A stretch of 64,000 bases of DNA from Pseudonocardia sp. SCN 73-27 (lineage in GTDB: Bacteria > Actinomycetota > Actinomycetes > Mycobacteriales > Pseudonocardiaceae): contig MEGH01000013.1 of NCBI GenBank assembly GCA_001725415.1, positions 1 through 64,000 on the forward strand, in the 5' to 3' direction. A model generated the notes under the pieces. That model was not told the origin of the DNA. It saw only the letters and a program-made list of their open reading frames with translations, and searched no databases. This document shows, one piece after another, positions 1 through 64,000 of the stretch. Both the position numbers and the translations under genes were made by a program. How positions within the stretch are numbered: the first letter of the stretch is position 1; the number at the start of each line of letters is the position of its first letter.

Positions 1-163
1 GTGGGAGTGGTGCCATCGTCCCGTCGATAGTCGACCAACGCCCCGGTTGGTTCGGCCAGCGCTGCGGCTGTGGTGTCTGTTCCTGAGCAAAGAAGCTCTG
101 GGCGGTCGGACTCAACTAGGTTAATGTTGGGACCACTCCACTGTGCTGTGAGGAAGGCGGAGG

Positions 164-691
164 ATGAGCGAAGATGCTGCACCCCCGGCGGACGGGCCCG
201 TTCCCGTGACCGTCACGGTGAACGACCTGCCGCGGACCCTGCTGGTCGAGCCGGACGCGATGCTTCTCGGTGTGCTGCGGGATCAGCTGGGCCTGACCGG
301 CGCTAAACCCGCCTGTGAGGTCGGGGTCTGCGGAGCCTGCACGGTGCTCGTCGACGGCGAGCCGACGAGCAGCTGTCACACGTTCGCGGCGCTGGTCGAC
401 GGTCGCGACGTGCGCACCGTCGAGAGCCTGGCCGCCGATCCCGAGCTGCAGTCGCTGCAGGAGGCCTTCGTCGCCGATGGCGCGTTCCAGTGCGGCTTCT
501 GCACGAGCGGCCAGCTCATGTCCGCCGCGTCCCTGGTCCTCTCAGGGCGCCTGGTCGAGGCCACGGACGAGGAGATCCGCTCGTACATGCTCGGGAACCT
601 GTGCCGTTGCGGTGCCTACTACGGAATCGCCCGGGCGCTGGACCGCTTCCGGTCCGGCTCGGCCGCGGACCCGGCGGAGCCGGCCCGATGA
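164..691 (+). CDS. (2Fe-2S)-binding small subunit of a xanthine dehydrogenase/CO dehydrogenase-family molybdenum hydroxylase
   Basis: This 175-aa protein is the electron-transfer subunit of a cytoplasmic molybdenum hydroxylase. The N-terminal plant-ferredoxin-like half holds one [2Fe-2S] site (C51, C56, C59, C71) and the C-terminal helical half the second (C110, C113, C147, C149 in a CRC motif), which is the usual family arrangement and length. The ATG has AGGAAGG about 7 nt upstream. Its stop overlaps the start of the FAD subunit (ATGA), and the order small-medium-large is complete. The substrate cannot be read from the sequence. The family carries electrons from the Mo centre to FAD. Confidence 0.93.
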   Translation: MSEDAAPPADGPVPVTVTVNDLPRTLLVEPDAMLLGVLRDQLGLTGAKPACEVGVCGACTVLVDGEPTSSCHTFAALVDGRDVRTVESLAADPELQSLQEAFVADGAFQCGFCTSGQLMSAASLVLSGRLVEATDEEIRSYMLGNLCRCGAYYGIARALDRFRSGSAADPAEPAR

Positions 692-1578
692 GCGGCGGGT
701 TCGCCCGCCCGCGGACGGTCGAGGAGGCGGTGGAGGCACTGGCCGATGAGGACGCCCTCCCGATCGCCGGGGGCGTCGCGGTCGCACTGTTGACGAACCT
801 GGGTCTGGTCAGCGGGCGTCGCCTGGTGGCGTTGGGTGGCATCCCGGGGTTGCGCGGTGTTGTGCGCGGTGCCGACGGTGCCACGCTCGAGCTGGGGGCG
901 GCCACACCGCACGCCCGGCTCGCCGAGGACCGGACACTGATCGACGAGCTCCCGGTCGCCGCGGGCATGTTCGGGCACATCGGCAACGTCCGGGTGCGCA
1001 ACTGGGGCACCGTGGGAGGCAACCTCGCTCTCGCCGAGCCGGCCCAGGACCCGCCGGTGTTGTTGTCGGCCTTGGGTGCGGAGGTCGTGATCGAGAGGTC
1101 CGGCGGCAGCCGCCAGCTGCCGGTGGCAGAGCTCGGCGACGGTCCGATGTCGACGGTGCTCGAGCCCGGCGAGCTGATCACGCGGGTGGTGGTCCCCGTG
1201 CTCGCGGCAGACGAGCGCTCTGCCTACTTGAAGTTCCTGCCGGTCACCGCGGACGACTACGCCACGGTGAGTGCGGCGGTGCGGCTGCGAGTGGACGGGG
1301 CGGGGGACGACGCGGTGATCACCCAGGCGCGCATCGTGTGCGGGGCCGTCGGCCCCGTGCCGGTCGACTGCACGGTGGCGGCAGAGCTGCTTGTCGGGCG
1401 GGCGATCGGCGACGAGGAGCGGTACGCGGGGGTCGCCGATGCGGTTGCGACCGCGGTGTCGCCGAAGTCCGACCACCGCGGTGACGCCGGTTACAAGCGT
1501 GAGATGGCCGGGGTCATGGTGCGCCGCGCCGTCGACCGGGCCCTCGCTTCGGGAACAGTGTCGGGAGGTGCGCGATGA
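688..1578 (+). CDS. FAD-binding medium subunit of the molybdenum hydroxylase
   Basis: This 296-aa protein matches the FAD-binding subunit (CoxM/CutM type). The ATG at 688 overlaps the upstream stop. The open frame continues further upstream, but only from 688 does the protein look like the family. The first flavin motif AGGVAVALL is at about residue 28, and the second, IGNVRVRNWGTVGGN, at about residue 100; it is the family's IGxxxxRxxGTxGG signature. The C-terminal CO_deh_flav_C domain follows. Its stop overlaps the large-subunit start (ATGA), so the three subunits are translationally coupled and presumably made in equal amounts. Confidence 0.93.
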   Translation: MSGGFARPRTVEEAVEALADEDALPIAGGVAVALLTNLGLVSGRRLVALGGIPGLRGVVRGADGATLELGAATPHARLAEDRTLIDELPVAAGMFGHIGNVRVRNWGTVGGNLALAEPAQDPPVLLSALGAEVVIERSGGSRQLPVAELGDGPMSTVLEPGELITRVVVPVLAADERSAYLKFLPVTADDYATVSAAVRLRVDGAGDDAVITQARIVCGAVGPVPVDCTVAAELLVGRAIGDEERYAGVADAVATAVSPKSDHRGDAGYKREMAGVMVRRAVDRALASGTVSGGAR

Positions 1579-3701
1579 GCGGAGACCGCGCGGACGTGAG
1601 CGTCGGCGGCTGGGACCGGGTCAGCGGCGGCGCCACCTACGTCGGCGACGTCCGCGTCCCGGGCGCGCTGCACGTCGCCTTCGTGTACTCGCCGGTGCCG
1701 TCGGCGCGGATCGTCGGGATCGACGCGGCGGCGGCCAGGGAGGTCCCGGGGGTCGTCGACGTGATCACCGGGGACGATATTGGCGAGATCCTGGTCGGCC
1801 GGGTGTTGCAGGACTACCCCGTCCTGGCGGTGGGCGAGGTGCGCTTCGCCGGGCAGCGGGTCGCCGCGGTCGCGGCGGAGACACGGGCGGCAGCCCGGGA
1901 GGCCGCGCACCTGGTCGACGTGGACTACGAGGAGGGGCCGGCGCTGCTTGGCCTCGACGCCGCGATGGCCGCGTCCGGGGACGCAGTCCACCCGCGCTAC
2001 GAGGACTACCCCGGCGCGGTGCCGGACCGGCCGGCGCCGAACACACAGGGCGTGTGGCGGTCGGCCGAGGGCAACTTGGACACCGGGGTCGCTCAGGCGG
2101 ACGCCGTGTTCGAGGACGAGTTCACCGCAGGGCGCAGCCATGCCGCCCCGCTCGAACCGCACGCCTGCATCGTCTCCGCCGCGAAGGACCACGTGGACGT
2201 GTGGGCCACGCACAAGGAGCCGTACGGCCTGCGCCGGTGGATCGCCGCCGTGTCCGGGCTGGCCCCCGAGCGGATCAAGGTGCACCTGACGCCCATCGGC
2301 GGAGACTTTGGGGCCAAGGGGTTCGCCTTCAGCGAGGTGGCATGCTACCTGCTCGCGGTCCGCACCGGGCGCCCGGTGCGGCACACCATGACCTACGACG
2401 ACCTGCTCGCCACCACCTCCGCCCGGCACCCGATGCGGATCCGGTTGCGGACTGCGGTGGCCGGCAAGTCCCTGACGGCGCTCGACGCCCGCAGTGAGCT
2501 CGACGGCGGGGCGTTCGGCGGGGTCAAGGCGGCCCCGATGATCGTCGTCCCGGTCATCCACGCCCCGCTGACCTCGTACGCGGTTCCCCACCGCCGGGAG
2601 ATCTGCACGAGCTACTACAGCAACGCGCTCCCGGGCGGGCACGTCCGCTCGCCAGGGGAGTTCCAGGGCATCTTCGCCGCCGAGTCACAGGTCGACATGA
2701 TCGCGGAGAGGATCGGTGTCGACCCGATCGACTTCCGAGCGGCCAACGCGGCCGACGACCGGGTCCGCCGGGTGGTCGAGGAACTCTCCGGGCTCGTCAC
2801 GGAATGGAGGCGGACCCAGACTCCCGGTTCCGGGATCGGCGTGGCGCTGACATTCCGCGACATCGGGCCGGGACAGACGACGGTGCGGGCGACCGCCGGG
2901 CCCTCACAGGTGGAGATCGAGCTGGCGGTCGCCGACCAGGGCGCCGGGAGCTACGAGGTGTTCCGCAGGTTCGCGGCGGAGACCCTCGGGATCGGCCCCG
3001 GGCACGTCCGGATCCGGGTGGTCCCGGCCGGCGCCGACCCGGTTCTCGTCGACGGCGGCGCCGGGGCGAGCCGCGTGACCGCGGTGGCGGGCCAGGCGGT
3101 CGTCGCCGCCTGCGAGGAGCTCGAGCGCAGGCTGGGCGGGCGGCCGGACGGGGCGTCGGAGGGCTGGGTCCGGGAGCGGGTCGCCGAGCTCGGCGGTGAA
3201 CCGGTCGTCGCGGAGGGGACTGCCGCCGTCGGGTGGCGGACCCCGGGTGCTCCGGATCCACGCAGCCACGGCGCCGTCGCGGTCGAGGTGCGGGTTGACC
3301 GGGAAACGGGGGAGCTCGACGTCCTACGTGCCGGCGTGATCGCGGACACCGGCCGCGTCGTCAACGAGGTGGCCCACCGCGGCCAGCTCGAGGGCGGGTT
3401 CGTCTACGGCCTGAGCCAGGCGCTGATCGAGGACCTGGTCGTCGAGGACGGGGTGGTCGCGACGATCAGTCTCGGCGACTACAAGCTGGCCTCGGCCGCC
3501 GACGTCCCGCCCCTGGAGATCCGGGTCCTCCCGCCGCACCCGAGCACCGGTGATCGCCCGCTGTCGGTGGGGGAGCTGGTCAACGTCGGGATCGCCCCCG
3601 CCGTCGCCAACGCCGTCGCGGAGTCCACCGGCGCGAGGGTGCGACACGTGCCGATCACCCCGCAGAGGGTGCTCGCGGCCCTGCGCGAGACTTCACGGTG
3701 A
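1575..3701 (+). CDS. Molybdopterin-binding large (catalytic) subunit of the molybdenum hydroxylase
   Basis: This 708-aa protein is the catalytic subunit that hydroxylates a carbon using water and a Mo-cofactor. It has the N-terminal a/b-hammerhead domain (residues 1-125) and then the Mo-cofactor domains. Visible motifs are APLEPHACIV (191-200), GGDFGAKG (242-249), HVRSPGEFQ near 355 and a near C-terminal VGE, where the family has its catalytic Glu. It is shorter than many CoxL proteins (about 770-800 aa). The AYRCSFR active-site loop of form I CO dehydrogenase is not seen, so CO oxidation is unlikely. The adjacent aldehyde dehydrogenase and P450 suggest an aromatic, heterocyclic or aldehyde substrate, which is inference. 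Confidence 0.92.
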   Translation: MSGDRADVSVGGWDRVSGGATYVGDVRVPGALHVAFVYSPVPSARIVGIDAAAAREVPGVVDVITGDDIGEILVGRVLQDYPVLAVGEVRFAGQRVAAVAAETRAAAREAAHLVDVDYEEGPALLGLDAAMAASGDAVHPRYEDYPGAVPDRPAPNTQGVWRSAEGNLDTGVAQADAVFEDEFTAGRSHAAPLEPHACIVSAAKDHVDVWATHKEPYGLRRWIAAVSGLAPERIKVHLTPIGGDFGAKGFAFSEVACYLLAVRTGRPVRHTMTYDDLLATTSARHPMRIRLRTAVAGKSLTALDARSELDGGAFGGVKAAPMIVVPVIHAPLTSYAVPHRREICTSYYSNALPGGHVRSPGEFQGIFAAESQVDMIAERIGVDPIDFRAANAADDRVRRVVEELSGLVTEWRRTQTPGSGIGVALTFRDIGPGQTTVRATAGPSQVEIELAVADQGAGSYEVFRRFAAETLGIGPGHVRIRVVPAGADPVLVDGGAGASRVTAVAGQAVVAACEELERRLGGRPDGASEGWVRERVAELGGEPVVAEGTAAVGWRTPGAPDPRSHGAVAVEVRVDRETGELDVLRAGVIADTGRVVNEVAHRGQLEGGFVYGLSQALIEDLVVEDGVVATISLGDYKLASAADVPPLEIRVLPPHPSTGDRPLSVGELVNVGIAPAVANAVAESTGARVRHVPITPQRVLAALRETSR

Positions 3702-3705
3702 CGAC

Positions 3706-3734
3706 GTCCGCCGGCCCGGCGCGGGCCGGCGGAC
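3706..3734. terminator. Bidirectional hairpin terminator between convergent genes
   Basis: A perfect 13-bp GC-only stem (3706-3718 with 3722-3734) and 3-nt loop lie in the 42-bp gap between the convergent molybdenum hydroxylase large subunit and the aldehyde dehydrogenase. There is no T-run, as is usual in actinobacteria. Confidence 0.75.
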
Positions 3735-3743
3735 GCGTCGTCC

Positions 3744-5187
3744 TCAGACGGTGATCGCCTTGAGCTCGGTGTAGGTCGCGACGCCGGCTGCTCCGTACTC
3801 CCGGCCGATGCCGCTGGCCTTGAAACCGCCGAACGGGCCGTCGAAGCTGCTCGGTCGGCCGTTCACCCCGACGGTTCCAGTGCGGATCCGGCGTGCGACG
3901 TCCACGGCGTGGTCGTCGTCGGTGGACCAGACCCCTCCGGAGAGCCCGTACTCCGAGTCGTTCGCGATCCGCACAGCGTCGTCCTCGTCGTCGTAGGGGA
4001 TCACGACCAGGACGGGACCGAAGATCTCCTCCTGCGCGATTCGCATCGAGTTGTCGACGTCGGCGAAGACGGTCGGCGTTACGTAGTTGCCGGACTCCAG
4101 GCCCGCGGGCACGTCCGGGCCCCCGGTGACGATCCGGGCGCCCTCCTCGACGCCGAGCCGGATGTAGTCGCGGACCCGATCCTGCTGGTCGGGCCGGACC
4201 ATCGGGCCGATGTAGGTGTCCGGGTCGGTCGGGTCACCGACCTGTAGGCCCTTCACCATCGCGCCGACGGCCTCGACGAACTCGTCGTACCGCGCGCGGG
4301 GGGCCAGGATGCGGGTGTGGGCGATGCAGGCCTCGCCGTTGTTGAGCAGCGAGGCCTGCTTGAGCCCGTCCACAGTGGTGTCGACGTCGGCGTCGGGCAG
4401 GATGATCGACGCCGACTTGCCGCCGAGCTCCAGGCTGACCCGCTTGAGCTGCTCACCGGCGATCGAGGCGATCCGGCGGCCCGCCCGGGTAGAGCCGGTG
4501 AAACCGATCTTGTCGACGCCGGGGTGCGAGATCAGGTACTCGCTGGTCTCCCGGTCGGCGGGCACGATGCTGAGCACCCCGTCCGGCAACCCGACCTCGG
4601 CAAAGAGCTCGGCGAGCAGGTGCAGGCTGAGCGAGTTCTCCGGGGAGATCTTCAGGATGACGGTATTTCCCGCGAGCAAGGCCGGGAAGAGCTTCGCGTA
4701 GGCGGCCGAGAACGGCGAGTTCCACGGAATGACCGCCGCCACCACTCCGATCGGCTCGCGCCGCACGATGGTTCGGAACGGCAGGCCCGGAGTCGACGGG
4801 GTGGCCGTGACCTCCCAGTCCATGTTCTCGGCGGCGGTCAGGTACGCCCGGGCCTGAATCGACAGCCCGCCCTGGCCGGCGCGCGTGAACCAAGAGGCCG
4901 AGCCGTTCTCGGAGGTGATTACGTCGGCGATCTCGGCGGCGCGAGCCTGGCGCAGACCGTCGAGGCGGCGGAGCAGGGCGATGCGCTCGGCTGGGGTTGA
5001 ACGGGGCCAGGGACCGGTGTCGAAGGCCGCTCGCGCGGCCCTGACCGCGGCGTCGATGTCGGCTGGGCGGGCCTGGGCCGCGCGGCCCACCACGGAACGA
5101 TCGTGGGGGGAGACGATGTCGAGCAGGGTGGGATCGCTCGGGGCGGACCCAACGCCCGCCGATGAACAGCGAGTCGTGTTCGAGCAC
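3744..5187 (-). CDS. NAD(P)-dependent aldehyde dehydrogenase, with a 1-nt frameshift near its N-terminus
   Basis: The body is a complete aldehyde dehydrogenase: the N-anchor PWNSPF, the GFTGST nucleotide-binding loop, LELGGKSA with the general-base Glu, and the usual C-terminal GPFGGFKASGIGREYG. It would oxidise an aldehyde to an acid. The catalytic loop reads NNGEACIAHTR with Cys in place. The natural N-terminus (GTG at 5187, LEHDSLFIGGRWV) is in a different frame from the body. Removing one C in the run at 5141-5150 rejoins them as GRWVAPSDPTLLDIVSPHD, exactly the family pattern. As written, the body frame is open back to 5246 with an unrelated leader. This could be a real mutation or a base-call error. 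The TetR gene is divergent. Confidence 0.85.
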
Positions 5188-5238
5188 GATGAGCTCCTCA
5201 GTGGAAATGTCACGCGAGTGTAGCGCTTATGACGACAA

Positions 5239-5811
5239 GTGCTCACGAGTTACCCTGCCACTGTGAGAGCGGACGCAGCGCGCAACCTGGAGGCCGTGCT
5301 CAGCGCGTCGGCCCGGCTCCTCGGTGCGGACCCGGGGGCCCGCATCACCGACATCGCCGACGCCGCCGGGGTCGACCGGCGCACCATCTACCGGCGTTTC
5401 CAGTCCCGCGAGGAACTCCTGCACGCGATCTACCGGGCCAGGCTGGACGCGCTCGCAGCGGTGATCGACGCGGCGCGGCTGGAGGAGGCCCCCGTGCTCG
5501 TCGCCCTGCACGCGCTCGCAGAAGGCGGGATCCGGCTGAGCCGGGAATGGCCGGTCGACATCAGGGCCGCGGTCGAGTCCGATGTCGTGATACGCCGGGA
5601 GGAGATCAACGACCGGATGGGCGCCTTCCTCGAGCGCGCCCAGAGGGAGGGCCTGATTGACTCCGGGCTCCCGGAAGGGCTCCCTCTCGCGATGCTCCAC
5701 GCGGTCCTGCGGACGCTGGCCCTGGAGCTGCCGGACCTCTCCTCTGCGCGGGCGGCCGACCTGGCCGTCGACAGCTTCCTCAACGGACTCGGAGCCGGGC
5801 GGACCCGGTGA
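5239..5811 (+). CDS. TetR-family transcriptional regulator
   Basis: This is a one-component repressor of about 182-190 aa. The N-terminal helix-turn-helix is clear (ITDIADAAGVDRRTIYRRFQSREELLHAI, about residues 36-65), followed by an all-helical ligand domain. GTG at 5263 (VRADAARNLEAVL) gives the family's normal N-terminus; GTG at 5239 is the upstream alternative. It is transcribed divergently from the aldehyde dehydrogenase across a gap of about 50-75 bp, the common arrangement for a TetR protein that controls its neighbour. It probably controls the dehydrogenase and perhaps the molybdenum hydroxylase. The inducer is unknown. Confidence 0.9.
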   Translation: MLTSYPATVRADAARNLEAVLSASARLLGADPGARITDIADAAGVDRRTIYRRFQSREELLHAIYRARLDALAAVIDAARLEEAPVLVALHALAEGGIRLSREWPVDIRAAVESDVVIRREEINDRMGAFLERAQREGLIDSGLPEGLPLAMLHAVLRTLALELPDLSSARAADLAVDSFLNGLGAGRTR

Positions 5812-5822
5812 CCGCGTCGCCG

Positions 5823-5862
5823 GATCGCGGATCGCTGGTCGCTGGTCGCTGATCGCTGATCG
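5823..5862. repeat. Short tandem repeat of about 7 bp (ATCGCTG/GTCGCTG)
   Basis: About five back-to-back heptamers of the form (A/G)TCGCTG, bounded by GATCGCG and GATCGAG, lie just after the TetR gene and before the broken dehydrogenase. No function is evident. Slippage-prone sequence of this type fits the mutated state of the flanking genes. Confidence 0.7.
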
Positions 5863-5922
5863 AGGTTCATCATTGACCTTCAGCGCTTGCGCTCCGGCAC
5901 CTCCGAGGCGAACCATGGCGGG

Positions 5923-6734
5923 GTGCACAGGGACGTCACCGTCATCATCGGTTCGGGCGGCATGGGCGCGGCGATCGCCACCGGCGGTTGGTGCTGGCGG
6001 ATCTCGGCGGACCCGGTCTGGAGTCCCTGGGCACCGCCCTCCGCGCCGAGGGTCACGAGATCGAGACCCGTCCCGTCGACGTGGGGGACCGCGCCTCGGT
6101 GGCGGCCCTGGGCCGCTACTGCGGCGGCCTCGGCCGGGTCGTCTCGGTGGTGCACACGGCGGGGGTCTCGCCGGCGCAGGCGTCGGCCGAGCGCATTCTG
6201 CGCGTAGACCTGCTCGGGGTCGCGCACATGATCGACGAGTTCGGCTCCGTCATCGCGCCGGGCGCGGCCGCGGTCGTCATCGCGAGCATGGCAGGACACC
6301 GGATGCTGTCCCGGCTGTCGCCGGAGCAGGAGCAGGCACTCGGCCGCACCCCGGCGGAAGAGCTACTCGACCTGCCGTTTGTGCGTTCCACAGTGGACTC
6401 TGCGCGGGAGGCGTACTGGATGGCCAAGCGCGGCGACCAGCTGCAGGTGCAGGCCGCTGCGGCAGTATGGGCCGCGCGGGGCGCGCGGATCAACTCGATC
6501 AGCCCCGGGGTGGTGGCCACCCCGATGGGGGCGGCAGAGCTCGCCGGCCCGCGAGCGGACCAGGTCCGGGCGGCGATCGCCGGCTCGCCGGCGGGCCGGA
6601 TCGCCAGCCCCGACGACATCGCCGCCGCGGCGGCGTTCCTGCTGGGGCCGGAGGCGCTCTACATCACCGGAACGGATCTTCTCGTCGACGGAGGGGGCAC
6701 GGCGCGGCGGGCACGCGCCTCGGCCGGAGCGTGA
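5923..6734 (+). pseudogene. Short-chain dehydrogenase/reductase, frameshifted in the Rossmann fold
   Basis: From GTG 5923 one frame reads VTVIIGSGGMGAAIA, the dinucleotide-binding start of an SDR. The rest of the protein is in another frame from about 5988 (VLADLGG onward) and includes the HTAG motif, the YxMAK catalytic pair (AYWMAK) and the C-terminal VDGGG. The join at about 5972-5990 lacks the residues that normally separate the first helix from the second strand, so this looks like a small deletion plus frameshift and not a single-base error. A protein started at TTG 5988 would lack the cofactor-binding glycines and should be inactive. It probably once served the same catabolic block as its neighbours. 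Confidence 0.8.
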
Positions 6735-6844
6735 TCGCGGAGTCGGGCTAACGCAGGTGGGGTGCCCGGGACACGCCTCCGGTCAGCAGGGTCCGGGGGA
6801 GGAGCGCGGCAGGGTCGACCTCCCGCGGTGTGGTACGGCCGGGG

Positions 6845-7296
6845 CGAGATCCACCGCACCGGGCGTTCCATCATTCCGGGGAAGTCGGCCTCGATCCGGG
6901 ACCGGAAGCGCTGCAGGTGCTTCCGCATCGCCCAGCGTGCGCCCTCGGCGTCCCGGGCGTGGACGGCGTCGTGGATCCCGGCGTGCGACCGGGCCACCGC
7001 GGCTCGCCGCGACGGTGAGTATTCGATCCCGATCGGCATGCCGTCCGTGATGACGTGAAGCGCAGCGACTCCCGCAGGGTGCCGCGGCCGGCCTCGAAGC
7101 GCGCCAGCATGTCCCGCTCGCTCGCCAGCCTGCCTCCGCGCTCGAGGTCCCCATCGGTGATGTCGTCGACGATGCGCTGGGCGATGGTCGAGGCCGCTTT
7201 CTGCGACCGGCGTACGGTCGGCCGGCGCCGAGGTGTCCGGGAAGCGGCCCCGTCGCCGGGCGCGGCCGGGGCGTCGTCTGCCTCGGTGCTCGTCAC
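6845..7296 (-). pseudogene. GntR-family (FCD subfamily) regulator remnant with internal deletion and frameshift
   Basis: The N-terminus (GTG/ATG near 7296) holds an intact winged helix-turn-helix (QRIVDDITDGDL..LASERDMLARFEAGRGTLRESLR, about residues 38-80). The frame then changes, and the only other recognisable piece is the last helix of an FCD ligand domain (MRKHLQRFRSRIEADFPGMM, then RPVRW) in another frame. About 100-150 residues of the effector domain are missing compared with normal FadR-type proteins of 220-260 aa. The remnant faces the intact P450 gene, whose regulator it may once have been. It should not work as a ligand-responsive repressor, though the DNA-binding half could still be made. 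Confidence 0.75.
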
Positions 7297-7357
7297 AGCG
7301 TCTCGCTCTCGTCACGGCCGCAAGAGCAGCGCCACCGGCGTGTCGGTCCTATCATTA

Positions 7358-7369
7358 TTCTAGTTAGAA
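7358..7369. promoter_or_regulatory. AT-rich palindrome in the GntR-P450 divergent region (candidate operator)
   Basis: TTCTA-GT-TAGAA is a 12-bp palindrome in an AT-rich patch (7350-7380) between the GntR remnant and the P450, in otherwise GC-rich DNA. Its position and size fit a GntR operator or promoter element. No binding data are available. Confidence 0.4.
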
Positions 7370-7528
7370 GCTAGGGCTCTGTCCGTTGATGGAGAACGGC
7401 CCGTCAGTGGCCCCCGACGGTGGGATCCGAGAAGCCTTGACCGATATCGCTCCTAAAATTAGCCTTCATTTCCGGCGCGGCCGTCATCGACGTAGGGTCG
7501 GTCGCCGGACCTGTGTCGAGGAGGATCC

Positions 7529-8761
7529 GTGTCGAACGCCTGTCCCGCCCACGATCCGGAGCGCATGCCGTTGCCGTTGGATCCGACGCTGCCGCGGACA
7601 GCGACCTACGCCGACGGGGCCGAGGTGCTGCGGTCCAGGGCGTTCAGCGTCGACGTGTACCACGAGAACGCCATCCTCCTCGGCGGCACGCTGCTCGGCT
7701 CCGACGGCGACCGCCACCGCCACCTGAAGAAGATCGAGGGGGCACTGTTCAGTGCCGCCCACCTCGCCCACTACGAGCTCAAGGTGCTGAGCGCTGTCGT
7801 CGAGGACGAGATGGCGGCCATCGCCGCGCAGCGCTCGGAGGACGGGTTCGCCCGCGCCGACCTCATCCCGCTCATGCGGCGGATGACGCTGCGCATCTCG
7901 GCGGCGGTCGTCGGGCTCGACGACATCGACGACGAGCGGCTGAGCATGCTGACCGGCCTCATCGCCCGGCTCGGCGACGGGATCCTGATCCAGTGGACCA
8001 CCCGCGACCACGCCGAGGTGATGCGGGACGCGGCGGCGTGCAAGGTGGAGTTCTGGACGGAGTTCGTCGAGCCGGCGCTGACGAAGCGCCGGAAGCTGCA
8101 CGCCGCCGGCGAGCTGCCGAACACCGACCTGATCTCGGTCATCCTGAACGACACGACGCTGGAGTGGTCCGACGACGAGATCCTAAAGGAGACCCTGCTG
8201 CACATGACGGCGGCGGCGTTCACCACCGCCACCGCGGTCACCCACGGCATCGCGGAGCTCACCGACTGGCTCCCGAACCACCCCGAGGCCGTCGAGAAGC
8301 TGGCCGATCCCGCCTTCCTGCGCGTCGTCGGGATGGAGACCCTGCGCCTGCACCCGGGCCGCCACGTGATCCTGCGGGCCGCCGCCGAGTCCACCACGAT
8401 GCCGGACGGCACGGCCGTCGAGGCGGGGCAGATGGTCCTGGTCGACAAGTTCCACGCAAACATGGACGAGGACGCCTACGGCGGCGGGGTTGACCGGTTC
8501 GACCCGTACCGGACCCTCGCGGAGGGCACCTTCCCGTACGGGCTGAGCTTCGGCGCCGGCCGGCACCAGTGCCTCGGCAAGCCGCTCGTGCTGGGCACCC
8601 CCGAAGGCCGGCGCACCGAGGCCCGCGACGGCACCCTGGCACTCCTGCTGGGGGCGCTGTTGCGCGCCGGCGTCGAGCGGGACCCGGACAACCCGCCGGT
8701 CCGCCCGGCGAGCGTGCACGACCGGTACGAGTCGTTCCCGGTCCGGTTCACCTCGCTCTGA
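7529..8761 (+). CDS. Cytochrome P450
   Basis: This 410-aa bacterial class-I P450 would hydroxylate a small organic substrate using electrons from ferredoxin. It is soluble, with no membrane anchor. Visible landmarks are the I-helix oxygen-activation region (AAAFTTATAVTHG), the K-helix ExxR (ETLR, about residue 270) and the haem loop FGAGRHQCLG with the ligand Cys near residue 347. GTG 7529 has a strong GAGGAGG ribosome-binding site. A broken alcohol dehydrogenase starts 55 bp downstream in the same direction. No ferredoxin gene is adjacent, so redox partners must lie elsewhere. The intact state contrasts with its damaged neighbours. Confidence 0.95.
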   Translation: MSNACPAHDPERMPLPLDPTLPRTATYADGAEVLRSRAFSVDVYHENAILLGGTLLGSDGDRHRHLKKIEGALFSAAHLAHYELKVLSAVVEDEMAAIAAQRSEDGFARADLIPLMRRMTLRISAAVVGLDDIDDERLSMLTGLIARLGDGILIQWTTRDHAEVMRDAAACKVEFWTEFVEPALTKRRKLHAAGELPNTDLISVILNDTTLEWSDDEILKETLLHMTAAAFTTATAVTHGIAELTDWLPNHPEAVEKLADPAFLRVVGMETLRLHPGRHVILRAAAESTTMPDGTAVEAGQMVLVDKFHANMDEDAYGGGVDRFDPYRTLAEGTFPYGLSFGAGRHQCLGKPLVLGTPEGRRTEARDGTLALLLGALLRAGVERDPDNPPVRPASVHDRYESFPVRFTSL

Positions 8762-8815
8762 GCGCCGGCACCTTTCGTGGCGACGGCGCCGCGACCGGCG
8801 CCAGGAGGAGATGAC

Positions 8816-9733
8816 ATGCGTGCACGGGCGATGGTTCAACTCGGAACGGGACGGCTCGAGGCGCAGGAATTCGAGATCCCGGGGATCGGCGAGGGCGAAG
8901 CCCTGCTGAAGATCGAGGCCACCGGGGTCTGCGGCAGCGACAAGGAGTAGCTCGACGGTGGTCTCGCCAGGAGCGGCTGGTCGTCGTATCCCGTGATCCC
9001 CGGTCACGAGCCGGTCGGCCGGATCGTGGAGATCGGCGCCGAGGCGCGCCGGCTGTGGGGGGCTTCTCGGAGTACCTGGTGCTGCGGCCCGACAGCCGCG
9101 TGCACGCCGTCCCCGACGGGGTGCCGGCCGAGCGTTGCGGCACGGGGGCACGGTCACGGGCGACACGGTCGTCGTCCTCGGCTGCGGGCAGCGCGGACTG
9201 GCCTGCGCCGTGGCTGCACGGGCCGCCAGTGCCTCACAGGTCGTCCTGACCGGCCTGGCCAGGGATCGGCACAAGCTGGAAATCGCGAGCAAGCCCGGGG
9301 TCGACGCGACGGTCGAGGTCGATGCGTTGCCGGACGGATGTCCGGACGTCGTCAGCGCGGTCCGCGACGCCCTCGGGGGCGAGGCGGACCGGGTCGTCGA
9401 CACCACGCCGCACGCCGTGTCGTCGATCGGGGACGCGATCGCGCTCGTGCGGCCGGGCGGTGTGGTGGTCGCGGCCGGGCTCAAGGGCGGGGCGGACATG
9501 GCGGGCGTATCGGCGGACGCGCTCGTGCTCAAGGCCGCCGACGTGCGCGGCGTGGTCAGCGTCGAGTCGTGGGGCTACTCGCAGGCGCTGCGCCTGCTCG
9601 GGTCGGACAGCTTCCCCCTCGAGCTGCTCCACTCGCACACGTGCCGCTGCGCGAGGTCCGCGAGGGGATCGAGATGCTCAGCCGCTCGGACGCGGTGCAC
9701 GTCTCGATCGTCCCCGAGGGCGCCGGAGCCTGA
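8816..9733 (+). pseudogene. Zinc-dependent alcohol dehydrogenase, multiply disrupted
   Basis: An ATG at 8816 with a good AGGAGG site opens a medium-chain dehydrogenase (GTGRLEAQEFEIPGIGEGE, then ATGVCGSDKE) but meets a TAG at about 8948. Homology resumes as YPVIPGHEPVGRIVEIG, then jumps frame to GGFSEYLVLRPDSRVHAVPDG near 9055, again near 9135 to the Rossmann domain (GDTVVVLGCGQRGLA), and again near 9640 for the last 30 residues (VPLREVREGIEMLSRSDAV). The structural-zinc lobe with its four Cys is deleted. With one stop, at least three frameshifts and a deletion, the gene is dead. It probably belonged with the P450. Confidence 0.85.
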
Positions 9734-9875
9734 TCCGCGCCCGGTCGCCCGGGGCACCGCTGCTGTCTCCGAGGCCGGGCCTGTGCCGACTGCATTTGCT
9801 CCTATGTTTACCCTTATTAGGCGCAGGGCCCAAAGGGGGGACCGTGGAATTCGGCCAGGGACACGCGAGGCCGGT

Positions 9876-10013
9876 GGCCCAGCGGGCGAGCTCGCCGAGG
9901 GTGACGAAGGTGATGCCGATCTGGGCGCCGACGAGTTCGCGGATCAGGGGTGCCGGGAGGCGGTTCTTGATGCTGGGTGAGGCGACGTCGGTGTCGACGA
10001 TGACGCGTTGCAC
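9876..10013 (-). pseudogene. Truncated VapC-type PIN-domain toxin
   Basis: From GTG 10013 the translation reads VQRVIVDTDVAS..IKNRLPAPLI..VGAQIGITFVTLGELARWA, the first 46 residues of a PIN-domain RNase toxin with the first metal-binding Asp (IVDTD) and the conserved Glu (GELARW). The remaining 80 or so residues, including the later acidic residues, are absent; the sequence turns non-homologous near 9875. The toxin should be inactive. It follows an antitoxin-like ORF. Confidence 0.7.
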
Positions 10014-10194
10014 CTCGGGCGACGTCCGAGTTGCGCATGCGACGGAGGTCGGTGAGGAACTCGTCGAGCTCGTCGTCGTCGAAGACGCCGTCACGGGCGA
10101 GGTCGTCGACTGAGGCGATGGGTTCCGAGCCCGCGAAGAGCTCGTCGACCGTCGGGGCAGAGGATGCCGGTCTGGGACCGGATTGCGTGGTCAC
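10014..10194 (-). pseudogene. Antitoxin-like ORF upstream of the truncated PIN toxin
   Basis: GTG 10194 opens a 60-residue acidic protein (VDELFAGSEPIASVDDLARDGVFDDDELDEFLTDLRRMRN) resembling the short antitoxin partners of actinobacterial VapC toxins. The reading frame has no stop where the toxin gene begins. A CCGAGGTG where TGAGGTG would be expected suggests that the native stop, overlapping the toxin start, has been lost, so the frame runs into toxin sequence. Assignment rests on position and the DDDELDEFL tail; moderate confidence. Confidence 0.5.
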
Positions 10195-10385
10195 GATGCC
10201 TCCTCAGACCGGATTGCCGGGACGTCCTGACGGTAGCCGGGGCAGTGTGCTGAGGGCTCTCAACAGGCCGTGGCCTGGAACCAGATGTGGCACGAACATG
10301 GGTTGCCAGATGCAGTTCGAGGGCACCCGAGGATGCACCTGGGAGCTTGTAGTTGCTGGTAGACGCGTCGGAGAATCCCAACTCG

Positions 10386-10433
10386 CTGCCTTCCAAACTA
10401 GCTACGCGGGTTCGGTTCCCGTCGCCCGCTCCA
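10386..10433 (+). pseudogene. tRNA-Gly(TCC) 3'-end remnant (possible attachment site)
   Basis: The segment has a glycine-type anticodon core (CTTCCAA), a complete T-arm (GCGGG-TTCGGTT-CCCGT) and the acceptor 3' strand CGCCCGC followed by TCCA. No matching 5' acceptor (GCGGGCG) or D-arm lies at the right distance upstream, and the anticodon stem does not pair, so this is not an intact tRNA. Isolated tRNA 3' ends are typical scars of integrase-mediated insertion. The truncated toxin-antitoxin pair lies 200 bp away. Confidence 0.65.
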
Positions 10434-10958
10434 GGCTCGACCAGCGGAAACGTTGGACGCGAGATCGCTCGGCAGGCTGTCGTGGCACGGGATGTGACAC
10501 AACTGTCGTCAGACTGGCGGCGTCGCACAACGTCCGGTCGTTGGAAGCGCGCGTTCACGCGGAAGCATCGACGAGCTGCCGAGCGCGCGTTTCGGCCAGC
10601 ACGATCCGCGACCGCATCGCCGACGCGCTCGCCGAGCTGGCCCGCCGCGACCATGCGGTCAGCTCGCCCCAGACGTCTCCCGGTGTCATCGACGAGTTCC
10701 ATGTCGTGGAGGTCCTCGGCCCAGTCATCACGCGCTCCGCCAGTGACAACAGCAGCAGGGAGGCGACCACCGCGCTCTGCTGGTCAAGTGCTCACCCTCC
10801 TCGTCGCGGCGCGGGGCATGTCATCCCATCAGCGTCCTGGTCTCCTCACGACCGGGGCGCCGCCCTTCTCGTGTGCCGACCACTCCTCGCCGAGATCGAC
10901 AGGAGTGCTGTGGGCGCGCGTCGTCACAGCACTCACGTCGGTCTCGGCGAGGATGCGC
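10434..10958. other. About 525 bp with no recognisable gene
   Basis: Lies between the tRNA remnant and the response regulator. All six frames were read; short open frames exist but none resembles a known family. Base composition is slightly lower in GC than the surroundings. It may be decayed mobile-element DNA, which is inference only. Confidence 0.5.
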
Positions 10959-11597
10959 TCAACGCGTGAGGTAGCGGACCACGGCGAGGACGCGGCGGTG
11001 GTCGTCCACGTCGGGGGCGATGCGGAGAGCGTCGTAGATACCCGACGTGTGGGCGACGACCGACTTCTCGGAGAACCCCAGCGCGCGGGCGATGCCGGCG
11101 TTGCTGCGACCCTGCGCGATCAGGGCGAGGACCTCGCGGCGGCGGGCGCTGAGCTGTTCGACGGCGTCGTCGCGGTGGGCGAGCATCGCGGTGACGACCT
11201 CGGGGTCGAGGGCGACACCACCGTCGGCGACCCGGCGCAGCTCCCGACAGAAACCCGCGGTGTCGGCGATGCGCTGCTTGAGCAGGTAGCCGACAGCCGT
11301 CGCACGCTCGCCGAGGAGCTCGGTGGCGTACTGGCCGTTGACGTGGTGCGACAGCACGACCACCGCGGTGTCGGGCTGTTCGGCGCGGATGCGTTGTGCG
11401 GCACGCAGTCCGTCGTCGGTGCGGGTGGGGGGCATGCGCAGGTCGGTGAGGACGAGGTCGGGGCGGGTGCGGGCGCTGGCGGCGACGACCTCGTCGGCGT
11501 CGGCGGCGCAGGCGACGACCTCGATGCCCTCGCGTTGCAGGACCATCGTGAGGCCCTCCCGCAGGAGGACCTCGTCCTCCCCGATCACGACGCGCAC
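10959..11597 (-). CDS. NarL/LuxR-family two-component response regulator
   Basis: This 212-aa protein starts at GTG 11597 (VRVVIGEDEVLLREGL). The receiver domain has the acidic pair ED and the phospho-acceptor Asp in VLTDLRMPP (about residue 53); the switch Ser (VVVLSHH) and Lys (YLLKQR) follow. A C-terminal LuxR helix-turn-helix is clear (LSARRREVLALIAQGRSNAGIARALGFSEKSV). It overlaps the downstream end of the kinase gene by a few bases, so the two form a unit. The kinase partner is truncated, which may leave this regulator without its cognate signal. Confidence 0.92.
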   Translation of the reverse strand: MRVVIGEDEVLLREGLTMVLQREGIEVVACAADADEVVAASARTRPDLVLTDLRMPPTRTDDGLRAAQRIRAEQPDTAVVVLSHHVNGQYATELLGERATAVGYLLKQRIADTAGFCRELRRVADGGVALDPEVVTAMLAHRDDAVEQLSARRREVLALIAQGRSNAGIARALGFSEKSVVAHTSGIYDALRIAPDVDDHRRVLAVVRYLTR

Positions 11598-12712
11598 GGC
11601 AGCTCCACGACGAGCCGGGTGCCGTCGCCGGGCGGGCTGTCGAGCTGGACGGTTCCCTCGAGGGCGGTCACGCGGTCGATCGTTCCCTGCAACCCGGTGC
11701 CGGTCGGTTCGGCCCCGCCGACGCCGTCGTCGGCGACCCGGACGCACAGCGTGTTCCCGGAACGGTGGAGCCCGATCGTCAGCCGGTCGGCCGAGGCGTG
11801 TTTGACGGCGTTGGTGAGGGCCTCGGCGACGACGCGGTACGCGGTGCTCTCGACAGGCGCGGGGAGGTCGCGGCCGATGCGGGCGTCGATGTCGAGGTCG
11901 ACGGGGAGCGGGCTGCGGTCGGCGAGGTCGCGGACGGCGGCGGCGAGCCCGCGTTCGAGGAGCAGCGCGGGCATGACGCCGTGGACGATGCGGCGGAGCT
12001 CGTCGATCGAGTCGTCGAGGCCGCGGCGCACGATGTCGCCTCCGTCGGGGCCGTCGGCGGCGATCGCGAGGAGGACGAGTCTGCTCTGGAGGCGGTCGTG
12101 CAGGTCCTGGGCGAGGTGGCGGCGTTCCCGGTCACCCGCCTCGAGCAACCGGAGGCGGGACTCGCGCAGCCGGCTGCGGCCGGCGAGGAGCTCGACGGTG
12201 AGGCGTTCGTGGTCGACGGCCAGCGCGACGACCCCGCACGCGGCGCGGACCTCGGTGTCGTCGGCGAACAGGAGGCTGTCGTAGTCGACGGCCCCGACGG
12301 TCCGGTCGCCGACCTCGATCGGAACGCGGGCCCGGCCCGGTTCGAGCGGCCCGACGGGGGATCCGGTGGCGTCGACCCAGTCGTCGGACGCGGGGGTCGG
12401 GACCCGGAACAGCAGCCGTGCCGACGGGTCGCCGAGGGTGCGGGCGAGTGCCCGGGCCAGCTCGGCGCGGCCGGCGGGGGCACGGCCCAGCGTCGTCGCA
12501 AGTTCCTGCAGTTCCTGGGTGCGGGCGAACCCGCCGCGCAACACGCCGGCGACGAACGCGACGGGCACGAAGGCCAGCAGACCGATCTGGACGAGCGGCG
12601 GCACGAGTGGAGGGGCGTCGAGCCAGCGCATGACCGGGAGGAGCCCCCACACGCCGACGACTGCGATGGACCCGTAGGCGTATACGGGTCCCAGAGTCCG
12701 GCGGGTGCGTGG
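11585..12712 (-). pseudogene. N-terminally truncated sensor histidine kinase (HisKA_3 type)
   Basis: The remaining part has a membrane-like stretch (PLVQIGLLAFVPVAFVAGVLRGGF), a GAF-like middle, a DHp helix with the phospho-His (ERRHLAQDLHDRLQ) and a GHKL ATPase (N-box VAEALTNAVKHA, G1 VADDGVGG). Homologues carry several more transmembrane helices before RRTLGPVYAYG. Here homology stops at about 12712, where an unrelated hydrolase fragment in the opposite orientation begins. The frame stays open to 13093 but the upstream part is antisense of that fragment. Internal starts (GTG or ATG near 12630) could yield a kinase core lacking its sensor. Confidence 0.75.
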
Positions 12713-12898
12713 CGCCCCGGCGACGACATCGGCCCGGCGCTGGAGAAGGCCTGGCCGCAGGGGCAGGCGGCGATCGTCACACTCACCCCGCGGACCCCGC
12801 ACACGGTGGCCACCGGCAGCGACCACTACGTCCAGGTCCACGACCCCGACCTGGTGGCCGCCACCGCCGAGCTGCTGTTGACGCGGTCGGGTCGCTGA
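12712..12898 (+). pseudogene. C-terminal fragment of an alpha/beta hydrolase
   Basis: The plus strand reads GDDIGPALEKAW..., then TPHTVATGSDHYVQVHDPDLV and a stop at 12898. The GSDHYVQ segment with its His is the catalytic-His end of an alpha/beta hydrolase. Nothing upstream encodes the rest of the enzyme; the fragment abuts the beheaded kinase. Confidence 0.6.
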
Positions 12899-12899
12899 C

Positions 12900-13067
12900 G
12901 CGCAGAGCCTCCTCGCGGTCGGCCTGATCCTGCTCGCCGGCGGCGCTGCACCCGCCGAGCCCACGGCGTACACGGCCGCGCCCTGCCCCAACCCCGTCGT
13001 GCCGGGGTTCCCGCAGCGCCTGGGGCAACAACGTGGCCGGCCTGCTCCCGCTCGTCCACAGCTGACG
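12900..13067 (+). pseudogene. N-terminal fragment of a secreted alpha/beta hydrolase
   Basis: The plus strand encodes a hydrophobic signal-like stretch (SLLAVGLILLAGGAA) followed by TAAPCPNPVVPGFPQ, the start of exported TAP-like hydrolases, and then goes out of frame with a short AWGNNVAGLLPLVHS tail. No start codon or enzyme body is present. Together with the neighbouring C-terminal fragment it marks a recombination junction. Confidence 0.5.
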
Positions 13068-13119
13068 TCGCGGCCGAAATGCACTGCACTCACCGAGGTG
13101 AGCGCCGTACGGTCGCGAC

Positions 13120-13749
13120 GTGGAGGCTGCGGATCCTCGGGACCGGGTCGAGGCGCGCTACGGCGGGCTCGCGGCGACGTCGTGGCCCGGTCCGCATCCC
13201 GGCGCGGCCTCGCCGCGTGAGGAGGAGTACTCCCGGCTCACCGACCCCGGCAGGTACGGCATCGTCCACACCCGCGCCCGGCTCTGGGGCGAGGAGCTGG
13301 CCGCGCTGCCCGGCGTCGACGCCGAGACCGTCGAGCGCGGGGTGCGGCTGACGTCATCGCGGCCGGACACCCTGCCGTTGCTGCTGATGGAGCGCGACGT
13401 GGCCTCGTCCCGTGCCGGCGTGCCCGCGCTCGCGGTCCTGCACCTGTGCGCCGCCCGCCCCGACATCGTGCTGCAGGCCGTGCCGGACTGCGGATGCGAC
13501 GCGTGCGACCGCGGATCGGACGACCTGCTCGACTGCATCGACGAGACGATCGGCATCGTCGTCGACGGCCCGCTGGTGATCGTGCGTGGGGACGGCTGGC
13601 AGCTGCGGTGGTGGCCCCACGGCAGCAGCTCGAGCGGAACCGACCGGCACGTCGAGCTGACGGACATGTGCCGACGCCTCGCCGAGGGCGAGCAGATCAC
13701 GCCCCCGAAGGGCACCGAGGCCTTGATCGGCCGCAGCTGGCTCGCCTGA
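13120..13749 (+). CDS. DUF6226-like conserved protein of unknown function
   Basis: This 209-aa soluble protein starts at GTG 13120. The central YSRLTDPGRYGIVHTRARLW and the CGCDACD.GS..LLDCIDETI segment, a possible metal-binding Cys cluster, recall the actinobacterial DUF6226 family. The biochemical role is unknown. It is intact, with a strong bidirectional terminator right after it, and it is convergent with the DinB gene. The family name is given from memory of the motif, not from a search. Confidence 0.7.
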   Translation: MEAADPRDRVEARYGGLAATSWPGPHPGAASPREEEYSRLTDPGRYGIVHTRARLWGEELAALPGVDAETVERGVRLTSSRPDTLPLLLMERDVASSRAGVPALAVLHLCAARPDIVLQAVPDCGCDACDRGSDDLLDCIDETIGIVVDGPLVIVRGDGWQLRWWPHGSSSSGTDRHVELTDMCRRLAEGEQITPPKGTEALIGRSWLA

Positions 13750-13757
13750 TCGTCGAT

Positions 13758-13805
13758 ACCAACACCAGTGCTGCCACCGAGCGCGGAAACAGCACTGGTG
13801 TTGGT
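13758..13805. terminator. Strong bidirectional hairpin terminator
   Basis: A perfect 16-bp inverted repeat (13758-13773 with 13790-13805) around a 16-nt loop sits in the 68-bp gap between convergent genes. It should stop transcription from both sides. Confidence 0.85.
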
Positions 13806-13817
13806 CTCGACGAACGG

Positions 13818-14558
13818 CTACGCGCGCAGGGCGGCGAGGTCACGTTCGGCGTAGAGGCGGTGCTGCCACTCCTCGTTCAGGACCCCGCGCAGACACTTCG
13901 CCACCGGATAGCTGTTGGCCGGCGGATAGCCGGGGCCGTCGACGGGGGTGGTCGTGCCCGCGAGGGTGTCCTCGGTGAGGCCGTCGATCACCCGGCGGAC
14001 GGTCGCCATCCGGTCGGCGCGCAGGGCGAGGACCTCGTCGAGCGGCGGCCGGGCGTCGCGGTCGCGGGGGACGCGCGGGTCGGGCTCCATCTCGTCGAAC
14101 GGCAGGCTCAACGCGTGCCACGGCGTCGGGTCGCCGAGGATCGCGCGGGACACCCAGATGTCGGTGGCGAACAGCAGGTGCCGCAGTGTCTGGACGAACG
14201 ACCACTCCCCGTCGACGCTCTCGTGCAGCAGCTCGGGCGGCAGCGTACGGGCACGGTCGACGGTCTCCGCCCACAACCGCTCGACGGTGTCCCAGGCCGC
14301 CCCGAAACCGGCGACGTCGGTCGGGCGCATGGTGGCGCGCAACGGGTCCCGGCGGTCGAGCTCGGCCTCGACCAGCGGCCCCACGTCGACGCCGTTGATC
14401 GTCAGGCCTTGGATGTGGCCGTCGATCTCGACCTCACCGATCCACGCGCCCCGCACCCGCACGCGCCACAACTCGGCCCCGGCGACCCGTAGGTTCGTGA
14501 GCCGGGTATCGGCCAGTCTCACGCCGTCGACGTGCGGTCCCGCCTGGTCGTCGGTCAT
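13818..14558 (-). CDS. DinB/YfiT-superfamily protein
   Basis: This 246-aa protein starts at ATG 14558 (MTDDQAGPHVDG). The N-terminal 70 residues form short repeated beta-type segments; the rest is a four-helix DinB bundle with the metal-ligand His pattern (SFVQTLRHLLFATDIW and, near the C-terminus, NEEWQHRLYAERDL). In actinobacteria such proteins are often mycothiol-dependent transferases or metal-dependent hydrolases; which applies here cannot be decided. It is intact and convergent with the DUF6226-like gene. Confidence 0.8.
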   Translation of the reverse strand: MTDDQAGPHVDGVRLADTRLTNLRVAGAELWRVRVRGAWIGEVEIDGHIQGLTINGVDVGPLVEAELDRRDPLRATMRPTDVAGFGAAWDTVERLWAETVDRARTLPPELLHESVDGEWSFVQTLRHLLFATDIWVSRAILGDPTPWHALSLPFDEMEPDPRVPRDRDARPPLDEVLALRADRMATVRRVIDGLTEDTLAGTTTPVDGPGYPPANSYPVAKCLRGVLNEEWQHRLYAERDLAALRA

Positions 14559-14610
14559 CGGGACAGCCTGGCACGGCGCGCCCGAACGCTCCAGGCAACG
14601 CCGCTGGGTC

Positions 14611-14650
14611 GTGAGTGGCAATGGTCGCCACAGCGACCATTGCCGCTCAC
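14611..14650. repeat. 40-bp palindromic repeat, copy 1
   Basis: An 18-bp stem (GTGAGTGGCAATGGTCGC and its complement, one G-T wobble) with a 4-nt loop. A near-identical palindrome occurs at 35261-35300. It lies upstream of the DinB start and downstream of the VOC remnant, so it could end transcription of the minus-strand genes to its right. As a dispersed element it may also be a REP-like repeat. Confidence 0.8.
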
Positions 14651-14654
14651 AGGG

Positions 14655-14771
14655 TTACTCGGGGGCGGCTGTCCACATGAGCTCGAGCTGGATGTTGGCG
14701 GGGTCGCGGAAGACGAGCACGGAGTAGGGCAGGGGGCCGGTCGCGTCGGTGACGCCGGCGTGGGCGACGCC
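14655..14771 (-). pseudogene. C-terminal fragment of a VOC (glyoxalase/bleomycin-resistance) protein
   Basis: Minus-strand translation ends TGVAHAGVTDATGPLPYSVLVFRDP.NIQLELMW with a stop at 14655. The VLVFRDPxNIQLEL strand with its metal-binding Glu is the last strand of a vicinal-oxygen-chelate domain. The preceding 70 or more residues of such a domain are missing; upstream sequence in the same frame is not homologous. Confidence 0.6.
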
Positions 14772-14812
14772 CGTTGCGGCGCTCGTCGCAGGCGCCGCCG
14801 CTGTGGCGCCGC

Positions 14813-15328
14813 TCACGATCGACCGGACGGCGCCCTGGCCGGCGGGCGGTGGAGCATGGGCTCGACGTCGAGCTGGCTGAGCATCGAGTACAGGTCCCAG
14901 AGCACGCGGTAGCTGAGGATGCGGGTGCTGATGTCGCCGAGGTGCGACGTGTGCTTGAACGCCACGAACGTGACGGCGCGGACCTCGACGGCGCGGCCCG
15001 TCGCGGGGATTCCGGGCAGCAGCCAGGGCAGCGGCCGGTCGTGGGTGAACGAGACCAGGTTCTCCTCGACGAGGCGGCGCTGGTCGGAGGTGCGGGTGAT
15101 GCGCTGGAACGCGAGGCCGGCGGGCAGGTGGGGGACGACGTCGTCGGCGAGGAAGGCGCGCAGGTGTTCCGGGCCGGCTCCGGTGCCCATCGGCGCGTGC
15201 TCGACGGTGCAGTCGGGGCCGGCGGCGGCGATCGCGGCGTCGACGTCGTGGTCGGTGTAGACGGCTCGGTGGAACGTGTCCCGGATGCCCTCGACCTGCC
15301 ATATGAGTTTCTGGATCGCGAAGGTCAA
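14813..15328 (-). CDS. NTF2-like/ester cyclase-type protein, start uncertain
   Basis: The segment reads as a single NTF2-like cone domain: a helix with FHRAVYTDHDVDAAIAAAGPDCTVEHAPMGTGAGPEHLRAFL, then LVEENLVSFTHDRPLPWLLPG, then VRAVTFVAFKHTSHLGDIS. These proteins act as small-molecule isomerases, cyclases or binding proteins. No clear start exists; TTG 15328 is the least bad in-frame choice. The frame continues upstream into a piece of enoyl-CoA hydratase, so the 5' end may have been replaced. It is either a short functional protein or another remnant. Confidence 0.55.
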   Translation of the reverse strand: MTFAIQKLIWQVEGIRDTFHRAVYTDHDVDAAIAAAGPDCTVEHAPMGTGAGPEHLRAFLADDVVPHLPAGLAFQRITRTSDQRRLVEENLVSFTHDRPLPWLLPGIPATGRAVEVRAVTFVAFKHTSHLGDISTRILSYRVLWDLYSMLSQLDVEPMLHRPPARAPSGRS

Positions 15329-15398
15329 CCGGCCGCTCCGCTCGTCGTCGACGATCCAGGTTAACTCCGCGTGCGGGTGTCGCGCCGGGGGGAAATGA

Positions 15399-15655
15399 TC
15401 AGCGACCGAGAAAAGCCGGCGTCTCACGGGCGAGGTTCGCGGCGATCCCGATCGCGCAGTCCTCGGTGGCCCACAGCCGGGCCTCCCGGTGAGCTCGCGT
15501 TCGGTGGCGCGGGCGACCTGGTCGGCGAGGTCGTGGAGCATCGGCTCCTTCATGGAGCGGACGGTCAGCGGGGCCGACGCCGCGATCTCCCGCGCGAACC
15601 CGAGGGCGGCGAAGTCGGCGTGGAAGCGGGTGACGCCGGGGATCTTCGACGAAGT
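15399..15655 (-). pseudogene. Enoyl-CoA hydratase C-terminal fragment, frameshifted
   Basis: The minus strand reads FAREIAASAPLTVRSMKEPML, the conserved helix near the C-terminus of crotonase-fold enzymes. After ERELTG the reading must move by one base to continue as REARLWATEDCAIGIAANLARETPAFLGR and stop at 15399. The active-site half of the enzyme is absent. It is a truncated and frameshifted remnant. Confidence 0.7.
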
Positions 15656-15690
15656 GGGGGGCCGAACGTGTTGCGTACTGATCCGGGGCC

Positions 15691-15731
15691 GACGGTCACC
15701 GGACGCTCGCCGCAGGCGTCCGGTGACCGTC
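15691..15731. terminator. Hairpin overlapping the stop codon of the membrane protein gene
   Basis: A perfect 15-bp inverted repeat (15691-15705 with 15717-15731) with an 11-nt loop spans the 3' end of the minus-strand membrane protein gene, consistent with an intrinsic terminator built into its last codons. Confidence 0.7.
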
Positions 15732-16340
15732 GCGCACGACGACGAGCAGCGGCGCGGCGACGGCGGCGAGGAGCACGGGCACCAGACCCGTCCACGCCGC
15801 ACCCGCGAACGGCAGGACGCCGAGCAGGGCGAGGCCGATGTGCGGGCCGAGCGGGACCCGGCGCAGCCAGGTCGCCGCGAGGAGCGCGACCCCGCCCAGC
15901 CCGCCGATCAGCGCGAGCAGCGGCGCCGCCCCGGCCGCCATCAGCAGCTCGGCCGCGGCGAGGACGGTGAGCAGGACCCGGACGGGCTCCCCGGCGAGGG
16001 TGCGCACCGCGTCGCCGCCCCCGTCCATGGCGGCCAGCACCGCCGCGACGGTCAGCAGGGCCGCCGGCGCCCAGGCGAGGACGCCCACCGTCGACAGGCT
16101 CAGCAGCCCCGGTCCGAGGAGCCCGAGCGCCCACATCGCCCCCGGCCGGCGGAGCCGGTGCGCCGCGAGGAGCGCGACCCCACCGAGCGCCACCGTCACC
16201 AGGCCGAGGCCGACCGGTGCGAGCTTGTCGCCGGTCCAGTCGGGGATGACCGCACCGAGCGTGGCCTGGACGAGCCCGGCCACGACGAGCAGCACCCCAC
16301 CGGCGACGCCGATCCCGACGGCGGCACCCCGGCGGGTCAC
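15696..16340 (-). CDS. Predicted integral membrane protein
   Basis: This 214-aa protein starts at GTG 16340 and overlaps the end of the upstream flavoprotein gene by 4 nt (GTGA), so they form an operon. It consists of about six hydrophobic segments rich in Ala, Leu, Val and Gly joined by short Arg-containing loops. No catalytic or transport motif is visible and I do not recognise the family. Coupling to a Tat-exported flavoprotein suggests a role in the membrane or as its redox partner, which is inference. Confidence 0.75.
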   Translation of the reverse strand: MTRRGAAVGIGVAGGVLLVVAGLVQATLGAVIPDWTGDKLAPVGLGLVTVALGGVALLAAHRLRRPGAMWALGLLGPGLLSLSTVGVLAWAPAALLTVAAVLAAMDGGGDAVRTLAGEPVRVLLTVLAAAELLMAAGAAPLLALIGGLGGVALLAATWLRRVPLGPHIGLALLGVLPFAGAAWTGLVPVLLAAVAAPLLVVVRDGHRTPAASVR

Positions 16341-17521
16341 GACGCCACCATCGCGACGGACCGCCGCGGCGTGGGCCTGCCGTCGCGGACCGGCCTGCCG
16401 ACGCGGAACGTCAGCAACGGTGTCGCGCCCGGCGGCAGCAGCGCCGCGAACCGGGGCGCGAACGTCGCGGGCGCGCCCGTCGACGTCTCGCGGTCGATCC
16501 GCTCGGTCACCTGGTTCATGTGCTGCAGGGCGATCCCAGCGGCGGTGGCGCGCAGGTGCACCCGCTGCAGCAGCCGGCCCGCCTCCAGCTGGGTGCCCCG
16601 GTCGTCGGGCGTGGTCGTCGTGACCACGCCGTAGGCGGCTGCGGTGGCGACGTGCACGTCACGGGTCCGGGCGACCCAGAACCGGTCGCCCTCCACGCGC
16701 GACGTGGCGGGCAGCAGCCGCGCCGCACCGAGCTCGAACGGGCTCAGCCCCTGCCCGTCGAGGACCAGCCCGTCCCGACGGGCCTGGGCCTCGTCGTTGC
16801 TCGCGCGGAACCACGCGAAGTTGTCGACCGACTGCTGCTCGTCGGCGCACAACGCCTCGGCGGCGTCGACCAGGAGCGTGCCGAGCGCCGCCGTCGGGCC
16901 CGGGCCGGTGATCCAGTGCAGGTCGACGCCCGGGGGGCGGGGGCCGGCCAGCGCGGCGAGGTCGGCGGGCGCGATCGGGTCGGGCAGGTAGGGGCCGCGG
17001 TTCGTGTGCCGCCGATCGATGACGTCGTGCAGTGGATCGGGCCGCGCCGGTTCCGGCGTGAGACCGACGCGTGCGACCCGCGCCCCGGACGGCCCGTCGG
17101 GCAGCAACGTCACGTCCGGGCGGAGACCGCGCGGGCCGCACGCGATCGTCAGGTTCTCCAGCGCGCACCCCAGCCCGACATAGCGTTCCCGCGAGAACGG
17201 GTCCACCGAACCGGTCGTGCGGGTGGGGTCGGCGAACATCTGGATCGCGTCGTCGCGCACGACGAACGTCCAGGGCTGGGTGTTGTGCGGGCTGGCGGCG
17301 AGCACCGCGGCGGCCACCGCGCCACCCGCGCCGGGGATGTCGCGCCAGTCGCGCCACGGCTCGTGTGCGGGACCGCCACCCGGGTCGAGGACCCCCGAGT
17401 CGTAGACGCGATAGCCGAGCAGGCCGGTACCCGCCACCGCGACGGTCGCGGCGCCGAGGCCGATGCCACGCAGCAGGGACCGGCGGGTCACCGGACGGGG
17501 CTCGTCGAGGGTCGAGGGCAC
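16337..17521 (-). CDS. Acg-type FMN-binding nitroreductase-fold protein with a Tat signal
   Basis: This 394-aa protein starts at GTG 17521. A twin-arginine signal (TRRSLLRGIGLGAATVAVAGTGLLG, residues about 13-36) predicts export in folded form or anchoring by the uncleaved helix. The mature part has ASPHNTQPWTF, the FMN-binding start of nitroreductases, then DRRHTNRGPY, matching the Acg/Rv3131 group linked to dormancy and hypoxia in mycobacteria. In that group a lid occupies the active site, and a flavin storage or redox role has been proposed. It is divergent from a LAL regulator (gap 159 bp) that may control it. Confidence 0.85.
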   Translation of the reverse strand: MPSTLDEPRPVTRRSLLRGIGLGAATVAVAGTGLLGYRVYDSGVLDPGGGPAHEPWRDWRDIPGAGGAVAAAVLAASPHNTQPWTFVVRDDAIQMFADPTRTTGSVDPFSRERYVGLGCALENLTIACGPRGLRPDVTLLPDGPSGARVARVGLTPEPARPDPLHDVIDRRHTNRGPYLPDPIAPADLAALAGPRPPGVDLHWITGPGPTAALGTLLVDAAEALCADEQQSVDNFAWFRASNDEAQARRDGLVLDGQGLSPFELGAARLLPATSRVEGDRFWVARTRDVHVATAAAYGVVTTTTPDDRGTQLEAGRLLQRVHLRATAAGIALQHMNQVTERIDRETSTGAPATFAPRFAALLPPGATPLLTFRVGRPVRDGRPTPRRSVAMVAS

Positions 17522-17680
17522 GGGCGTCCACCTCTGGTCGGTCGGGACGGCGCAGTCAACCGTCGAACCGGGTGGTCGCACACCACCCCGGGTGCCCGAC
17601 CACCCCGGGTGGGCGCTGGCGGCACACACCGGACGGCGGGCACACTGCGTCACGAACCACCGCCGGGGGACGGGAGGGGC

Positions 17681-19888
17681 ATGACCGCCGATCGGCCAGG
17701 GCCGCCGCTCCTCACGGTCAAGCACGCCGTCCCACCGGTCCGGTCGTCGACGGTCCGGCGCAGCCGGCTCACCGACGTGCTCGACGGCGACGACGTGCGG
17801 CTCGTCGCCGTCGTCGCGCCGGCGGGCTGGGGCAAGACGAGCCTGCTCGGGGCGTGGGCCGACGGCCGCGACGACGTGGCCTGGGTGTCCCTCGACGAGA
17901 GCGACGACGACCCCCACCGGTTCTGGGCCTACGTCCTCGCCGCCCTCTCCGCCCCGGACGGGGGCGGTGACGCGATCGGACCCGGCCCGCGCGACGCCCT
18001 CGCGGCGAGCAGGATCGACCTCCTCCTCCCGCTGCTGGTCAACGCGCTCGCCGCCGCGCCACGCCGGCACGTCCTCGTCCTCGACGACTACCACGTCCTC
18101 ACCGACCCCCAGATCCACGAGGGCGTCGAGTTCCTCGTCGCCCACCTGCCGCCGACGGCGCGTGTCGTCGTCGCAGGCCGGGTCGACCCGCCGCTGCCGC
18201 TGGCCCGCCTGCGGGCACGCGGTGAGCTGGCGGAGCTGCGGGCGTCCGACCTGCGGTTCACGCAGCCCGAGGCCGCCGCACTGGTGTCCGGTGTCCTCGG
18301 TGCCCCGGTCGACGACGCGACCGCCGCCACCGCGTGGGAACGCACCGAGGGCTGGGCCGTGGGGCTGCAGCTCACCGGGCTCGCCCTGCGTACCGGTGGC
18401 GCCGCCCCGGCCCGCGACGGTGACCACCTGCTCGACTACTTCACCGCCGAGGTGCTGCCCGCGTTGGCACCGCGGCAGCGGGACCTGCTGGTCGGGTGCG
18501 CTCCGCTCGACCGGCTGTCCGGTCCGCTCTGCGACGCCGTGCTGAAGACGACGGGGTCCGGCGCCGTCCTCGCATCGCTGGAGCGCGCCGAGCTGTTCGT
18601 CGTCTCCCTCGACGCGGGGCGCGAGTGGTACCGCTGCCACCTGCTGCTGCGCGGGGCGATGCTGCGGCAGGCCGGTGTCGACCCCGCCGACGTCCTGCGC
18701 CGCGCCGCCGACTGGTTCCTCGCGCACGGCCGCCGGGACGACGCCGTCCGGCATCTCCTCGCCGCGGGCGACGGCCAGGCAGCCGCGGCCGTGCTGGACT
18801 CGTCGGAACAGTGGTTCCTCGACCGCGGATCGGCGGCGGCATTCCTGCAGCTCGGCGAGGCACTGCAGCCGGAGACCGTCTCGCCCGGACTCGCACTCGC
18901 GCTCGCCTACGGTGCGGCGACGTGCGGGCGGTCCGATCGCGTCGGGCACTGGCTCGACGTGTGCGACGCCGGGATCACCGACGACACCGTCCTCGTCGCG
19001 TGGCGGTCCCCGCGCGCCGCCGCGGCCGTGACCCGCGCGATGTTCGGGGTGCCCGAGTCGGCGGCCGGCGACGCCGTCGCGCTGGCCCGGGAGGCGCTGC
19101 GGGCCGAGGGCGCCGACGGCAACCCGATCGCCACCATCGGGCTCGGTGCCTGCCTCGTGCGGGCGGGCGCGTTCGCCGAGGCAGCCGACCTGCTCGCCGA
19201 CACGTGGGAACGCCGTGGTGCCGACGGCTGGCCGACCACCCTGGTCCTGCAGGTCGGCGGCGTCCTCGGGCTGTGCCTGCACGAGCTCGGCCGCGGCGAC
19301 GAGGTCGATCGCCTGCTCGCCGCGACGGCCCCGGTCGTCGAGGAGGCGGACGGCGACCGGGCAGCCGCGGCCCTCGCCGCGCTGCCCCGGGTCGTCGAGG
19401 GCATGCGGGCGTCGGCGGCGGGTCGTCCCGACGTCGCCCGCGCGACGCTGCGGCACGCGGTCGTCCTCGCCGCCGCCGTCGAACGGCCGACCACCCGCGT
19501 CCTCGCCCTCGTCGCGCTCGCCGACGCCGAGCTGGCCTGCGGTGACCGCGCCGCGGCGCGTGCCGCGCTCGCCCAGGCCCGTGAGATCGCCGCCGACGAC
19601 GCCCCGGCCCCCGTCGCGGCGGCCCGGTTGGCCGGAGCGGAGTCCCGGATCGGGCGGGCGGCGGTCCGCGCCGCGGTCGGGGCCGGAGCGATGTTCGAGG
19701 AGCTCACCGACCGCGAGCTCGCCGTGCTCCGGGCCCTGCCCGGTCCGGCCAGCCGTCGTGACATCGGTGCCGCGCTGAACCTGTCGATCAACACGGTCAA
19801 GGCCTACACGGCGAGCCTCTACCGCAAGCTCGGTGTCGGGTCACGGGAGGATGCCGTCGCGGCCGGACGGCGCCTCGGGCTCATCTGA
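17681..19888 (+). CDS. Large ATP-binding LuxR-family (LAL/MalT-like) transcriptional activator
   Basis: This 735-aa protein starts at ATG 17681 with GGGAGGGG upstream. It has an N-terminal P-loop (APAGWGKT, 46-53), Walker B (HVLVLDDYHVL), a winged/helical middle and a tetratricopeptide-like helical region, ending in a LuxR helix-turn-helix (LTDRELAVLRALPGPASRRDIGAALNLSINTVKAYTASLYRKLG). Such STAND-type activators bind an inducer and ATP, oligomerise and switch on nearby genes. The divergent Acg-type flavoprotein operon is the likely target. The length is a little short for the class (about 850-900), with a compact TPR region. Confidence 0.9.
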   Translation: MTADRPGPPLLTVKHAVPPVRSSTVRRSRLTDVLDGDDVRLVAVVAPAGWGKTSLLGAWADGRDDVAWVSLDESDDDPHRFWAYVLAALSAPDGGGDAIGPGPRDALAASRIDLLLPLLVNALAAAPRRHVLVLDDYHVLTDPQIHEGVEFLVAHLPPTARVVVAGRVDPPLPLARLRARGELAELRASDLRFTQPEAAALVSGVLGAPVDDATAATAWERTEGWAVGLQLTGLALRTGGAAPARDGDHLLDYFTAEVLPALAPRQRDLLVGCAPLDRLSGPLCDAVLKTTGSGAVLASLERAELFVVSLDAGREWYRCHLLLRGAMLRQAGVDPADVLRRAADWFLAHGRRDDAVRHLLAAGDGQAAAAVLDSSEQWFLDRGSAAAFLQLGEALQPETVSPGLALALAYGAATCGRSDRVGHWLDVCDAGITDDTVLVAWRSPRAAAAVTRAMFGVPESAAGDAVALAREALRAEGADGNPIATIGLGACLVRAGAFAEAADLLADTWERRGADGWPTTLVLQVGGVLGLCLHELGRGDEVDRLLAATAPVVEEADGDRAAAALAALPRVVEGMRASAAGRPDVARATLRHAVVLAAAVERPTTRVLALVALADAELACGDRAAARAALAQAREIAADDAPAPVAAARLAGAESRIGRAAVRAAVGAGAMFEELTDRELAVLRALPGPASRRDIGAALNLSINTVKAYTASLYRKLGVGSREDAVAAGRRLGLI

Positions 19889-19894
19889 ACGTCG

Positions 19895-19975
19895 TCAGAG
19901 GTTGACCAGCACGATCCCCGCCGTGACGACGACGGCCGCCGCGATCCGCCACACCCCGAACCGCTCCTTGAACAG
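19895..19975 (-). pseudogene. EamA/DMT transporter C-terminal fragment (minus strand)
   Basis: Minus strand: LLFKERFGVWRIAAAVVVTAGIVLVNL then stop at 19895. This is the last transmembrane helix of a drug/metabolite transporter of the EamA fold. The piece that should come directly before it lies next door on the opposite strand. Confidence 0.65.
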
Positions 19976-19983
19976 CAGTGGTG

Positions 19984-20064
19984 CTGTGGGCGCAGACCAG
20001 CGGCGCGACGGCGGCCGTCGCCGCGTTGCGGGAGAGCGGCATCGTGTTTGGCGCGCTGATCGGG
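19984..20064 (+). pseudogene. EamA/DMT transporter penultimate helix, inverted
   Basis: Plus strand: SGATAAVAALRESGIVFGALIG, the conserved penultimate segment of EamA transporters (usually AALRETSV.FGALIG). In an intact gene it immediately precedes LLFKERF, here found on the minus strand at 19975. The two pieces face each other, so a local inversion broke the gene. The first eight or so helices are absent. Confidence 0.6.
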
Positions 20065-20143
20065 AGCCCTTGTCAACCGCCGTAACGGTCGACTGTTCGC
20101 CTGCGAACGACAGTGGTTCGGAGGCGGGACGGAGAGGACAGCG

Positions 20144-20389
20144 GTGGCGAAGCGACGTATCGGTGGTGCCGGCGGTGGAAGTGATCGCGGGGGCAAGGGC
20201 GGTGGAGCGTTGATCGCGGTTCTCGTCGCCGTCGTCCTGGCAGCGGGAGGGGCGACGGTCCGCTACACGGGTACCGCCTATGCCTCGGGGCTCGACGGGC
20301 GAACCGTCGCCAACGCCCAGGCCGAGCCCGTCGTCCGCGGCTGGGCGGGACTCGCGCTCACGAGCGTCGTGACCAACGCCGTCGGCTGA
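20144..20389 (+). CDS. Small hypothetical membrane or secreted protein
   Basis: This 81-aa protein starts at GTG 20144 with GGAGAGGAC upstream. A basic, glycine-rich start (residues 1-20) is followed by one hydrophobic helix (ALIAVLVAVVLAAGGATV) and a 40-residue polar tail. It could be a single-pass inner-membrane protein or one exported with an uncleaved signal. No family is recognised. An inverted repeat GTTCG-N4-CGAAC lies about 50 bp upstream, possibly an operator. Confidence 0.55.
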   Translation: MAKRRIGGAGGGSDRGGKGGGALIAVLVAVVLAAGGATVRYTGTAYASGLDGRTVANAQAEPVVRGWAGLALTSVVTNAVG

Positions 20390-20482
20390 GGACATTCGTC
20401 CATGACCGGCGGCCGAAAGGCCGTTCCGTCGCGGGGGCGGGGCGGGCATGCTCGGTGATCGGCCGAGCGGGGAGGTCCGGGC

Positions 20483-21061
20483 ATGGGCGGAACGACGAAG
20501 CGGTCGGCGTGGGAGATCGTGCTGGCGGTGCTGCTGATCCTCGGCGGCGCGTTCCTGCTGTCCAACGCGGTGGCGGCGACCTTGCTGTCGATCCTGCTCA
20601 TCGGCTGGACGATCCTGGTCGGCGGCGTGCTGCTCATCGTCCGGGCGATCATGAAGCGCGAGTCGGCGGGCGTGTTCTGGTCGGCGCTGCTGGGCGGGGC
20701 GGTCCTCGCGGTCCTGGGGCTGGTCGTGCTGCGGAATCCGGTCGTGGGGGCGGCGACGTTGACGTTGCTCGCGGGGGCGATGTTCCTCGTCGTCGGCGGG
20801 GTGCGGGTCGTGCTGGCGATCCAGGTGCCCGGCCACCGGATCCTGCTCGCGATCTCCGGGCTGGTCTCGCTGGTCATGGGCCTGATCGTGCTGTTCAACT
20901 TCACCGCGGCCACGCTCACGCTGCTCGGGATCCTGCTGGGCATCCAGATGCTCGGCGAGGGGATCGTGCTGCTGCTGGCCGGGCGGATGGCCCCGCGGGG
21001 CACCGGCGGCCGGGCGGCTGCCGGTACCCCGGTCGGGCCGGGCGCTACGTCCGGTACCTGA
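20483..21061 (+). CDS. HdeD/DUF308-family membrane protein
   Basis: This 192-aa protein starts at ATG 20483 (GGGGAGG upstream). It has six hydrophobic helices arranged as repeated pairs ([40 protein letters not shown], and so on), the DUF308 repeat of HdeD, a membrane protein linked to acid resistance in E. coli. The physiological role in actinobacteria is not established. It ends convergently with the IF-1 paralogue, overlapping it by 17 nt. Confidence 0.85.
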
Positions 21062-21269
21062 ACAGGATGCGGCCCCGGTTCAGGTCGTAGGGGCTGAGCT
21101 CGACGAGGACCCGGTCGAGCAGCACGATCTTGATGTAGTTCTTCCGGATCTTCCCGCTGATGTGGGCGAGCACGGTGTGCCCGTTGGCGAGCTCGACGCG
21201 GAACATGGCGTTGGGCAGGCAGTCGACGACGGTGCCCTCGATCTCGATCGCTCCGGCCGCCTTGGTCAT
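21045..21269 (-). CDS. infA: Translation initiation factor IF-1 (paralogue)
   Basis: A 74-aa single OB-fold protein. [19 protein letters not shown], then [13 protein letters not shown] are invariant IF-1 features; it binds the 30S A-site during initiation. It is not in the usual rpmJ-rpsM ribosomal cluster and differs from the canonical actinobacterial IF-1 (GTVVDCLP and [15 protein letters not shown]), so it is probably a second copy. Its ATG overlaps the stop of a GNAT acetyltransferase (ATGA), so the two are co-translated. Whether it replaces the main IF-1 under some condition is unknown. Confidence 0.9.
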
Positions 21270-22051
21270 GCCTCACGCTCCAGGAAGACCGTTCCGCCGA
21301 CCCGCTGCGCACCGACGCACTCGAACAGCGCCGCCGCAGCGGTGTTGTGCTCGTCCACCTCGGCCGTGACGGTCGGGATCCCGTTGCGGTGCAGGGTGCC
21401 CAGGGCGTCGGTGAGCAGGGCACCGGCGATCCCGCGGCGGCGTTCTGCGGTGCGGACCGCGACGAGCCCGATGCGCGCGTGCCGTCGCCGCGACACCACC
21501 CGGATCAGCCCGACGTACCGGCCGGCCGCCTCGGCGACGGCGTAGCGGGCCGGGTCGAGGGGAGCACCGGGAGGCACCTCGACCGGCATGGTGTCCCAGC
21601 CGGCGTCGGCGTCGACCTCGGCGCGGACGGCGTCGTACAGCTCCCGCAGCGCCGACACGTCCGCCGATCCGGGCCCGAGGATCGTCACGTCGGCAGGTGT
21701 CCGGCTCCCGACGGGTCGGCCGGTGGCGACGACGTACTCCCGTTCCCGGCGCCGCAGGGTGAAGCCGGCCCGTCGCCAGCGGTCGGTCAGGTCGTGGTCG
21801 CCCTCGTCGACCATGGTCTGCAACGGGCCCGGCAGGTCGGCCGGGACGGCCGTCGCGAGCAGGTCGAACACGGCGCCGTGCCAGGTGTCGATCGAGACGA
21901 AGGTGCGGCCGTCGGGCCGGCGGGAAGCCTCGGCCCGGCCGACGACGTCGCCGTCCTCGACGGCCTGCCATTGCAGGTCGCCGGCCCGCTCGACCGTGGC
22001 GTGCGTGCCGACGGCCGGGGGTGCGCCCGCGCTGAAGTGCGGTGAGTCCAT
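21266..22051 (-). CDS. GNAT-family N-acetyltransferase
   Basis: This 261-aa protein starts at ATG 22051. The C-terminal half is a GNAT domain: [21 protein letters not shown] is the acetyl-CoA P-loop (R/Q-x-x-G-x-A/G) and [24 protein letters not shown] the following strand-helix. The N-terminal half looks like a degenerate second GNAT domain, as in mycothiol synthase-type tandem enzymes. The acceptor is unknown. Coupling to infA downstream raises the idea of a translation-linked substrate, but there is no direct evidence. Confidence 0.85.
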
Positions 22052-22195
22052 GGGGATCGCCCTCTCGGAGTGCCTGTGGGGGAGGCGCTCCTGGCGACCG
22101 TCGTCAGTCGCCCGATCGGGACGGAGACGGGAGCACCCACGTGTGTGCAGGGAACATGGGTGTCACCTCCGACGGCCGGGTCGCGATCGCGGGCA

Positions 22196-22215
22196 CGGTA
22201 CCAATGCGGGTACCG
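22196..22215. promoter_or_regulatory. Inverted repeat CGGTACC-N6-GGTACCG (candidate operator)
   Basis: A perfect 7-bp inverted repeat with a 6-nt spacer in the 200-bp gap between two minus-strand genes. Its position would suit the operator or promoter of the GNAT-infA pair, or a terminator of the alcohol dehydrogenase operon. The rest of the gap shows no gene. Confidence 0.35.
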
Positions 22216-22253
22216 GTGTCCGCCACCGATTTCTCGCCGCCGTCCGGTGCAGC

Positions 22254-23264
22254 TCAGGGCACGAGCACGGCGCGGCCGACGACGCGACGCTCGTCGACGG
22301 CCCGGTGCGCGTGGACGGCGTCGGCGAGCGGGAAGGTCTGGTGGACGGGCCGGACGCGACCGCCGGCGACGAGGTCCATCGCGCTGGCGAAGGTCGCGGC
22401 GCGGGTGGAGCTGGAGCCGGTGATCACGGCTTCCTTCCCGAACACGAACGCCGGGTAGAGGCTGATCCGCTCGCGCTGCAGCTGCCCGGTGAAGACATAG
22501 CGGCCGCGTGGGGCGAGGGCCCGGAAACAACCGCCGAACAGGTCGGGATGGCCGACGTTGTCGAGCACCACCTGCGGCCCGCGGCCGTCGGTGAGGTCGG
22601 TGAGCCGGGCGGCGAGGTCGCCGTCGGCGGTGACGACCACGTCGTCGGCGCCGTGGGCGGCCAGCAGCACCGCCTTGGCGGGTGACGACGTCACGGCGAC
22701 GACCCGGGCGCCGAGCGCGGCGGCGACCTGCATCGCGTGCAGCCCGAGCCCGCCTCCGGCCCCGGTGACGACGACGGTCTCGCCCGGCCGTAGGTGCGCG
22801 ACGTCGTCGAGGGCCTGCAGGCAGGTGCCGACCGCGCAGGAGGTGATCGCGGCGTCGGCGGACGCGACGCCGTCGGGGACCGCGAGCAGGGTGTCCTGTT
22901 CGAGGGCGACGTACTCGGCGCTCCCGCCGTGGACGAAGGTCTTGTCGGGGCAGGAGAACTCGTCGCCGTCGGCGCAGGCGGGGCAGCGGGTGCATGTCGT
23001 GAACTGCTTGCAGGCGGCCCGGTCGCCGACGGCGAACCCGCGCACGTCGGCCCCGACCTCGACGACCTCGCCGGCGATCTCGTGTCCCAGGACGGCGGGG
23101 AGGGGGACGCGGGTGAGGCCGGCGCGGTCGGCGGAGTCGTGTCCGCACACCCCGCACGCGTGCACGCGGACGACGACCTGCGATCCCGCCGGCACCGGGT
23201 CGGGCAGGTCGACGTACTCCAGCACCTCCGGGCCGCCCGGCGCGGCGAACGACACCGCCTTCAC
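22254..23264 (-). CDS. Zinc-dependent alcohol dehydrogenase
   Basis: This 336-aa medium-chain dehydrogenase starts at GTG 23264. Catalytic zinc: Cys in HACGVCGHD and HE in LGHEIAGEV. Structural zinc: four Cys in FTTCTRCPACADGDEFSCP. The NAD(P)-binding motif is GAGGGLGLHA. It would interconvert an alcohol and an aldehyde or ketone in the cytoplasm. It starts within 3 nt of the preceding cyclase stop and is the last gene of a four-gene operon (thiolase-like, DUF35, cyclase, dehydrogenase), which suggests a step in the same catabolic route. Confidence 0.9.
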   Translation of the reverse strand: MKAVSFAAPGGPEVLEYVDLPDPVPAGSQVVVRVHACGVCGHDSADRAGLTRVPLPAVLGHEIAGEVVEVGADVRGFAVGDRAACKQFTTCTRCPACADGDEFSCPDKTFVHGGSAEYVALEQDTLLAVPDGVASADAAITSCAVGTCLQALDDVAHLRPGETVVVTGAGGGLGLHAMQVAAALGARVVAVTSSPAKAVLLAAHGADDVVVTADGDLAARLTDLTDGRGPQVVLDNVGHPDLFGGCFRALAPRGRYVFTGQLQRERISLYPAFVFGKEAVITGSSSTRAATFASAMDLVAGGRVRPVHQTFPLADAVHAHRAVDERRVVGRAVLVP

Positions 23265-23266
23265 GG

Positions 23267-24217
23267 TCAGACGATCGCGTAGGCGTTGGCGGGGCTCCCG
23301 ACGCCGCGGGGGACGGGCAGCGCGCCGGAGGTCAGCAGGAACTCGTAGCGTCCCGACTCCGCGCAGTACGCCGACAGCTCCGGCAGATGGAACAGCTCGC
23401 CGACGACCATGCCCAGCAACGGGATCAGCCGCCGGTGCTGGAACCCCTTCACCCGGTCCACCGGGAGCACCTCGACGGCCAGGTTGTCGGCGGCAACACC
23501 GGTGATCCCGTTGTCCCACAGCCATTCCGCGGTCTCGCGGGCGCCGTCGAGGCCGGGCATCGACATGCCCCCGTTCATCGATCCGCGCTGTTCGAGGCGG
23601 CGCTCCCGCGACTGCGCGCGGTACCACTCGAGCCAGCCGGTGCGCAGCACGAGGAAGTCGCCGGGACGGAACTCGACACCGTCGGCGCGGGCGACCTCGT
23701 CGAGCAGGGCGCCGGTGATGGCGAACGACTCGTTCCCGGCCAGCGGGGCGCCCTGCCGTTCCCGGTAGCGGGCGACGTCGACGAGCACGCCCCGGCCGAT
23801 CGGGCCGCGCCGGGAGAACCGGTCGATGCCCAGGTCGTCGGTGGAGTCGAGCTGCTGCTCGCTGCGCCCGCCCCAGTAGCCGTGGTCGCGAAACTTGATG
23901 TGGCGCAACCCGTCCCACTGCGTGGAGTACTGGAGGTAGAAGTTGTCGAGCTTGTCGTCGCGGCCGACGTCGAGGGCCTCGACGGTCTGCCGGTACGGCT
24001 CGCGCGAGGCGAACAGGCCCGGATCGGGCTCGTCGAGGCGCAGGGACAGCGGGATGATCCGGCCCTCGCGCACGAGCCGGGTCGCGGCCAGCACCTGCTC
24101 GGGGCCGATGCGGTTGAGCGAGCCGAGCTCGTCGTCACGCCCCCAGACGTCCCAGGCGTGCCGCTCGTCGGTGCCCTCGACGAACGGCAGGTCGGCGAAG
24201 CGGGGGATGTCGGTCAC
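23267..24217 (-). CDS. Cyclase-family (kynurenine formamidase-like) hydrolase
   Basis: This 316-aa protein starts at GTG 24217 with GGAGGG directly upstream. It shows the metal-dependent cyclase fold: STQWDGLRHIKF is this subfamily's version of the HxGTHxDxPxH metal site, followed by GVLVDVARYR and FLVLRTGWLEWY. Relatives hydrolyse amide, ester or lactone bonds, or cyclise small acids. It overlaps the DUF35 gene by 4 nt (GTGA). In this operon a lactone or ester hydrolysis step is plausible, but the substrate is unknown. Confidence 0.88.
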   Translation of the reverse strand: MTDIPRFADLPFVEGTDERHAWDVWGRDDELGSLNRIGPEQVLAATRLVREGRIIPLSLRLDEPDPGLFASREPYRQTVEALDVGRDDKLDNFYLQYSTQWDGLRHIKFRDHGYWGGRSEQQLDSTDDLGIDRFSRRGPIGRGVLVDVARYRERQGAPLAGNESFAITGALLDEVARADGVEFRPGDFLVLRTGWLEWYRAQSRERRLEQRGSMNGGMSMPGLDGARETAEWLWDNGITGVAADNLAVEVLPVDRVKGFQHRRLIPLLGMVVGELFHLPELSAYCAESGRYEFLLTSGALPVPRGVGSPANAYAIV

Positions 24218-24666
24218 GAGCCCTCCTGGGAACTCTCGCGGAGCACGAAGCACAGCACGCCGTAGCCGTCGGCGGCCGCCAGGTAGGCGGCGTCGACCGG
24301 GGTGCCGTGCGGGGGTGGGGTGTCGGGGTCGCAGAGGATGCGGCCGGGCAGCCTCACGCCCGCCGAATCCATGTCGATCTGGGCGCTGACCAGTGGGACC
24401 TCACCCGCCCACAGCGGGTCTCCGGTGGCCCGCCGGACCGTGACGGCGGCGGAGACGGTACCGGCCGTCGCGACGTCGGTCCATTCGTGGTCGAAGCTCC
24501 CGCACCGCCAGCAGACGGGACCGAGCGGGAAGCGGACGGTGCCGCAGGGGGTGCAGCGCTGCAGCCGCAGCCGGCCCTCGGCGAGCCCGCGCCAGAACGG
24601 CTCGGTCTCCGGATGGACGACCGGGGCAGGGCCCCGATGGTCGCCGACCTGACGCAACCGCGACAT
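24214..24666 (-). CDS. Zn-ribbon/OB-fold DUF35 protein, partner of the thiolase-like protein
   Basis: This 150-aa protein has an N-terminal rubredoxin-like zinc ribbon (CTPCGTVRFPLGPVCWRC, four Cys) followed by an OB-fold (WTDVATAGTVSAAVTVRR). DUF35 proteins act as acyl-CoA-binding subunits of thiolase-fold enzymes; in steroid degraders the DUF35 domain of ChsH2 docks the aldolase Ltp2. Here the gene directly follows a thiolase-like gene, so a two-component complex is likely. Confidence 0.88.
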   Translation of the reverse strand: MSRLRQVGDHRGPAPVVHPETEPFWRGLAEGRLRLQRCTPCGTVRFPLGPVCWRCGSFDHEWTDVATAGTVSAAVTVRRATGDPLWAGEVPLVSAQIDMDSAGVRLPGRILCDPDTPPPHGTPVDAAYLAAADGYGVLCFVLRESSQEGS

Positions 24667-24691
24667 CAGGGCCTCGTTCCGTCGGAGAGCG

Positions 24692-25879
24692 TCATCGGGT
24701 GAAGATCAGGGAGTCGCCCCACGGCGTCGTCCACTGCAGCACCTCCGCCCCCGCGATCTGCCGCGGTCCGCACTCGCCGCGCAGCTGCCGCACCATCTCG
24801 ACCAGATGGTTGTAGCCGCCGAAGTGCCCCTCCGACAGCAGCCCACCGTTGGTGTTGACGGGCAGCGCCGCCCCGACGCCCAGTCCGTGCGACGCGATCC
24901 ACCCCGGCGCTTCGCCCTCGCCGCAGAACCCGAAGCGCTCCAGCGTCATCCACACGTTGCTGGAGAACGAGTCGTACACGTAGAGGCCGTCGACGTCGTC
25001 GCGGCCGACCCCGGCCATCTCGTACACGGGATGGTGCTCGGGGCGCAGCGGGGTCTCGTCGGCGAACCCGACGCCGAGCCCGGGCCGGGAGAACAGCACG
25101 TAGCTGTCCCGGTTGGACCGGATGCTCTGCGCCCCGGCGACGCGCACCCCGTGCGTGCGCAGGTCGGCGGCCCGGTCGGCGGCGGCCAGGACCAGGCAGG
25201 TCGCGCCGTCGTTGGCCAGCGAGTAGTCACAGCGTCGGAACGGGCCCGAGATGACGGGTTCGCGCAGGTAGGACTCCTGCGTCAGCGGCTTGTCGCGCAG
25301 GATCGCCATGGGGTTGAGCCGTGCGTTCTCCCGGAACCCGATCCCGATGCGCGCCAGGTCCTCCGATGCCGCGCCGTAGCGCTCCATGTAGCGCTGCGCG
25401 ACGAGCGATGTCGCCGCACCCGGGGTGTCGACGCCGTGCACCGACCACTCACCGTGCCCGCCGCCGGTGTCGCGCAGGCCTTCGACGGTGCCGTGCCCGC
25501 CCAGCCCGCCGAGGTGGCGGGCGTAGCCGCGGCCGTTGGTGACGGTGTTGGCGATGGCGACGACGTCGGCCAGCCCCGCCATGATCGCCAGCGACGCGTG
25601 CGCGACCAGCCCCGTCGACCACCGCCCGTGCGCCCACGCCTGGTCGACGTAGCGGCAGTCCAGCCCCATGACGGCGGTGAACTCCTCGTAGTCGACGCCG
25701 GTGGGGGAGCCGTGGGCGGTGGCGAAGCCGTCGACGTCCGCGCGGTCGAGCCCGCAGTCGGCCAGCGCCGCCGTGAACGCCTCGGCCTGCAGCCGCATCG
25801 GGCTGCGCCCCAGGTCGAACCCGAACTGCTCGCTCGTGCCGACGCCGACGACGCACACGTCGGTCCCGCCCAACCTCAT
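24692..25879 (-). CDS. Thiolase-fold (SCPx/Ltp2-like) protein lacking the nucleophilic Cys
   Basis: This 395-aa protein has the thiolase duplicated fold with NTNGGLLSEGHFGGYNH near the C-terminus. At the usual nucleophile position, where thiolases have a Cys in a CxSG-type loop, it reads AWAHGRWSTGLVAHAS with no Cys. Thiolase-fold aldolases of steroid side-chain degradation (Ltp2) share this lack and cleave beta-hydroxyacyl-CoA without a thiolase Cys. By analogy this protein with its DUF35 partner may be a retro-aldolase; that is inference. It heads the operon and is divergent from a second such pair. Confidence 0.88.
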   Translation of the reverse strand: MRLGGTDVCVVGVGTSEQFGFDLGRSPMRLQAEAFTAALADCGLDRADVDGFATAHGSPTGVDYEEFTAVMGLDCRYVDQAWAHGRWSTGLVAHASLAIMAGLADVVAIANTVTNGRGYARHLGGLGGHGTVEGLRDTGGGHGEWSVHGVDTPGAATSLVAQRYMERYGAASEDLARIGIGFRENARLNPMAILRDKPLTQESYLREPVISGPFRRCDYSLANDGATCLVLAAADRAADLRTHGVRVAGAQSIRSNRDSYVLFSRPGLGVGFADETPLRPEHHPVYEMAGVGRDDVDGLYVYDSFSSNVWMTLERFGFCGEGEAPGWIASHGLGVGAALPVNTNGGLLSEGHFGGYNHLVEMVRQLRGECGPRQIAGAEVLQWTTPWGDSLIFTR

Positions 25880-26059
25880 CCGTGCCCTCCCGGTCCCGGC
25901 GCGGCGCCGAGTCTCGTCCTAACACAGCCGCGGCGCCGGACCTGAGCGGTTTCGCGATCACGGAGCCTGCGGGTCTCGGGCGAATCCGGAGGTACGGTCG
26001 TTGTGCCGCAGGGGGATGCCGCCGAAGGCCCGCGTCCCCGGACGCCGCGGGAGGTGCCG

Positions 26060-26500
26060 ATGTCGGACCAGCAGGTCGTCGACGCCGCCTGGGCGCGTCC
26101 CGTCCCGGTCCCCGACGACGTCACCGCCCCGTTCTGGGCGGCGGCACGCGAGGGCAGGCTCGTCGTGCAGCGCTGTGCGCGCTGCGGGACGTTCCAGCAT
26201 CCGCCGCGGGCGCGGTGCACGTCGTGTGGTGGCGAGCCGGTGTTCACCGAGGTCAGTGGCGACGCGACGCTGGTCAGCTGGACGACGGCGCACGACCCGG
26301 TCGTCCCCGGCCGCCCACGCGGGCTGGCACCGGTCGTCATCGTCGTCGTCGAGCTGGTGGAGCAGCCCGGACTGTGGCTGGTCTCGGATGTGGACGAGCC
26401 GGCGGAGCTGAGGATCGGCGCGAACATGTGCGTCGCGTTCGACGCCACCGCAGGCGACCAGGTGCTGCCGCGGTTCCACCCAGTCGAGGAGCCCTCGTGA
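26060..26500 (+). CDS. Zn-ribbon/OB-fold DUF35 protein (second pair)
   Basis: This 146-aa protein starts at ATG 26060 with GGGAGGTG upstream. Zinc ribbon: CARCGTFQHPPRARCTSC (four Cys); the OB-fold follows (VSGDATLVSWTTAHDPV and FDATAGDQVLPRF). It is the same family as the protein at 24214-24666 but clearly divergent. Its stop overlaps the next start (GTGA), so it is coupled to its thiolase-like partner, with order DUF35-thiolase, opposite to the divergent pair. Confidence 0.9.
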   Translation: MSDQQVVDAAWARPVPVPDDVTAPFWAAAREGRLVVQRCARCGTFQHPPRARCTSCGGEPVFTEVSGDATLVSWTTAHDPVVPGRPRGLAPVVIVVVELVEQPGLWLVSDVDEPAELRIGANMCVAFDATAGDQVLPRFHPVEEPS

Positions 26501-27681
26501 CCTGGGCGAACCGGTGTGCGGTCGCCGTCGCAGGGGTGGGGTTCTCCGCGGTCGAACGGCGCACGTCGACTCCGCTGGGCCGGTTCGCCGACGACGCCGC
26601 GGCCGCCGCGATCGCCGACGCCGGGCTCACCCCCGACGCCGTCGACGGCCTCGCCACCTACCCGACGCCGCCCTTCGAGGGTGCGGTGGCGCGCAGCGGC
26701 GAGGACATGGTCGACGTCGAGCATTTCCTGCAGGCACCCTGGGCGCGCGGCGTGCGCTGGTACTCCCAGGCCGGCGAGGGGATGATCACGACGTCGGTGC
26801 GCGACGCCGTCCACGCCCTCGCCGCGGGCGCCTGCAGCACCGTGCTGGTGTGGCGGGCGATGTACGTCCCGCCCGGCACCTACGGCACCCACGCCGGCAC
26901 CGCCGGTGGCGACGCCGCGTTCGCCGCGCCCTACGGCTGCGCGGGCGCGATCCCCTGGCACGCCCTGGCCTACCGCCGCTACCTGGAGCTCTCCGGCGGG
27001 CGGCGCGAGGCGCTGGGGGCACTCGTCGTCGGGCAGCGACGCAACGCCAACCGCAACCCGCACGCCGTCTTCGCCGACCGCCTCATGACCGCGCAGGACT
27101 ACGCCGGGGCGCGGACGGTCGCCGACCCGCTGTGCCTGTTCGACTGCGACGTGCCGGTCACCGCCGCGATCGCGCTGGTGCTGACGACGGCCGACCGGGC
27201 CCGCGACCTGCCCCGCCCACCCGTGTACGTCGCCGCCGCCGCGCAGCAGACGACGCGCCGCGAGCACCGGCTGCACTACACGATGGGCGACCACGTCGAG
27301 GCCGGGACACCGTTGGTCGACGAGCTGTGGGAGCAGTCGGGCCTCGCCCAGGCCGACGTCGGGACGGCCCAGCTCTACGACGGGTTCGCGCCCTCGGTCC
27401 TGTACTGGCTGGAGGCCGCCGGGTTCTGCGGCCGGGGCGAGGCGCTCGACTTCGTCCAGGACGGGCGCGTCGCCGTCGAGGGGAAGCTGCCGGTCAACAC
27501 CGGCGGTGGCAGCCTCTCGCAGGGCCGGATGCACGGCATGGGGCATCTCGCCGAGGCCGTCCTGCAGCTGCGCGGCGACGCGGGGGAGCGCCAGGTCGTC
27601 GACCCGCGTGCGGCGCTGGTGCTGGTCGGGTCGCCGATGCTGCGCGGCGGCGGGGTGCTCCTCACCTCGGAGGAGCTGTGA
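26497..27681 (+). CDS. Thiolase-fold (Ltp2-like) protein lacking the nucleophilic Cys (second pair)
   Basis: This 394-aa protein starts at GTG 26497 (VTWANRCAVAVAGVGFSAVER). The thiolase fold is visible from GRFADDAAAAAIADAG and the C-terminal LPVNTGGGSLSQGRMHGMGHL. The nucleophile loop reads WYSQAGEGMITTSV, without Cys, and the conserved GHPxG loop is altered to GRMHG. It is predicted to act with the upstream DUF35 protein as an acyl-CoA aldolase or a non-canonical thiolase; the chemistry is inferred from Ltp2. Two divergent copies suggest paired or successive cleavages. Confidence 0.88.
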   Translation: MTWANRCAVAVAGVGFSAVERRTSTPLGRFADDAAAAAIADAGLTPDAVDGLATYPTPPFEGAVARSGEDMVDVEHFLQAPWARGVRWYSQAGEGMITTSVRDAVHALAAGACSTVLVWRAMYVPPGTYGTHAGTAGGDAAFAAPYGCAGAIPWHALAYRRYLELSGGRREALGALVVGQRRNANRNPHAVFADRLMTAQDYAGARTVADPLCLFDCDVPVTAAIALVLTTADRARDLPRPPVYVAAAAQQTTRREHRLHYTMGDHVEAGTPLVDELWEQSGLAQADVGTAQLYDGFAPSVLYWLEAAGFCGRGEALDFVQDGRVAVEGKLPVNTGGGSLSQGRMHGMGHLAEAVLQLRGDAGERQVVDPRAALVLVGSPMLRGGGVLLTSEEL

Positions 27682-27690
27682 GCCGGCTGC

Positions 27691-28221
27691 TCAGCGTTCC
27701 TTCGGCTCGACGACGCCCGGCTCGGCCGACGCGTCGGCGGCGGGTGCGTTCGAGCGTCCCGGGAACAGCACCGACAGCCCGATGCACACCACGCCCAGCG
27801 TGATGTAGGTGTCGGGCAGGTTGAACGTCGCGAACCAGCCGGTGTGGAAGTAGTCGGCGACGGCGCCGTCGACGGTGCGGTTCACCAGGTTCGTCGCGGC
27901 ACCCGCGACGACGGCGGCGAGCCCGATCAGGCCGAGCATCGTGACGTCGGCGGCGGCGATCCACGCGTAGACGGCGATGGCGAGGGTGATCGCGCCCGTC
28001 ACGGTCACGACGACCCACAGCGGCAGGTTCGAGCCGAAGCTGAACGAGACGCCGGTGTTGTAGAACAACCGCAGCTGCAGCAGCCCGAGGTCGACGGTGC
28101 CGCCGTCGGACAGCGCCGCCTCCACGGCGATCTTCACGACCCAGGCGATCGCCGCGAGTCCGACGGCGACACTCACCAGGATCGTGCGTCTGCGCGCGGC
28201 CGACCGCGCCTTCTTGGCCAC
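27691..28221 (-). CDS. lspA: Signal peptidase II (lipoprotein signal peptidase)-like protein
   Basis: This 176-aa inner-membrane aspartyl protease has four hydrophobic helices. Family motifs are YNTGVSFSFGS, NLVNRTVDGAVADYF (first catalytic Asp) and FATFNLPDTYITLG (second catalytic Asp, normally FNxAD). It would cleave prolipoproteins before the lipidated Cys. The sequence is somewhat divergent (FNLPD for FNVAD), so it may be an accessory copy. It ends convergently 9 bp after the thiolase-like gene. Confidence 0.85.
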   Translation of the reverse strand: MAKKARSAARRRTILVSVAVGLAAIAWVVKIAVEAALSDGGTVDLGLLQLRLFYNTGVSFSFGSNLPLWVVVTVTGAITLAIAVYAWIAAADVTMLGLIGLAAVVAGAATNLVNRTVDGAVADYFHTGWFATFNLPDTYITLGVVCIGLSVLFPGRSNAPAADASAEPGVVEPKER

Positions 28222-28245
28222 GCACCCATCATGCCCGCTCCCGGG

Positions 28246-29499
28246 TCATGCCCGTCCGGCGAGCCGTTCGAGCACGGTCACCGCGGCAGCGGTCCCGTCC
28301 TCGGCGGCGAGCCGTGCACCGAGCCCCGTCGCGGCGGCCATCCGCGGGGGCCGCAGCGCGTCGCGGATCGCGTCGGTGAGCGCGGCCGCCGTGAGCTTCT
28401 CGCGGGCGATCGGCGCGGGGCCTGCGCCGAGGGCGGCGACCTGGCGGCCCCAGAAGAACTGGTCGGAGAAGAACGGGACGACGACGGTCGGCCGCCCCGC
28501 CCGCAGCCCGGCGGCGGTGGTGCCGGCACCGCCGTGGTGGACGACGGCGGCGACGCGGGGGAACAGCCAGCGGTGGGAGACGTCGTCGACGAGGAGGACG
28601 TCGGGATCGTCGGCGGCGGCCAGGCCACTCCAGCCCGAGAGCAGGACGACACGCCCGCCGGCCCGTCGTGCCGCGGCGAGCGCCGACCCGGCCAGGCCGC
28701 GGGCATCGCGGTCGGGCATCGAGCCGAAGCCCACGTACACCGGTGGCGGGCCCTCGGCCAGGAACGCCGTCAGCGCGGCGGGTGGCTCGTAGGACGGGTC
28801 GTCGGGGGCGGTCCAGTAGCCGGTGACGTGCACGTCCGGCGGCCAGTCGCCCGGCGTCGGGACGACGACGGGGGAGTAGCCGTACACCGTCGGCGGCCGC
28901 CGGCCCATCGGCCAGGTCGACGGCGGACCGGGCGGCAGGTCGGGCAGGCCGCGGGCGCGGCGCTGCGCGGCGAGCGTCGGCAGGAACGCCTTCCACAGCA
29001 GCCGGTCGGTGAGCCGCCACAGCGGACGCCGCAGGAACGCGGGGGCGTCGCGGACGCCGGGTGCGCCGGTCGGGCCGAACGTCCGCGTCGGCGTCTGCGG
29101 CTGCAGGTGCGCGGCGACGGCCTTCGCGCCGACGATCTCGGCGACCGTCGGGCCGATCGCGGCGAGCGTCGCGAACACGACGAGGTCGGCGTCGCGGCTC
29201 GCGTCGAGGGCGGCGGGCAGCGCCTGGTCGAGCGCCGGGCCGACGATCTCCGACATCCGCCGCGTCACGGTCAGCGGGTTGCGCGCGGTCAGCATCGCCT
29301 GCCCCTCCGGGCTCGCCAGCACCGCGCGCGGGTTGCCGGGCAGCGTCGCGAACTCGACGCCGGCGGCGCAGACGCCGCGGGCGAACTCGTCGTGTGTCGA
29401 GAGCCGGACCTGGTGGCCCGCGCGCCGCAGCCGGACGGCCAGCGCCAGGAACGGGTCGACGTCCCCGCGTGAACCCACCGCCAGCAGTGTGATCCGCAT
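28246..29499 (-). CDS. UGT-type (GT1) glycosyltransferase
   Basis: This 417-aa protein starts at ATG 29499 (MRITLLAVGSRGDVDPFLALA), a typical start for sterol- or macrolide-type glycosyltransferases. The C-terminal donor domain has PPVYVGFGSMP, VVHHGGAGTTAAGLRAGRPTVVVPFFSDQFFWG (the HGGxGT nucleotide-sugar motif) and a Q/D motif. It would transfer a sugar from an NDP-sugar to a lipid or secondary metabolite. No biosynthetic cluster surrounds it; the acceptor is unknown. It is divergent from a small lipoprotein gene. Confidence 0.9.
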   Translation of the reverse strand: MRITLLAVGSRGDVDPFLALAVRLRRAGHQVRLSTHDEFARGVCAAGVEFATLPGNPRAVLASPEGQAMLTARNPLTVTRRMSEIVGPALDQALPAALDASRDADLVVFATLAAIGPTVAEIVGAKAVAAHLQPQTPTRTFGPTGAPGVRDAPAFLRRPLWRLTDRLLWKAFLPTLAAQRRARGLPDLPPGPPSTWPMGRRPPTVYGYSPVVVPTPGDWPPDVHVTGYWTAPDDPSYEPPAALTAFLAEGPPPVYVGFGSMPDRDARGLAGSALAAARRAGGRVVLLSGWSGLAAADDPDVLLVDDVSHRWLFPRVAAVVHHGGAGTTAAGLRAGRPTVVVPFFSDQFFWGRQVAALGAGPAPIAREKLTAAALTDAIRDALRPPRMAAATGLGARLAAEDGTAAAVTVLERLAGRA

Positions 29500-29617
29500 G
29501 ACAATGATCCTTCCGGACCGGCCGTCGCGCTGCGTCACGGACCCGGCCAGGTTGCGCCGGTCGGGCGGATCCGGAAAACATGACCGGACGGGCGAAGGTG
29601 GGGCGGAAGGGGACGAG

Positions 29618-30013
29618 GTGGCTCGGAGCCGGGTGGCGACGCTGGTCACAACGCTGGCCGTGGCGGTCCTCGCGCTGACGGGCTGCACGGTGGCGACCGC
29701 GGGGACGGGTGTCGCCGAACGTGCCGACCGGCCGCTCACCCCCTCGCTGGAGGGCACCGTGTGGTCGGGCACCGACTCCGACGGCCGCTACTACGTCTTC
29801 CGCTTCAAGGCCGGCTCACGGCTCGCCTACACCAGCCCGACAGGCACGTTCGACAAGTCCAGCGACACCTGGACCCAGCGCGGCGCGACGATCACGCTCA
29901 CCTTCAACAGCGGCTACGCCGTCTACAAGGGATCGATCGTCGGCAACGACATGGGCGGTCGCGCGTCGAACGTCGTCGGCAAGAAGTGGGAGTGGTCGGT
30001 CCGCAAGCAGTAG
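29618..30013 (+). CDS. Predicted lipoprotein
   Basis: This 131-aa protein starts at GTG 29618. The signal peptide VATLVTTLAVAVLALTGC ends in a lipobox (LTGC), so it should be lipidated and anchored outside the membrane. The mature part is a small beta-rich domain (EGTVWSGTDSDGRYYVFRFKAGSRLAY, TWTQRGATITLTFNSGYAVYKGSI) that resembles lipocalin-like stress or copper-binding lipoproteins, but no ligand residues can be named. Confidence 0.75.
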   Translation: MARSRVATLVTTLAVAVLALTGCTVATAGTGVAERADRPLTPSLEGTVWSGTDSDGRYYVFRFKAGSRLAYTSPTGTFDKSSDTWTQRGATITLTFNSGYAVYKGSIVGNDMGGRASNVVGKKWEWSVRKQ

Positions 30014-30072
30014 CCGCCACTTTCTGCGGATCGGCCCTCGTGCTCCCGGCCGTGAGCGGTTGGACTCGGGCC

Positions 30073-30723
30073 ATGGTCATCGATGCGGCGGCGGCCGCGG
30101 GGATCGCGGCGGTGGCACTGGGGCTCGTCCTCACACCCGGGCCGAACATGCTGTACCTGGTGTCGCGCAGCATCACCCAGGGCCGCCGCGCCGGTCTCGT
30201 GTCGCTGCTGGGCGTCGCGGCGGGGTTCGGGGTGTACCTGGTGGCCGCGGCGGCGGGCGTCGCGTCGCTGTTCGCGGCGGTCCCGGCGGCCTACACGGTG
30301 CTGAAGATCGCGGGCGCGGCCTACCTGCTGTACCTGGCGTTCCGGGCGCTGCGCCCAGGTGGCGACGCGGTGTTCGCCGCGAAGGAGCTGCCCGCCGACC
30401 CGACGTGGCGGCTGTTCACCATGGGGCTCACGACGAACCTGCTGAACCCGAAGATCGCGGTGCTCTACGTGGCGTTGCTGCCGCAGTTCGTCGATCCGGC
30501 CGGGGCGCCGGTGTGGGAGCAGAGCCTGGCGCTGGGGGTGGTGCAGATCGTCGTCGCACTGACGGTGAACGCGCTGATCGTCTGCTCGGCGGCGACGCTG
30601 GCCCGGGTCCTGGGCGGGCGGCCGTCGTGGGTGCGGCTGCAGCGTTGGCTGATGGGCGGCGTGCTCGGCGCCCTGGCGGTGAAACTGTTGCTCGACCGCG
30701 CCCCGGCCCCGGCTGCGCCCTGA
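30073..30723 (+). CDS. LysE/RhtB-family amino-acid or metabolite exporter
   Basis: This 216-aa inner-membrane protein starts at ATG 30073. It has six hydrophobic helices with LTPGPNMLYLVSRSITQGRRAG, the LysE signature, at the end of helix 1 and the NLLNPKIAVLYVALLPQFV segment at helix 4. It exports amino acids or related solutes in exchange for protons. No regulator is adjacent. The substrate cannot be inferred. Confidence 0.92.
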   Translation: MVIDAAAAAGIAAVALGLVLTPGPNMLYLVSRSITQGRRAGLVSLLGVAAGFGVYLVAAAAGVASLFAAVPAAYTVLKIAGAAYLLYLAFRALRPGGDAVFAAKELPADPTWRLFTMGLTTNLLNPKIAVLYVALLPQFVDPAGAPVWEQSLALGVVQIVVALTVNALIVCSAATLARVLGGRPSWVRLQRWLMGGVLGALAVKLLLDRAPAPAAP

Positions 30724-30730
30724 CCGGAAA

Positions 30731-30770
30731 GCCGTCGAGTTCGACACCTGACTGCTTCGATCATGCTCGG
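30731..30770. repeat. Short conserved element after a transporter gene, copy 1
   Basis: CGTCGAGTTCGACACC followed by a spaced GAC-GCT-GA-CATG pattern. A similar stretch lies at 37215-37254, also immediately after a transporter stop codon. It contains the palindrome GTCGAGTTCGAC. Function unknown; possibly a terminator or small dispersed repeat. Confidence 0.4.
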
Positions 30771-30810
30771 CACCAGTCTCCTGTCGGACTCGGCGAGGTC
30801 GGTCGGGGGC

Positions 30811-32145
30811 TCAGAACTCCGGCAGCCACTCCTCGGCCAGCGCCCGGGCGGCGACGGTGCAGTCCAGCAGGGCCAGGATGTTCGTCCAGCCCGAGAGCAC
30901 CCGGACGATCACCAAGTGCTGCGGGGGAAGCGCGAGCGACCGGAGCGCCTTCCCGCGCAGGTCGAGTACGCGCGAGCCCTCCTGCGCCATCCACGCCCGG
31001 TGGAAGCGGAAGGTGTCGGTGCGCAGCGGGTCGGCGAGCGCGCCGATGTAGCGCAGCACGTCCTCGGCAGGGACGTCCCCGCCGACGAACCCCTCCGCCA
31101 GCATCAGCCGCATCATCTTCGCGGGCTCGGCGTCGGCGACGTGGCGCAGGATGCGCGCCAGCACCGGTGGGAAGCCGTCGGGAAGCTCGGCGACCGCACC
31201 GAAGTCGATCATCGCGAGCCGGCCGTCGGACAGCACCATGAAGTTGCCCGGGTGCGGGTCGGCGTGCAGCATCCCCGCGCGCTCGGGGGACGAGAACATC
31301 GTCTGGATGATCGTGTGCGCCCAGTCGTCGCGCAGGGCCTGCTCGCGGGCGGTCGCGGCGGGCCGGGCGGTCATCGTGCCCAGCGACACCCCGTCGAGCC
31401 ACTCCGACACGATCACCTTCGGCGCCGACGCGACGACGGCGGGCACGTGCAGATCCGGGTCGCCGGCGTAGGCGGCGGCGAAGCGGCGCTGGCGGTCGGC
31501 CTCGGCGCGGTAGTCGAGCTCGTCGAGCATCCGGTCACGCAGCTCCCGCACCAGAGCCTTGGCGTCGAGAGCGGGCACGATGAGCGTGAACAGCCTGGAG
31601 AAGCGCTCGAGGGTGCGCAGGTCGGCGTCGAGGGCGTCACCGGCACCCGGGTACTGGATCTTGACGGCGACCTCGCGCCCGTCGGCCCACACCGCGTGGT
31701 GCACCTGGCCGACGCTGGCGGCCGCGGCCGGGGTGTCGTCGAAGGAGCGGAAGCGGCGCTGCCAGTCGCGACCGAGCTGCTCGGCGAGCACTGCGTGCAC
31801 CGTCTTCGCGGGCATCGTCGGGCCCGCGGACTGCAGCTTGGCCAGCGCCCGCTGGTAGGGCTCGGCGATCTCGGCCGGGATCATCGAGTCGTACACCGAC
31901 AGGGCCTGGCCGATCTTCATCGCGCCACCCTTGAGCTGGCCGAGCACGGCGAACAGCTGCTCGGCGTTGCGCTCCATCGCGCTCGCCGAGACCTGCTCCG
32001 CGTCGGCACCGGCGAGACGCCTGCCCCAGCCGGCGACGGCCCGGCCACCGAAGGCCAGGGGCAGCGCGGCGATCCGGGCCGAACGGGCCATCGTGCCCAT
32101 CGGGATACCGGCAGCGGGGACCTCGCAGGACGCCGTGTTCGTCAT
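30811..32145 (-). CDS. ABC1/UbiB-family atypical kinase
   Basis: This 444-aa protein starts at ATG 32145. Diagnostic motifs are KIGQ (KGGAMKIGQALS), the Ala-rich loop AAAASVGQVH that replaces the glycine-rich loop, EVAVKIQYPG with the ATP-binding Lys, HADPHPGNF and MIDFGAV. UbiB/Coq8 proteins are ATPases that support quinone or isoprenoid lipid metabolism at the membrane. Actinobacteria make menaquinone, so the target here is unclear. It is transcribed alone. Confidence 0.92.
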   Translation of the reverse strand: MTNTASCEVPAAGIPMGTMARSARIAALPLAFGGRAVAGWGRRLAGADAEQVSASAMERNAEQLFAVLGQLKGGAMKIGQALSVYDSMIPAEIAEPYQRALAKLQSAGPTMPAKTVHAVLAEQLGRDWQRRFRSFDDTPAAAASVGQVHHAVWADGREVAVKIQYPGAGDALDADLRTLERFSRLFTLIVPALDAKALVRELRDRMLDELDYRAEADRQRRFAAAYAGDPDLHVPAVVASAPKVIVSEWLDGVSLGTMTARPAATAREQALRDDWAHTIIQTMFSSPERAGMLHADPHPGNFMVLSDGRLAMIDFGAVAELPDGFPPVLARILRHVADAEPAKMMRLMLAEGFVGGDVPAEDVLRYIGALADPLRTDTFRFHRAWMAQEGSRVLDLRGKALRSLALPPQHLVIVRVLSGWTNILALLDCTVAARALAEEWLPEF

Positions 32146-32160
32146 GAGGAGAATCGTGCC

Positions 32161-32245
32161 GACGCGGGAGCCCCGCGTCGTGGGGGATGACCCCGAAGTC
32201 GGGGTGTGGCCACCCTCCCTCTCCTGGGGGAGGGCCACCCTCGGG
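32161..32245. terminator. Cluster of hairpins between two minus-strand genes
   Basis: Three successive inverted repeats: GACGCGGG/CCCGCGTC (32161-32179), ACCCCGA/TCGGGGT (32190-32205) and a CCCTCCC/GGGAGGG hairpin (about 32214-32236). Together they probably end the DUF1697 transcript and lie in the leader of the ABC1 kinase gene. Confidence 0.55.
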
Positions 32246-32251
32246 TCACCC

Positions 32252-32791
32252 CTACGCGGCGAGCATCTCCGCGAGCTTGGTGACGGTGTTCCAGTTCCGT
32301 CCGGTGACGGTCACGCCCCATTTCTTGGCGACGAACGTCGCCACGTCGGGGGCTTTGAGAACGCCGTCGGGGCACCACTGGTAGATCACGCGGTCGCCGA
32401 GACGCGCCCGGTCCGGGTCGAGGGCGACGGCGTCGAACTCCTTCACCGTGGCCGCGGACGGCGCGTCGGAGAGGAAGAGCACCATCATCCGTGAGCCGTT
32501 GTCGGCGACGTCGGTGAACGGGTGCGCCGCGATGATCGCGTCGATCTCCGCCTTCGTGACGACGACGACCTCGATGGCGACGCCGTACTCGGACTCGAGC
32601 GCCTTCTCGACCTTCGCGCCCACCTTCGCCGGCGTCGTCCGGGAGGCGCCGACGACGGCGTTGCCACTCTGCAGGTGGGTGCGCACGTCGTCGAACCCGA
32701 GGCCCGTCAGCAGTTCGCGCAGCTCGGCCATGGGGACCTTGCGGTTCCCACCGACGTTGACCCCGCGCAGCAGCACCGCGTACTTCGGCAT
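32252..32791 (-). CDS. DUF1697-family protein
   Basis: This 179-aa soluble protein starts with MPKYAVLLRGVNVGGNRKVPMAELRELLTGLGF, the highly conserved DUF1697 N-terminus, followed by VRTHLQSGNAV and ending TGRNWNTVTKLAEML, also characteristic. The family is widespread and its function is unknown. It is a single-gene unit bounded by hairpins downstream. Confidence 0.92.
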   Translation of the reverse strand: MPKYAVLLRGVNVGGNRKVPMAELRELLTGLGFDDVRTHLQSGNAVVGASRTTPAKVGAKVEKALESEYGVAIEVVVVTKAEIDAIIAAHPFTDVADNGSRMMVLFLSDAPSAATVKEFDAVALDPDRARLGDRVIYQWCPDGVLKAPDVATFVAKKWGVTVTGRNWNTVTKLAEMLAA

Positions 32792-32867
32792 CGGCGCAGA
32801 CTAGCGCCGCGCCGATCATCCGCGCCGATCATCCGCGCCGGTCATCCGGGCTGGTCGTCCGTGCGGC

Positions 32868-34067
32868 TCAGACGACGCCGCGCTCGTGCAGTCCGCCGAT
32901 CTCCGCCGACGACAGCCCCAGCCGCTCGGCCAGCACCTCGTCGGTCTCGCGGCCCAGCAGCGGCGAGGGACCGGCCGGCCCGTGGGTGCCGTTCCAGCGC
33001 AACGGCGTCCGGGCCGCGACCACCGCGCCCGCGCCGGGCACGACCTCGTCGGACAGTACCGGGTAGGTGCCCTTGCGGTGCGCGGCGACGACGTCGGTCA
33101 TGCCGCGGTAGGCGCTCCACAGCACCCGGGCCTCGTCGAGCTCCCGGCTGGCCTGCTCCAGGCTGCGCGCGGCGAACCACGGCCGCAGGATCGCCGCGAT
33201 CGTCTCCCGCAGCCGGTAGCGGTCGGTCTCCTCCGTGAGGTCGGCGCCCAGCGCCGCCTCGAGCGCGGAGAAGACGTCGCCGGTCCCGGTGACCGTGCAC
33301 AGCGCCTTCCACTGCCCCTCGGTGAGGGCGACGACCATGACGCGCTCGCCGTCCTTGCAGAGGAAGTCGACGCCGAAGCTGCCGTAGACGTGGTTGCCGT
33401 GCCGCGGGCGGTCGTGCCCGCTCGCGGCGACCTCCGAGAGCCAGCCCATGTCGGCGACACCGGTGAGCGCGACGTCGGCCAGCGCGATCTCGATGTAGGC
33501 ACCGCGCTCGTGGCGGTCGCGGTCGCGCAGGGCGGCGAGCACCCCGGTCGCGACGGTCATGCCGGTGATGAGGTCCCACGCCGGCAGCACGTGGTTGACC
33601 GGCGCGCCGCCCTCGGCCGAGCCGGTGATCTCGGGCAGCCCCACCTCGGCGTTGACGGTGTAGTCGACGGCCGGGCGCCCGTCGGGGTGGCCCTGGACGC
33701 GGACGTGGATCAGGTCGGCACGGCGCTGCGTCAGCACCTCGTTGGACATCCACCGCCTGCCCACGATGTTGTCGACGAGCACGCCCCGGTCCGGGCCGGG
33801 CGCCGTGATCAGCGCGACGACCAGCTCGCGGCCCTCGTCGGAGCGCATGTCGACGGCCACGCTGCGCTTCCCGCGGTTGAGCGCGGCCCAGTAGTAGCTG
33901 TCGCCGCTGGGAGCGACCGGCCAGCGTTTGTGGTCGTTGGCGCCGCCGAGCGGGTCGATGCGCACCACGTCGGCGCCCAGGCGCGACAGCGCGAGCCCCG
34001 CGGTGGGGCCCGCGACGAAGCTCGCGCACTCCACGACCTGCAGGCCCTCCAGCGGTCGGACCGTCAT
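32868..34067 (-). CDS. CaiB/BaiF family III CoA transferase, 2-methylfumaryl-CoA isomerase (Mct)-like
   Basis: This 399-aa protein starts at ATG 34067. The family III fold is clear (VVECASFVAGPTAGLALSRLGADVVRIDP, LNRGKRSVAVDM). Internal segments such as VDYTVNAEVGLPEITG, NHVLPAWDLITGM, DRPRHGNHVYGSFG and MVVALTEGQWKAL resemble mesaconyl-C1-CoA/C4-CoA transferase from the 3-hydroxypropionate bicycle, which moves CoA within one molecule. The comparison is from memory and no identity value is claimed. No other bicycle gene is adjacent, so the substrate may be another branched dicarboxylic acid. Confidence 0.85.
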   Translation of the reverse strand: MTVRPLEGLQVVECASFVAGPTAGLALSRLGADVVRIDPLGGANDHKRWPVAPSGDSYYWAALNRGKRSVAVDMRSDEGRELVVALITAPGPDRGVLVDNIVGRRWMSNEVLTQRRADLIHVRVQGHPDGRPAVDYTVNAEVGLPEITGSAEGGAPVNHVLPAWDLITGMTVATGVLAALRDRDRHERGAYIEIALADVALTGVADMGWLSEVAASGHDRPRHGNHVYGSFGVDFLCKDGERVMVVALTEGQWKALCTVTGTGDVFSALEAALGADLTEETDRYRLRETIAAILRPWFAARSLEQASRELDEARVLWSAYRGMTDVVAAHRKGTYPVLSDEVVPGAGAVVAARTPLRWNGTHGPAGPSPLLGRETDEVLAERLGLSSAEIGGLHERGVV

Positions 34068-34301
34068 CGCACCTCCCGGTTGCCGACGCGCCCGCGTGGC
34101 ACGCCACGGCGAACGGTAGTCGGGCGGGGGAGGCCGCGCGTGGGCCGCCGCTCGCCGCGCTGCTCCGACCGGCGGATTGCCCGATGACCCGTTGGGGGTG
34201 AGGCTGGCCCTACCTCTGGTTGGCGGGCGGCCCCCACTGATTCGGGGGCGTCGATCGAGAAGTATCGACGTCGGTCGCCGCCACGAGAGGGGAGCGCGAG
34301 G

Positions 34302-34943
34302 GTGGACGTCGTCTCGATCTGCACCGTCGTGCTGCACAGCCCGTGGCTGCCGCTGGCGCTCGTCGTCCTCATCGCGCTCGACGCCCCGTTCCCGATGCTG
34401 CCCAGCGAGACGATCCTGATGACGGGGTACGCGGCGGCGTTCGCCGACCGCGACTTCGGCGCCGTCGCGCTGCTGATCCTCGCCGCGTTGCTGGGCTGCG
34501 TGCTGGGCGACCTGCTCGTGCACACGCTGGGCCGGACGTCGACACGGCTGCTGGCCCGGCACGTCGAACGTGCCGGACCGGTCGCGCAGTGGGTGACGTC
34601 GACGATGCTGACCCGGCCGCTGGTGGCGCTCGTCGCGGCCCGGTTCGTGCCGAGCGGACGGCTCGTCAGCACGGCGATCGCGGGCCGGGTGGGGCTGCCG
34701 GTGCGCCGGTTCGTGCCCTGCTCGGTGGCGTCGTCGTCGGCGTGGGGTGTGTACATGCTGGTCGCGGGCCTGCTGCTGGGCCCGGTCGTGGCCGACAGCC
34801 CGCTCGTCGGCCTCGCGGTCGGGGCCGGCATGGCCACGGTGACCGCGTCCGCATTCGGCATCTACTACCGGCTGCGGATGCGCCGGCTGCGGCGCGAGGC
34901 ACTGGCCGCCGACCTCGTAACCGCGGATTTCGTCGCTGCGTGA
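34302..34943 (+). CDS. DedA/VTT-family membrane protein
   Basis: This 213-aa protein starts at GTG 34302 (GAGAGGGGAGCG upstream). It has a re-entrant and transmembrane pattern typical of DedA (LVVLIALDAPFPMLPSETILMTGY, with the acidic Glu in the re-entrant loop) and VAARFVPSGRLVSTAIAGRVGLPVRRF, the conserved F.P..R segment. DedA proteins are lipid scramblases or undecaprenyl-phosphate/lipid translocases in several bacteria. No operon partner is apparent. Confidence 0.88.
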   Translation: MDVVSICTVVLHSPWLPLALVVLIALDAPFPMLPSETILMTGYAAAFADRDFGAVALLILAALLGCVLGDLLVHTLGRTSTRLLARHVERAGPVAQWVTSTMLTRPLVALVAARFVPSGRLVSTAIAGRVGLPVRRFVPCSVASSSAWGVYMLVAGLLLGPVVADSPLVGLAVGAGMATVTASAFGIYYRLRMRRLRREALAADLVTADFVAA

Positions 34944-34997
34944 CACTGCCCGGCCGGGATCTTCTCCTCGTCCGGCCCGCGGCGAATACTTGATCGC

Positions 34998-35255
34998 ATG
35001 TCGACGATGACGTGGGTGGCCGAGGTCGGCGAGGACAACGCGCGCTGGCTCGCCACCGAGAGCCGCACCGCCCGCCTCGCCCGTGAGTACCGGCCGGTGG
35101 ACATCGGTGGGGGTCGGATCGAGCTCAACGCGCGTGCCCTCGGGGCGATCCGGGAGCTGGGGGAGGAGGAGGACGGCTTCATCACCGACGACGGCGAGGG
35201 CCTGCGCGTCTGGATCGGCGACGACGCGTTCGAGCTGGAGCTCGTCGAGTCGTAG
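34998..35255 (+). CDS. Small hypothetical protein
   Basis: An 85-aa acidic, soluble protein starting at ATG 34998, 54 bp after the DedA gene. It contains alternating charged and hydrophobic residues predicting a small alpha/beta domain (RPVDIGGGRIELNARALGAI, then DDGEGLRVWIGDDAFELELVES). No family is recognised. It is followed at once by the second copy of the 40-bp palindrome, which probably terminates it. Confidence 0.6.
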   Translation: MSTMTWVAEVGEDNARWLATESRTARLAREYRPVDIGGGRIELNARALGAIRELGEEEDGFITDDGEGLRVWIGDDAFELELVES

Positions 35256-35260
35256 AGCCT

Positions 35261-35300
35261 GTGAGCGGCAATGGTCGCCACGGCGACCATTGCCGCTCAC
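35261..35300. repeat. 40-bp palindromic repeat, copy 2 (probable terminator)
   Basis: A perfect 18-bp stem (GTGAGCGGCAATGGTCGC and complement) with a 4-nt loop, 5 bp after the small hypothetical gene. It differs from the copy at 14611-14650 by a few bases only (T/C in the stem, loop base). The near-identity of two distant copies is more than terminator function requires. Confidence 0.85.
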
Positions 35301-35331
35301 GACCCGGTCCCGGCGGCCGCCGCTACGAAAC

Positions 35332-35398
35332 GAGAGCGCTGCTCTTGACGCATGCCCGACGGTGCGGTTCACTGTTCTCAACAGAGAGCACTGCTCTC
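35332..35398 (+). promoter_or_regulatory. Twin operators GAGAGC-N3-GCTCTC flanking a promoter
   Basis: Two 15-bp palindromes, GAGAGCGCTGCTCTT (35332-35346) and GAGAGCACTGCTCTC (35384-35398), share a half-site and lie 52 bp apart (start to start). A TTGACG box overlaps the end of the first. The second ends 18 bp before the DUF385 start codon. The form is typical of TetR-family operators, so the gene downstream is probably tightly repressed by a regulator encoded elsewhere. Confidence 0.75.
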
Positions 35399-35416
35399 AC
35401 ATCAACGGAGGACACC

Positions 35417-35866
35417 ATGACCGCCACCGCCCGCTACATCGCCCCCGGTCGCAGCACCGCGCTCTTCAATGCCGCGATCGCCGGCCTCACCCGCCTCGGC
35501 GTCAGCGTCTGGGGCAGCCGGGTCCTGGCCGTCCGCGGCCGCACCAGCGGGGAGTGGCGCACCACTCCGGTCAACCTGCTCACCGTCGACGGCGAGCGCT
35601 ACCTCGTCGCCCCGCGCGGCGTCACCCAGTGGGTGCGCAACATCCGCGTCGCCGGCGGCGGCGAGCTCCACGTCGGGCGCCGCACCGAGGCCATCACCGT
35701 CACCGAGCTCGCCGACGCCGACAAGCCCGCGCTCCTGCGCGAGTACCTGCGCCGCTGGAAGTTCGAGGTGGGGGTGTTCTTCGACGGGGTCGACGCCTCG
35801 GCCGACGACGCGACCCTGCGCGCCATCGCGCCCGGCTATCCCGTGTTCCGGGTCCTGCCCGCCTGA
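35417..35866 (+). CDS. Deazaflavin (F420)-dependent nitroreductase-like protein (DUF385)
   Basis: This 149-aa protein starts at ATG 35417 with GGAGGA upstream. It has the split-barrel fold of F420-dependent nitroreductases: RGRTSGEWRTTPVNLLTVDGERYLVAPRGVTQWVRNIRVAGGGEL matches the conserved core, including the R-T-S-G and W-N-R pattern. Such enzymes reduce activated double bonds or nitro groups with F420H2. It is preceded by a pair of palindromic operators, pointing to induction by a xenobiotic, and followed by a strong hairpin. Confidence 0.9.
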   Translation: MTATARYIAPGRSTALFNAAIAGLTRLGVSVWGSRVLAVRGRTSGEWRTTPVNLLTVDGERYLVAPRGVTQWVRNIRVAGGGELHVGRRTEAITVTELADADKPALLREYLRRWKFEVGVFFDGVDASADDATLRAIAPGYPVFRVLPA

Positions 35867-35887
35867 TGCGACACCCCGGACAGACCA

Positions 35888-35927
35888 ACCGGGACCGGTG
35901 GAGGCTCCCCGTTCCACCGGTCCCGGT
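35888..35927 (+). terminator. Hairpin terminator of the DUF385 gene
   Basis: A perfect 15-bp inverted repeat (35888-35902 with 35913-35927) and 10-nt loop, 21 bp after the stop codon. The remaining bases to the next gene (35928-36170) show no ORF of interest; a TACGCT box at 36158-36163 may be the -10 of the next gene. Confidence 0.85.
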
Positions 35928-36170
35928 CAATCGGACAACGCGTGGGCGGGCGATGAGTTTCGGTCCCTCGCCCATGGCCGTCGAGCGGGCACCGGGCGTC
36001 GGCGACCGGTCCGACACGCCGATGATCACGACACCCTGACCGGCCCGCCGGCGCGCCCGCATCCCTTGGGCCGTCGGCAGATCAGGACGAACCGGTCACC
36101 GCCGACAGGTCACCCGGGGACAACCGCCGCACACGCGGCGCAACACCCCGACGGGTCATACGCTGCGCAC

Positions 36171-37205
36171 GTGGCCGAACCCCCCGACGCCGGGACCAGG
36201 AAGAACGGGACCGAGGAGAAGGAGGGCGGCGAGAGCACCCTCACCGTCCTCGTCGCGCTGGGAGCCAATGCCGCCATCGGCGTCCTCAAGCTCATCGCCG
36301 GCCTCCTCACCGGCTCCGCCGCGATGCTCGCCGAGGCCGGGCACTCCGTCGCCGACACCGCCACCGAGGGCCTGCTGCTCACCGCGCTGCGCCGCTCCAC
36401 CCGCGCGGCCGACCGCCGCCATCCCTTCGGCTACGGCAAGGAACGCTTCTTCTGGGCGCTGATCGCCGCCGTCTCGATCTTCGTCTCCGGCGCGGTCTTC
36501 GCGATCTACGAGGGCATCCGCACGATCCTCGGCGACGAGGCCGAGCAGACTGCGGTCCTCGTCGCCTACATCGTGCTGGCGATCTCGTTCGTGCTCGAGG
36601 GAATCTCCTGGATCCAGGCCGTCCGCCAGCTGCGCAGCGAGGCCGCCGCCGACGACCTCTCCCCGCTGGAGTGGTTGCGCCGCACCGATGATCCGACCGT
36701 CAAGACGGTGTTCTTCGAGGACTCGGCAGCGCTGACCGGGCTCCTGCTCGCCTTCGCCGGCGTCGGGCTGCACCAGCTCACCGGCTCCGCGATCTACGAC
36801 GGCATCGCCTCCCTGCTGATCGGGCTGCTGCTCACCGGCGTCGCCTACATCCTGGGGCGCACCAACAAGGGGCTGCTCATCGGGCGCCAGGCCGACGCCC
36901 GGACCGTCGTCGCGATCCGCGACGCGCTCGGCGCCCGTCCGGAGGTCGACGCCGTGGTCGACCTGCTCACCATGATGCTCGGCACCGACCAGATCCTGTT
37001 GTGCGCCAGGCTCGACTTCGACGACGCACTCGGTGCGGCCGACCTCGAACGCACGTGCGTGGAGATCGACGCCGACCTGCGGGAGCGGTTCCCCGATCTT
37101 GCCGAGGTGTTCCTGGAGCCGGTGCCGCGCAACGACCCCACGATGCGCGAGCGGGTCCTGTCGCGATACGGCGGGTCGACGAGCCTGGGCAAGCCGACGC
37201 CCTGA
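36171..37205 (+). CDS. Cation diffusion facilitator (CDF) family metal transporter
   Basis: This 344-aa protein starts at GTG 36171, apparently leaderless (TACGCT box 8 nt upstream). Six transmembrane helices carry the CDF metal site: MLAEAGHSVADTATEGLLL in helix 2 (HxxxD) and FFEDSAALTGLLLAFAG in helix 5, plus RRHPFGYGKERFFWALIAA. The C-terminal cytoplasmic ferredoxin-like domain follows. It exports divalent metal (Zn, Mn, Fe or Co; not distinguishable). The helix-5 motif EDSAA in place of HxxxD suggests manganese or iron over zinc, which is inference. Confidence 0.92.
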   Translation: MAEPPDAGTRKNGTEEKEGGESTLTVLVALGANAAIGVLKLIAGLLTGSAAMLAEAGHSVADTATEGLLLTALRRSTRAADRRHPFGYGKERFFWALIAAVSIFVSGAVFAIYEGIRTILGDEAEQTAVLVAYIVLAISFVLEGISWIQAVRQLRSEAAADDLSPLEWLRRTDDPTVKTVFFEDSAALTGLLLAFAGVGLHQLTGSAIYDGIASLLIGLLLTGVAYILGRTNKGLLIGRQADARTVVAIRDALGARPEVDAVVDLLTMMLGTDQILLCARLDFDDALGAADLERTCVEIDADLRERFPDLAEVFLEPVPRNDPTMRERVLSRYGGSTSLGKPTP

Positions 37206-37214
37206 CCCACGACC

Positions 37215-37254
37215 GCCGCCGAGTTCGACACCGGACCGCTCCCGACCATGGTCG
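37215..37254. repeat. Short conserved element after a transporter gene, copy 2
   Basis: CGCCGAGTTCGACACC followed by GAC-GCT-GA-CATG, similar to 30731-30770. It lies 10 bp after the CDF transporter stop. Function unknown. Confidence 0.4.
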
Positions 37255-37285
37255 AACCACTCTCCCGTGGGAACACTGCGTGACA

Positions 37286-37326
37286 GCAGCGGGCCCGGAC
37301 ACCTCGCTCGGGTGTCCGGGCCCGCT
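37286..37326. terminator. Strong bidirectional terminator between CDF transporter and gltD
   Basis: A perfect 17-bp inverted repeat (37286-37302 with 37310-37326) and 7-nt loop in the gap between convergent genes. Confidence 0.85.
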
Positions 37327-37343
37327 GTCGTACGGGGTGTGCG

Positions 37344-38798
37344 TCAGGCGATCTGGCGGTCCGTCGGGTTGATCGGGCGGGGGAGGACCGCCCGGCCCGT
37401 CAGGAACCGGTCGACACCCGCGGCGGCCGAGCGGCCCTCCGCGATCGCCCACACGATCAGCGACTGACCGCGGCCCATGTCGCCCGCGGAGAAGACGCCG
37501 TCGACGCTGGTCATGTACTGGTCGTCGCGCGCGACGTTGCCGCGCTCGTCGAGGTCCACGCCCAGGTCGGTGACGAGCTTGCCCTTCTCGGGACCGACGA
37601 AGCCCATGGCCAGCAGCACCAGGTCCGCCTTCAGCTCACGCTCGGTGCCCTCCGTCGGGACGAAGCGCCCCGACTCGTCGCGGGTGACCTCGACGAGACG
37701 CAGCGCGCGAACGTTGCCGTCCTCGTCGCCGACGAACTCGGTCGTGTTGACCGCGAACAGGCGCTCGCCGCCCTCCTCGTGGGCCGAGGAGACGCGGTAG
37801 ACCATCGGGTAGGTCGGCCACGGCATGCCGTCGGTGCGGTGCTCCGGCGGCGTCGGCATGATCTCCAGCTGCGTCACCGACGCGGCGCCCTGACGGTGCG
37901 AGGTGCCCAGGCAGTCCGCGCCCGTGTCACCGCCGCCGATGATCACGACGTGCTTGCCCTCCGCCGAGACCGGCGGCGCGTCGATGTCGCCCTGCTGCAC
38001 GTGGTTGGCCCACGGCAGGAACTCCATCGCCTGGTGGATGCCGGTGAGCTCGCGCCCGTCGACGGGGATGTCGCGCCACGCCGTCGCGCCGCCCGCGAGG
38101 ACGACCGCGTCGAACTCGGCCCGCAGCTGCGACGCGGTGATGTCGGTGCCGACGTCGACCGAGGCCCGGAACAGGGTGCCCTCGTCCTTCATCTGCTGCA
38201 GGCGGCGGTCGAGCCGCGACTTCTCCATCTTGAACTCGGGGATGCCGTAGCGCAGCAGGCCGCCGATACGGTCGGCCCGCTCGAACACGACGACCTCGTG
38301 GCCGACCCGGGTGAGCTGCTGCGCGGCGGCCAGGCCCGCGGGCCCGGAGCCGACGACGGCGACCTTCTTGCCCGTCCGCGTCTGCGCCGGCTGCGGGGTG
38401 ACCCAGCCCTCGTCCCACGCGCGGTCGATGATCTCGATCTCGACCTGCTTGATGGTGACGGGCTGCTGGTTGATCCCCAGCACGCACGCCGCCTCGCACG
38501 GGGCGGGGCACAGCGTCCCGGTGAACTCCGGGAAGTTGTTGGTGGCGTGCAGCCGCTCGACGGCCTCGCGCCAGTCGTGGCGCCAGACCTGGTCGTTCCA
38601 CTCCGGGATGAGGTTGCCCAGCGGGCAGCCCTGGTGGCAGAACGGGATGCCGCAGTTCATGCAGCGCCCGGCCTGCTTCTCCAGGTTCTCGCGCGGGAAG
38701 TCCTCGTAGACCTCGCGCCAGTCCATCAGGCGCAGGTCGACGGGACGGCGCTTCGGGGTCTCCCGGTCGGTGGTGAGGAATCCCTTCGGGTCAGCCAT
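37344..38798 (-). CDS. gltD: Glutamate synthase (NADPH) small subunit
   Basis: This 484-aa protein starts at ATG 38798. It has N-terminal low-potential [4Fe-4S] sites ([23 protein letters not shown] and [13 protein letters not shown]), a first FAD dinucleotide motif [17 protein letters not shown] and a second NADPH-binding motif [14 protein letters not shown]. It passes electrons from NADPH to the large subunit. It follows gltB with an 8-nt overlap, so the two are co-translated. Length and motifs are normal. Together they make glutamate from glutamine and 2-oxoglutarate. Confidence 0.97.
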
Positions 38799-41700
38799 GC
38801 GAGGCCTCCATGATCGCCTCGTCCACGTTGCGGCCGTCGCGCTCCGCGGCGGCACGCGCCTTGAGGACGCGCTTGTAGTCCTTGGGCATGACCTTGCCGA
38901 AACGCTCGACGGCCACGTCCCAGTCGGTGAGCAGGGCGTGCGCCACCGCCGAATCGGTCTCGGCGTGGTGGCGCTCGACGATGTCGCGCAGGAACTCGCG
39001 GTCGTCCTCGTCGAGCGGGTCGACGTCGACCATCTCGGGGTTGACCCGGTGCTCCGGCAGGTCGAGTACGTAGGCGACACCGCCCGACATGCCGGCGGCG
39101 AAGTTGCGGCCGACCCGGCCGAGCACGACGGCCTTGCCGCCCGTCATGTACTCGCAGCCGTGGTCGCCCACGCCCTCGACGACGGCCGTCGCGCCCGAGT
39201 TGCGGACGCAGAACCGCTCGCCGACGATGCCGCGCACGAAGATCTCGCCGGACGTCGCCCCGTAGAGGATGACGTTGCCCGCGATGATGTTCTCCTCGGC
39301 CGCGAACGGCGCCGTCGGGTCGGGGCGCAGCGTGAGCCGACCGCCCGAGAGGCCCTTGCCGAAGAAGTCGTTCGTGTCGCCGACGAGGCGCATCGTGATA
39401 CCGCGGGGCACGAACGCGCCGAAGGACTGCCCGGCCGACCCCGTGAACGTGATGTCGATCGTGTCGTCGGGCAGGCCCTCGCCGCCCCACCGCTTGGTGA
39501 GCTCGTAGCCGAGCATCGTGCCGACGGTGCGGTTGACGTTGCGGACCGGCAGGTCGAGGCGGACCTTGTCGCCGGAGGCGAGCGCGCCCTCGGCGAGCTG
39601 GATCACCGTGTTGTCGAGCGCCTTCTCCAGGCCGTGGTCCTGGCCGCGGGTGCGGTGGCGGGAGCTACCGGCCGGGAGCTTGGGCATGTCGAAGATGGGC
39701 CGCAGGTCGAGGCCCTGGGTCTTCCAGTGCCGCACCGCGTCGTCGGTGTCGAGCATCTCGGCGTGCCCGACGGCCTCCTCCAGGGTCCGGAAGCCGAGCG
39801 CGGCCAGGTACTCCCGCACCTCCTCGGCGACGAACCGCATGAAGTTGACGACGTACTCGGCCTTGCCGTCGAATCGCTCCCGCAGGACGGGGTTCTGCGT
39901 CGCGACGCCGACCGGACACGTGTCGAGGTGACAGACGCGCATCATGATGCAGCCCGACACGACCAGCGGGGCCGTCGCGAAGCCGAACTCCTCGGCGCCC
40001 AGCAGGGCGGCGATGACGACGTCGCGGCCGGTCTTCATCTGGCCGTCGGCCTGCACGACGATGCGGTCGCGCAGGTTGTTGGCGATCAGCGTCTGCTGGG
40101 TCTCGGCCAGGCCGAGCTCCCAGGGACCACCCGCGTGCTTGATCGACGACAGCGGCGAGGCGCCGGTGCCGCCGTCGTGGCCCGAGATGAGCACGACGTC
40201 GGAGTGCGCCTTGGCCACGCCCGCCGCGACCGTGCCGACGCCGACCTGGCTGACCAGCTTCACGTGGATGCGGGCCCGGGGGTTGGCGTTCTTCAGGTCG
40301 TGGATGAGCTGCTTGATGTCCTCGATCGAGTAGATGTCGTGGTGCGGCGGCGGCGAGATCAGGCCGACGCCCGGCGTCGAGTACCGGGTCTTGGCGATCC
40401 ACGGGTAGACCTTGCTGCCGGGCAGCTGACCACCCTCGCCGGGCTTGGCACCCTGCGCGATCTTGATCTGGATGTCGTCGGAGTTGACCAGGTACTCGCT
40501 GGTCACGCCGAAGCGGCCGGACGCCACCTGCTTCACCGCGCTGCGCCGGCTGTCGCCGTTCGCGTCGGGGGTGAACCGGTCGGTGTCCTCACCGCCCTCA
40601 CCGGTGTTCGACTTGCCGCCGAGACGGTTCATCGCGATGGCGAGGGTCTGGTGCATCTCCTGGGAGATGGAGCCGTAGGAGATCGCGCCCGTGGCGAACC
40701 GGGTCACGATCGACTCGACCGGCTCGACCTCGTCGATCGGCACCGGCGGGCGGACGCCCTCCTTGAGCTTGAACATCCCGCGCAACGTCATCAGTCGACC
40801 GGCCTGGTCGTCGACCGCGCGGGTGTACTCCTTGAAGACGTCGTATCGGCCCTGCCGGGTGGAGTGCTGCAGCTTGAAGACGGTCTGCGGGTTGAACAGG
40901 TGCAGCTCGCCCTCGCGGCGCCACTGGTACTCACCGCCGACGTCGAGGGTGCGGTGGGTCGCGCGGACGTCGTCGGAGGGGAACGCCTTGCGGTGCAGGC
41001 GCAGCACCTCCTCGGCGAGCACGTCGAAGCCGACACCGCCGAGCCGGGACGTGGTCCCGGTGAAGCAGGAGTCGATGACCTCGTGGCCCAGGCCGATCGA
41101 CTCGAAGATCTGCGCGCCGGTGTACGACGCGACCGTCGAGATGCCGATCTTGGACATCGTCTTGCGGACGCCCTTGCCCAGCGCCTTGACCAGGTTCTTC
41201 GCCGCGGTCTTGGCGTCGATGCCCGGGATGTCGCCCCGGTCGGCCAGGTCCTCGACCGTGGCCATGGCCAGGTACGGGTTGACCGCGGCGGCGCCGTAGC
41301 CGATGAGCAGCGCGATGTGGTGGACCTCGCGGGCGTCGGCCGCCTCCACGATCAGGCCGACGCGGGTGCGGGTGCGCTCACGGACCAGGTGGTGGTGCAC
41401 CGCACCGGTGAGCAGCAGCGACGGGATCGGCGCGTGCGCGGCGTCGACACCGCGCTGCGACAGCACGATGAGGTGCGCGCCGTCGGCGATGGCCTGCGAG
41501 ACCTCTGCCTTGATCTCGGCGAGGCGCTCGACGAGACCCTCGCCGCCCTTGGCCGTCTCGAACAGGCCGCGCACGGTGTGCGAGGCGAAGCCCGGGTACT
41601 CGCCGTCGTCGTTGATGTGGACGATGCGGGCCAGGTCGTCGTTGCCGAGCACGGGGAACGGCAGCACGATCGTGCGGCAGCTCGCCGGGCCCGCCTGCAG

Positions 41701-43359
41701 CAGGTTCTGCTCCGGGCCGAGCTGGCTCTGCAGCGAGGTGACGAGCTCCTCGCGGATCGCGTCGAGCGGTGGGTTGGTGACCTGCGCGAACAGCTGGATG
41801 AAGTAGTCGTACAGCTGGCGCGGGCGCTCCGAGATACCGGCGATGGGCGCGTCGTTGCCCATGGAGCCGATCGGCTCGGCACCGGTCGCGGCCATCGGCC
41901 GCAGCAGGAGGGTGAGCTCCTCCTCGGTGTAGCCGAAGGTCTGCTGACGGTGCTGCAGCGTCGAGTGCGCGATCTGCTCGCGCTCACGGTCGGGCAGGTC
42001 CTCGAGCCGGATCAGGCCCGAGTGCAGCCACTCCGCGTACGGGTGCTCGGCGGCCAGCTCGCCCTTGATCTCGTCGTCGTCGACGATCTTGCCCGCGGCG
42101 GTGTCGACCAGGAACATGCGGCCCGGCTCGAGCCGGCCCTTGCGCACGACCTGCGACGCCGGCACGTCGAGCACGCCGACCTCCGACGCCAGCACGACGA
42201 GCCCGTCCTCGGTGACCCAGTAGCGCGCGGGGCGCAGGCCGTTGCGGTCGAGCACGGCGCCGATGACGGTGCCGTCGGTGAACGCGACGAGCGCCGGGCC
42301 GTCCCACGGCTCCATCAGCGTCGAGTGGTACTCGTAGAACGCGCGTCGCGCCGGGTCCATCTCGGCGTGGTTCTCCCACGCCTCCGGGATCATCATCAGC
42401 ACGGCGTGCGGCAGGCTGCGCCCACCGAGGTGCAGCAGCTCCAGCACCTCGTCGAACGTCGCGGAGTCCGACGCGTCCGGCGTGACGACGGGCGTGAGCC
42501 GCTCCATGTCGCCGGGGAGCACGTCGGAGGCCAGCAGCGCCTCGCGCGCGGCCATCCAGTTCCGGTTGCCGCGCAGCGTGTTGATCTCGCCGTTGTGGGC
42601 GACGTAGCGGTACGGGTGCGCCAGCGGCCACGCGGGGAACGTGTTCGTGGAGAACCGCGAGTGCACGACGGCCAGCGCCGAGGTGACGCGCTCGTCGGAC
42701 AGGTCGGGGTAGAACGCCTCGACCTGCGGCTCGGCCAGCATGCCCTTGTAGACGATGGTGCGCGGCGACAGGCTGGGGAAGTAGACACCCACCGTGTGCT
42801 CGACGCGCTTGCGCAGGCAGAACGTGCGGCGCTCCAGCTCGATGCCCGTGGGCGCCTCGTCCGCGGCGGGCTCGGCGCCGGCCACGAAGAGCTGGCGGAA
42901 GCCCGGCATGGCCGCGCGCGCGGACGGGCCGATGTCGGCACCGTCGGGGTCGACCGGCAGCTCGCGCCAGCCCAGGACCCGCAGGTTCTCCTCGGCGGCG
43001 AGCGCGTCGATCCGCGCGACGGCCTCGTCGGCCTTCGCCGGGTCGGCCGGCAGGAACGCGGTGCCGACGGCGTACGCGCCGCGCTGCGGCAGGTCGAAGT
43101 CCACGACGGCCCGGAAGAACTCGTCCGGGACCTGGATCAGGATGCCCGCACCGTCACCGGTGTTCGTCTCCGCGCCACGCGCGCCACGGTGCTCCAACCG
43201 CAGTAGGGCCGTAAGACCCTTGCGGACGATGCCGTGGTCTCGGCGACCCTTGAGGTCGGCGACGAGTGCGACACCGCACGCGTCGTGCTCGTGGTCGGGG
43301 CTGTACAGCCCGCCCGACCTGCCCTCAAGGCCTCCGGTCTGCTCGCTGATCGCAGCCAA
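38791..43359 (-). CDS. gltB: Glutamate synthase large subunit
   Basis: This protein of about 1522 aa has an N-terminal glutaminase domain whose nucleophile Cys follows a short propeptide (HDACGV, C28 from the chosen start; maturation cleaves before it), a central domain, the FMN/[3Fe-4S] synthase domain ([24 protein letters not shown], then [13 protein letters not shown]) and a C-terminal beta-helix (GGxx[15 protein letters not shown]). The start chosen is TTG 43359 because AGGAGG lies 5 nt upstream and no ATG or GTG is near; the open frame reaches 43503. GATACT about 70 bp upstream may be the -10 box. It forms a complex with GltD for ammonia assimilation. Confidence 0.97.
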
Positions 43360-43856
43360 CAGCTCCTCCTGTCGTCTCGGTGCACCCCGACGTTCGCATC
43401 GGGACGACGTGGACCTAATGGTTCCAAACAGAGTATCCGACACGCCCGCCAGGACGCGGGTGCTCGTCCGTTCAGGTGCACCAGCCGGGAACTCGAATGT
43501 CATACCCGTCGTTACACGGACGCGCGGCGGCAGGACGACCTCTTACGAACCGGGGTCGTCTGCGCACCGCGAACGCGACCGCGCACATCTCCGGGTGCGG
43601 TCATCCGCGCAAAGCGTCGCATGCGGCCCCCGGCTTTCGCTACTCACGTGGTGAGTGAGCCGGATGACTCCGGCCTGACCTGCGAGGATCGTCCGTTTCC
43701 GGCCTTGCGGGACTGGTGTGGCACGCCCGCCGTGACCTGCGGGAGGCCTGCCGAAGAACGATCTTCACCTGTTCGGCCCAGCTCTCGTGACGGTGCGCGA
43801 ACGCACCAGGTGGACCGCCCGGCCGCGGCGCCGGGGCGGTGCGTGACACTGTCGGC
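43360..43856. other. About 500 bp upstream region between gltB and the FhuF-like gene
   Basis: Holds the divergent promoters of gltB (GATACT near 43430 on the minus strand) and of the Fe-S protein. A 15-bp palindrome ACTCAC-GTG-GTGAGT at 43642-43656 could be an operator. No plausible gene was found here; the open frames are shadows or composition artefacts. Confidence 0.5.
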
Positions 43857-44621
43857 ATGGACGAGCGGGCCGGCACGGACGAGCGGGTCGACGTCCGTAC
43901 GGCGCTGGCCGACGTCGCCGGCTTCAACGACTTCTTCCTCGTCGACACCAACTCCGCCGAGGCGGTCGACCCCACCTGGCGCCCGCTCACCGACCTCTGG
44001 ACCGACCCCGCCCCGATGGGTGCGCGGATCGCGCACGTCGGACGCGTCCTCGGCGGCGACGCCGGGCCCGTCGACGACCGCATCGCCGCCTCGATCACCA
44101 TGCAGGGGATGGCCGCCCGGGTCCTGTCCGCGCCGCTGGCCGTCGCGATCCTGCACGACGTCGTCCCCGCCCTCACCGCCTCCGACGTGCACTGGCGGGT
44201 GTCCGCCACCGGGCCGTGGCCGCTGTGGGTCGGCGACCCCGGCGTGCTCGCGGGCCCCGGCCTCGACGCCGACGCCCTGGGTGCCCGGCTCGCGGACTTC
44301 CTCGTCGACGAGCACCTCGCCCCACTGGTCGACGCCGTCCGCGCCCGCGTCCGGGTCTCGCCACGGACGTTGTGGGGCAACGCCGCCTCCTCGGTCGCCG
44401 CCGGGAAACGGCTCGTCGCGAACGGTCGCCCGCACGCCGCCGAGCGAGCCGCGCGGATCGCCGCGGCGGTGCTCGACCATCCCGCCCTCGCCGCGACGGG
44501 GGAGCGGCTCAGCCCCGTCCGCCCCGACACCGGTTGGACCTTCCGGCGGCGCTCCTGCTGCCTGTACTACAGGGCGCCCGGGGGCGGGACCTGCGGCGAC
44601 TGCGTCATCACCGCGCGCTGA
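43857..44621 (+). CDS. FhuF-like (2Fe-2S)-binding protein
   Basis: This 254-aa protein starts at ATG 43857. The C-terminus has SCCLYYRAPGGGTCGDCV, the CC-x10-CxxC [2Fe-2S] site of FhuF-type ferric-siderophore reductases. The N-terminal 200 residues are mostly helical with no other known motif. FhuF releases iron from siderophores by reduction in the cytoplasm. No siderophore genes are adjacent. It ends convergently with the Asp23 gene, overlapping by 14 nt. Confidence 0.85.
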   Translation: MDERAGTDERVDVRTALADVAGFNDFFLVDTNSAEAVDPTWRPLTDLWTDPAPMGARIAHVGRVLGGDAGPVDDRIAASITMQGMAARVLSAPLAVAILHDVVPALTASDVHWRVSATGPWPLWVGDPGVLAGPGLDADALGARLADFLVDEHLAPLVDAVRARVRVSPRTLWGNAASSVAAGKRLVANGRPHAAERAARIAAAVLDHPALAATGERLSPVRPDTGWTFRRRSCCLYYRAPGGGTCGDCVITAR

Positions 44622-44997
44622 CGTCCGCGTCCGCCGGTGTGGCCGGGGACCGGTCGATCAGCACCTCGACCACCGTCACCCGCACCAGCGTGTCGAGCCC
44701 GGTATAGGCCCGGACCGCTTCGCCGACCTCGCGCTGCACCGCCCTGGCCAGGTCGCGGCAGTTGAAGCCCAGCCGCGTCACGACCGACAGCGTCACCTCC
44801 GCCTGCCGCCCGTCGACGCGCGCGCCCACGACCGGCGCCCGTTTCGTCCCCACCACCTGGCCGGCCAGGCCGAGCAGCGTCCCGGCCAGGTCGGTGCGCA
44901 GCGCGACGACGCCGGGGACCCCCGCGGCGGCCTCCGCGGCGACCCGCGCGACGAGCGCGTCGCCCGGCCGGTACGTGGTCTCCGGCTCGTCGCTCAT
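44608..44997 (-). CDS. Asp23/Gls24-family envelope stress protein
   Basis: This 129-aa protein starts at ATG 44997. It has the Asp23 pattern: RVAAEAAAGVPGVVAL near the N-terminus, then GRQAEVTLSVVTRLGFNCRDLARAVQREVGEAVRAYTGL and VRVTVVEVLI. Asp23 proteins are linked to alkaline or cell-wall stress and attach to the membrane via partners. It is the third gene of a sigma/anti-sigma-like operon; its start overlaps the preceding stop (ATGA). Confidence 0.9.
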   Translation of the reverse strand: MSDEPETTYRPGDALVARVAAEAAAGVPGVVALRTDLAGTLLGLAGQVVGTKRAPVVGARVDGRQAEVTLSVVTRLGFNCRDLARAVQREVGEAVRAYTGLDTLVRVTVVEVLIDRSPATPADADVSAR

Positions 44998-45626
44998 CGC
45001 GCCACACCCGGCTCGTCGACGAACGCCCCGTCCACGAACACGTCGACGACCTCGATGTCGACCCGCGCCACCGGCACCCCCAGCGCCTGCTCGCCCGCGG
45101 CCACCACCATCTGGCGCACCCGCGCCGTCGCCGACGCCAGGTCCACCCCGAAGCGGGCCGTCACCGTCATCGCCACCTCGGCCGGGCCCGGCGTGCCCCC
45201 GCTCGCCGAGGGACGGGTGATCCGGCAGCTGCGCGCCCGCATCCCCGCCATCGCGTCGACGACGCCGCGCAGCACCGCCGCGGCCGCCGTCGCGTCGAGC
45301 GCGGCCGGACCGTGCGGGGAGTCGAGCGGGATCAGGTCGCGGGGCCGCAGCTCGGCCAGCACCGCGCCGACGACCCTGTCGACGACCGACGCCGGCGGGA
45401 TCAGCGGCTCCTGCGCGAGCCGGCCGACCATCGCCTCCAGCCCACGCGCGTCGGCCGCCGCGGCGCCGCAGTGCGGGCAGCTGCGCTCGTGCTCGTCGAG
45501 CGTCCCGGCCTCGGCGTGGTCCCAGACCTCGGCGGCGTCACGACCGCAGGCGAGCGGCTCGACCGGAGCGTGGGCCTCGACGTCGCCGGCGGTGCCCGGG
45601 AGCCCGGTGTCAGGGGTCAGCGCCAC
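44994..45626 (-). CDS. Fusion of anti-sigma-type zinc finger and Asp23-like domain
   Basis: This 210-aa protein starts at GTG 45626. Residues about 25-50 have H-x3-C-x2-C (EHERSCPHC), the zinc-binding anti-sigma (zf-HC2) motif. The C-terminal half (PAEVAMTVTARFGVDLASATARVRQMVVAAGEQALGVPVARVDIEVVDVFVDG) is Asp23-like. There is no transmembrane helix between them. It overlaps the sigma factor gene, so it probably holds that sigma factor inactive and links its release to envelope stress. The domain combination is unusual; the role is inferred from context. Confidence 0.8.
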   Translation of the reverse strand: MALTPDTGLPGTAGDVEAHAPVEPLACGRDAAEVWDHAEAGTLDEHERSCPHCGAAAADARGLEAMVGRLAQEPLIPPASVVDRVVGAVLAELRPRDLIPLDSPHGPAALDATAAAAVLRGVVDAMAGMRARSCRITRPSASGGTPGPAEVAMTVTARFGVDLASATARVRQMVVAAGEQALGVPVARVDIEVVDVFVDGAFVDEPGVAR

Positions 45627-46303
45627 GGTCGCATCACCTCCGCGAGGGTCTTGCGCGCCCGGTGGATGCGCCCGCGCACCGTCGTCTCGCCCGCCCCCGT
45701 GATCTCGGCGATCTCCGCGTAGCCCAGGCCCTCCAGCTCGCGCAGCACGAAGCACACCCGCTGGTCGTGGGGCAGGCCCGCCAGCGCCGTGGCCAGTGCG
45801 GTCATCCCCGCGTCGAGCTCGGCCTGCCGCTCCGGCGACGCGGCCCGCGTCGCACCCAGCACGTCGCCCGCCTCGGAGAGGTCGGCGACCGGCATCGCCG
45901 GCCGGGTGCGACGCAGCAGGCCGAGGCAGCGGTTCGTCACGATGCGGTACAGCCAGGTGGAGAACGACGCCTCGCCGCGGAACGAGCCGATCCGGCGCCA
46001 CGCGTCGAGCAGGGCGTCCTGCAGCGCGTCCTCGGCGTCGGCACGGTTGCCCAGCACCCGCACCGCCAGCCGGTACAACGCCACCTGGTGCCGACGGGCC
46101 AGCGTCTCGAACGCGCGCACGTCGCCCTCCTGGGCGCGCACGACCAGCGTCTGCTCGTCGAGGTCGTCGGGTGCGGCGACGACCGGCCGGGTCGGCTCCG
46201 GCTCCGTGGCCGGCGCGGGTGGCGGCACCGCGCGGGGCGGCGTGCGCCGCGGCGTCGTTCCCGGCCCGGGCCGCAGCTCTCCGGCATCCTGCAACGCCGT
46301 CAC
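45617..46303 (-). CDS. ECF-type RNA polymerase sigma factor
   Basis: This 228-aa protein starts at GTG 46303 with GGGGGAG upstream. Region 2: RRHQVALYRLAVRVLGNRADAEDALQDALLDAWRRIGSFRGEASFSTWLYRIVTNRCL. Region 4: LPHDQRVCFVLRELEGLGYAEIAEITGAGETTVRGRIHRARKTL. About 60 Pro/Ala-rich residues precede region 2, longer than usual. The next gene encodes the anti-sigma/Asp23 fusion and overlaps by 10 nt. It is thus likely a stress-response sigma factor controlling its own operon. Confidence 0.93.
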   Translation of the reverse strand: MTALQDAGELRPGPGTTPRRTPPRAVPPPAPATEPEPTRPVVAAPDDLDEQTLVVRAQEGDVRAFETLARRHQVALYRLAVRVLGNRADAEDALQDALLDAWRRIGSFRGEASFSTWLYRIVTNRCLGLLRRTRPAMPVADLSEAGDVLGATRAASPERQAELDAGMTALATALAGLPHDQRVCFVLRELEGLGYAEIAEITGAGETTVRGRIHRARKTLAEVMRPWR

Positions 46304-46534
46304 CGCTCCCCCCGGATCTCGAACTGGTGGGCTCGTACCCCGTCGTCCTGCCCGCCGAGCGTCATCGTGCCCCCTGTGACCGGGCTCACTGTACTGCGGT
46401 AGAGCTGCGCCTGGTCGAGCACGACGACACTCCGCCGCTGTGTAGGCCGCGAGGTCGACGGGTACAGGACCCATGAGGGAACCGAAGCCGCCGGGACGAC
46501 CCCCGGTGCCGGAACCCACCGCGAGGAGGTCGAG

Positions 46535-46708
46535 ATGGGTCTGGGCGACAAGATCGACAACAAGGCGCAGGAGATGGCCGGCAAGGCCAAGGAGGGCGCC
46601 GGCAAGGCGAGCGACGACAAGAGCCTCGAGGCCGAGGGCAAGAAGGACCAGGCCGCAGGCAGCCTGAAGCAGGCCGGCGAGAAGGTGAAGGACGCCTTCA
46701 AGAAGTAG
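46535..46708 (+). CDS. CsbD-family stress protein
   Basis: A 57-aa protein starting at ATG 46535 with GCGAGGAGGT 5 nt upstream. It is Lys/Glu/Ala-rich and almost wholly helical (GDKIDNKAQEMAGKAKEGAG, then DQAAGSLKQAGEKVKDAFKK), the CsbD repeat. CsbD proteins are abundant in general stress responses; the function is not known in detail. It is divergent from the sigma operon. A GGGTAC box at 46460-46465 resembles the -10 of SigB/SigF-type promoters. Confidence 0.9.
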   Translation: MGLGDKIDNKAQEMAGKAKEGAGKASDDKSLEAEGKKDQAAGSLKQAGEKVKDAFKK

Positions 46709-46722
46709 GCCGCAGCACCTGC

Positions 46723-46754
46723 ACGGGCCCCGGACGGCGACGTCCGGGGCCCGT
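46723..46754 (+). terminator. Terminator of the csbD-like gene
   Basis: A perfect 14-bp stem (46723-46736 with 46741-46754) closed by a GCGA tetraloop, 14 bp after the stop codon. Confidence 0.88.
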
Positions 46755-46836
46755 CGCGTGTGCGGCAGTCCTGACCTCGTGGGCGCCGGGGCCGTGCTCC
46801 CGAGCCCGGCAGGGCGCCGGCGCTAACGTGGGACAT

Positions 46837-47178
46837 GTGACCTCGCCCGACGCACCCTCCGCGCAGCCCGGTACGTCGGCGCCCCGCGAGACCGCCGAGG
46901 CCGTCGCCGCCGCGGTGCTGGCCCACCCCGAGGTCGAACGGCTCGACGGTGGCCCCTTCGGCGCTGTCGCCTCCTACCTGCCCGGGCACCGGCTGCTCGG
47001 CGTCCGCGTCGGCGGGCCGGGGGAGCCCACCGAGGTCGCGGTCGTCGTCCGCTTCGGCACCCCGCTGCCCGCACTGGCCGACGAGGTCGCCGCCCGGGTC
47101 CGCGCCGTGCTCGGCCCCGTGCCCGTCGACGTCACGTTCGCCGACGTCGTGCTGCCCGCCGCCGCAGAAGCCTGCTGA
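46837..47178 (+). CDS. Asp23-related small protein
   Basis: This 113-aa protein starts at GTG 46837, probably leaderless (TAACGT box 7 nt upstream). The layout ETAEAVAAAVLAHPEVERLDGG, SYLPGHRLLGVRVG, VAVVVRFGTPLPALADEVAARVRAVLGPVPVDVTFADV resembles the Asp23/Gls24 fold seen in the neighbouring operon. It is therefore likely a further member of the envelope-stress set, transcribed separately. The family assignment is tentative. Confidence 0.65.
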   Translation: MTSPDAPSAQPGTSAPRETAEAVAAAVLAHPEVERLDGGPFGAVASYLPGHRLLGVRVGGPGEPTEVAVVVRFGTPLPALADEVAARVRAVLGPVPVDVTFADVVLPAAAEAC

Positions 47179-47449
47179 CCGCCTCCGGGACGCCTGCTGA
47201 ACACGTCGTCGCGGTGACGTACGGCGCACCTCCCGGCGGTCCGCCATCGGCCCCTGCGGCGGCTCGCCTAGACTCGACCGGACCAATGACGTCGTCGCGC
47301 CGGCGTCACGACCGCCAACGAGCGGTCGGAACCACTCCGCGCATCGTGTGACCAGCCCGGACGCAGCCAGCTCGGCCCCGGTCGGACGGTCCGCACGACG
47401 CGGCGCGCGAACCGCCACATCGCCGGCCGCCAGTCCGAGGAGTACCACC

Positions 47450-48916
47450 GTGAAGAGCACCGTCGAGCACCTCAGCCCGACGCGCGTCCGTATCAACGTC
47501 GAGGTGCCGTTCGACGAGCTCAAGCCCGACTTCGACCGCGCGTACAAGAAGATCGCCCAGCAGGTCCGCATCCCCGGCTTCCGCCAGGGCAAGGCGCCGG
47601 CCCGCATCCTCGAGGCCCGCCTGGGCCGCGGCGTCGTCCTCGACGAGGTCGTCAACGGCGCGATCCCCGGCAAGTACAGCGAGGCCGTGACGGCGTCGGA
47701 GAAGGTCACCCCGATCGGTCAGCCCGAGATCGAGGTCACCGAGATCGCCGACGGCGAGAAGCTGACGTTCACCGCCGAGGTCGACGTCCGCCCGGAGATC
47801 ACGCTGCCCGACCTCGACGGCATCACCGTCGCGGTCGACGACGTGTCGGTCACCGACGAGCAGGTCACCGAGCAGCTCGACTCGCTGCGCGCCCGCTTCG
47901 GGACCCTCACCGGTGTCGAGCGCGCCGCCGCGAACGACGACTTCGTCCAGATCGACCTGTCCGCGTCGGTCGACGGCAAGGAGATCGAGGAGGCCGCGAC
48001 CACCGGGTTCTCCTACCAGGTCGGCCAGGGCGGCCTGATCGACGGCATCGACGAGGCCATCACCGGCCTGTCCGCGGGCGAGTCGAAGACGTTCACCTCG
48101 ACGCTCGTCGCCGGCGAGTACGCCGACAAGGACGCCGAGGTCACCGTCACCGTCACCGCCGTCAAGGAGCGCAGCCTCCCCGACGCCGACGACGAGTTCG
48201 CCCAGCTCGCCAGCGAGTTCGACACCCTCGACGAGCTGACCGCCGACCTCAAGGAGCGGCTCGGCCGCGTCCGCCGCATGGAGCAGGTCACGCAGGCCCG
48301 CGACAAGGTGCTCGACGCGATCGTCGACGCCACCGAGGTGCCGCTGCCCGAGTCGGTCGTCTCGGCCGAGGTCGAGTCGACGATCCACGACGCCGTCCAC
48401 GCGTTCGACCACGACGACGCGAAGTTCGCGGAGTTCCTGGAGACGCAGGAGAAGACCCGTGAGGAGTTCGACGCGGAGGCCCGCACCGAGGCCGAGAAGT
48501 CGGTCAAGGTCCGGCTGATCCTCGATGCGCTGGCCGACGCCGAGCAGGTCACGGTCAGCGACCAGGAGCTCACCGAGCGGATCGTCTACCAGGCCCAGCA
48601 GTACGGGATGTCGCCCGACGAGTTCGTCCAGCGCATCCAGCAGTCGGGCCAGCTCGGCGCGATCTACTCCGACGTCCGGCGCAGCAAGGCGCTCATCGTC
48701 GCCGTCCGGGCCGCCACCGTCACCGACGAGGCGGGCGCCGCCGTCGACCTCTCCGACCTGCTCGGCCCGGCCGACGACGAGGCCCCCGAGGTCGTCGAGG
48801 GCGATGTCGTCGACGCCGCCGTCACCGACGAGGCGGCCGACGCCTCCGACGAGGCCGGCGACACGCCGGACTCCGACGACGCCGACGCCGCCAAGGGCGC
48901 GTCGACCAGCGCCTGA
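47450..48916 (+). CDS. tig: Trigger factor (ribosome-associated chaperone and peptidyl-prolyl isomerase)
   Basis: This 488-aa protein starts at GTG 47450 with GAGGAG upstream. The N-terminal ribosome-binding domain has the signature IPGFRQGKAPARILE (G-F-R-x-G-x-x-P). The FKBP-type PPIase domain follows (DDFVQIDLSASVDG, then GESKTFTSTL), and then the helical chaperone arms (EVPLPESVVSAEVES). An acidic tail of about 60 residues ends the protein. It folds nascent chains at the ribosome exit. A TAGACT box at 47269-47274 may be the promoter. It lies directly upstream of clpP1P2X, the conserved order. Confidence 0.97.
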   Translation: MKSTVEHLSPTRVRINVEVPFDELKPDFDRAYKKIAQQVRIPGFRQGKAPARILEARLGRGVVLDEVVNGAIPGKYSEAVTASEKVTPIGQPEIEVTEIADGEKLTFTAEVDVRPEITLPDLDGITVAVDDVSVTDEQVTEQLDSLRARFGTLTGVERAAANDDFVQIDLSASVDGKEIEEAATTGFSYQVGQGGLIDGIDEAITGLSAGESKTFTSTLVAGEYADKDAEVTVTVTAVKERSLPDADDEFAQLASEFDTLDELTADLKERLGRVRRMEQVTQARDKVLDAIVDATEVPLPESVVSAEVESTIHDAVHAFDHDDAKFAEFLETQEKTREEFDAEARTEAEKSVKVRLILDALADAEQVTVSDQELTERIVYQAQQYGMSPDEFVQRIQQSGQLGAIYSDVRRSKALIVAVRAATVTDEAGAAVDLSDLLGPADDEAPEVVEGDVVDAAVTDEAADASDEAGDTPDSDDADAAKGASTSA

Positions 48917-48922
48917 TCGTCG

Positions 48923-48951
48923 CGCTGTGGGCGCCGGGTGCGCCCACAGCG
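48923..48951 (+). terminator. Terminator after tig
   Basis: A perfect 12-bp inverted repeat (48923-48934 with 48940-48951) and 5-nt loop, 6 bp after the stop codon. It separates tig from the clp operon. Confidence 0.85.
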
Positions 48952-49074
48952 AACAACCCGTCCGAACGCGGACGTCGGTCCCGGCGTCCGCGTAGGGTCG
49001 GCGACACGGATCACCCCGGACGCCACGGGGCGGCCGGGTACGCGAGCCGGGTACGGACAGAAGGCAGGAATGAC

Positions 49075-49782
49075 GTGAGTGAGCCAGCAGGCTCAACATC
49101 GGACTACCGTCGAGGAGGGCTCGTGAGCCAGCAGGACAGCGGCCCGCGTTCCGCGGGCCTGCCGCCGGAGATGCGCCGTGGCGCGCCGACGTCGATGACG
49201 TTGTCGGACTCCGTGTACGAGCGGCTTCTCCAGCAGCGGATCATCGTCCTCGGCCAGCAGGTCGACGACGACATCGCCAACCGGATCGCGGCGCAGATGC
49301 TGCTGCTGTCGGCGGAGGACCCCACCGCCGACATCGCGCTGTACATCAACTCGCCCGGCGGCTCCGTGACCGCGGGCATGGCCATCTTCGACACGATGGA
49401 GTTCATCGAGTGCGACGTGGCCACCTACGCGATGGGGCTGGCCGCCTCGATGGGCCAGTTCCTCCTGTCGGCGGGCACCCGCGGCAAGCGCTTCGCCCTG
49501 CCGCACTGCCAGATCCTCATGCACCAGCCGTCGGCGGGTGTCGGTGGTACCGAGTCCGACATCGCGATCCAGGCGGAGCTGTTCCGCCGGCACAAGCGTG
49601 AGATGGCGGAGCTGATCGCGGGGCACACCGGTCAGACGGTCGAGAAGATCACGGCCGACTTCGACCGCGACCGCTGGTTCTCCGCGCAGGAGGCGCTCGA
49701 GTACGGGTTCGTCGACCACGTGATCTCGCGTGCCGGGCAGCTGCCCGACGCAGCGTCGAACGGGAACGGGAGTGCCCAGTGA
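49075..49782 (+). CDS. clpP1: ATP-dependent Clp protease proteolytic subunit 1
   Basis: This 235-aa serine protease subunit has catalytic Ser125 (MGLAASMGQ), His150 (LMHQP) and Asp at about 199 (FDRDRWF) from the GTG at 49075; a second GTG at 49123 would remove a 16-residue leader. ClpP1 forms a heptamer that stacks on ClpP2 in the actinobacterial mixed ClpP1P2 peptidase. Its stop overlaps the clpP2 start (GTGA). The [20 protein letters not shown] and YINSPGGSV motifs are standard. Confidence 0.96.
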
Positions 49783-50408
49783 GCAACTTCCAGATGCCGC
49801 AGTCGCGGTACGTGCTGCCCTCGTTCGTCGAGCGCACGAGCTACGGGGTCAAGGAGTCGAACCCGTACAACAAGCTGTTCGAGGAGCGCATCATCTTCCT
49901 CGGCGTGCAGATCGACGACGCGTCGGCCAACGACGTCATGGCGCAGCTGCTGTGCCTGGAGTCCGCGGACCCCGACCGTGAGATCAGCATGTACATCAAC
50001 TCGCCCGGCGGCTCCTTCACGTCGCTGATGGCGATCTACGACACGATGCAGTTCATCCGGCCCGACATCCAGACCGTCTGCCTCGGGCAGGCGGCGTCGG
50101 CCGCCGCGGTGCTGCTCGCCGCCGGGACCCCGGGCCGCCGCCTCGCGGTGCAGAACGCCCGGATCCTGATCCACCAGCCGGCCACCGAGGGCTTCTACGG
50201 CCAGGTGTCCGACCTGGAGATCCAGGCCGCGGAGATCACGCGTATGCGGCGGCTGCTGGAGACCACCCTCGCCAAGCACAGCGGCCGCACGGCCGAGCAG
50301 GTGCACGAGGACATCGAGCGCGACCGCATCCTCACGGCCGACGAGGCCAAGGACTACGGGATCGTCGACGAGATCATCCAGAGCCGGAAGCTGTCGGCTG
50401 TCGGCTGA
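49779..50408 (+). CDS. clpP2: ATP-dependent Clp protease proteolytic subunit 2
   Basis: This 209-aa serine protease subunit has catalytic Ser107 ([11 protein letters not shown]), His132 (LIHQP) and an Asp in the C-terminal [10 protein letters not shown] region. The N-terminal [17 protein letters not shown] and YINSPGGSF are family-typical. In actinobacteria, mixed ClpP1P2 barrels dock ClpX or ClpC1 and are usually essential. GTG 49779 overlaps the clpP1 stop, so the two are made together. Confidence 0.96.
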
Positions 50409-50584
50409 CTGGTCGTCCGGTCCGGCGGGCCGGCGGCAGGGGCTTCACGGCCCCGGATTCGACCGTCTGCCGAGCCGTTTCCCGAACAGGGCGTTTCGAC
50501 GCTCCCCGGGAAGCGTGCTCGGCAGGTACCGTCACGAGCGGGCGCACCGCGTCGGTGTGCCGGATGGGACTGGGGTCTGCACTC

Positions 50585-51865
<1,281 letters not shown>

Positions 51866-51880
51866 CACTCAGCGATCCAC

Positions 51881-51914
51881 GAACGCCGGTCCCCGGGTCA
51901 GGGGGCCGGCGTTC
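51881..51914 (+). terminator. Terminator after clpX
   Basis: A 14-bp stem (51881-51894 with 51901-51914, one G-T pair) with a 6-nt loop, 15 bp after the clpX stop. Confidence 0.85.
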
Positions 51915-51937
51915 TGCGTTGTCGTGAGCCGAGAACC

Positions 51938-51993
51938 CGCGCGCAACCTCATTGCTGTTCCCCGGGCCGCGGACGGCAATGAGGTTGCGCGCG
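51938..51993. terminator. Long hairpin between convergent clpX and CoA transferase genes
   Basis: A perfect 18-bp inverted repeat (51938-51955 with 51976-51993) and 20-nt loop, placed just before the end of the minus-strand CoA transferase gene. It shares GGCAAT with the 40-bp palindromes at 14611 and 35261 but is otherwise different. Confidence 0.8.
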
Positions 51994-52000
51994 GTCCGGG

Positions 52001-53170
52001 TCAGGGGGCCAGGGCGTCGAGGTCGTCGCCGGTGTAGCCGAGCTCGGTGAGCACCTCGCGGGTGTGGGCGCCGAGGGCGGGGACGGCGCCGTCGGGGGCG
52101 GGCCAGGCCGAGGAGTCGACGGGCGGCACCGCCATCGGCACCGTCGTCCCGCCGGGGACCTCCACGGCACGCCACCGGTCGCGGGCGACGAGCTGCGGAT
52201 GGTCGGGCAGGTCGGCGACCAGCCCGACCCGGGTCCAGGCGATGTCGGCCTCGTCGAGCAACTCGCCCGCACGCTCGGCGGTGATCGTCGCCAGCCTGCG
52301 GTCGATCTCGTGGTGCAGGGCGTCCTTGTCGGCGACGCGGTCGCGGACCGTCGTGAAGCGGTGGTCGGTGGCCAGGGCGGCGTCGCCGAGGACGACGGCG
52401 CACAGCCGCGCCCACTCGCGCTCGTTCTGGATGGCCAGGTGCACGGAGACGCCGTCGCCGCAGGGGAAGGGCCCGTAGGGCGCGATCGACGGGTGGTGCC
52501 CGCCGGTGCGCGGGGGAGGGGCGCCGGTGCCGAGCGCGTAGAGCATCGGCTGGTGCATCCACTCCGTCAGCGCCTCGAGCAGGGAGATGCGCAGGGTGGC
52601 GCCCTCGCCGGTGCGCTCGCGGTGCAGCAGGGCGGCGAGGACGGCGGCGTGGACCTGGACGCCGGCGGCGATGTCGGCGACGGAGATGCCGGCGCGGGCG
52701 GTGACGGGTCCGTCGCCGGTGAGCTCCAGCAGTCCGGCCTCGGACTGCATGAGGGCGTCGTAGGCCTTGCGGCCCGCGGCGGGTCCGCCGTCGCCGTAGC
52801 CGGTGAGCTCGCAGGTGACGAGCCGGGGGAGGCGGGCGCGGAGGGTCTCGCCGTCGAGTCCGAGGCGGGTGGTGGCGCCGGGGCCGAGGTTGGCGAGGGC
52901 GACGTCGGCGGTGTCGACGAGGCGGTGGGCGGCGGCGAGCCCGGCGGGGGACTTGAGGTCGAGGACGACGGAGCGTTTGCCGCGGTTGATCCATGCGAAG
53001 TAGGAGGAGACGTCGCCGCAGGCGGTGTCGTAGAAGCGGGCGAAGTCGCCGCCGGGCCGTTCGACCTTGACGACGTCGGCACCGAGGTCGGCGAGCAGGC
53101 GTGCCGCATAGGGGACGGAGACGGCGTGGTCGAAGGTGACGACCCGGATGCCGTCGAGGGGGAGCGTCAT
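52001..53170 (-). CDS. CaiB/BaiF family III CoA transferase
   Basis: This 389-aa protein starts at ATG 53170. GIRVVTFDHAVSVPYAARLLADLGADVVKVERPGGDFAR and WINRGKRSVVLDLKSP are the family III start; the catalytic Asp is expected in KAYDALMQSEAGLLELTG (YD.L.QA). It transfers CoA between carboxylic acids (for example oxalate/formate, succinate/malate or carnitine type). The divergent gene is an oxalate/formate-family transporter, which hints at oxalate, formate or a related short acid, as inference. YAARLLADLGADV is highly conserved. Confidence 0.9.
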   Translation of the reverse strand: MTLPLDGIRVVTFDHAVSVPYAARLLADLGADVVKVERPGGDFARFYDTACGDVSSYFAWINRGKRSVVLDLKSPAGLAAAHRLVDTADVALANLGPGATTRLGLDGETLRARLPRLVTCELTGYGDGGPAAGRKAYDALMQSEAGLLELTGDGPVTARAGISVADIAAGVQVHAAVLAALLHRERTGEGATLRISLLEALTEWMHQPMLYALGTGAPPPRTGGHHPSIAPYGPFPCGDGVSVHLAIQNEREWARLCAVVLGDAALATDHRFTTVRDRVADKDALHHEIDRRLATITAERAGELLDEADIAWTRVGLVADLPDHPQLVARDRWRAVEVPGGTTVPMAVPPVDSSAWPAPDGAVPALGAHTREVLTELGYTGDDLDALAP

Positions 53171-53297
53171 ACCCCGAGCCAAGCATGCCGTCGGCAACCG
53201 TGAACCGGACCTTCCGGTCAGGCCTCCCTCTCATCCTGCGACGGCCGTCACGCTCACCTATCTTCGGCCGATTCCGTCCGTTCGAGGGGATGTGTCC

Positions 53298-54713
53298 ATG
53301 ACCGTGACCGACGGCCACCGTGCCGGTTTCCTCGCTCGTGAGCGGATCATCGCGCGGCCCGGCTGGAGCCGGTGGCTCATCCCGCCCGCAGCTCTCGCGG
53401 TGCATCTGTCGATCGGTCAGGCCTACGCGTGGAGCGTGTTCAAGACGCCCTTGGAGAAGGGCCTGAACATCTCCGGTGTCGCGAGCTCGCTGCCGTTCCA
53501 GCTGGGCATCGTGATGCTGGGGCTGTCGGCGGCGGTGTTCGGCACGCGCGTCGACCGCAACGGTCCGCGGTGGGCGATGCTGGTGTCGTCCATCTGCTTC
53601 GTGACGGGCTTCCTGATCTCGGCACTGGGTGTGTGGACGCGGCAGTACTGGTTGGTGGTGCTGGGCTACGGCGCGGTCGGCGGGATCGGGCTGGGCATCG
53701 GCTACATCTCGCCGGTGTCGACGCTGATCAAGTGGTTCCCCGACCGGCCGGGCATGGCGACGGGCATCGCGATCATGGGCTTCGGCGGTGGCGCACTGAT
53801 CGCGTCGCCGTGGTCGGCGTCGATGCTGGCGGCGTTCGGGGCGTCGGGGAACACGCCGGACCCCGACGGGATCGCGCTGACGTTCCTGATCATGGGGCTG
53901 GCGTACGCGGTGTTCATGTCGGTGGGCTGGTTGCTGATCCGCGTGCCCGCCGACGACTGGCGTCCCGCGGGCTGGGACCCGGCGACGCAGAAGACGGGCA
54001 AGCTCATCACGACGGGCGGGGTGTCGGCGGCCAACGCGATCAAGACGCCGCAGTTCTGGCTGCTGTGGATCGTGTTGTGCTTCAACGTCACCGCGGGCAT
54101 CGGCATCCTGGAGAAGGCGGCGCCGATCTTCACGGACTTCTTCGGTGGCTCGAACCCGGCGGCGTCGTTCGCGGCCGCGGCGGCCGGCTTCGCGGCGCTG
54201 TTGTCGCTGGCCAACATGTTCGGGCGTTTCGTGTGGTCGACGACCTCGGACCTCATCGGGCGCAAGAACATCTACCGGATGTACCTGGGCGTCGGCGCGA
54301 TCCTGTACCTGGTCATCGAGCTGATGACGAACTCGAACAAGGTGCTGTTCCTGATCTGCGCGATGCTGATCCTGTCGTTCTACGGCGCCGGCTTCGCGAC
54401 GGCCCCGGCGTACCTGCGCGACCTGTTCGGCACCTACCAGGTGGGTGCGATCCACGGCCGGCTGCTCACGGCGTGGTCGGTCGCGGGTGTGCTCGGCCCG
54501 ATGATCGTCAACGCGATCGCCGACGCCCACAAGGGTGAGGCGGGTCCGGCGCGGTACACGACGTCGTTCATCATCATGATCGTCCTCCTGGTCGTCGGGT
54601 TCGTGGCCAACGAGCTGATCAGGCCGGTCGACCCGAAGTGGCACGAGAAGCCCGATGCGGGGCACGACCGCCGGCCCGGTGTCCGTCCCGACGAGCAGGA
54701 GGCCACGCGATGA
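53298..54713 (+). CDS. OFA-family MFS transporter (oxalate/formate antiporter-like)
   Basis: This 471-aa protein starts at ATG 53298. It has twelve hydrophobic helices. The OFA start GWSRWLIPPAALAVHLSIGQAYAWSVFKTPLEK is clear, along with GTRVDRNGPRWAML (motif A), VGGIGLGIGYISPVSTLIKWFPDRPGMATGIAIMGFGGGAL. It exchanges or takes up small carboxylates. It is divergent from a family III CoA transferase and overlaps a 44-aa small protein gene that is probably its partner. The actual substrate is unknown; oxalate needs testing. Confidence 0.92.
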   Translation: MTVTDGHRAGFLARERIIARPGWSRWLIPPAALAVHLSIGQAYAWSVFKTPLEKGLNISGVASSLPFQLGIVMLGLSAAVFGTRVDRNGPRWAMLVSSICFVTGFLISALGVWTRQYWLVVLGYGAVGGIGLGIGYISPVSTLIKWFPDRPGMATGIAIMGFGGGALIASPWSASMLAAFGASGNTPDPDGIALTFLIMGLAYAVFMSVGWLLIRVPADDWRPAGWDPATQKTGKLITTGGVSAANAIKTPQFWLLWIVLCFNVTAGIGILEKAAPIFTDFFGGSNPAASFAAAAAGFAALLSLANMFGRFVWSTTSDLIGRKNIYRMYLGVGAILYLVIELMTNSNKVLFLICAMLILSFYGAGFATAPAYLRDLFGTYQVGAIHGRLLTAWSVAGVLGPMIVNAIADAHKGEAGPARYTTSFIIMIVLLVVGFVANELIRPVDPKWHEKPDAGHDRRPGVRPDEQEATR

Positions 54714-54844
54714 GTGCGCGCGACGAGCAGGAGCGCCGGGTCCCTCCGGTGCTGATCGTGCTGGCGTGGCTGTGGGTGGGCGTGCCGTTCGCCTACGGGC
54801 TGTGGCAGCTGCTGCTCAAACTGCCGGCGCTGTTCGGCAGCTGA
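54710..54844 (+). CDS. MFS transporter small subunit (single-helix protein)
   Basis: A 44-aa protein starting at ATG 54710, overlapping the transporter stop (ATGA). A short charged N-terminus (SARDEQERR) precedes one transmembrane helix with VPPVLIVLAWLWVGVPFAYGLWQLL. Such tiny proteins follow OFA transporters in many actinobacteria and are annotated as MFS small subunits; they may aid assembly or stability. Mechanism not established. Confidence 0.88.
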   Translation: MSARDEQERRVPPVLIVLAWLWVGVPFAYGLWQLLLKLPALFGS

Positions 54845-55058
54845 GTCCCCGGGACGCCGCTCCGGCGTAGATCCGGTTCGTACTGTCTGGACGTATCGTT
54901 GTGGTGTGCGTCACCGGTACCTTCGTCGCCCGTCGACGTGGCGGCGATCGCCGTCCCGCCGCTGCCGGCCTGGTGCGCGACACCCGTGGCGCCGACCTCG
55001 CCGAAGAGCCTGTCGGCGCCCGTGTGTGACCGCAAGGGGCGGTGGGTAGGTTCCCGGC

Positions 55059-55367
55059 GTGAGCGACGATTCGAGAGCCATGACCGAGTGGGTCACCGCC
55101 GTCCGCCAGGAGCTGGGGCTGGAGGACACCGTCGACGCCGACGCGTTGGTCGACAAGGTCCTCGACCTGACCGCCGACGTCGCGCACGGTGTCAGCCGCC
55201 CGGCGGCGCCGGTGACCGCGTACCTGCTGGGCCTTGCCGCGGGCCGGGCCGACGACCTGACCGTGGCGACCAACGATTTCGCCGGAGTGATCTCGCGGCT
55301 CGCCGAGGGCTGGGACGCCGACGCCGAACGCGCCGTACCCGCGAACGACCAGTCGCGGCGCGGCTAG
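55059..55367 (+). CDS. DUF6457-like small protein
   Basis: This 102-aa protein starts at GTG 55059. EWVTAVRQELGLEDTVDADALVDKVLDLTADVAHGVSRPAAPVTAYLLGLAAGR fits the DUF6457 pattern (a helical protein often found near molybdenum-cofactor genes). In this window no Mo-cofactor gene is adjacent. It ends convergently with the PPOX gene, overlapping by 4 nt. Function unknown. Confidence 0.75.
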   Translation: MSDDSRAMTEWVTAVRQELGLEDTVDADALVDKVLDLTADVAHGVSRPAAPVTAYLLGLAAGRADDLTVATNDFAGVISRLAEGWDADAERAVPANDQSRRG

Positions 55368-55789
55368 TCGGCGACGGCGAGGTTCGCGACGACCTTCGTC
55401 GGGCGCAGCCGCACCACGAGCTCGCCGGGGACGCCGTTGCGACGGCCGTACTCCTCCGCGCGGTCGGCGCCCATGTAGCGGGCACCGAGCGCGGTCGCGG
55501 TGCGAACCAGCTCCCCGGCGTCCTCGCTGGTCTCGGCTACACCCTGGACCTGCACGAACGCGTACGGCGGCTGCGCGACGTCGACGACCAGGGCGACCCG
55601 GGCGTCCCGCGCCAACGCCCGCCCCTTCGCCGTCGTGGCGCCGGTGTTGAACACGACCTCGCCGTCCTCGACGACGAACCACACCGGCGCCGCGAGGGGG
55701 CGGCCGTCGGTGGCGGTGAAGGCGAGGATTCCGGTGCGGGTGCCGGCGGAGAGGAAGTCGACGACCTCGGGGGTCAGCTCGGCGCTCAT
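55364..55789 (-). CDS. PPOX-class split-barrel flavoenzyme (F420-type)
   Basis: This 141-aa protein starts at ATG 55789. The split beta-barrel is shown by FLSAGTRTGILAFTATDGRPLAAPVWFVVEDGEVVFNTGATTAKGRAL and VALVVDVAQPPYAFVQVQGVAE. This family of pyridoxamine oxidase-like enzymes binds F420 or FMN and reduces small molecules, or binds haem or biliverdin. It is transcribed alone. The cofactor cannot be decided with certainty; the TTAKGRAL loop is common among F420 binders. Confidence 0.88.
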   Translation of the reverse strand: MSAELTPEVVDFLSAGTRTGILAFTATDGRPLAAPVWFVVEDGEVVFNTGATTAKGRALARDARVALVVDVAQPPYAFVQVQGVAETSEDAGELVRTATALGARYMGADRAEEYGRRNGVPGELVVRLRPTKVVANLAVAD

Positions 55790-55828
55790 GCCCCGCGAAA
55801 CCCCGCCGGTGCGGGATAGATTCCCCTC

Positions 55829-56527
55829 GTGCGGACGGTCTGCGGGTTCGGGCGCGAGGTGCAGGCGTTGTTCGAACGGACCCCGGTCGCCGTCGAGGGG
55901 GTCCGTCCCCTCGTGACGAGAGGTGTCCCGCTGCTCGGCACCGAGCCGGGAGACCAGGTCCGTGACGGGGTCCGGCTCGACCAGGTCGACGGCACGACGT
56001 GCGGCAGCGCCGTGCTCGTCGCGCTGTCGGCGTGGGCGTCGGCCGACGAGCTGGCCCGGCTCGACCCCGCCGGGCCCGACCCGGTCGGCGGCGGCATCCG
56101 GCAGGGCTTCGGCGCGCGCTACGACGCCCGTCAGAAACAGGTGCACCGCGAGACCAACCGGCTGTGGCCACAGGCCCTCGGCACGACGCCGTGGGCGATG
56201 GTCCGCTGGCTCGGCCGCAACGCTGCGGCGGCCGGCCGGTACCGCGTGCGCCTCGTCGACGACAGCTCGGCGCAGGATGTGCGTCCGCTCGTCGCTGAGG
56301 TCGCCGCCGCGCTGACCGCCGGCAGGCCCGTCCCGCTGCTGGTCGGCACCGCGGTGCCCCGGCACTGGTGCCTGGCGCTCGGGGTCTGCGACGACGGCGG
56401 CTGGAACGCCTACGAACCGACGTCGGGCCAGGTCAGGGCCCTGAATCCGGAGTTGATCGGGCGCCGCGCGCTGGCTCCGGTGCTGGGGTTCGACCACCTG
56501 CACGCCGTCCTGTTGCCCCGGGGTTGA
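55829..56527 (+). CDS. Putative C39-like (papain-fold) cysteine peptidase or amidase
   Basis: This 232-aa soluble protein starts at GTG 55829. A DGTTCGSAVL segment near residue 57 looks like a papain-fold nucleophile Cys at a helix start. PRHWCLALGV near 188 supplies a His and NAYEPTSGQ near 200 a following strand. This is the C39/NlpC-like Cys-His order. No signal peptide is seen. The assignment is by motif order only. It sits just before valS, from which it is separately promoted. Confidence 0.5.
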   Translation: MRTVCGFGREVQALFERTPVAVEGVRPLVTRGVPLLGTEPGDQVRDGVRLDQVDGTTCGSAVLVALSAWASADELARLDPAGPDPVGGGIRQGFGARYDARQKQVHRETNRLWPQALGTTPWAMVRWLGRNAAAAGRYRVRLVDDSSAQDVRPLVAEVAAALTAGRPVPLLVGTAVPRHWCLALGVCDDGGWNAYEPTSGQVRALNPELIGRRALAPVLGFDHLHAVLLPRG

Positions 56528-56556
56528 GCCGCCGAGAACCGAATGCGTGGGGCTCG

Positions 56557-56562
56557 TAGACT
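56557..56562 (+). promoter_or_regulatory. -10 box of valS (leaderless start)
   Basis: TAGACT lies 7 nt before the GTG start of valS, the spacing typical of actinobacterial leaderless transcripts. A matching -35 is not obvious. Confidence 0.6.
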
Positions 56563-56569
56563 TGACAGC

Positions 56570-59194
56570 GTGACCGAGACCCTCCCACCGCGTACGTCCG
56601 AGCTGCCCGCCAAATGGATCCCCGGCGAGGTAGAGGGCGGCATGTACCAGCGGTGGGTCGATCGCGGGTACTTCCAGGCCGACCCGAAGTCCGACCGGCC
56701 GCCGTACTGCATCGCGATCCCGCCGCCCAACGTCACGGGCAGCCTGCACCTGGGCCACGCGATGGACCACACCCTGATCGACATCCTCACCCGGCGCCGC
56801 CGCATGCAGGGCTACGACACCCTCTGGCTGCCGGGCATGGACCACGCGGGCATCGCGACGCAGAGCGTCGTCGAGCGCCGGCTGGCCGAGGCCGGTGAGC
56901 CCACCCGTCGTGAGCTGGGGCGCGAGGAGTTCGTCCGCCGCGTCTGGGCGTGGAAGGCCGAGTCCGGCGGCGCGATCCTGGGCCAGATGACCCGCCTGGG
57001 CGACGGGGTCGACTGGTCGCGCGAGCGCTTCACCCTCGACGAGGGCCTGTCGCGCGCGGTCCAGACCGTCTTCAAGCGGATGTTCGACGACGGCCTGATC
57101 TACCGGGCCGAGCGCCTCGTCAACTGGTCGCCCGCGCTGCAGAGCGCGATCAGCGACATCGAGGTCGACCACAAGGAGGTCGAGGGCGAGCTCGTCTCCA
57201 TCCGCTACGGGGACGGCGACGACGCGGTCGTCGTCGCCACCACGCGCGTCGAGACGATGCTCGGCGACACCGCGGTCGCGGTCCACCCCGACGACGAGCG
57301 CTACGCCCACCTCGTCGGGCGCAGCATCCGCATGCCCCTCACCGGGCGCGACATCCCGGTCATCGCCGACCCCTACGTCGACCCGACGTTCGGCACCGGC
57401 GCCCTGAAGATCACCCCGGCGCACGACCCCAACGACTTCGAGATGGGTCGCCGCCACGACCTGCCGATGCCGACGATCATGGACGAGTCCGGCCGCATCA
57501 CGGGCACGGGCACCCGGTTCGACGGCATGGACCGGTTCGAGGCGCGCGAGGCCGTCCGCGAGGAGCTGCGCGCGCAGGGCCGGATCGTCGCCGAGAAGCG
57601 GCCCTACCTGCACAGCGTCGGGCACGACTCGCGCACCGGTGTCGCCATCGAGCCGCGGCTGTCGCTGCAGTGGTTCGTCCGCGTCGAGGCCATCGCCAAG
57701 GCGGCGGGCGACGCCGTCCGCAACGGCGAGACCACGATCCACCCCGCCGACATGTCGGCCCGGTTCTTCGACTGGGTCGACAACATGCACGACTGGTGCA
57801 TCTCCCGGCAGCTGTGGTGGGGCCACCGCATCCCGGTCTGGTACGGCCCCGACGGCGAGACCGTCTGCGTCGGTCCCGACGACGAGGCCCCCACGGGCGA
57901 GGGCTGGCGGCAGGACGAGGACGTCCTCGACACCTGGTTCTCCTCGGGTCTGTGGCCGTTCTCCACGCTCGGCTGGCCCGACAAGACCGAGGATCTCGAG
58001 CGCTACTACCCGACGTCCGCGCTGGTCACCGGCTACGACATCCTGTTCTTCTGGGTCGTCCGGATGATGATGTTCGGCACCTACGCGATGGGTGCCAGCC
58101 CGTTCCGGCACGTCTACCTGCACGGCCTGATCCGCGACGAGCACGGCCGCAAGATGTCGAAGTCCAAGGGCAATGTCATCGACCCGCTGGAGCTGATCGA
58201 CGCCTACGGCGCCGACGCCCTGCGTTTCACCATCGCCCGCGGCTCCAACCCGGGCACCGACATGTCGCTGTCCGACGAGTGGGTCGCCGCGTCCCGTAAC
58301 TTCACCACGAAGCTGTGGAACGCCACCCGGTTCGCGATCGCCAACGGCGCCGACGCCTCGGCCGCCCTGCCCGCACCCGACGCGCTGACCGACGCCGACC
58401 GCTGGATCCTCGGCCGGCTGCGCCAGGTCCAGCAGCAGACCGACGCGCTGCTGGAGGACTTCCAGTTCGCCAAGGCCACCGAGGGGCTCTTCCACTTCAC
58501 GTGGGACGAGCTGTGCGACTGGTACCTGGAGCTGGCCAAGCCGCAGCTCGCCGACTCCGGTAGCACCGAGGCGGCGAACACGCGCGCGGTACTGGGCCAC
58601 GTCCTCGACGCGCTGCTGCGCCTGCTGCACCCCATCGCGCCGTTCGTCACCGAGGCGCTGTGGACGGGGCTGACCGGCGGCGAGTCCGTCGTCGTCGCCG
58701 CCTGGCCAACCGACGCCGGCCTGCAGCCCGACCCGGCCGCCACCGAGCGCGTCCTCGCCGCGCAGCGGCTGATCACCGAGGTCCGCCGGTTCCGCACCGA
58801 GCAGGGCCTGCCCGACCGGCGCTCCGTCGCCGCCAAGCTCGGCGGCCTCGACGCCGCCGGTCTCGCCGGGCACGAGCGCGCAATCCGGTTCCTCACCCGT
58901 CTCGACGAGCCGGGCGACGCGTTCGCGCCCACCGCCACCGTCGAGATCGGCAACACCCACGTCGAGCTCGACACGTCCGGCGCGATCGACGTCGCCGCCG
59001 AACGGGCCCGGCTCGGCCGCGACCTCGCGGCCGCGCAGAAGGAGCTCGACGCCGCCGACAAGAAGCTCGGGAACCCCAAGTTCACGGAGAAGGCGCCGGC
59101 CGACATCGTCGAGGGCATCCGGGTCCGTCGTGAGGCGGCCGCGGCCGACATCGAACGGGTCACCGCGCGGCTCGAGGCGCTGCCCGCATCGTGA
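56570..59194 (+). CDS. valS: Valyl-tRNA synthetase
   Basis: This 874-aa class I synthetase starts at GTG 56570. HIGH-type motif [20 protein letters not shown], the editing (CP1) domain ([19 protein letters not shown]), [19 protein letters not shown], and the KMSKS loop RKMSKSKGN. The C-terminal coiled coil ([28 protein letters not shown]) is characteristic. It attaches Val to tRNA-Val and hydrolyses mischarged Thr. It leads an operon with folC and a DUF4233 protein, overlapping by 4 nt. Confidence 0.98.
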
Positions 59195-60699
59195 ACGGCG
59201 ACCCGTACGACTCCGAGGACCTTGCGGAGGGCGAGGGCGCGATCCCCACGCCCGAGGAGTCCGCGCAGGACGCCGTGATCTCGCACGTCCTCGACGCGAT
59301 CCGCGGCGGCGACACGCCCGACGTCGTGCCGGCGGGGTCGACCGTCGCCGGCTTCGCGGAGTTCCTCGCCGTCGAGGCGGTGCTCGACCAGCGCTGGCCC
59401 GAGACGGTCATGGAGCCCTCGCTCAACCGCATCAGCGCGCTCGTCGACGCGCTGGGCAACCCCCAGCGCACGTATCCCGTCGTCCACATCACCGGCACCA
59501 ACGGCAAGACGTCGGTCGCGCGGATGGTCGACGCCATCCTCACCGAGGTGGGGCTGCGCACCGGCCGCTACACCAGCCCGCACCTGCAGCGTGCCACCGA
59601 GCGGATCAACCTCGACAACCGGCCCATCACCGCCGAGGGCTACGTCGCCGCCTACAACGAGGTCGCGCCGTTCGTCGAGCTCGTCGACGCCAAGCGCGCC
59701 GCCGACGAACCCGCCCTGTCCAAGTTCGAGGTGCTCACCGCGATGGCGTTCGCCGCCTTCGCCGACGCCCCCGTCGAGGCCGCCGTCGTCGAGGTCGGCC
59801 TGGGCGGGCGTTGGGACGCCACCAACGTCGCCGACGGCACCGTCGCCGTGATCACCCCGATCGGGCTCGACCACGCCGAGTACCTGGGCAACGACGTCCT
59901 CGGCATCGCCCGCGAGAAGGCCGGGATCATCAAACCCGGCTCCGTCGCCGTCCTCGCCACCCAGGACCGCGAGGTCGCGACCGTCCTCGTCGAACGGGCC
60001 GTCGAGGTCGGGGCGCAGGTCGCCCGCGAGGGCGCCGAGTTCGGGGTGCGCGAACGCGAGATCGCCGTCGGCGGCCAACGCCTCGAACTGCAGGGCCTGT
60101 CCGGCACCTACGACGACATCTTCCTGCCCCTGCACGGCGAGCACCAGGCGTCCAACGCCGTCATCGCGCTCGCCGCCGCCGAGGCCCTCATCGGGGCAGG
60201 CCCGTCGCAACCCCTCGACGCCGACGCCGTGCGCGCCGCCTTCGCGTCCGTGCGCACCCCCGGCCGGCTCGAACGGATGCGCAACGAGCCCGGCACACCC
60301 ACCGTCCTCATCGACGCCGCCCACAACCCGCACGGCGCCGGCGCCCTCGCCGCGTCCCTCACGTCGGAGTTCCGGTTCACCCGGCTCGTCGGCGTCGTCG
60401 GCGTCATGCGCGACAAGGACGCCCGCGGACTGCTCACCGAGCTCGAGCCCGCGCTCCACCAGGTCGTCGTGACCGCCGCCGACACCCCGCGCGCCATGAA
60501 CCCAGACGAGCTCGCCGCGATCGCCGTCGAGATCTTCGGCGCCGAGCGGGTCAGCGTCGAACCCGACCTCGCGCAGGCAATCGAACAGGGCGTCGAGCTC
60601 GCGGAGGAGGGCGGCGACTCCGGGGTCGGGGTCGTCGTCACCGGATCCGTGGTCACCGCCGGCCAGGCCCGCGCCATCTTCGGACGGGAGCCCGAATGA
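59191..60699 (+). CDS. folC: Bifunctional folylpolyglutamate synthase/dihydrofolate synthase
   Basis: This 502-aa protein starts at GTG 59191, overlapping the valS stop (GTGA). ATP-binding P-loop: [14 protein letters not shown]. The folate-binding region [14 protein letters not shown] and the Mur-ligase-type C-terminal domain ([17 protein letters not shown], then [13 protein letters not shown]) are clear. A 60-residue acidic N-terminal extension precedes the core. It adds glutamate to dihydropteroate and then to folates in the cytoplasm. Confidence 0.96.
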
Positions 60700-61085
60700 G
60701 CACCCCCGACGTCCCGCCCCCCGCGACCGACCCCATGAAGGGCATCCGCGGGGTCTTCGCCATGACGTTGATCCTCGAGGCCATCGTCGTGCTGCTCGCG
60801 ATGCTGGTGCTGGGCAAGTTCGACGAGGGCTCCACGACTGCGGGCGTCGTGTCGATGACCGCGCTCGCCGTCGCCATGATCGTCGGTTCCGGGCTGCAGC
60901 GCCGCCCCTGGGGGCTCGCCTACGCGCTCGTCCTGCAGCTCGGGGTGTTCGCCTGCATCCCGTTCGTGCCCGCCATGTGGGTCATCGGCATCATCTTCGT
61001 CATGGTGTGGGGCGGCCTGCTGCTCCTGCGCCGCGACGTCGCCCGCAAGATGGCGCGCGGCGAGCTGCCCTCGCAGCAGCGCTGA
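60696..61085 (+). CDS. DUF4233 membrane protein
   Basis: This 129-aa protein starts at ATG 60696, overlapping the folC stop (ATGA). It has four hydrophobic helices (GVFAMTLILEAIVVLLAMLVL, VVSMTALAVAMIVGSGL, WGLAYALVLQLGVFACIPFV, WVIGIIFVMVWGGLLLL) and a basic end. DUF4233 proteins are conserved after folC and before ndk in actinobacteria. Function unknown. Confidence 0.92.
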   Translation: MSTPDVPPPATDPMKGIRGVFAMTLILEAIVVLLAMLVLGKFDEGSTTAGVVSMTALAVAMIVGSGLQRRPWGLAYALVLQLGVFACIPFVPAMWVIGIIFVMVWGGLLLLRRDVARKMARGELPSQQR

Positions 61086-61107
61086 TCCTGCTCCTGACGG
61101 CCGGTCG

Positions 61108-61151
61108 GGAGGCGTCGGCCTCGCTGCGTCAGGAGGCGTCGGCCTCGCTGC
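61108..61151. repeat. 20-bp direct repeat at the end of the lysyl-oxidase-like gene
   Basis: GGAGGCGTCGGCCTCGCTGC occurs at 61108-61127 and again at 61132-61151, separated by 4 bp. The second copy overlaps the last codons of the minus-strand gene, so its final six residues are duplicated just after the stop. Confidence 0.85.
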
Positions 61152-62100
61152 ACGTCTCGTGGCCCGGGCAGCTGCGCACCAGGTGCACCTCCGGCGGCGC
61201 CGTGATCGTCTCCGGCGCCGCAGCCCCGCCCGGCCATTCGATCGACACCACGATCGACGACGAGTTGTTGTCGTAGTCCTTCTCCTGGATCTGCCGATCC
61301 GGGTTCACCGTGTTGACCAGCGTGTACGTCCCTGACGGCACGGCGGTCACGTCCAGCCACTGGTAGTCGACGGTGTAGTCGTAGTTGTCGCCCGAGCCCA
61401 CCGAGATGCCCTCCGCGACGTCGAGCGCCTCGGGGTGGTGCATCCGGCAGTCGTTGGCCGCCAACGCATCGGCCAGCACCGCTTGCGGCGACCCGTCGGC
61501 GGTGGGGATGTGCGCCAACGTGTCGGTCGTGTTGATGTCGTAGCGGTCGCCCAGGCAGAACCCGTTCTTGCGGTCCGACACCACCGTCCGGCCGTCGGAC
61601 GCGACCAGCCGGAACCGGTCGAACGCCAACAGGTGCCAGTGCTGGTGCATCGTCGCCGGCTCGTAGTACATCGACGCCCCCGGGATCGGCCGCTGCGCCA
61701 GCGCGAACGACGCCGGCAACGGCTCGTCCTCACCCGGCTGCAACGCCTGCCGCACCGCCATCGTCGGCGTCGCCGTCGAGTCCCGGTGCCCGTACAGCAA
61801 CAGCGGGCCGTCGCCCACGTTCTCCTCCGACGACGTGAACCGCAGCCGCACCTGCCGCATCGGCCCCGACGACACACACTTCGCGTGCGGGTTCTGCGGA
61901 TCCGCCACCGGGCACACGTCCCACGCCGTGCAGCTGCCCGGCGCCACGTCCGTCGCCGGGGCACACCCCACCGCCGCCTGCGTCAGATCGGGCAGCAGCG
62001 GCGGATCGAGGTCCTGACAGGCGGAGAGGAACGTCGTGGCCAGGCCGATCACGAGCGCCGCCGCCACGGCCCGTCCCGACACCCGTCGCCTGCTGCTCAC
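61129..62100 (-). CDS. Lysyl-oxidase-like copper lipoprotein
   Basis: This 323-aa protein starts at GTG 62100. The signal peptide ends in a lipobox (TTFLSAC), so it should be membrane-anchored outside. The HQHWHL motif with three His (MHQHWHLLAFDRF) is the copper site of the bacterial lysyl-oxidase-like family, and NGFCLGDRYDI follows. Animal enzymes oxidise lysine to allysine; the substrate of bacterial ones is unclear. Six Cys could form disulfides. It lies between DUF4233 and ndk, which breaks the usual folC-DUF4233-ndk adjacency. Confidence 0.82.
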   Translation of the reverse strand: MSSRRRVSGRAVAAALVIGLATTFLSACQDLDPPLLPDLTQAAVGCAPATDVAPGSCTAWDVCPVADPQNPHAKCVSSGPMRQVRLRFTSSEENVGDGPLLLYGHRDSTATPTMAVRQALQPGEDEPLPASFALAQRPIPGASMYYEPATMHQHWHLLAFDRFRLVASDGRTVVSDRKNGFCLGDRYDINTTDTLAHIPTADGSPQAVLADALAANDCRMHHPEALDVAEGISVGSGDNYDYTVDYQWLDVTAVPSGTYTLVNTVNPDRQIQEKDYDNNSSSIVVSIEWPGGAAAPETITAPPEVHLVRSCPGHETCSEADAS

Positions 62101-62184
62101 AACCCTGTCCAACGAGCGGGCCCGCGGGCGGTGGTGGGGCCGAACAGGTGACGGGGTCGTACCGGGCGTGCCCGGGCGCGTCGA

Positions 62185-62190
62185 TACCCT
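62185..62190 (+). promoter_or_regulatory. -10 box of ndk (leaderless start)
   Basis: TACCCT lies 6 nt before the GTG start of ndk, consistent with leaderless transcription. Confidence 0.5.
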
Positions 62191-62196
62191 GACGCG

Positions 62197-62607
62197 GTGA
62201 CTGAACGCACCCTGGTCCTCGTCAAGCCCGACGGCGTCGAGCGCCGCCTCATCGGCGAGGTCGTCTCGCGCATCGAGCGCAAGGGCCTCACGCTCGTGGC
62301 GCTCGACCTGCGCACGGTCGATCGTGAGCTCGCCTCCCAGCACTACGCCGAGCACGACGGCAAGCCCTTCTTCGAGTCGCTGCTCGAGTTCATCACCTCC
62401 GGTCCGGTCCTCGCGGCCGTCGCCGAAGGCCCCCGTGCCATCTCCGCCTGGCGCCAGCTCGCCGGCGGCACCGACCCTGTCGACAAGGCCGCCCCCGGCA
62501 GCATCCGCGGCGACTTCGGCCTCGAGGTGCAGTACAACCTCGTCCACGGCTCGGACTCGCCCGAGTCCGCCGCGCGCGAGATCAAGCTGTGGTTCCCGAA
62601 CCTCTGA
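62197..62607 (+). CDS. ndk: Nucleoside diphosphate kinase
   Basis: This 136-aa protein starts at GTG 62197. [26 protein letters not shown] and the catalytic histidine H117 in [16 protein letters not shown] are invariant. It transfers the gamma phosphate of ATP to other NDPs through a phospho-His, forming hexamers. Normal length. The next gene overlaps its end by 19 nt. Confidence 0.97.
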
Positions 62608-63119
62608 GCCTGACAGCGCACGTCGTCGCCGACCCGGGTGCCGAGCTCGCCGAGGCCTTCGCCTCGCTGTGGGTCGAGGTCACCCGGGTCGGCGGCGCCG
62701 TCGGCTTCCCCGCCGACGCCCGCGAGGGCGACATCCGCGCCCTCGCCGCCCGCACCGTCGGCGACGTCCGTGCCGGCAGCCTGAAGATGGTCGTGGCGGG
62801 GGAGCCCTCGCAGCTGCTCGGCGTCGTCTTCCTGCGGCCCGGCACCGGCCCCGTCGTCTCGCACCGCGCCGAGATGATCAGGCTGATGGTCGACCCCGAC
62901 GCCCAGGGCTCCGGCCTGGGCACGATGCTGATCGACGCCGCCATCCGTCTCGCCGGCGACCTCGGCCTCGACCAGCTCCTCGCCTCCGCCCGCGGCGGCA
63001 CCGGCCTGCCCGGCTTCTACGTCGCCAGGGGCTGGACGGAGGTCGGCTGCTTCCCCGCCGCGCTGCGCGTCGGCGACGAGCTCCGCGACGAGCACTGGCT
63101 CCAGTTCCGCATCCGCTGA
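62589..63119 (+). CDS. GNAT-family N-acetyltransferase
   Basis: This 176-aa protein has GTG 62589 as the only plausible start, inside the ndk coding end. [31 protein letters not shown] contains the acetyl-CoA-binding Q/R-GxG loop, and [22 protein letters not shown] the following acceptor region. The acceptor is unknown. The 19-nt overlap with ndk suggests translational coupling, and both are probably one transcript. Confidence 0.85.
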
Positions 63120-63438
63120 CGCCCGGCCGAGGACGTTCGTCGCCGACGGGCCCTGACTCGGCCCTGGCCGCCGCGCGCGTTTCTGGACGCCGCGGGGTCT
63201 GTGCGGGGCGTCGGCACCCGCGCGGCAAGTCGGGGGTCGGGCAGGAACCGCCGGCGGCACGGCCGGCGCCTCGCCTGCGCGCCGGACGGCGACCCGAGAA
63301 CCCGCACGGCAGGCCGGAGAACGCGGTGCGGCTGCGCAACCGGGCGACGGCGCCGGTACCGGCGCCGGCCTGGCCGGCTCGCCCCGGCGGGTGGTGATCG
63401 CTGCGCGTCCTGTCGGTGTGTCGGGTTACGGTCTGGTC
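63120..63438. other. About 320 bp GC-rich intergenic region
   Basis: No gene recognised. It contains GC-rich inverted repeats (such as GGCGCC-GGTACC-GGCGCC around 63350) that could act as terminator for the GNAT gene. A TACGGT box 8 nt before the next GTG may be the promoter of a leaderless ABC transporter gene. Confidence 0.5.
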
Positions 63439-64000
63439 GTGTCCGACGCGCTCGTCCAGGCCCGAGGCCTGCGCAAGAGTTTCGGCGCGTTCGAGGCGGT
63501 CCGGGGGATCGATGTCGATGTCGCGCCCGGTGAGGTCTTCGGCTTCCTCGGCCCCAACGGGGCGGGGAAGTCGTCGACGATGCGGATGATCGCGTGCGTC
63601 TCGCCGCGCTCGGCGGGGACGTTGTCGGTGCTGGGCATGGACCCGGGGTCCGACGGGCCCCGCATCCGCGCCCGGATCGGTGTGGTCCCGCAGCTCGACA
63701 ACCTGGACGCCGAGCTGTCGGTGCGGGAGAACCTGGAGATCTACGGCCGCTACTTCGGGCTGCCGCGTCGGCACGTGCGGGAGAAGGCGACGGAGCTGCT
63801 GGAGTTCGCGCAGCTCACCGAGCGGGCAGGCGACACGGTCGAGGAGCTGTCGGGCGGGATGAAGCGCCGGCTCACGATCGCGCGGTCGTTGGTGAACGAC
63901 CCGGAGCTGCTGCTGCTCGACGAGCCGACCACGGGGCTCGATCCACAGGCCCGGCACCTGTTGTGGGACAGGCTGTACCGGCTCAAGCGCGAGGGTGTCA
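63439..64000 (+). CDS. ABC transporter ATP-binding protein (drug-efflux type), cut by the window end
   Basis: The first 187 residues, from GTG 63439, form an ABC ATPase: Walker A GPNGAGKSST, Q-loop VVPQLDNLD, signature LSGGMKRRL and Walker B LLLLDEPTTGLDPQ. The IGVVPQ..NLD.ELSVRENL style fits daunorubicin-resistance (DrrA)-like exporters, usually followed by a membrane permease, which would be outside the window. It powers export of a drug or lipid. The last part of the gene is missing. Confidence 0.92.
   Translation, partial: MSDALVQARGLRKSFGAFEAVRGIDVDVAPGEVFGFLGPNGAGKSSTMRMIACVSPRSAGTLSVLGMDPGSDGPRIRARIGVVPQLDNLDAELSVRENLEIYGRYFGLPRRHVREKATELLEFAQLTERAGDTVEELSGGMKRRLTIARSLVNDPELLLLDEPTTGLDPQARHLLWDRLYRLKREGV

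What the first reader, a model, noticed from the sequence alone, without database searches (positions are those of the whole stretch)
22254..27681. Divergent pairs of Cys-less thiolase-fold proteins with DUF35 partners, a cyclase and an alcohol dehydrogenase
Two thiolase-like proteins (24692-25879 and 26497-27681) have lost the nucleophilic Cys: the loops read AWAHGRWSTG and WYSQAGEG. Each is adjacent to a Zn-ribbon/OB-fold DUF35 protein, in opposite gene order. Thiolase-fold aldolases of the Ltp2 type with a DUF35 partner cleave steroid side chains. Here the setting is different: no steroid gene is seen, and a kynurenine-formamidase-like cyclase and a zinc alcohol dehydrogenase are co-transcribed. 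Two divergent copies suggest two successive C-C cleavages, or one heteromeric complex, of an unidentified acyl-CoA. This is the best candidate for an undescribed pathway in the window.
Basis: partly seen in the sequence, partly recalled or inferred. Interest (0 to 1): 0.72.

Follow-up and report, generated by a model that had tools for sequence, protein, structure and literature searches.

The report
Two DUF35-paired thiolase-fold aldolases
A conserved six-gene unit in an actinomycete appears to encode two different carbon-carbon bond-cutting enzymes built on the thiolase fold, each with its own zinc-protein partner, for breaking down a still unknown acid; it matters because it gives a defined gene set with which to find the pathway.

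Summary
At 22254-27681 lie Zn-ADH, PF04199 cyclase, DUF35-A and thiolase-A (minus strand), divergent from DUF35-B and thiolase-B (plus). Both thiolases lack the nucleophilic Cys and carry the aldolase Tyr (YDSF, YDGF). The six genes form one unit: same order and place in two same-genus genomes, all under purifying selection, absent from a third where the flanks adjoin.

The Ltp2 reading is only partly right. A belongs to a separate, well-supported clade with H-G-R where the thiolase Cys loop lies and His at the Ltp2 Tyr344 position. B belongs to a clade next to Ltp2 with Arg at that position (29 of 29 loci); in 20 of those 29 the thiolase is fused to a DUF35 domain. Clusters elsewhere repeat the HGR-aldolase/DUF35/Zn-ADH set, two of them with an Ltp2-clade aldolase; four carry Rieske oxygenase genes, one of these in this genome.

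Best explanation: two retro-aldolases for beta-hydroxyacyl-CoAs in a non-steroid (probably cyclic or aromatic acid) catabolic route; substrate unknown. No characterised cluster was found in nine searches of an open-licence paper library. New variant of a known kind.

The parts
24692..25879 (-). thiolase-A: Cys-less thiolase-fold protein of the HGR-1 clade; H84-G85-R86, Y302 (YDSF), H352
24214..24666 (-). DUF35-A, zinc ribbon Cx2Cx10Cx2C plus OB fold, presumed partner of thiolase-A
   Evidence: PF12172, PF01796; motif
23267..24217 (-). PF04199 cyclase-family hydrolase of the STQWD subfamily (GTG start)
   Evidence: 56.5 bits, cut-off 23.1; 5ibz E 1.6e-36; alignment
22254..23264 (-). Zn-dependent medium-chain alcohol dehydrogenase
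   Evidence: PF08240, PF00107; alignment with nine relatives, structural-zinc Cys kept
26060..26500 (+). DUF35-B, zinc ribbon Cx2Cx10Cx2C plus OB fold, presumed partner of thiolase-B
   Evidence: PF12172, PF01796; motif; overlaps thiolase-B by 4 bases
26497..27681 (+). thiolase-B: Cys-less thiolase-fold protein of the YDGF/Arg clade next to Ltp2; Y294, R344
25908..25927 (.). 20 bases identical in three genomes inside the divergent intergenic region; candidate shared regulatory site
   Evidence: alignment; place, one match in the window

Best explanation
The six genes encode two distinct thiolase-fold retro-aldolases, each working with its own DUF35 protein (by analogy an alpha2-beta2 complex), plus a Zn-alcohol dehydrogenase and a cyclase-family hydrolase, as part of the breakdown of a non-steroid, probably cyclic or aromatic, carboxylic acid as its CoA ester. 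In each aldolase the thiolase Cys is gone and the Tyr that replaces the HDxF His takes the proton from the beta-hydroxyl of a 3-hydroxyacyl-CoA; the C-alpha to C-beta bond breaks to give acetyl- or propionyl-CoA and a ketone or aldehyde. In A the acid that reprotonates the enolate is probably His352 (the old thiolase GH His); in B the equivalent residue is Arg344, so another group must do it. The Zn-ADH then oxidises or reduces the released carbonyl, and the cyclase opens a lactone or ring. Shown: Cys loss, Tyr, clades, predicted fold, DUF35 pairing by gene neighbourhood, unit conservation, selection, recurrence of the module. Inferred: the reaction, the acid residue, complex formation, the roles of ADH and cyclase, order of steps. 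Unknown: the substrate and where the CoA is put on (no ligase lies in the unit).
For: Both thiolases lack the Cys and carry Tyr at the catalytic base position of TcLtp2 and CtSal, and of IpfD (roles from PMC12329534, abstract and passages). IpfD/IpfE are called a retro-aldolase, and elsewhere a thiolase, that gives propionyl-CoA from ibuprofen in PMC9195938 (passages); I took IpfD from pIBU218 by gene order and its PF22691 hit, and it shares Cys loss and YDAF. Models match Ltp2 best (A tied with 4u4e). A DUF35 match lies in the held stretch of all 20 HGR-1, 11 HGR-2, 4 B-clade and 27 4u4e-like loci examined; in B's clade 20 of 29 loci have a DUF35 zinc ribbon in one frame with the thiolase. 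Unit kept in L163 and L164 with dN/dS 0.11-0.34. HGR-aldolase/DUF35/Zn-ADH recurs: this ADH type in 8 of 20 HGR-1 and 4 of 11 HGR-2 loci against 0 of 27 4u4e-like loci. Rieske oxygenase genes lie in four of those twelve ADH-bearing loci: L019 (this genome; Rieske alpha, beta subunit and catechol dioxygenase by Pfam) and L083 (Pfam), and by BLAST only L089 and L101. L086 holds a cyclase, an Ltp2-clade aldolase, an HGR-2 aldolase, DUF35s, Zn-ADH and CoA ligases together.
Against: No activity is known to me for any HGR or YDGF/Arg protein. TcLtp2's second Tyr and its motif His are missing in both; Sal needs a Cys that both lack. Arg is a poor general acid, so B could do something else. The unit has no CoA ligase, hydratase or dioxygenase, so no route to a 3-hydroxyacyl-CoA is visible in it. 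The ADH panel was built from HGR loci (four of the eight HGR-1 positives are panel members), and 12 of 20 HGR-1 loci show no such ADH in the held stretch; only 5 of 20 show the cyclase and 2 of 20 a Rieske gene. HGR-1 row L103 lacks the Tyr (LDSF) and the His. In the 107-row tree the long-branched L077_17986 (YEGF, Gly at the Arg place) falls with B's clade.
Confidence: 0.55

Rival explanations
1. Steroid side-chain aldolases: A and B are Ltp2/Sal-type enzymes of sterol or bile-acid catabolism in this genome.
For: NCBIfam best hit of both is PRK07855 lipid-transfer protein (228 and 259 bits); both models match 6ok1 best, A tied with 4u4e.
Against: Scores lie far below the curated cut-off of 469 bits; A is outside the Ltp2 and Sal clades and B next to Ltp2, not in it; the catalytic pair differs; against TcLtp2 three other own-genome proteins score higher (48, 43 and 41% identity) than B (39%) or A (32%); no MaoC-type or acyl-CoA-dehydrogenase gene in the unit. 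Steroid ring genes were not searched genome-wide.
Confidence: 0.1
2. A and B form one mixed complex (heteromeric aldolase or acylase, as PhlABC is built from unlike subunits).
For: Tightly linked divergent genes kept together in three genomes; a second thiolase-fold gene lies in the held stretch of 8 of 20 HGR-1 and 5 of 11 HGR-2 loci, though it is sometimes a second HGR-1 or a Cys thiolase; L077 holds HGR-1/DUF35 and a DUF35/B-like pair about 8 kb apart.
Against: Each has its own DUF35; B's clade is fused to DUF35 elsewhere and three such records show no HGR gene noted beside it (annotation only); among the 19 other HGR-1 loci only L077 has a protein that groups with B's clade, and that one lacks the Arg.
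Confidence: 0.15
3. They are not aldolases but decarboxylating, Claisen-type or Friedel-Crafts-type acyl transfer enzymes on a Cys-less thiolase fold.
For: The fold also serves PhlC-type acylases and the archaeal thiolase/HMG-CoA synthase complex; His352 of the thiolase GH motif is kept in A.
Against: Acyl transfer in these relatives uses the nucleophilic Cys (recalled), absent here; Tyr in place of the HDxF His is shared with the characterised aldolases.
Confidence: 0.15

Closest known systems
TcLtp2-ChsH2(DUF35) steroid aldolase (6ok1)
   Same: Thiolase fold, no nucleophilic Cys, YDxF Tyr, DUF35 partner with C4 zinc ribbon; top fold match of both models
   Different: YDHF His and Tyr344 not kept (A: Ser, His; B: Gly, Arg); different clade (A) or neighbouring clade (B); no steroid operon genes in the unit
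CtSal-CtShy(DUF35) bile-acid aldolase (9myr)
   Same: Cys-less thiolase fold, catalytic Tyr, DUF35 (PMC12329534, abstract and passages)
   Different: Sal's catalytic Cys304 and C3H1 zinc finger absent; separate clade
IpfD/IpfE ibuprofen retro-aldolase (pIBU218)
   Same: Cys-less, YDAF, DUF35 neighbour; this genome's HGR paralogue on C68 also sits with a CoA ligase and a ring-hydroxylating dioxygenase
   Different: Different clade; Tyr at the 344 position; C68 proteins are only 25-34% identical to Ipf proteins
PDB 4u4e, putative Sphaerobacter thiolase
   Same: Cys-less, YDSF, His at the 344 position as in A
   Different: Other clade, no HGR motif; no function stated in its title

Membership tests
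Ltp2 steroid aldolase | thiolase fold without nucleophilic Cys | tested here: met
Ltp2 steroid aldolase | catalytic Tyr294 (first residue of YDHF) | tested here: met
   Y302 in A, Y294 in B
Ltp2 steroid aldolase | oxyanion His of YDHF | tested here: not met
   Ser in A, Gly in B
Ltp2 steroid aldolase | second catalytic Tyr344 | tested here: not met
   His352 in A, Arg344 in B
Ltp2 steroid aldolase | NCBIfam PRK07855 curated cut-off | tested here: not met
   228.4 and 259.1 bits, cut-off 469
Ltp2 steroid aldolase | lies in the Ltp2 clade | tested here: not met
   A elsewhere; B in its own clade, 100/99, within a 17-row group (99/96) that also holds Ltp2
Ltp2 steroid aldolase | cleaves 17-hydroxy steroid C3 side chain | not testable with these tools
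   needs enzyme assay
Sal bile-acid aldolase | YDC catalytic Cys | tested here: not met
   YDSF, YDGF
Sal bile-acid aldolase | C3H1 zinc finger in DUF35 | tested here: not met
   both DUF35 are Cx2Cx10Cx2C
IpfDE aryl-acyl-CoA retro-aldolase | adjacent CoA ligase and ring-hydroxylating dioxygenase | tested here: not met
   absent from the window stretch 14001-36000; present at the HGR paralogue on C68
SCP2-type thiolase | nucleophilic Cys and HDxF His | tested here: not met
DUF35 (zf-ChsH2 / OB_ChsH2_C) | Pfam cut-offs and zinc ribbon | tested here: met
PF04199 cyclase | Pfam cut-off | tested here: met
   56.5 bits, cut-off 23.1
PF04199 cyclase | canonical HxGTHxDxPxH metal motif (recalled) | tested here: not met
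   STQWDGLRH
Ltp3/Ltp4 of sterol catabolism (recalled) | orthology to Ltp3 or Ltp4 | not tested
   no reference sequence was at hand; one search gave a paper listing only

The most novel reading that the evidence does not exclude
The HGR clade is a new class of thiolase-fold C-C lyase whose emptied Cys loop has become a His-Gly-Arg substrate-binding site, with Arg86 (and, in B, Arg344 at the Ltp2 Tyr344 place) holding a substrate carboxylate. The window unit would then cut a beta-hydroxy dicarboxylic-type acyl-CoA twice with two unlike aldolases, in a catabolic route not yet described; this fits the malyl-type lyases (CitE-like, isocitrate-lyase family), mesaconyl-CoA-hydratase-like and MmgE genes beside several HGR-1 genes elsewhere.
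Probability: 0.25. Interest if true: 0.72.

Novelty: new variant of a known kind. Interest (0 to 1): 0.5.

Why it matters
Thiolase-fold aldolases with DUF35 partners are characterised for steroids (Ltp2, Sal) and, genetically, for ibuprofen (IpfDE). The HGR and YDGF/Arg clades suggest that the kind is much wider, and give two testable active-site variants. The compact six-gene unit and its larger relatives (about 15 genes in Streptomyces sp. S465 and Rhodococcus sp. DK180) make the substrate findable by growth screens and gene removal, and the enzymes could be useful C-C lyases.

Tried and rejected
Considered and set aside: (1) A and B as a recent duplication: they are 32% identical and in different clades. 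(2) My own early note that B's mycobacterium-like hits at about 39% were canonical Ltp2: wrong; of loci L027-L055 (29), 20 read as DUF35-thiolase fusions and all 29 have YDG[FW] and Arg at the Ltp2 Tyr344 place. L033, L039 and L040 gave no row and were re-read: no C4 zinc ribbon was found in their frames; L032 likewise. (3) A steroid setting: not supported, but steroid ring genes were not searched genome-wide. (4) Foreign base composition: GC of the unit is 0.73-0.76 against 0.71-0.78 around it. (6) Complex prediction: only single chains can be predicted. (7) Substrate from literature: searches listed no paper that I could tie to the unit, the HGR clade or the Rhodococcus/Streptomyces relative; the library is open-licence only and I read passages of three papers (PMC12329534, PMC9195938, PMC7793797), not whole texts. 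The indolepyruvate oxidoreductase in the relatives recalls EdcC of estrogen catabolism (PMC7793797, passages); no extradiol dioxygenase is annotated beside it in DK180. (8) Families missing from the VIA-align lists are not excluded by that.

Of those 80 loci 61 have a row in the 107-row tree; 19 do not, because my gene caller missed, truncated or split the gene, or (L078) because it is the same contig as L018. Re-read, L072, L075 and L076 also show H-G-R, YDAF and His; L084 and L085 lack the first half. In one search one row per locus was counted: L074 (near copy of L073) and the second copies in L067, L068 (HGR-1), L062 and L070 (HGR-2) were left out, and the window counts once in HGR-1 and once in the B clade. 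Gene calls are from a simple codon-usage script, so starts and small genes are rough. The names HdeD, lspA-like, GNAT and the like for neighbours are by eye.
Full report
Observation. The six genes are real and stand at the stated coordinates. Thiolase-A (24692-25879, -) is followed after 25 bases by DUF35-A (24214-24666), which overlaps the cyclase (23267-24217) by 4 bases; the Zn-ADH (22254-23264) follows. On the plus strand DUF35-B (26060-26500) overlaps thiolase-B (26497-27681) by 4 bases. The two arms share a 180-base intergenic region.

Unit. A search of 62 same-genus genomes (own included) with thiolase-A found matches at E up to 1e-60 in 4. In two of them (95% identity; loci L163 and L164) all six genes lie in the same order, orientation and neighbourhood, at 79-95% protein identity to the window. 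The fourth, G321, has 46% and 43% relatives in other clusters. In G313 the HdeD-like and lspA-like neighbours (names by eye) adjoin with 22 bases between them and the block is missing. A GNAT-like gene beside the block is called in the window and L163 but not in L164, so the six genes, not seven, are the unit. Pairwise dN/dS over three genomes is 0.11-0.14 for thiolase-A, 0.21-0.24 for thiolase-B, 0.25-0.27 for both DUF35, 0.13-0.25 for the cyclase and 0.28-0.34 for the ADH; three neighbouring control genes give 0.09-0.32. All six look like working genes. Twenty intergenic bases (25908-25927) are identical in all three genomes. In a draw of 298 genomes of the order, thiolase-A-like genes at that threshold occur in 3, own included, and thiolase-B-like genes in 50, own included.

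Families. In a 59-row tree (ultrafast bootstrap/SH-aLRT) thiolase-A falls in a clade of 16 rows (100/100) that joins a second clade of 8 rows at 100/99; I call them HGR-1 and HGR-2 (107-row tree). Of 23 HGR-1 rows of the larger tree all have H-G-R where the Cys loop lies, and 22 have Tyr302 and His352; the exception is L103. Three more loci that the gene caller missed show the same. All 13 HGR-2 rows have G-R, YDNF and a Tyr at the Ltp2 Tyr344 place. HGR-1 rows come from Actinomycetota, Pseudomonadota, Myxococcota, Binatota, Rokuibacteriota, Rhodothermota and a haloarchaeal plasmid. Thiolase-B falls in a clade of 10 with three other free-standing and six DUF35-fused proteins (100/99), inside a 17-row group (99/96) that also holds Ltp2. 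All 29 B-like loci L027-L055 have YDG[FW] and Arg at the Tyr344 place, and 20 of the 29 have a DUF35 zinc ribbon upstream in the same frame. In the larger, quick tree the long-branched L077_17986, with Gly at the Arg place, also falls with B's clade. IpfD lies apart from both, with an own-genome protein.

Setting elsewhere. A DUF35 match was found in the held stretch of all rows of four groups (20 HGR-1, 11 HGR-2, 4 B-clade, 27 4u4e-like; the window counts in two). The window's type of Zn-ADH (38% identity or more over 60% of its length) is in 8 of 20, 4 of 11, 1 of 4 and 0 of 27; the cyclase in 5, 0, 1 and 0; Rieske genes in 2, 2, 0 and 0. The panel was drawn from HGR loci, which favours them. 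A large cluster with CoA ligase, cyclase, HGR-1, DUF35, LLM oxidoreductase, FAD oxidase and Zn-DH occurs in Rhodococcus DK180, Streptomyces S465, the same-family genome G138 and the same-genus genome G321; the first three also hold the indolepyruvate-oxidoreductase gene. In Nocardia (L018) the LLM, indolepyruvate-oxidoreductase and Zn-DH genes are not in the held stretch. On contig C68 of this genome, and in a Beijerinckiaceae MAG (L083), HGR-1, DUF35 and Zn-ADH stand with catechol dioxygenase, an isocitrate-lyase-family gene, CoA ligase and Rieske oxygenase genes. L089 and L101 (HGR-2) also hold Rieske-type genes by BLAST. L086 combines a cyclase (34%), an Ltp2-clade aldolase, HGR-2, two DUF35, Zn-ADH and CoA ligases; L101 has an Ltp2-clade aldolase, HGR-2, two DUF35, Zn-ADH and a CoA ligase. 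L077 holds HGR-1/DUF35 and, about 8 kb on, DUF35 and the B-like protein named above. So the window's combination of an HGR aldolase with an Ltp2-side aldolase, DUF35s and Zn-ADH is seen in at least two distant bacteria, though an Arg-bearing B-clade gene was seen beside an HGR gene only in the window's genus.

Mechanism. The nearest worked-out logic outside steroids that I found is ibuprofen: CoA ligase, ring dioxygenase, then retro-aldol release of propionyl-CoA and 4-isobutylcatechol (PMC9195938, passages). The C68 locus looks like a relative of that logic with an HGR enzyme, although its proteins are only 25-34% identical to Ipf proteins. For the window unit I infer retro-aldol cleavage of a 3-hydroxyacyl-CoA by A and B, with the ADH acting on the released carbonyl and the cyclase as a hydrolase. 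Which acts first, and on what, is open.

Verdict. New variant of a known kind.

Noticed in passing
L019 (own genome, contig C68) 957-14478: Apparent aromatic catabolic cluster: TPP enzyme, SDR, Rieske alpha and ring-hydroxylating beta subunit, CoA ligase, isocitrate-lyase-family, catechol dioxygenase, Zn-ADH, DUF35, HGR-1 aldolase, FeS-FAD oxidoreductase; looks like an ibuprofen-type ring-dioxygenation plus retro-aldol route.
   Followed up: partly
L034-L055 (20 loci), L170 8089-9750, L172 7371-9056: DUF35 fused to a Cys-less thiolase (YDGF, Arg) in one frame of about 550 aa or more; in L170 and L172 annotated as OB-fold protein, near CoA transferase, amidohydrolase or acyl-CoA dehydrogenase genes.
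   Followed up: partly
L062 5139-25092 and L082 393-21139: Conserved cluster of about 15 genes (MFS, MmgE, hydantoinase A/B in L082, CoA ligase, cyclase, HGR aldolase, LLM, indolepyruvate oxidoreductase, FAD oxidase, Zn-DH, ALDH) for which I know no pathway.
   Followed up: partly
L063 7716-18310: Haloarchaeal plasmid with three thiolase/DUF35 pairs, a CoA ligase and a cyclase; one pair is HGR-1.
   Followed up: no
L065 and L067, about 5000-20300: HGR-1 genes beside a CitE-like lyase, mesaconyl-CoA-hydratase-like, CaiB, MmgE and hydantoinase A/B set, suggesting a branched dicarboxylate end product.
   Followed up: no
L077 9983-19155: HGR-1/DUF35 pair and, 8 kb on, a DUF35 with a B-like thiolase that has Gly where the B clade has Arg.
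   Followed up: no
window 206-3701: 2Fe-2S, FAD and molybdopterin subunit-like genes of a xanthine-dehydrogenase-type hydroxylase (judged by eye from the translations), followed by an aldehyde-dehydrogenase-like gene; not linked to the finding.
   Followed up: no
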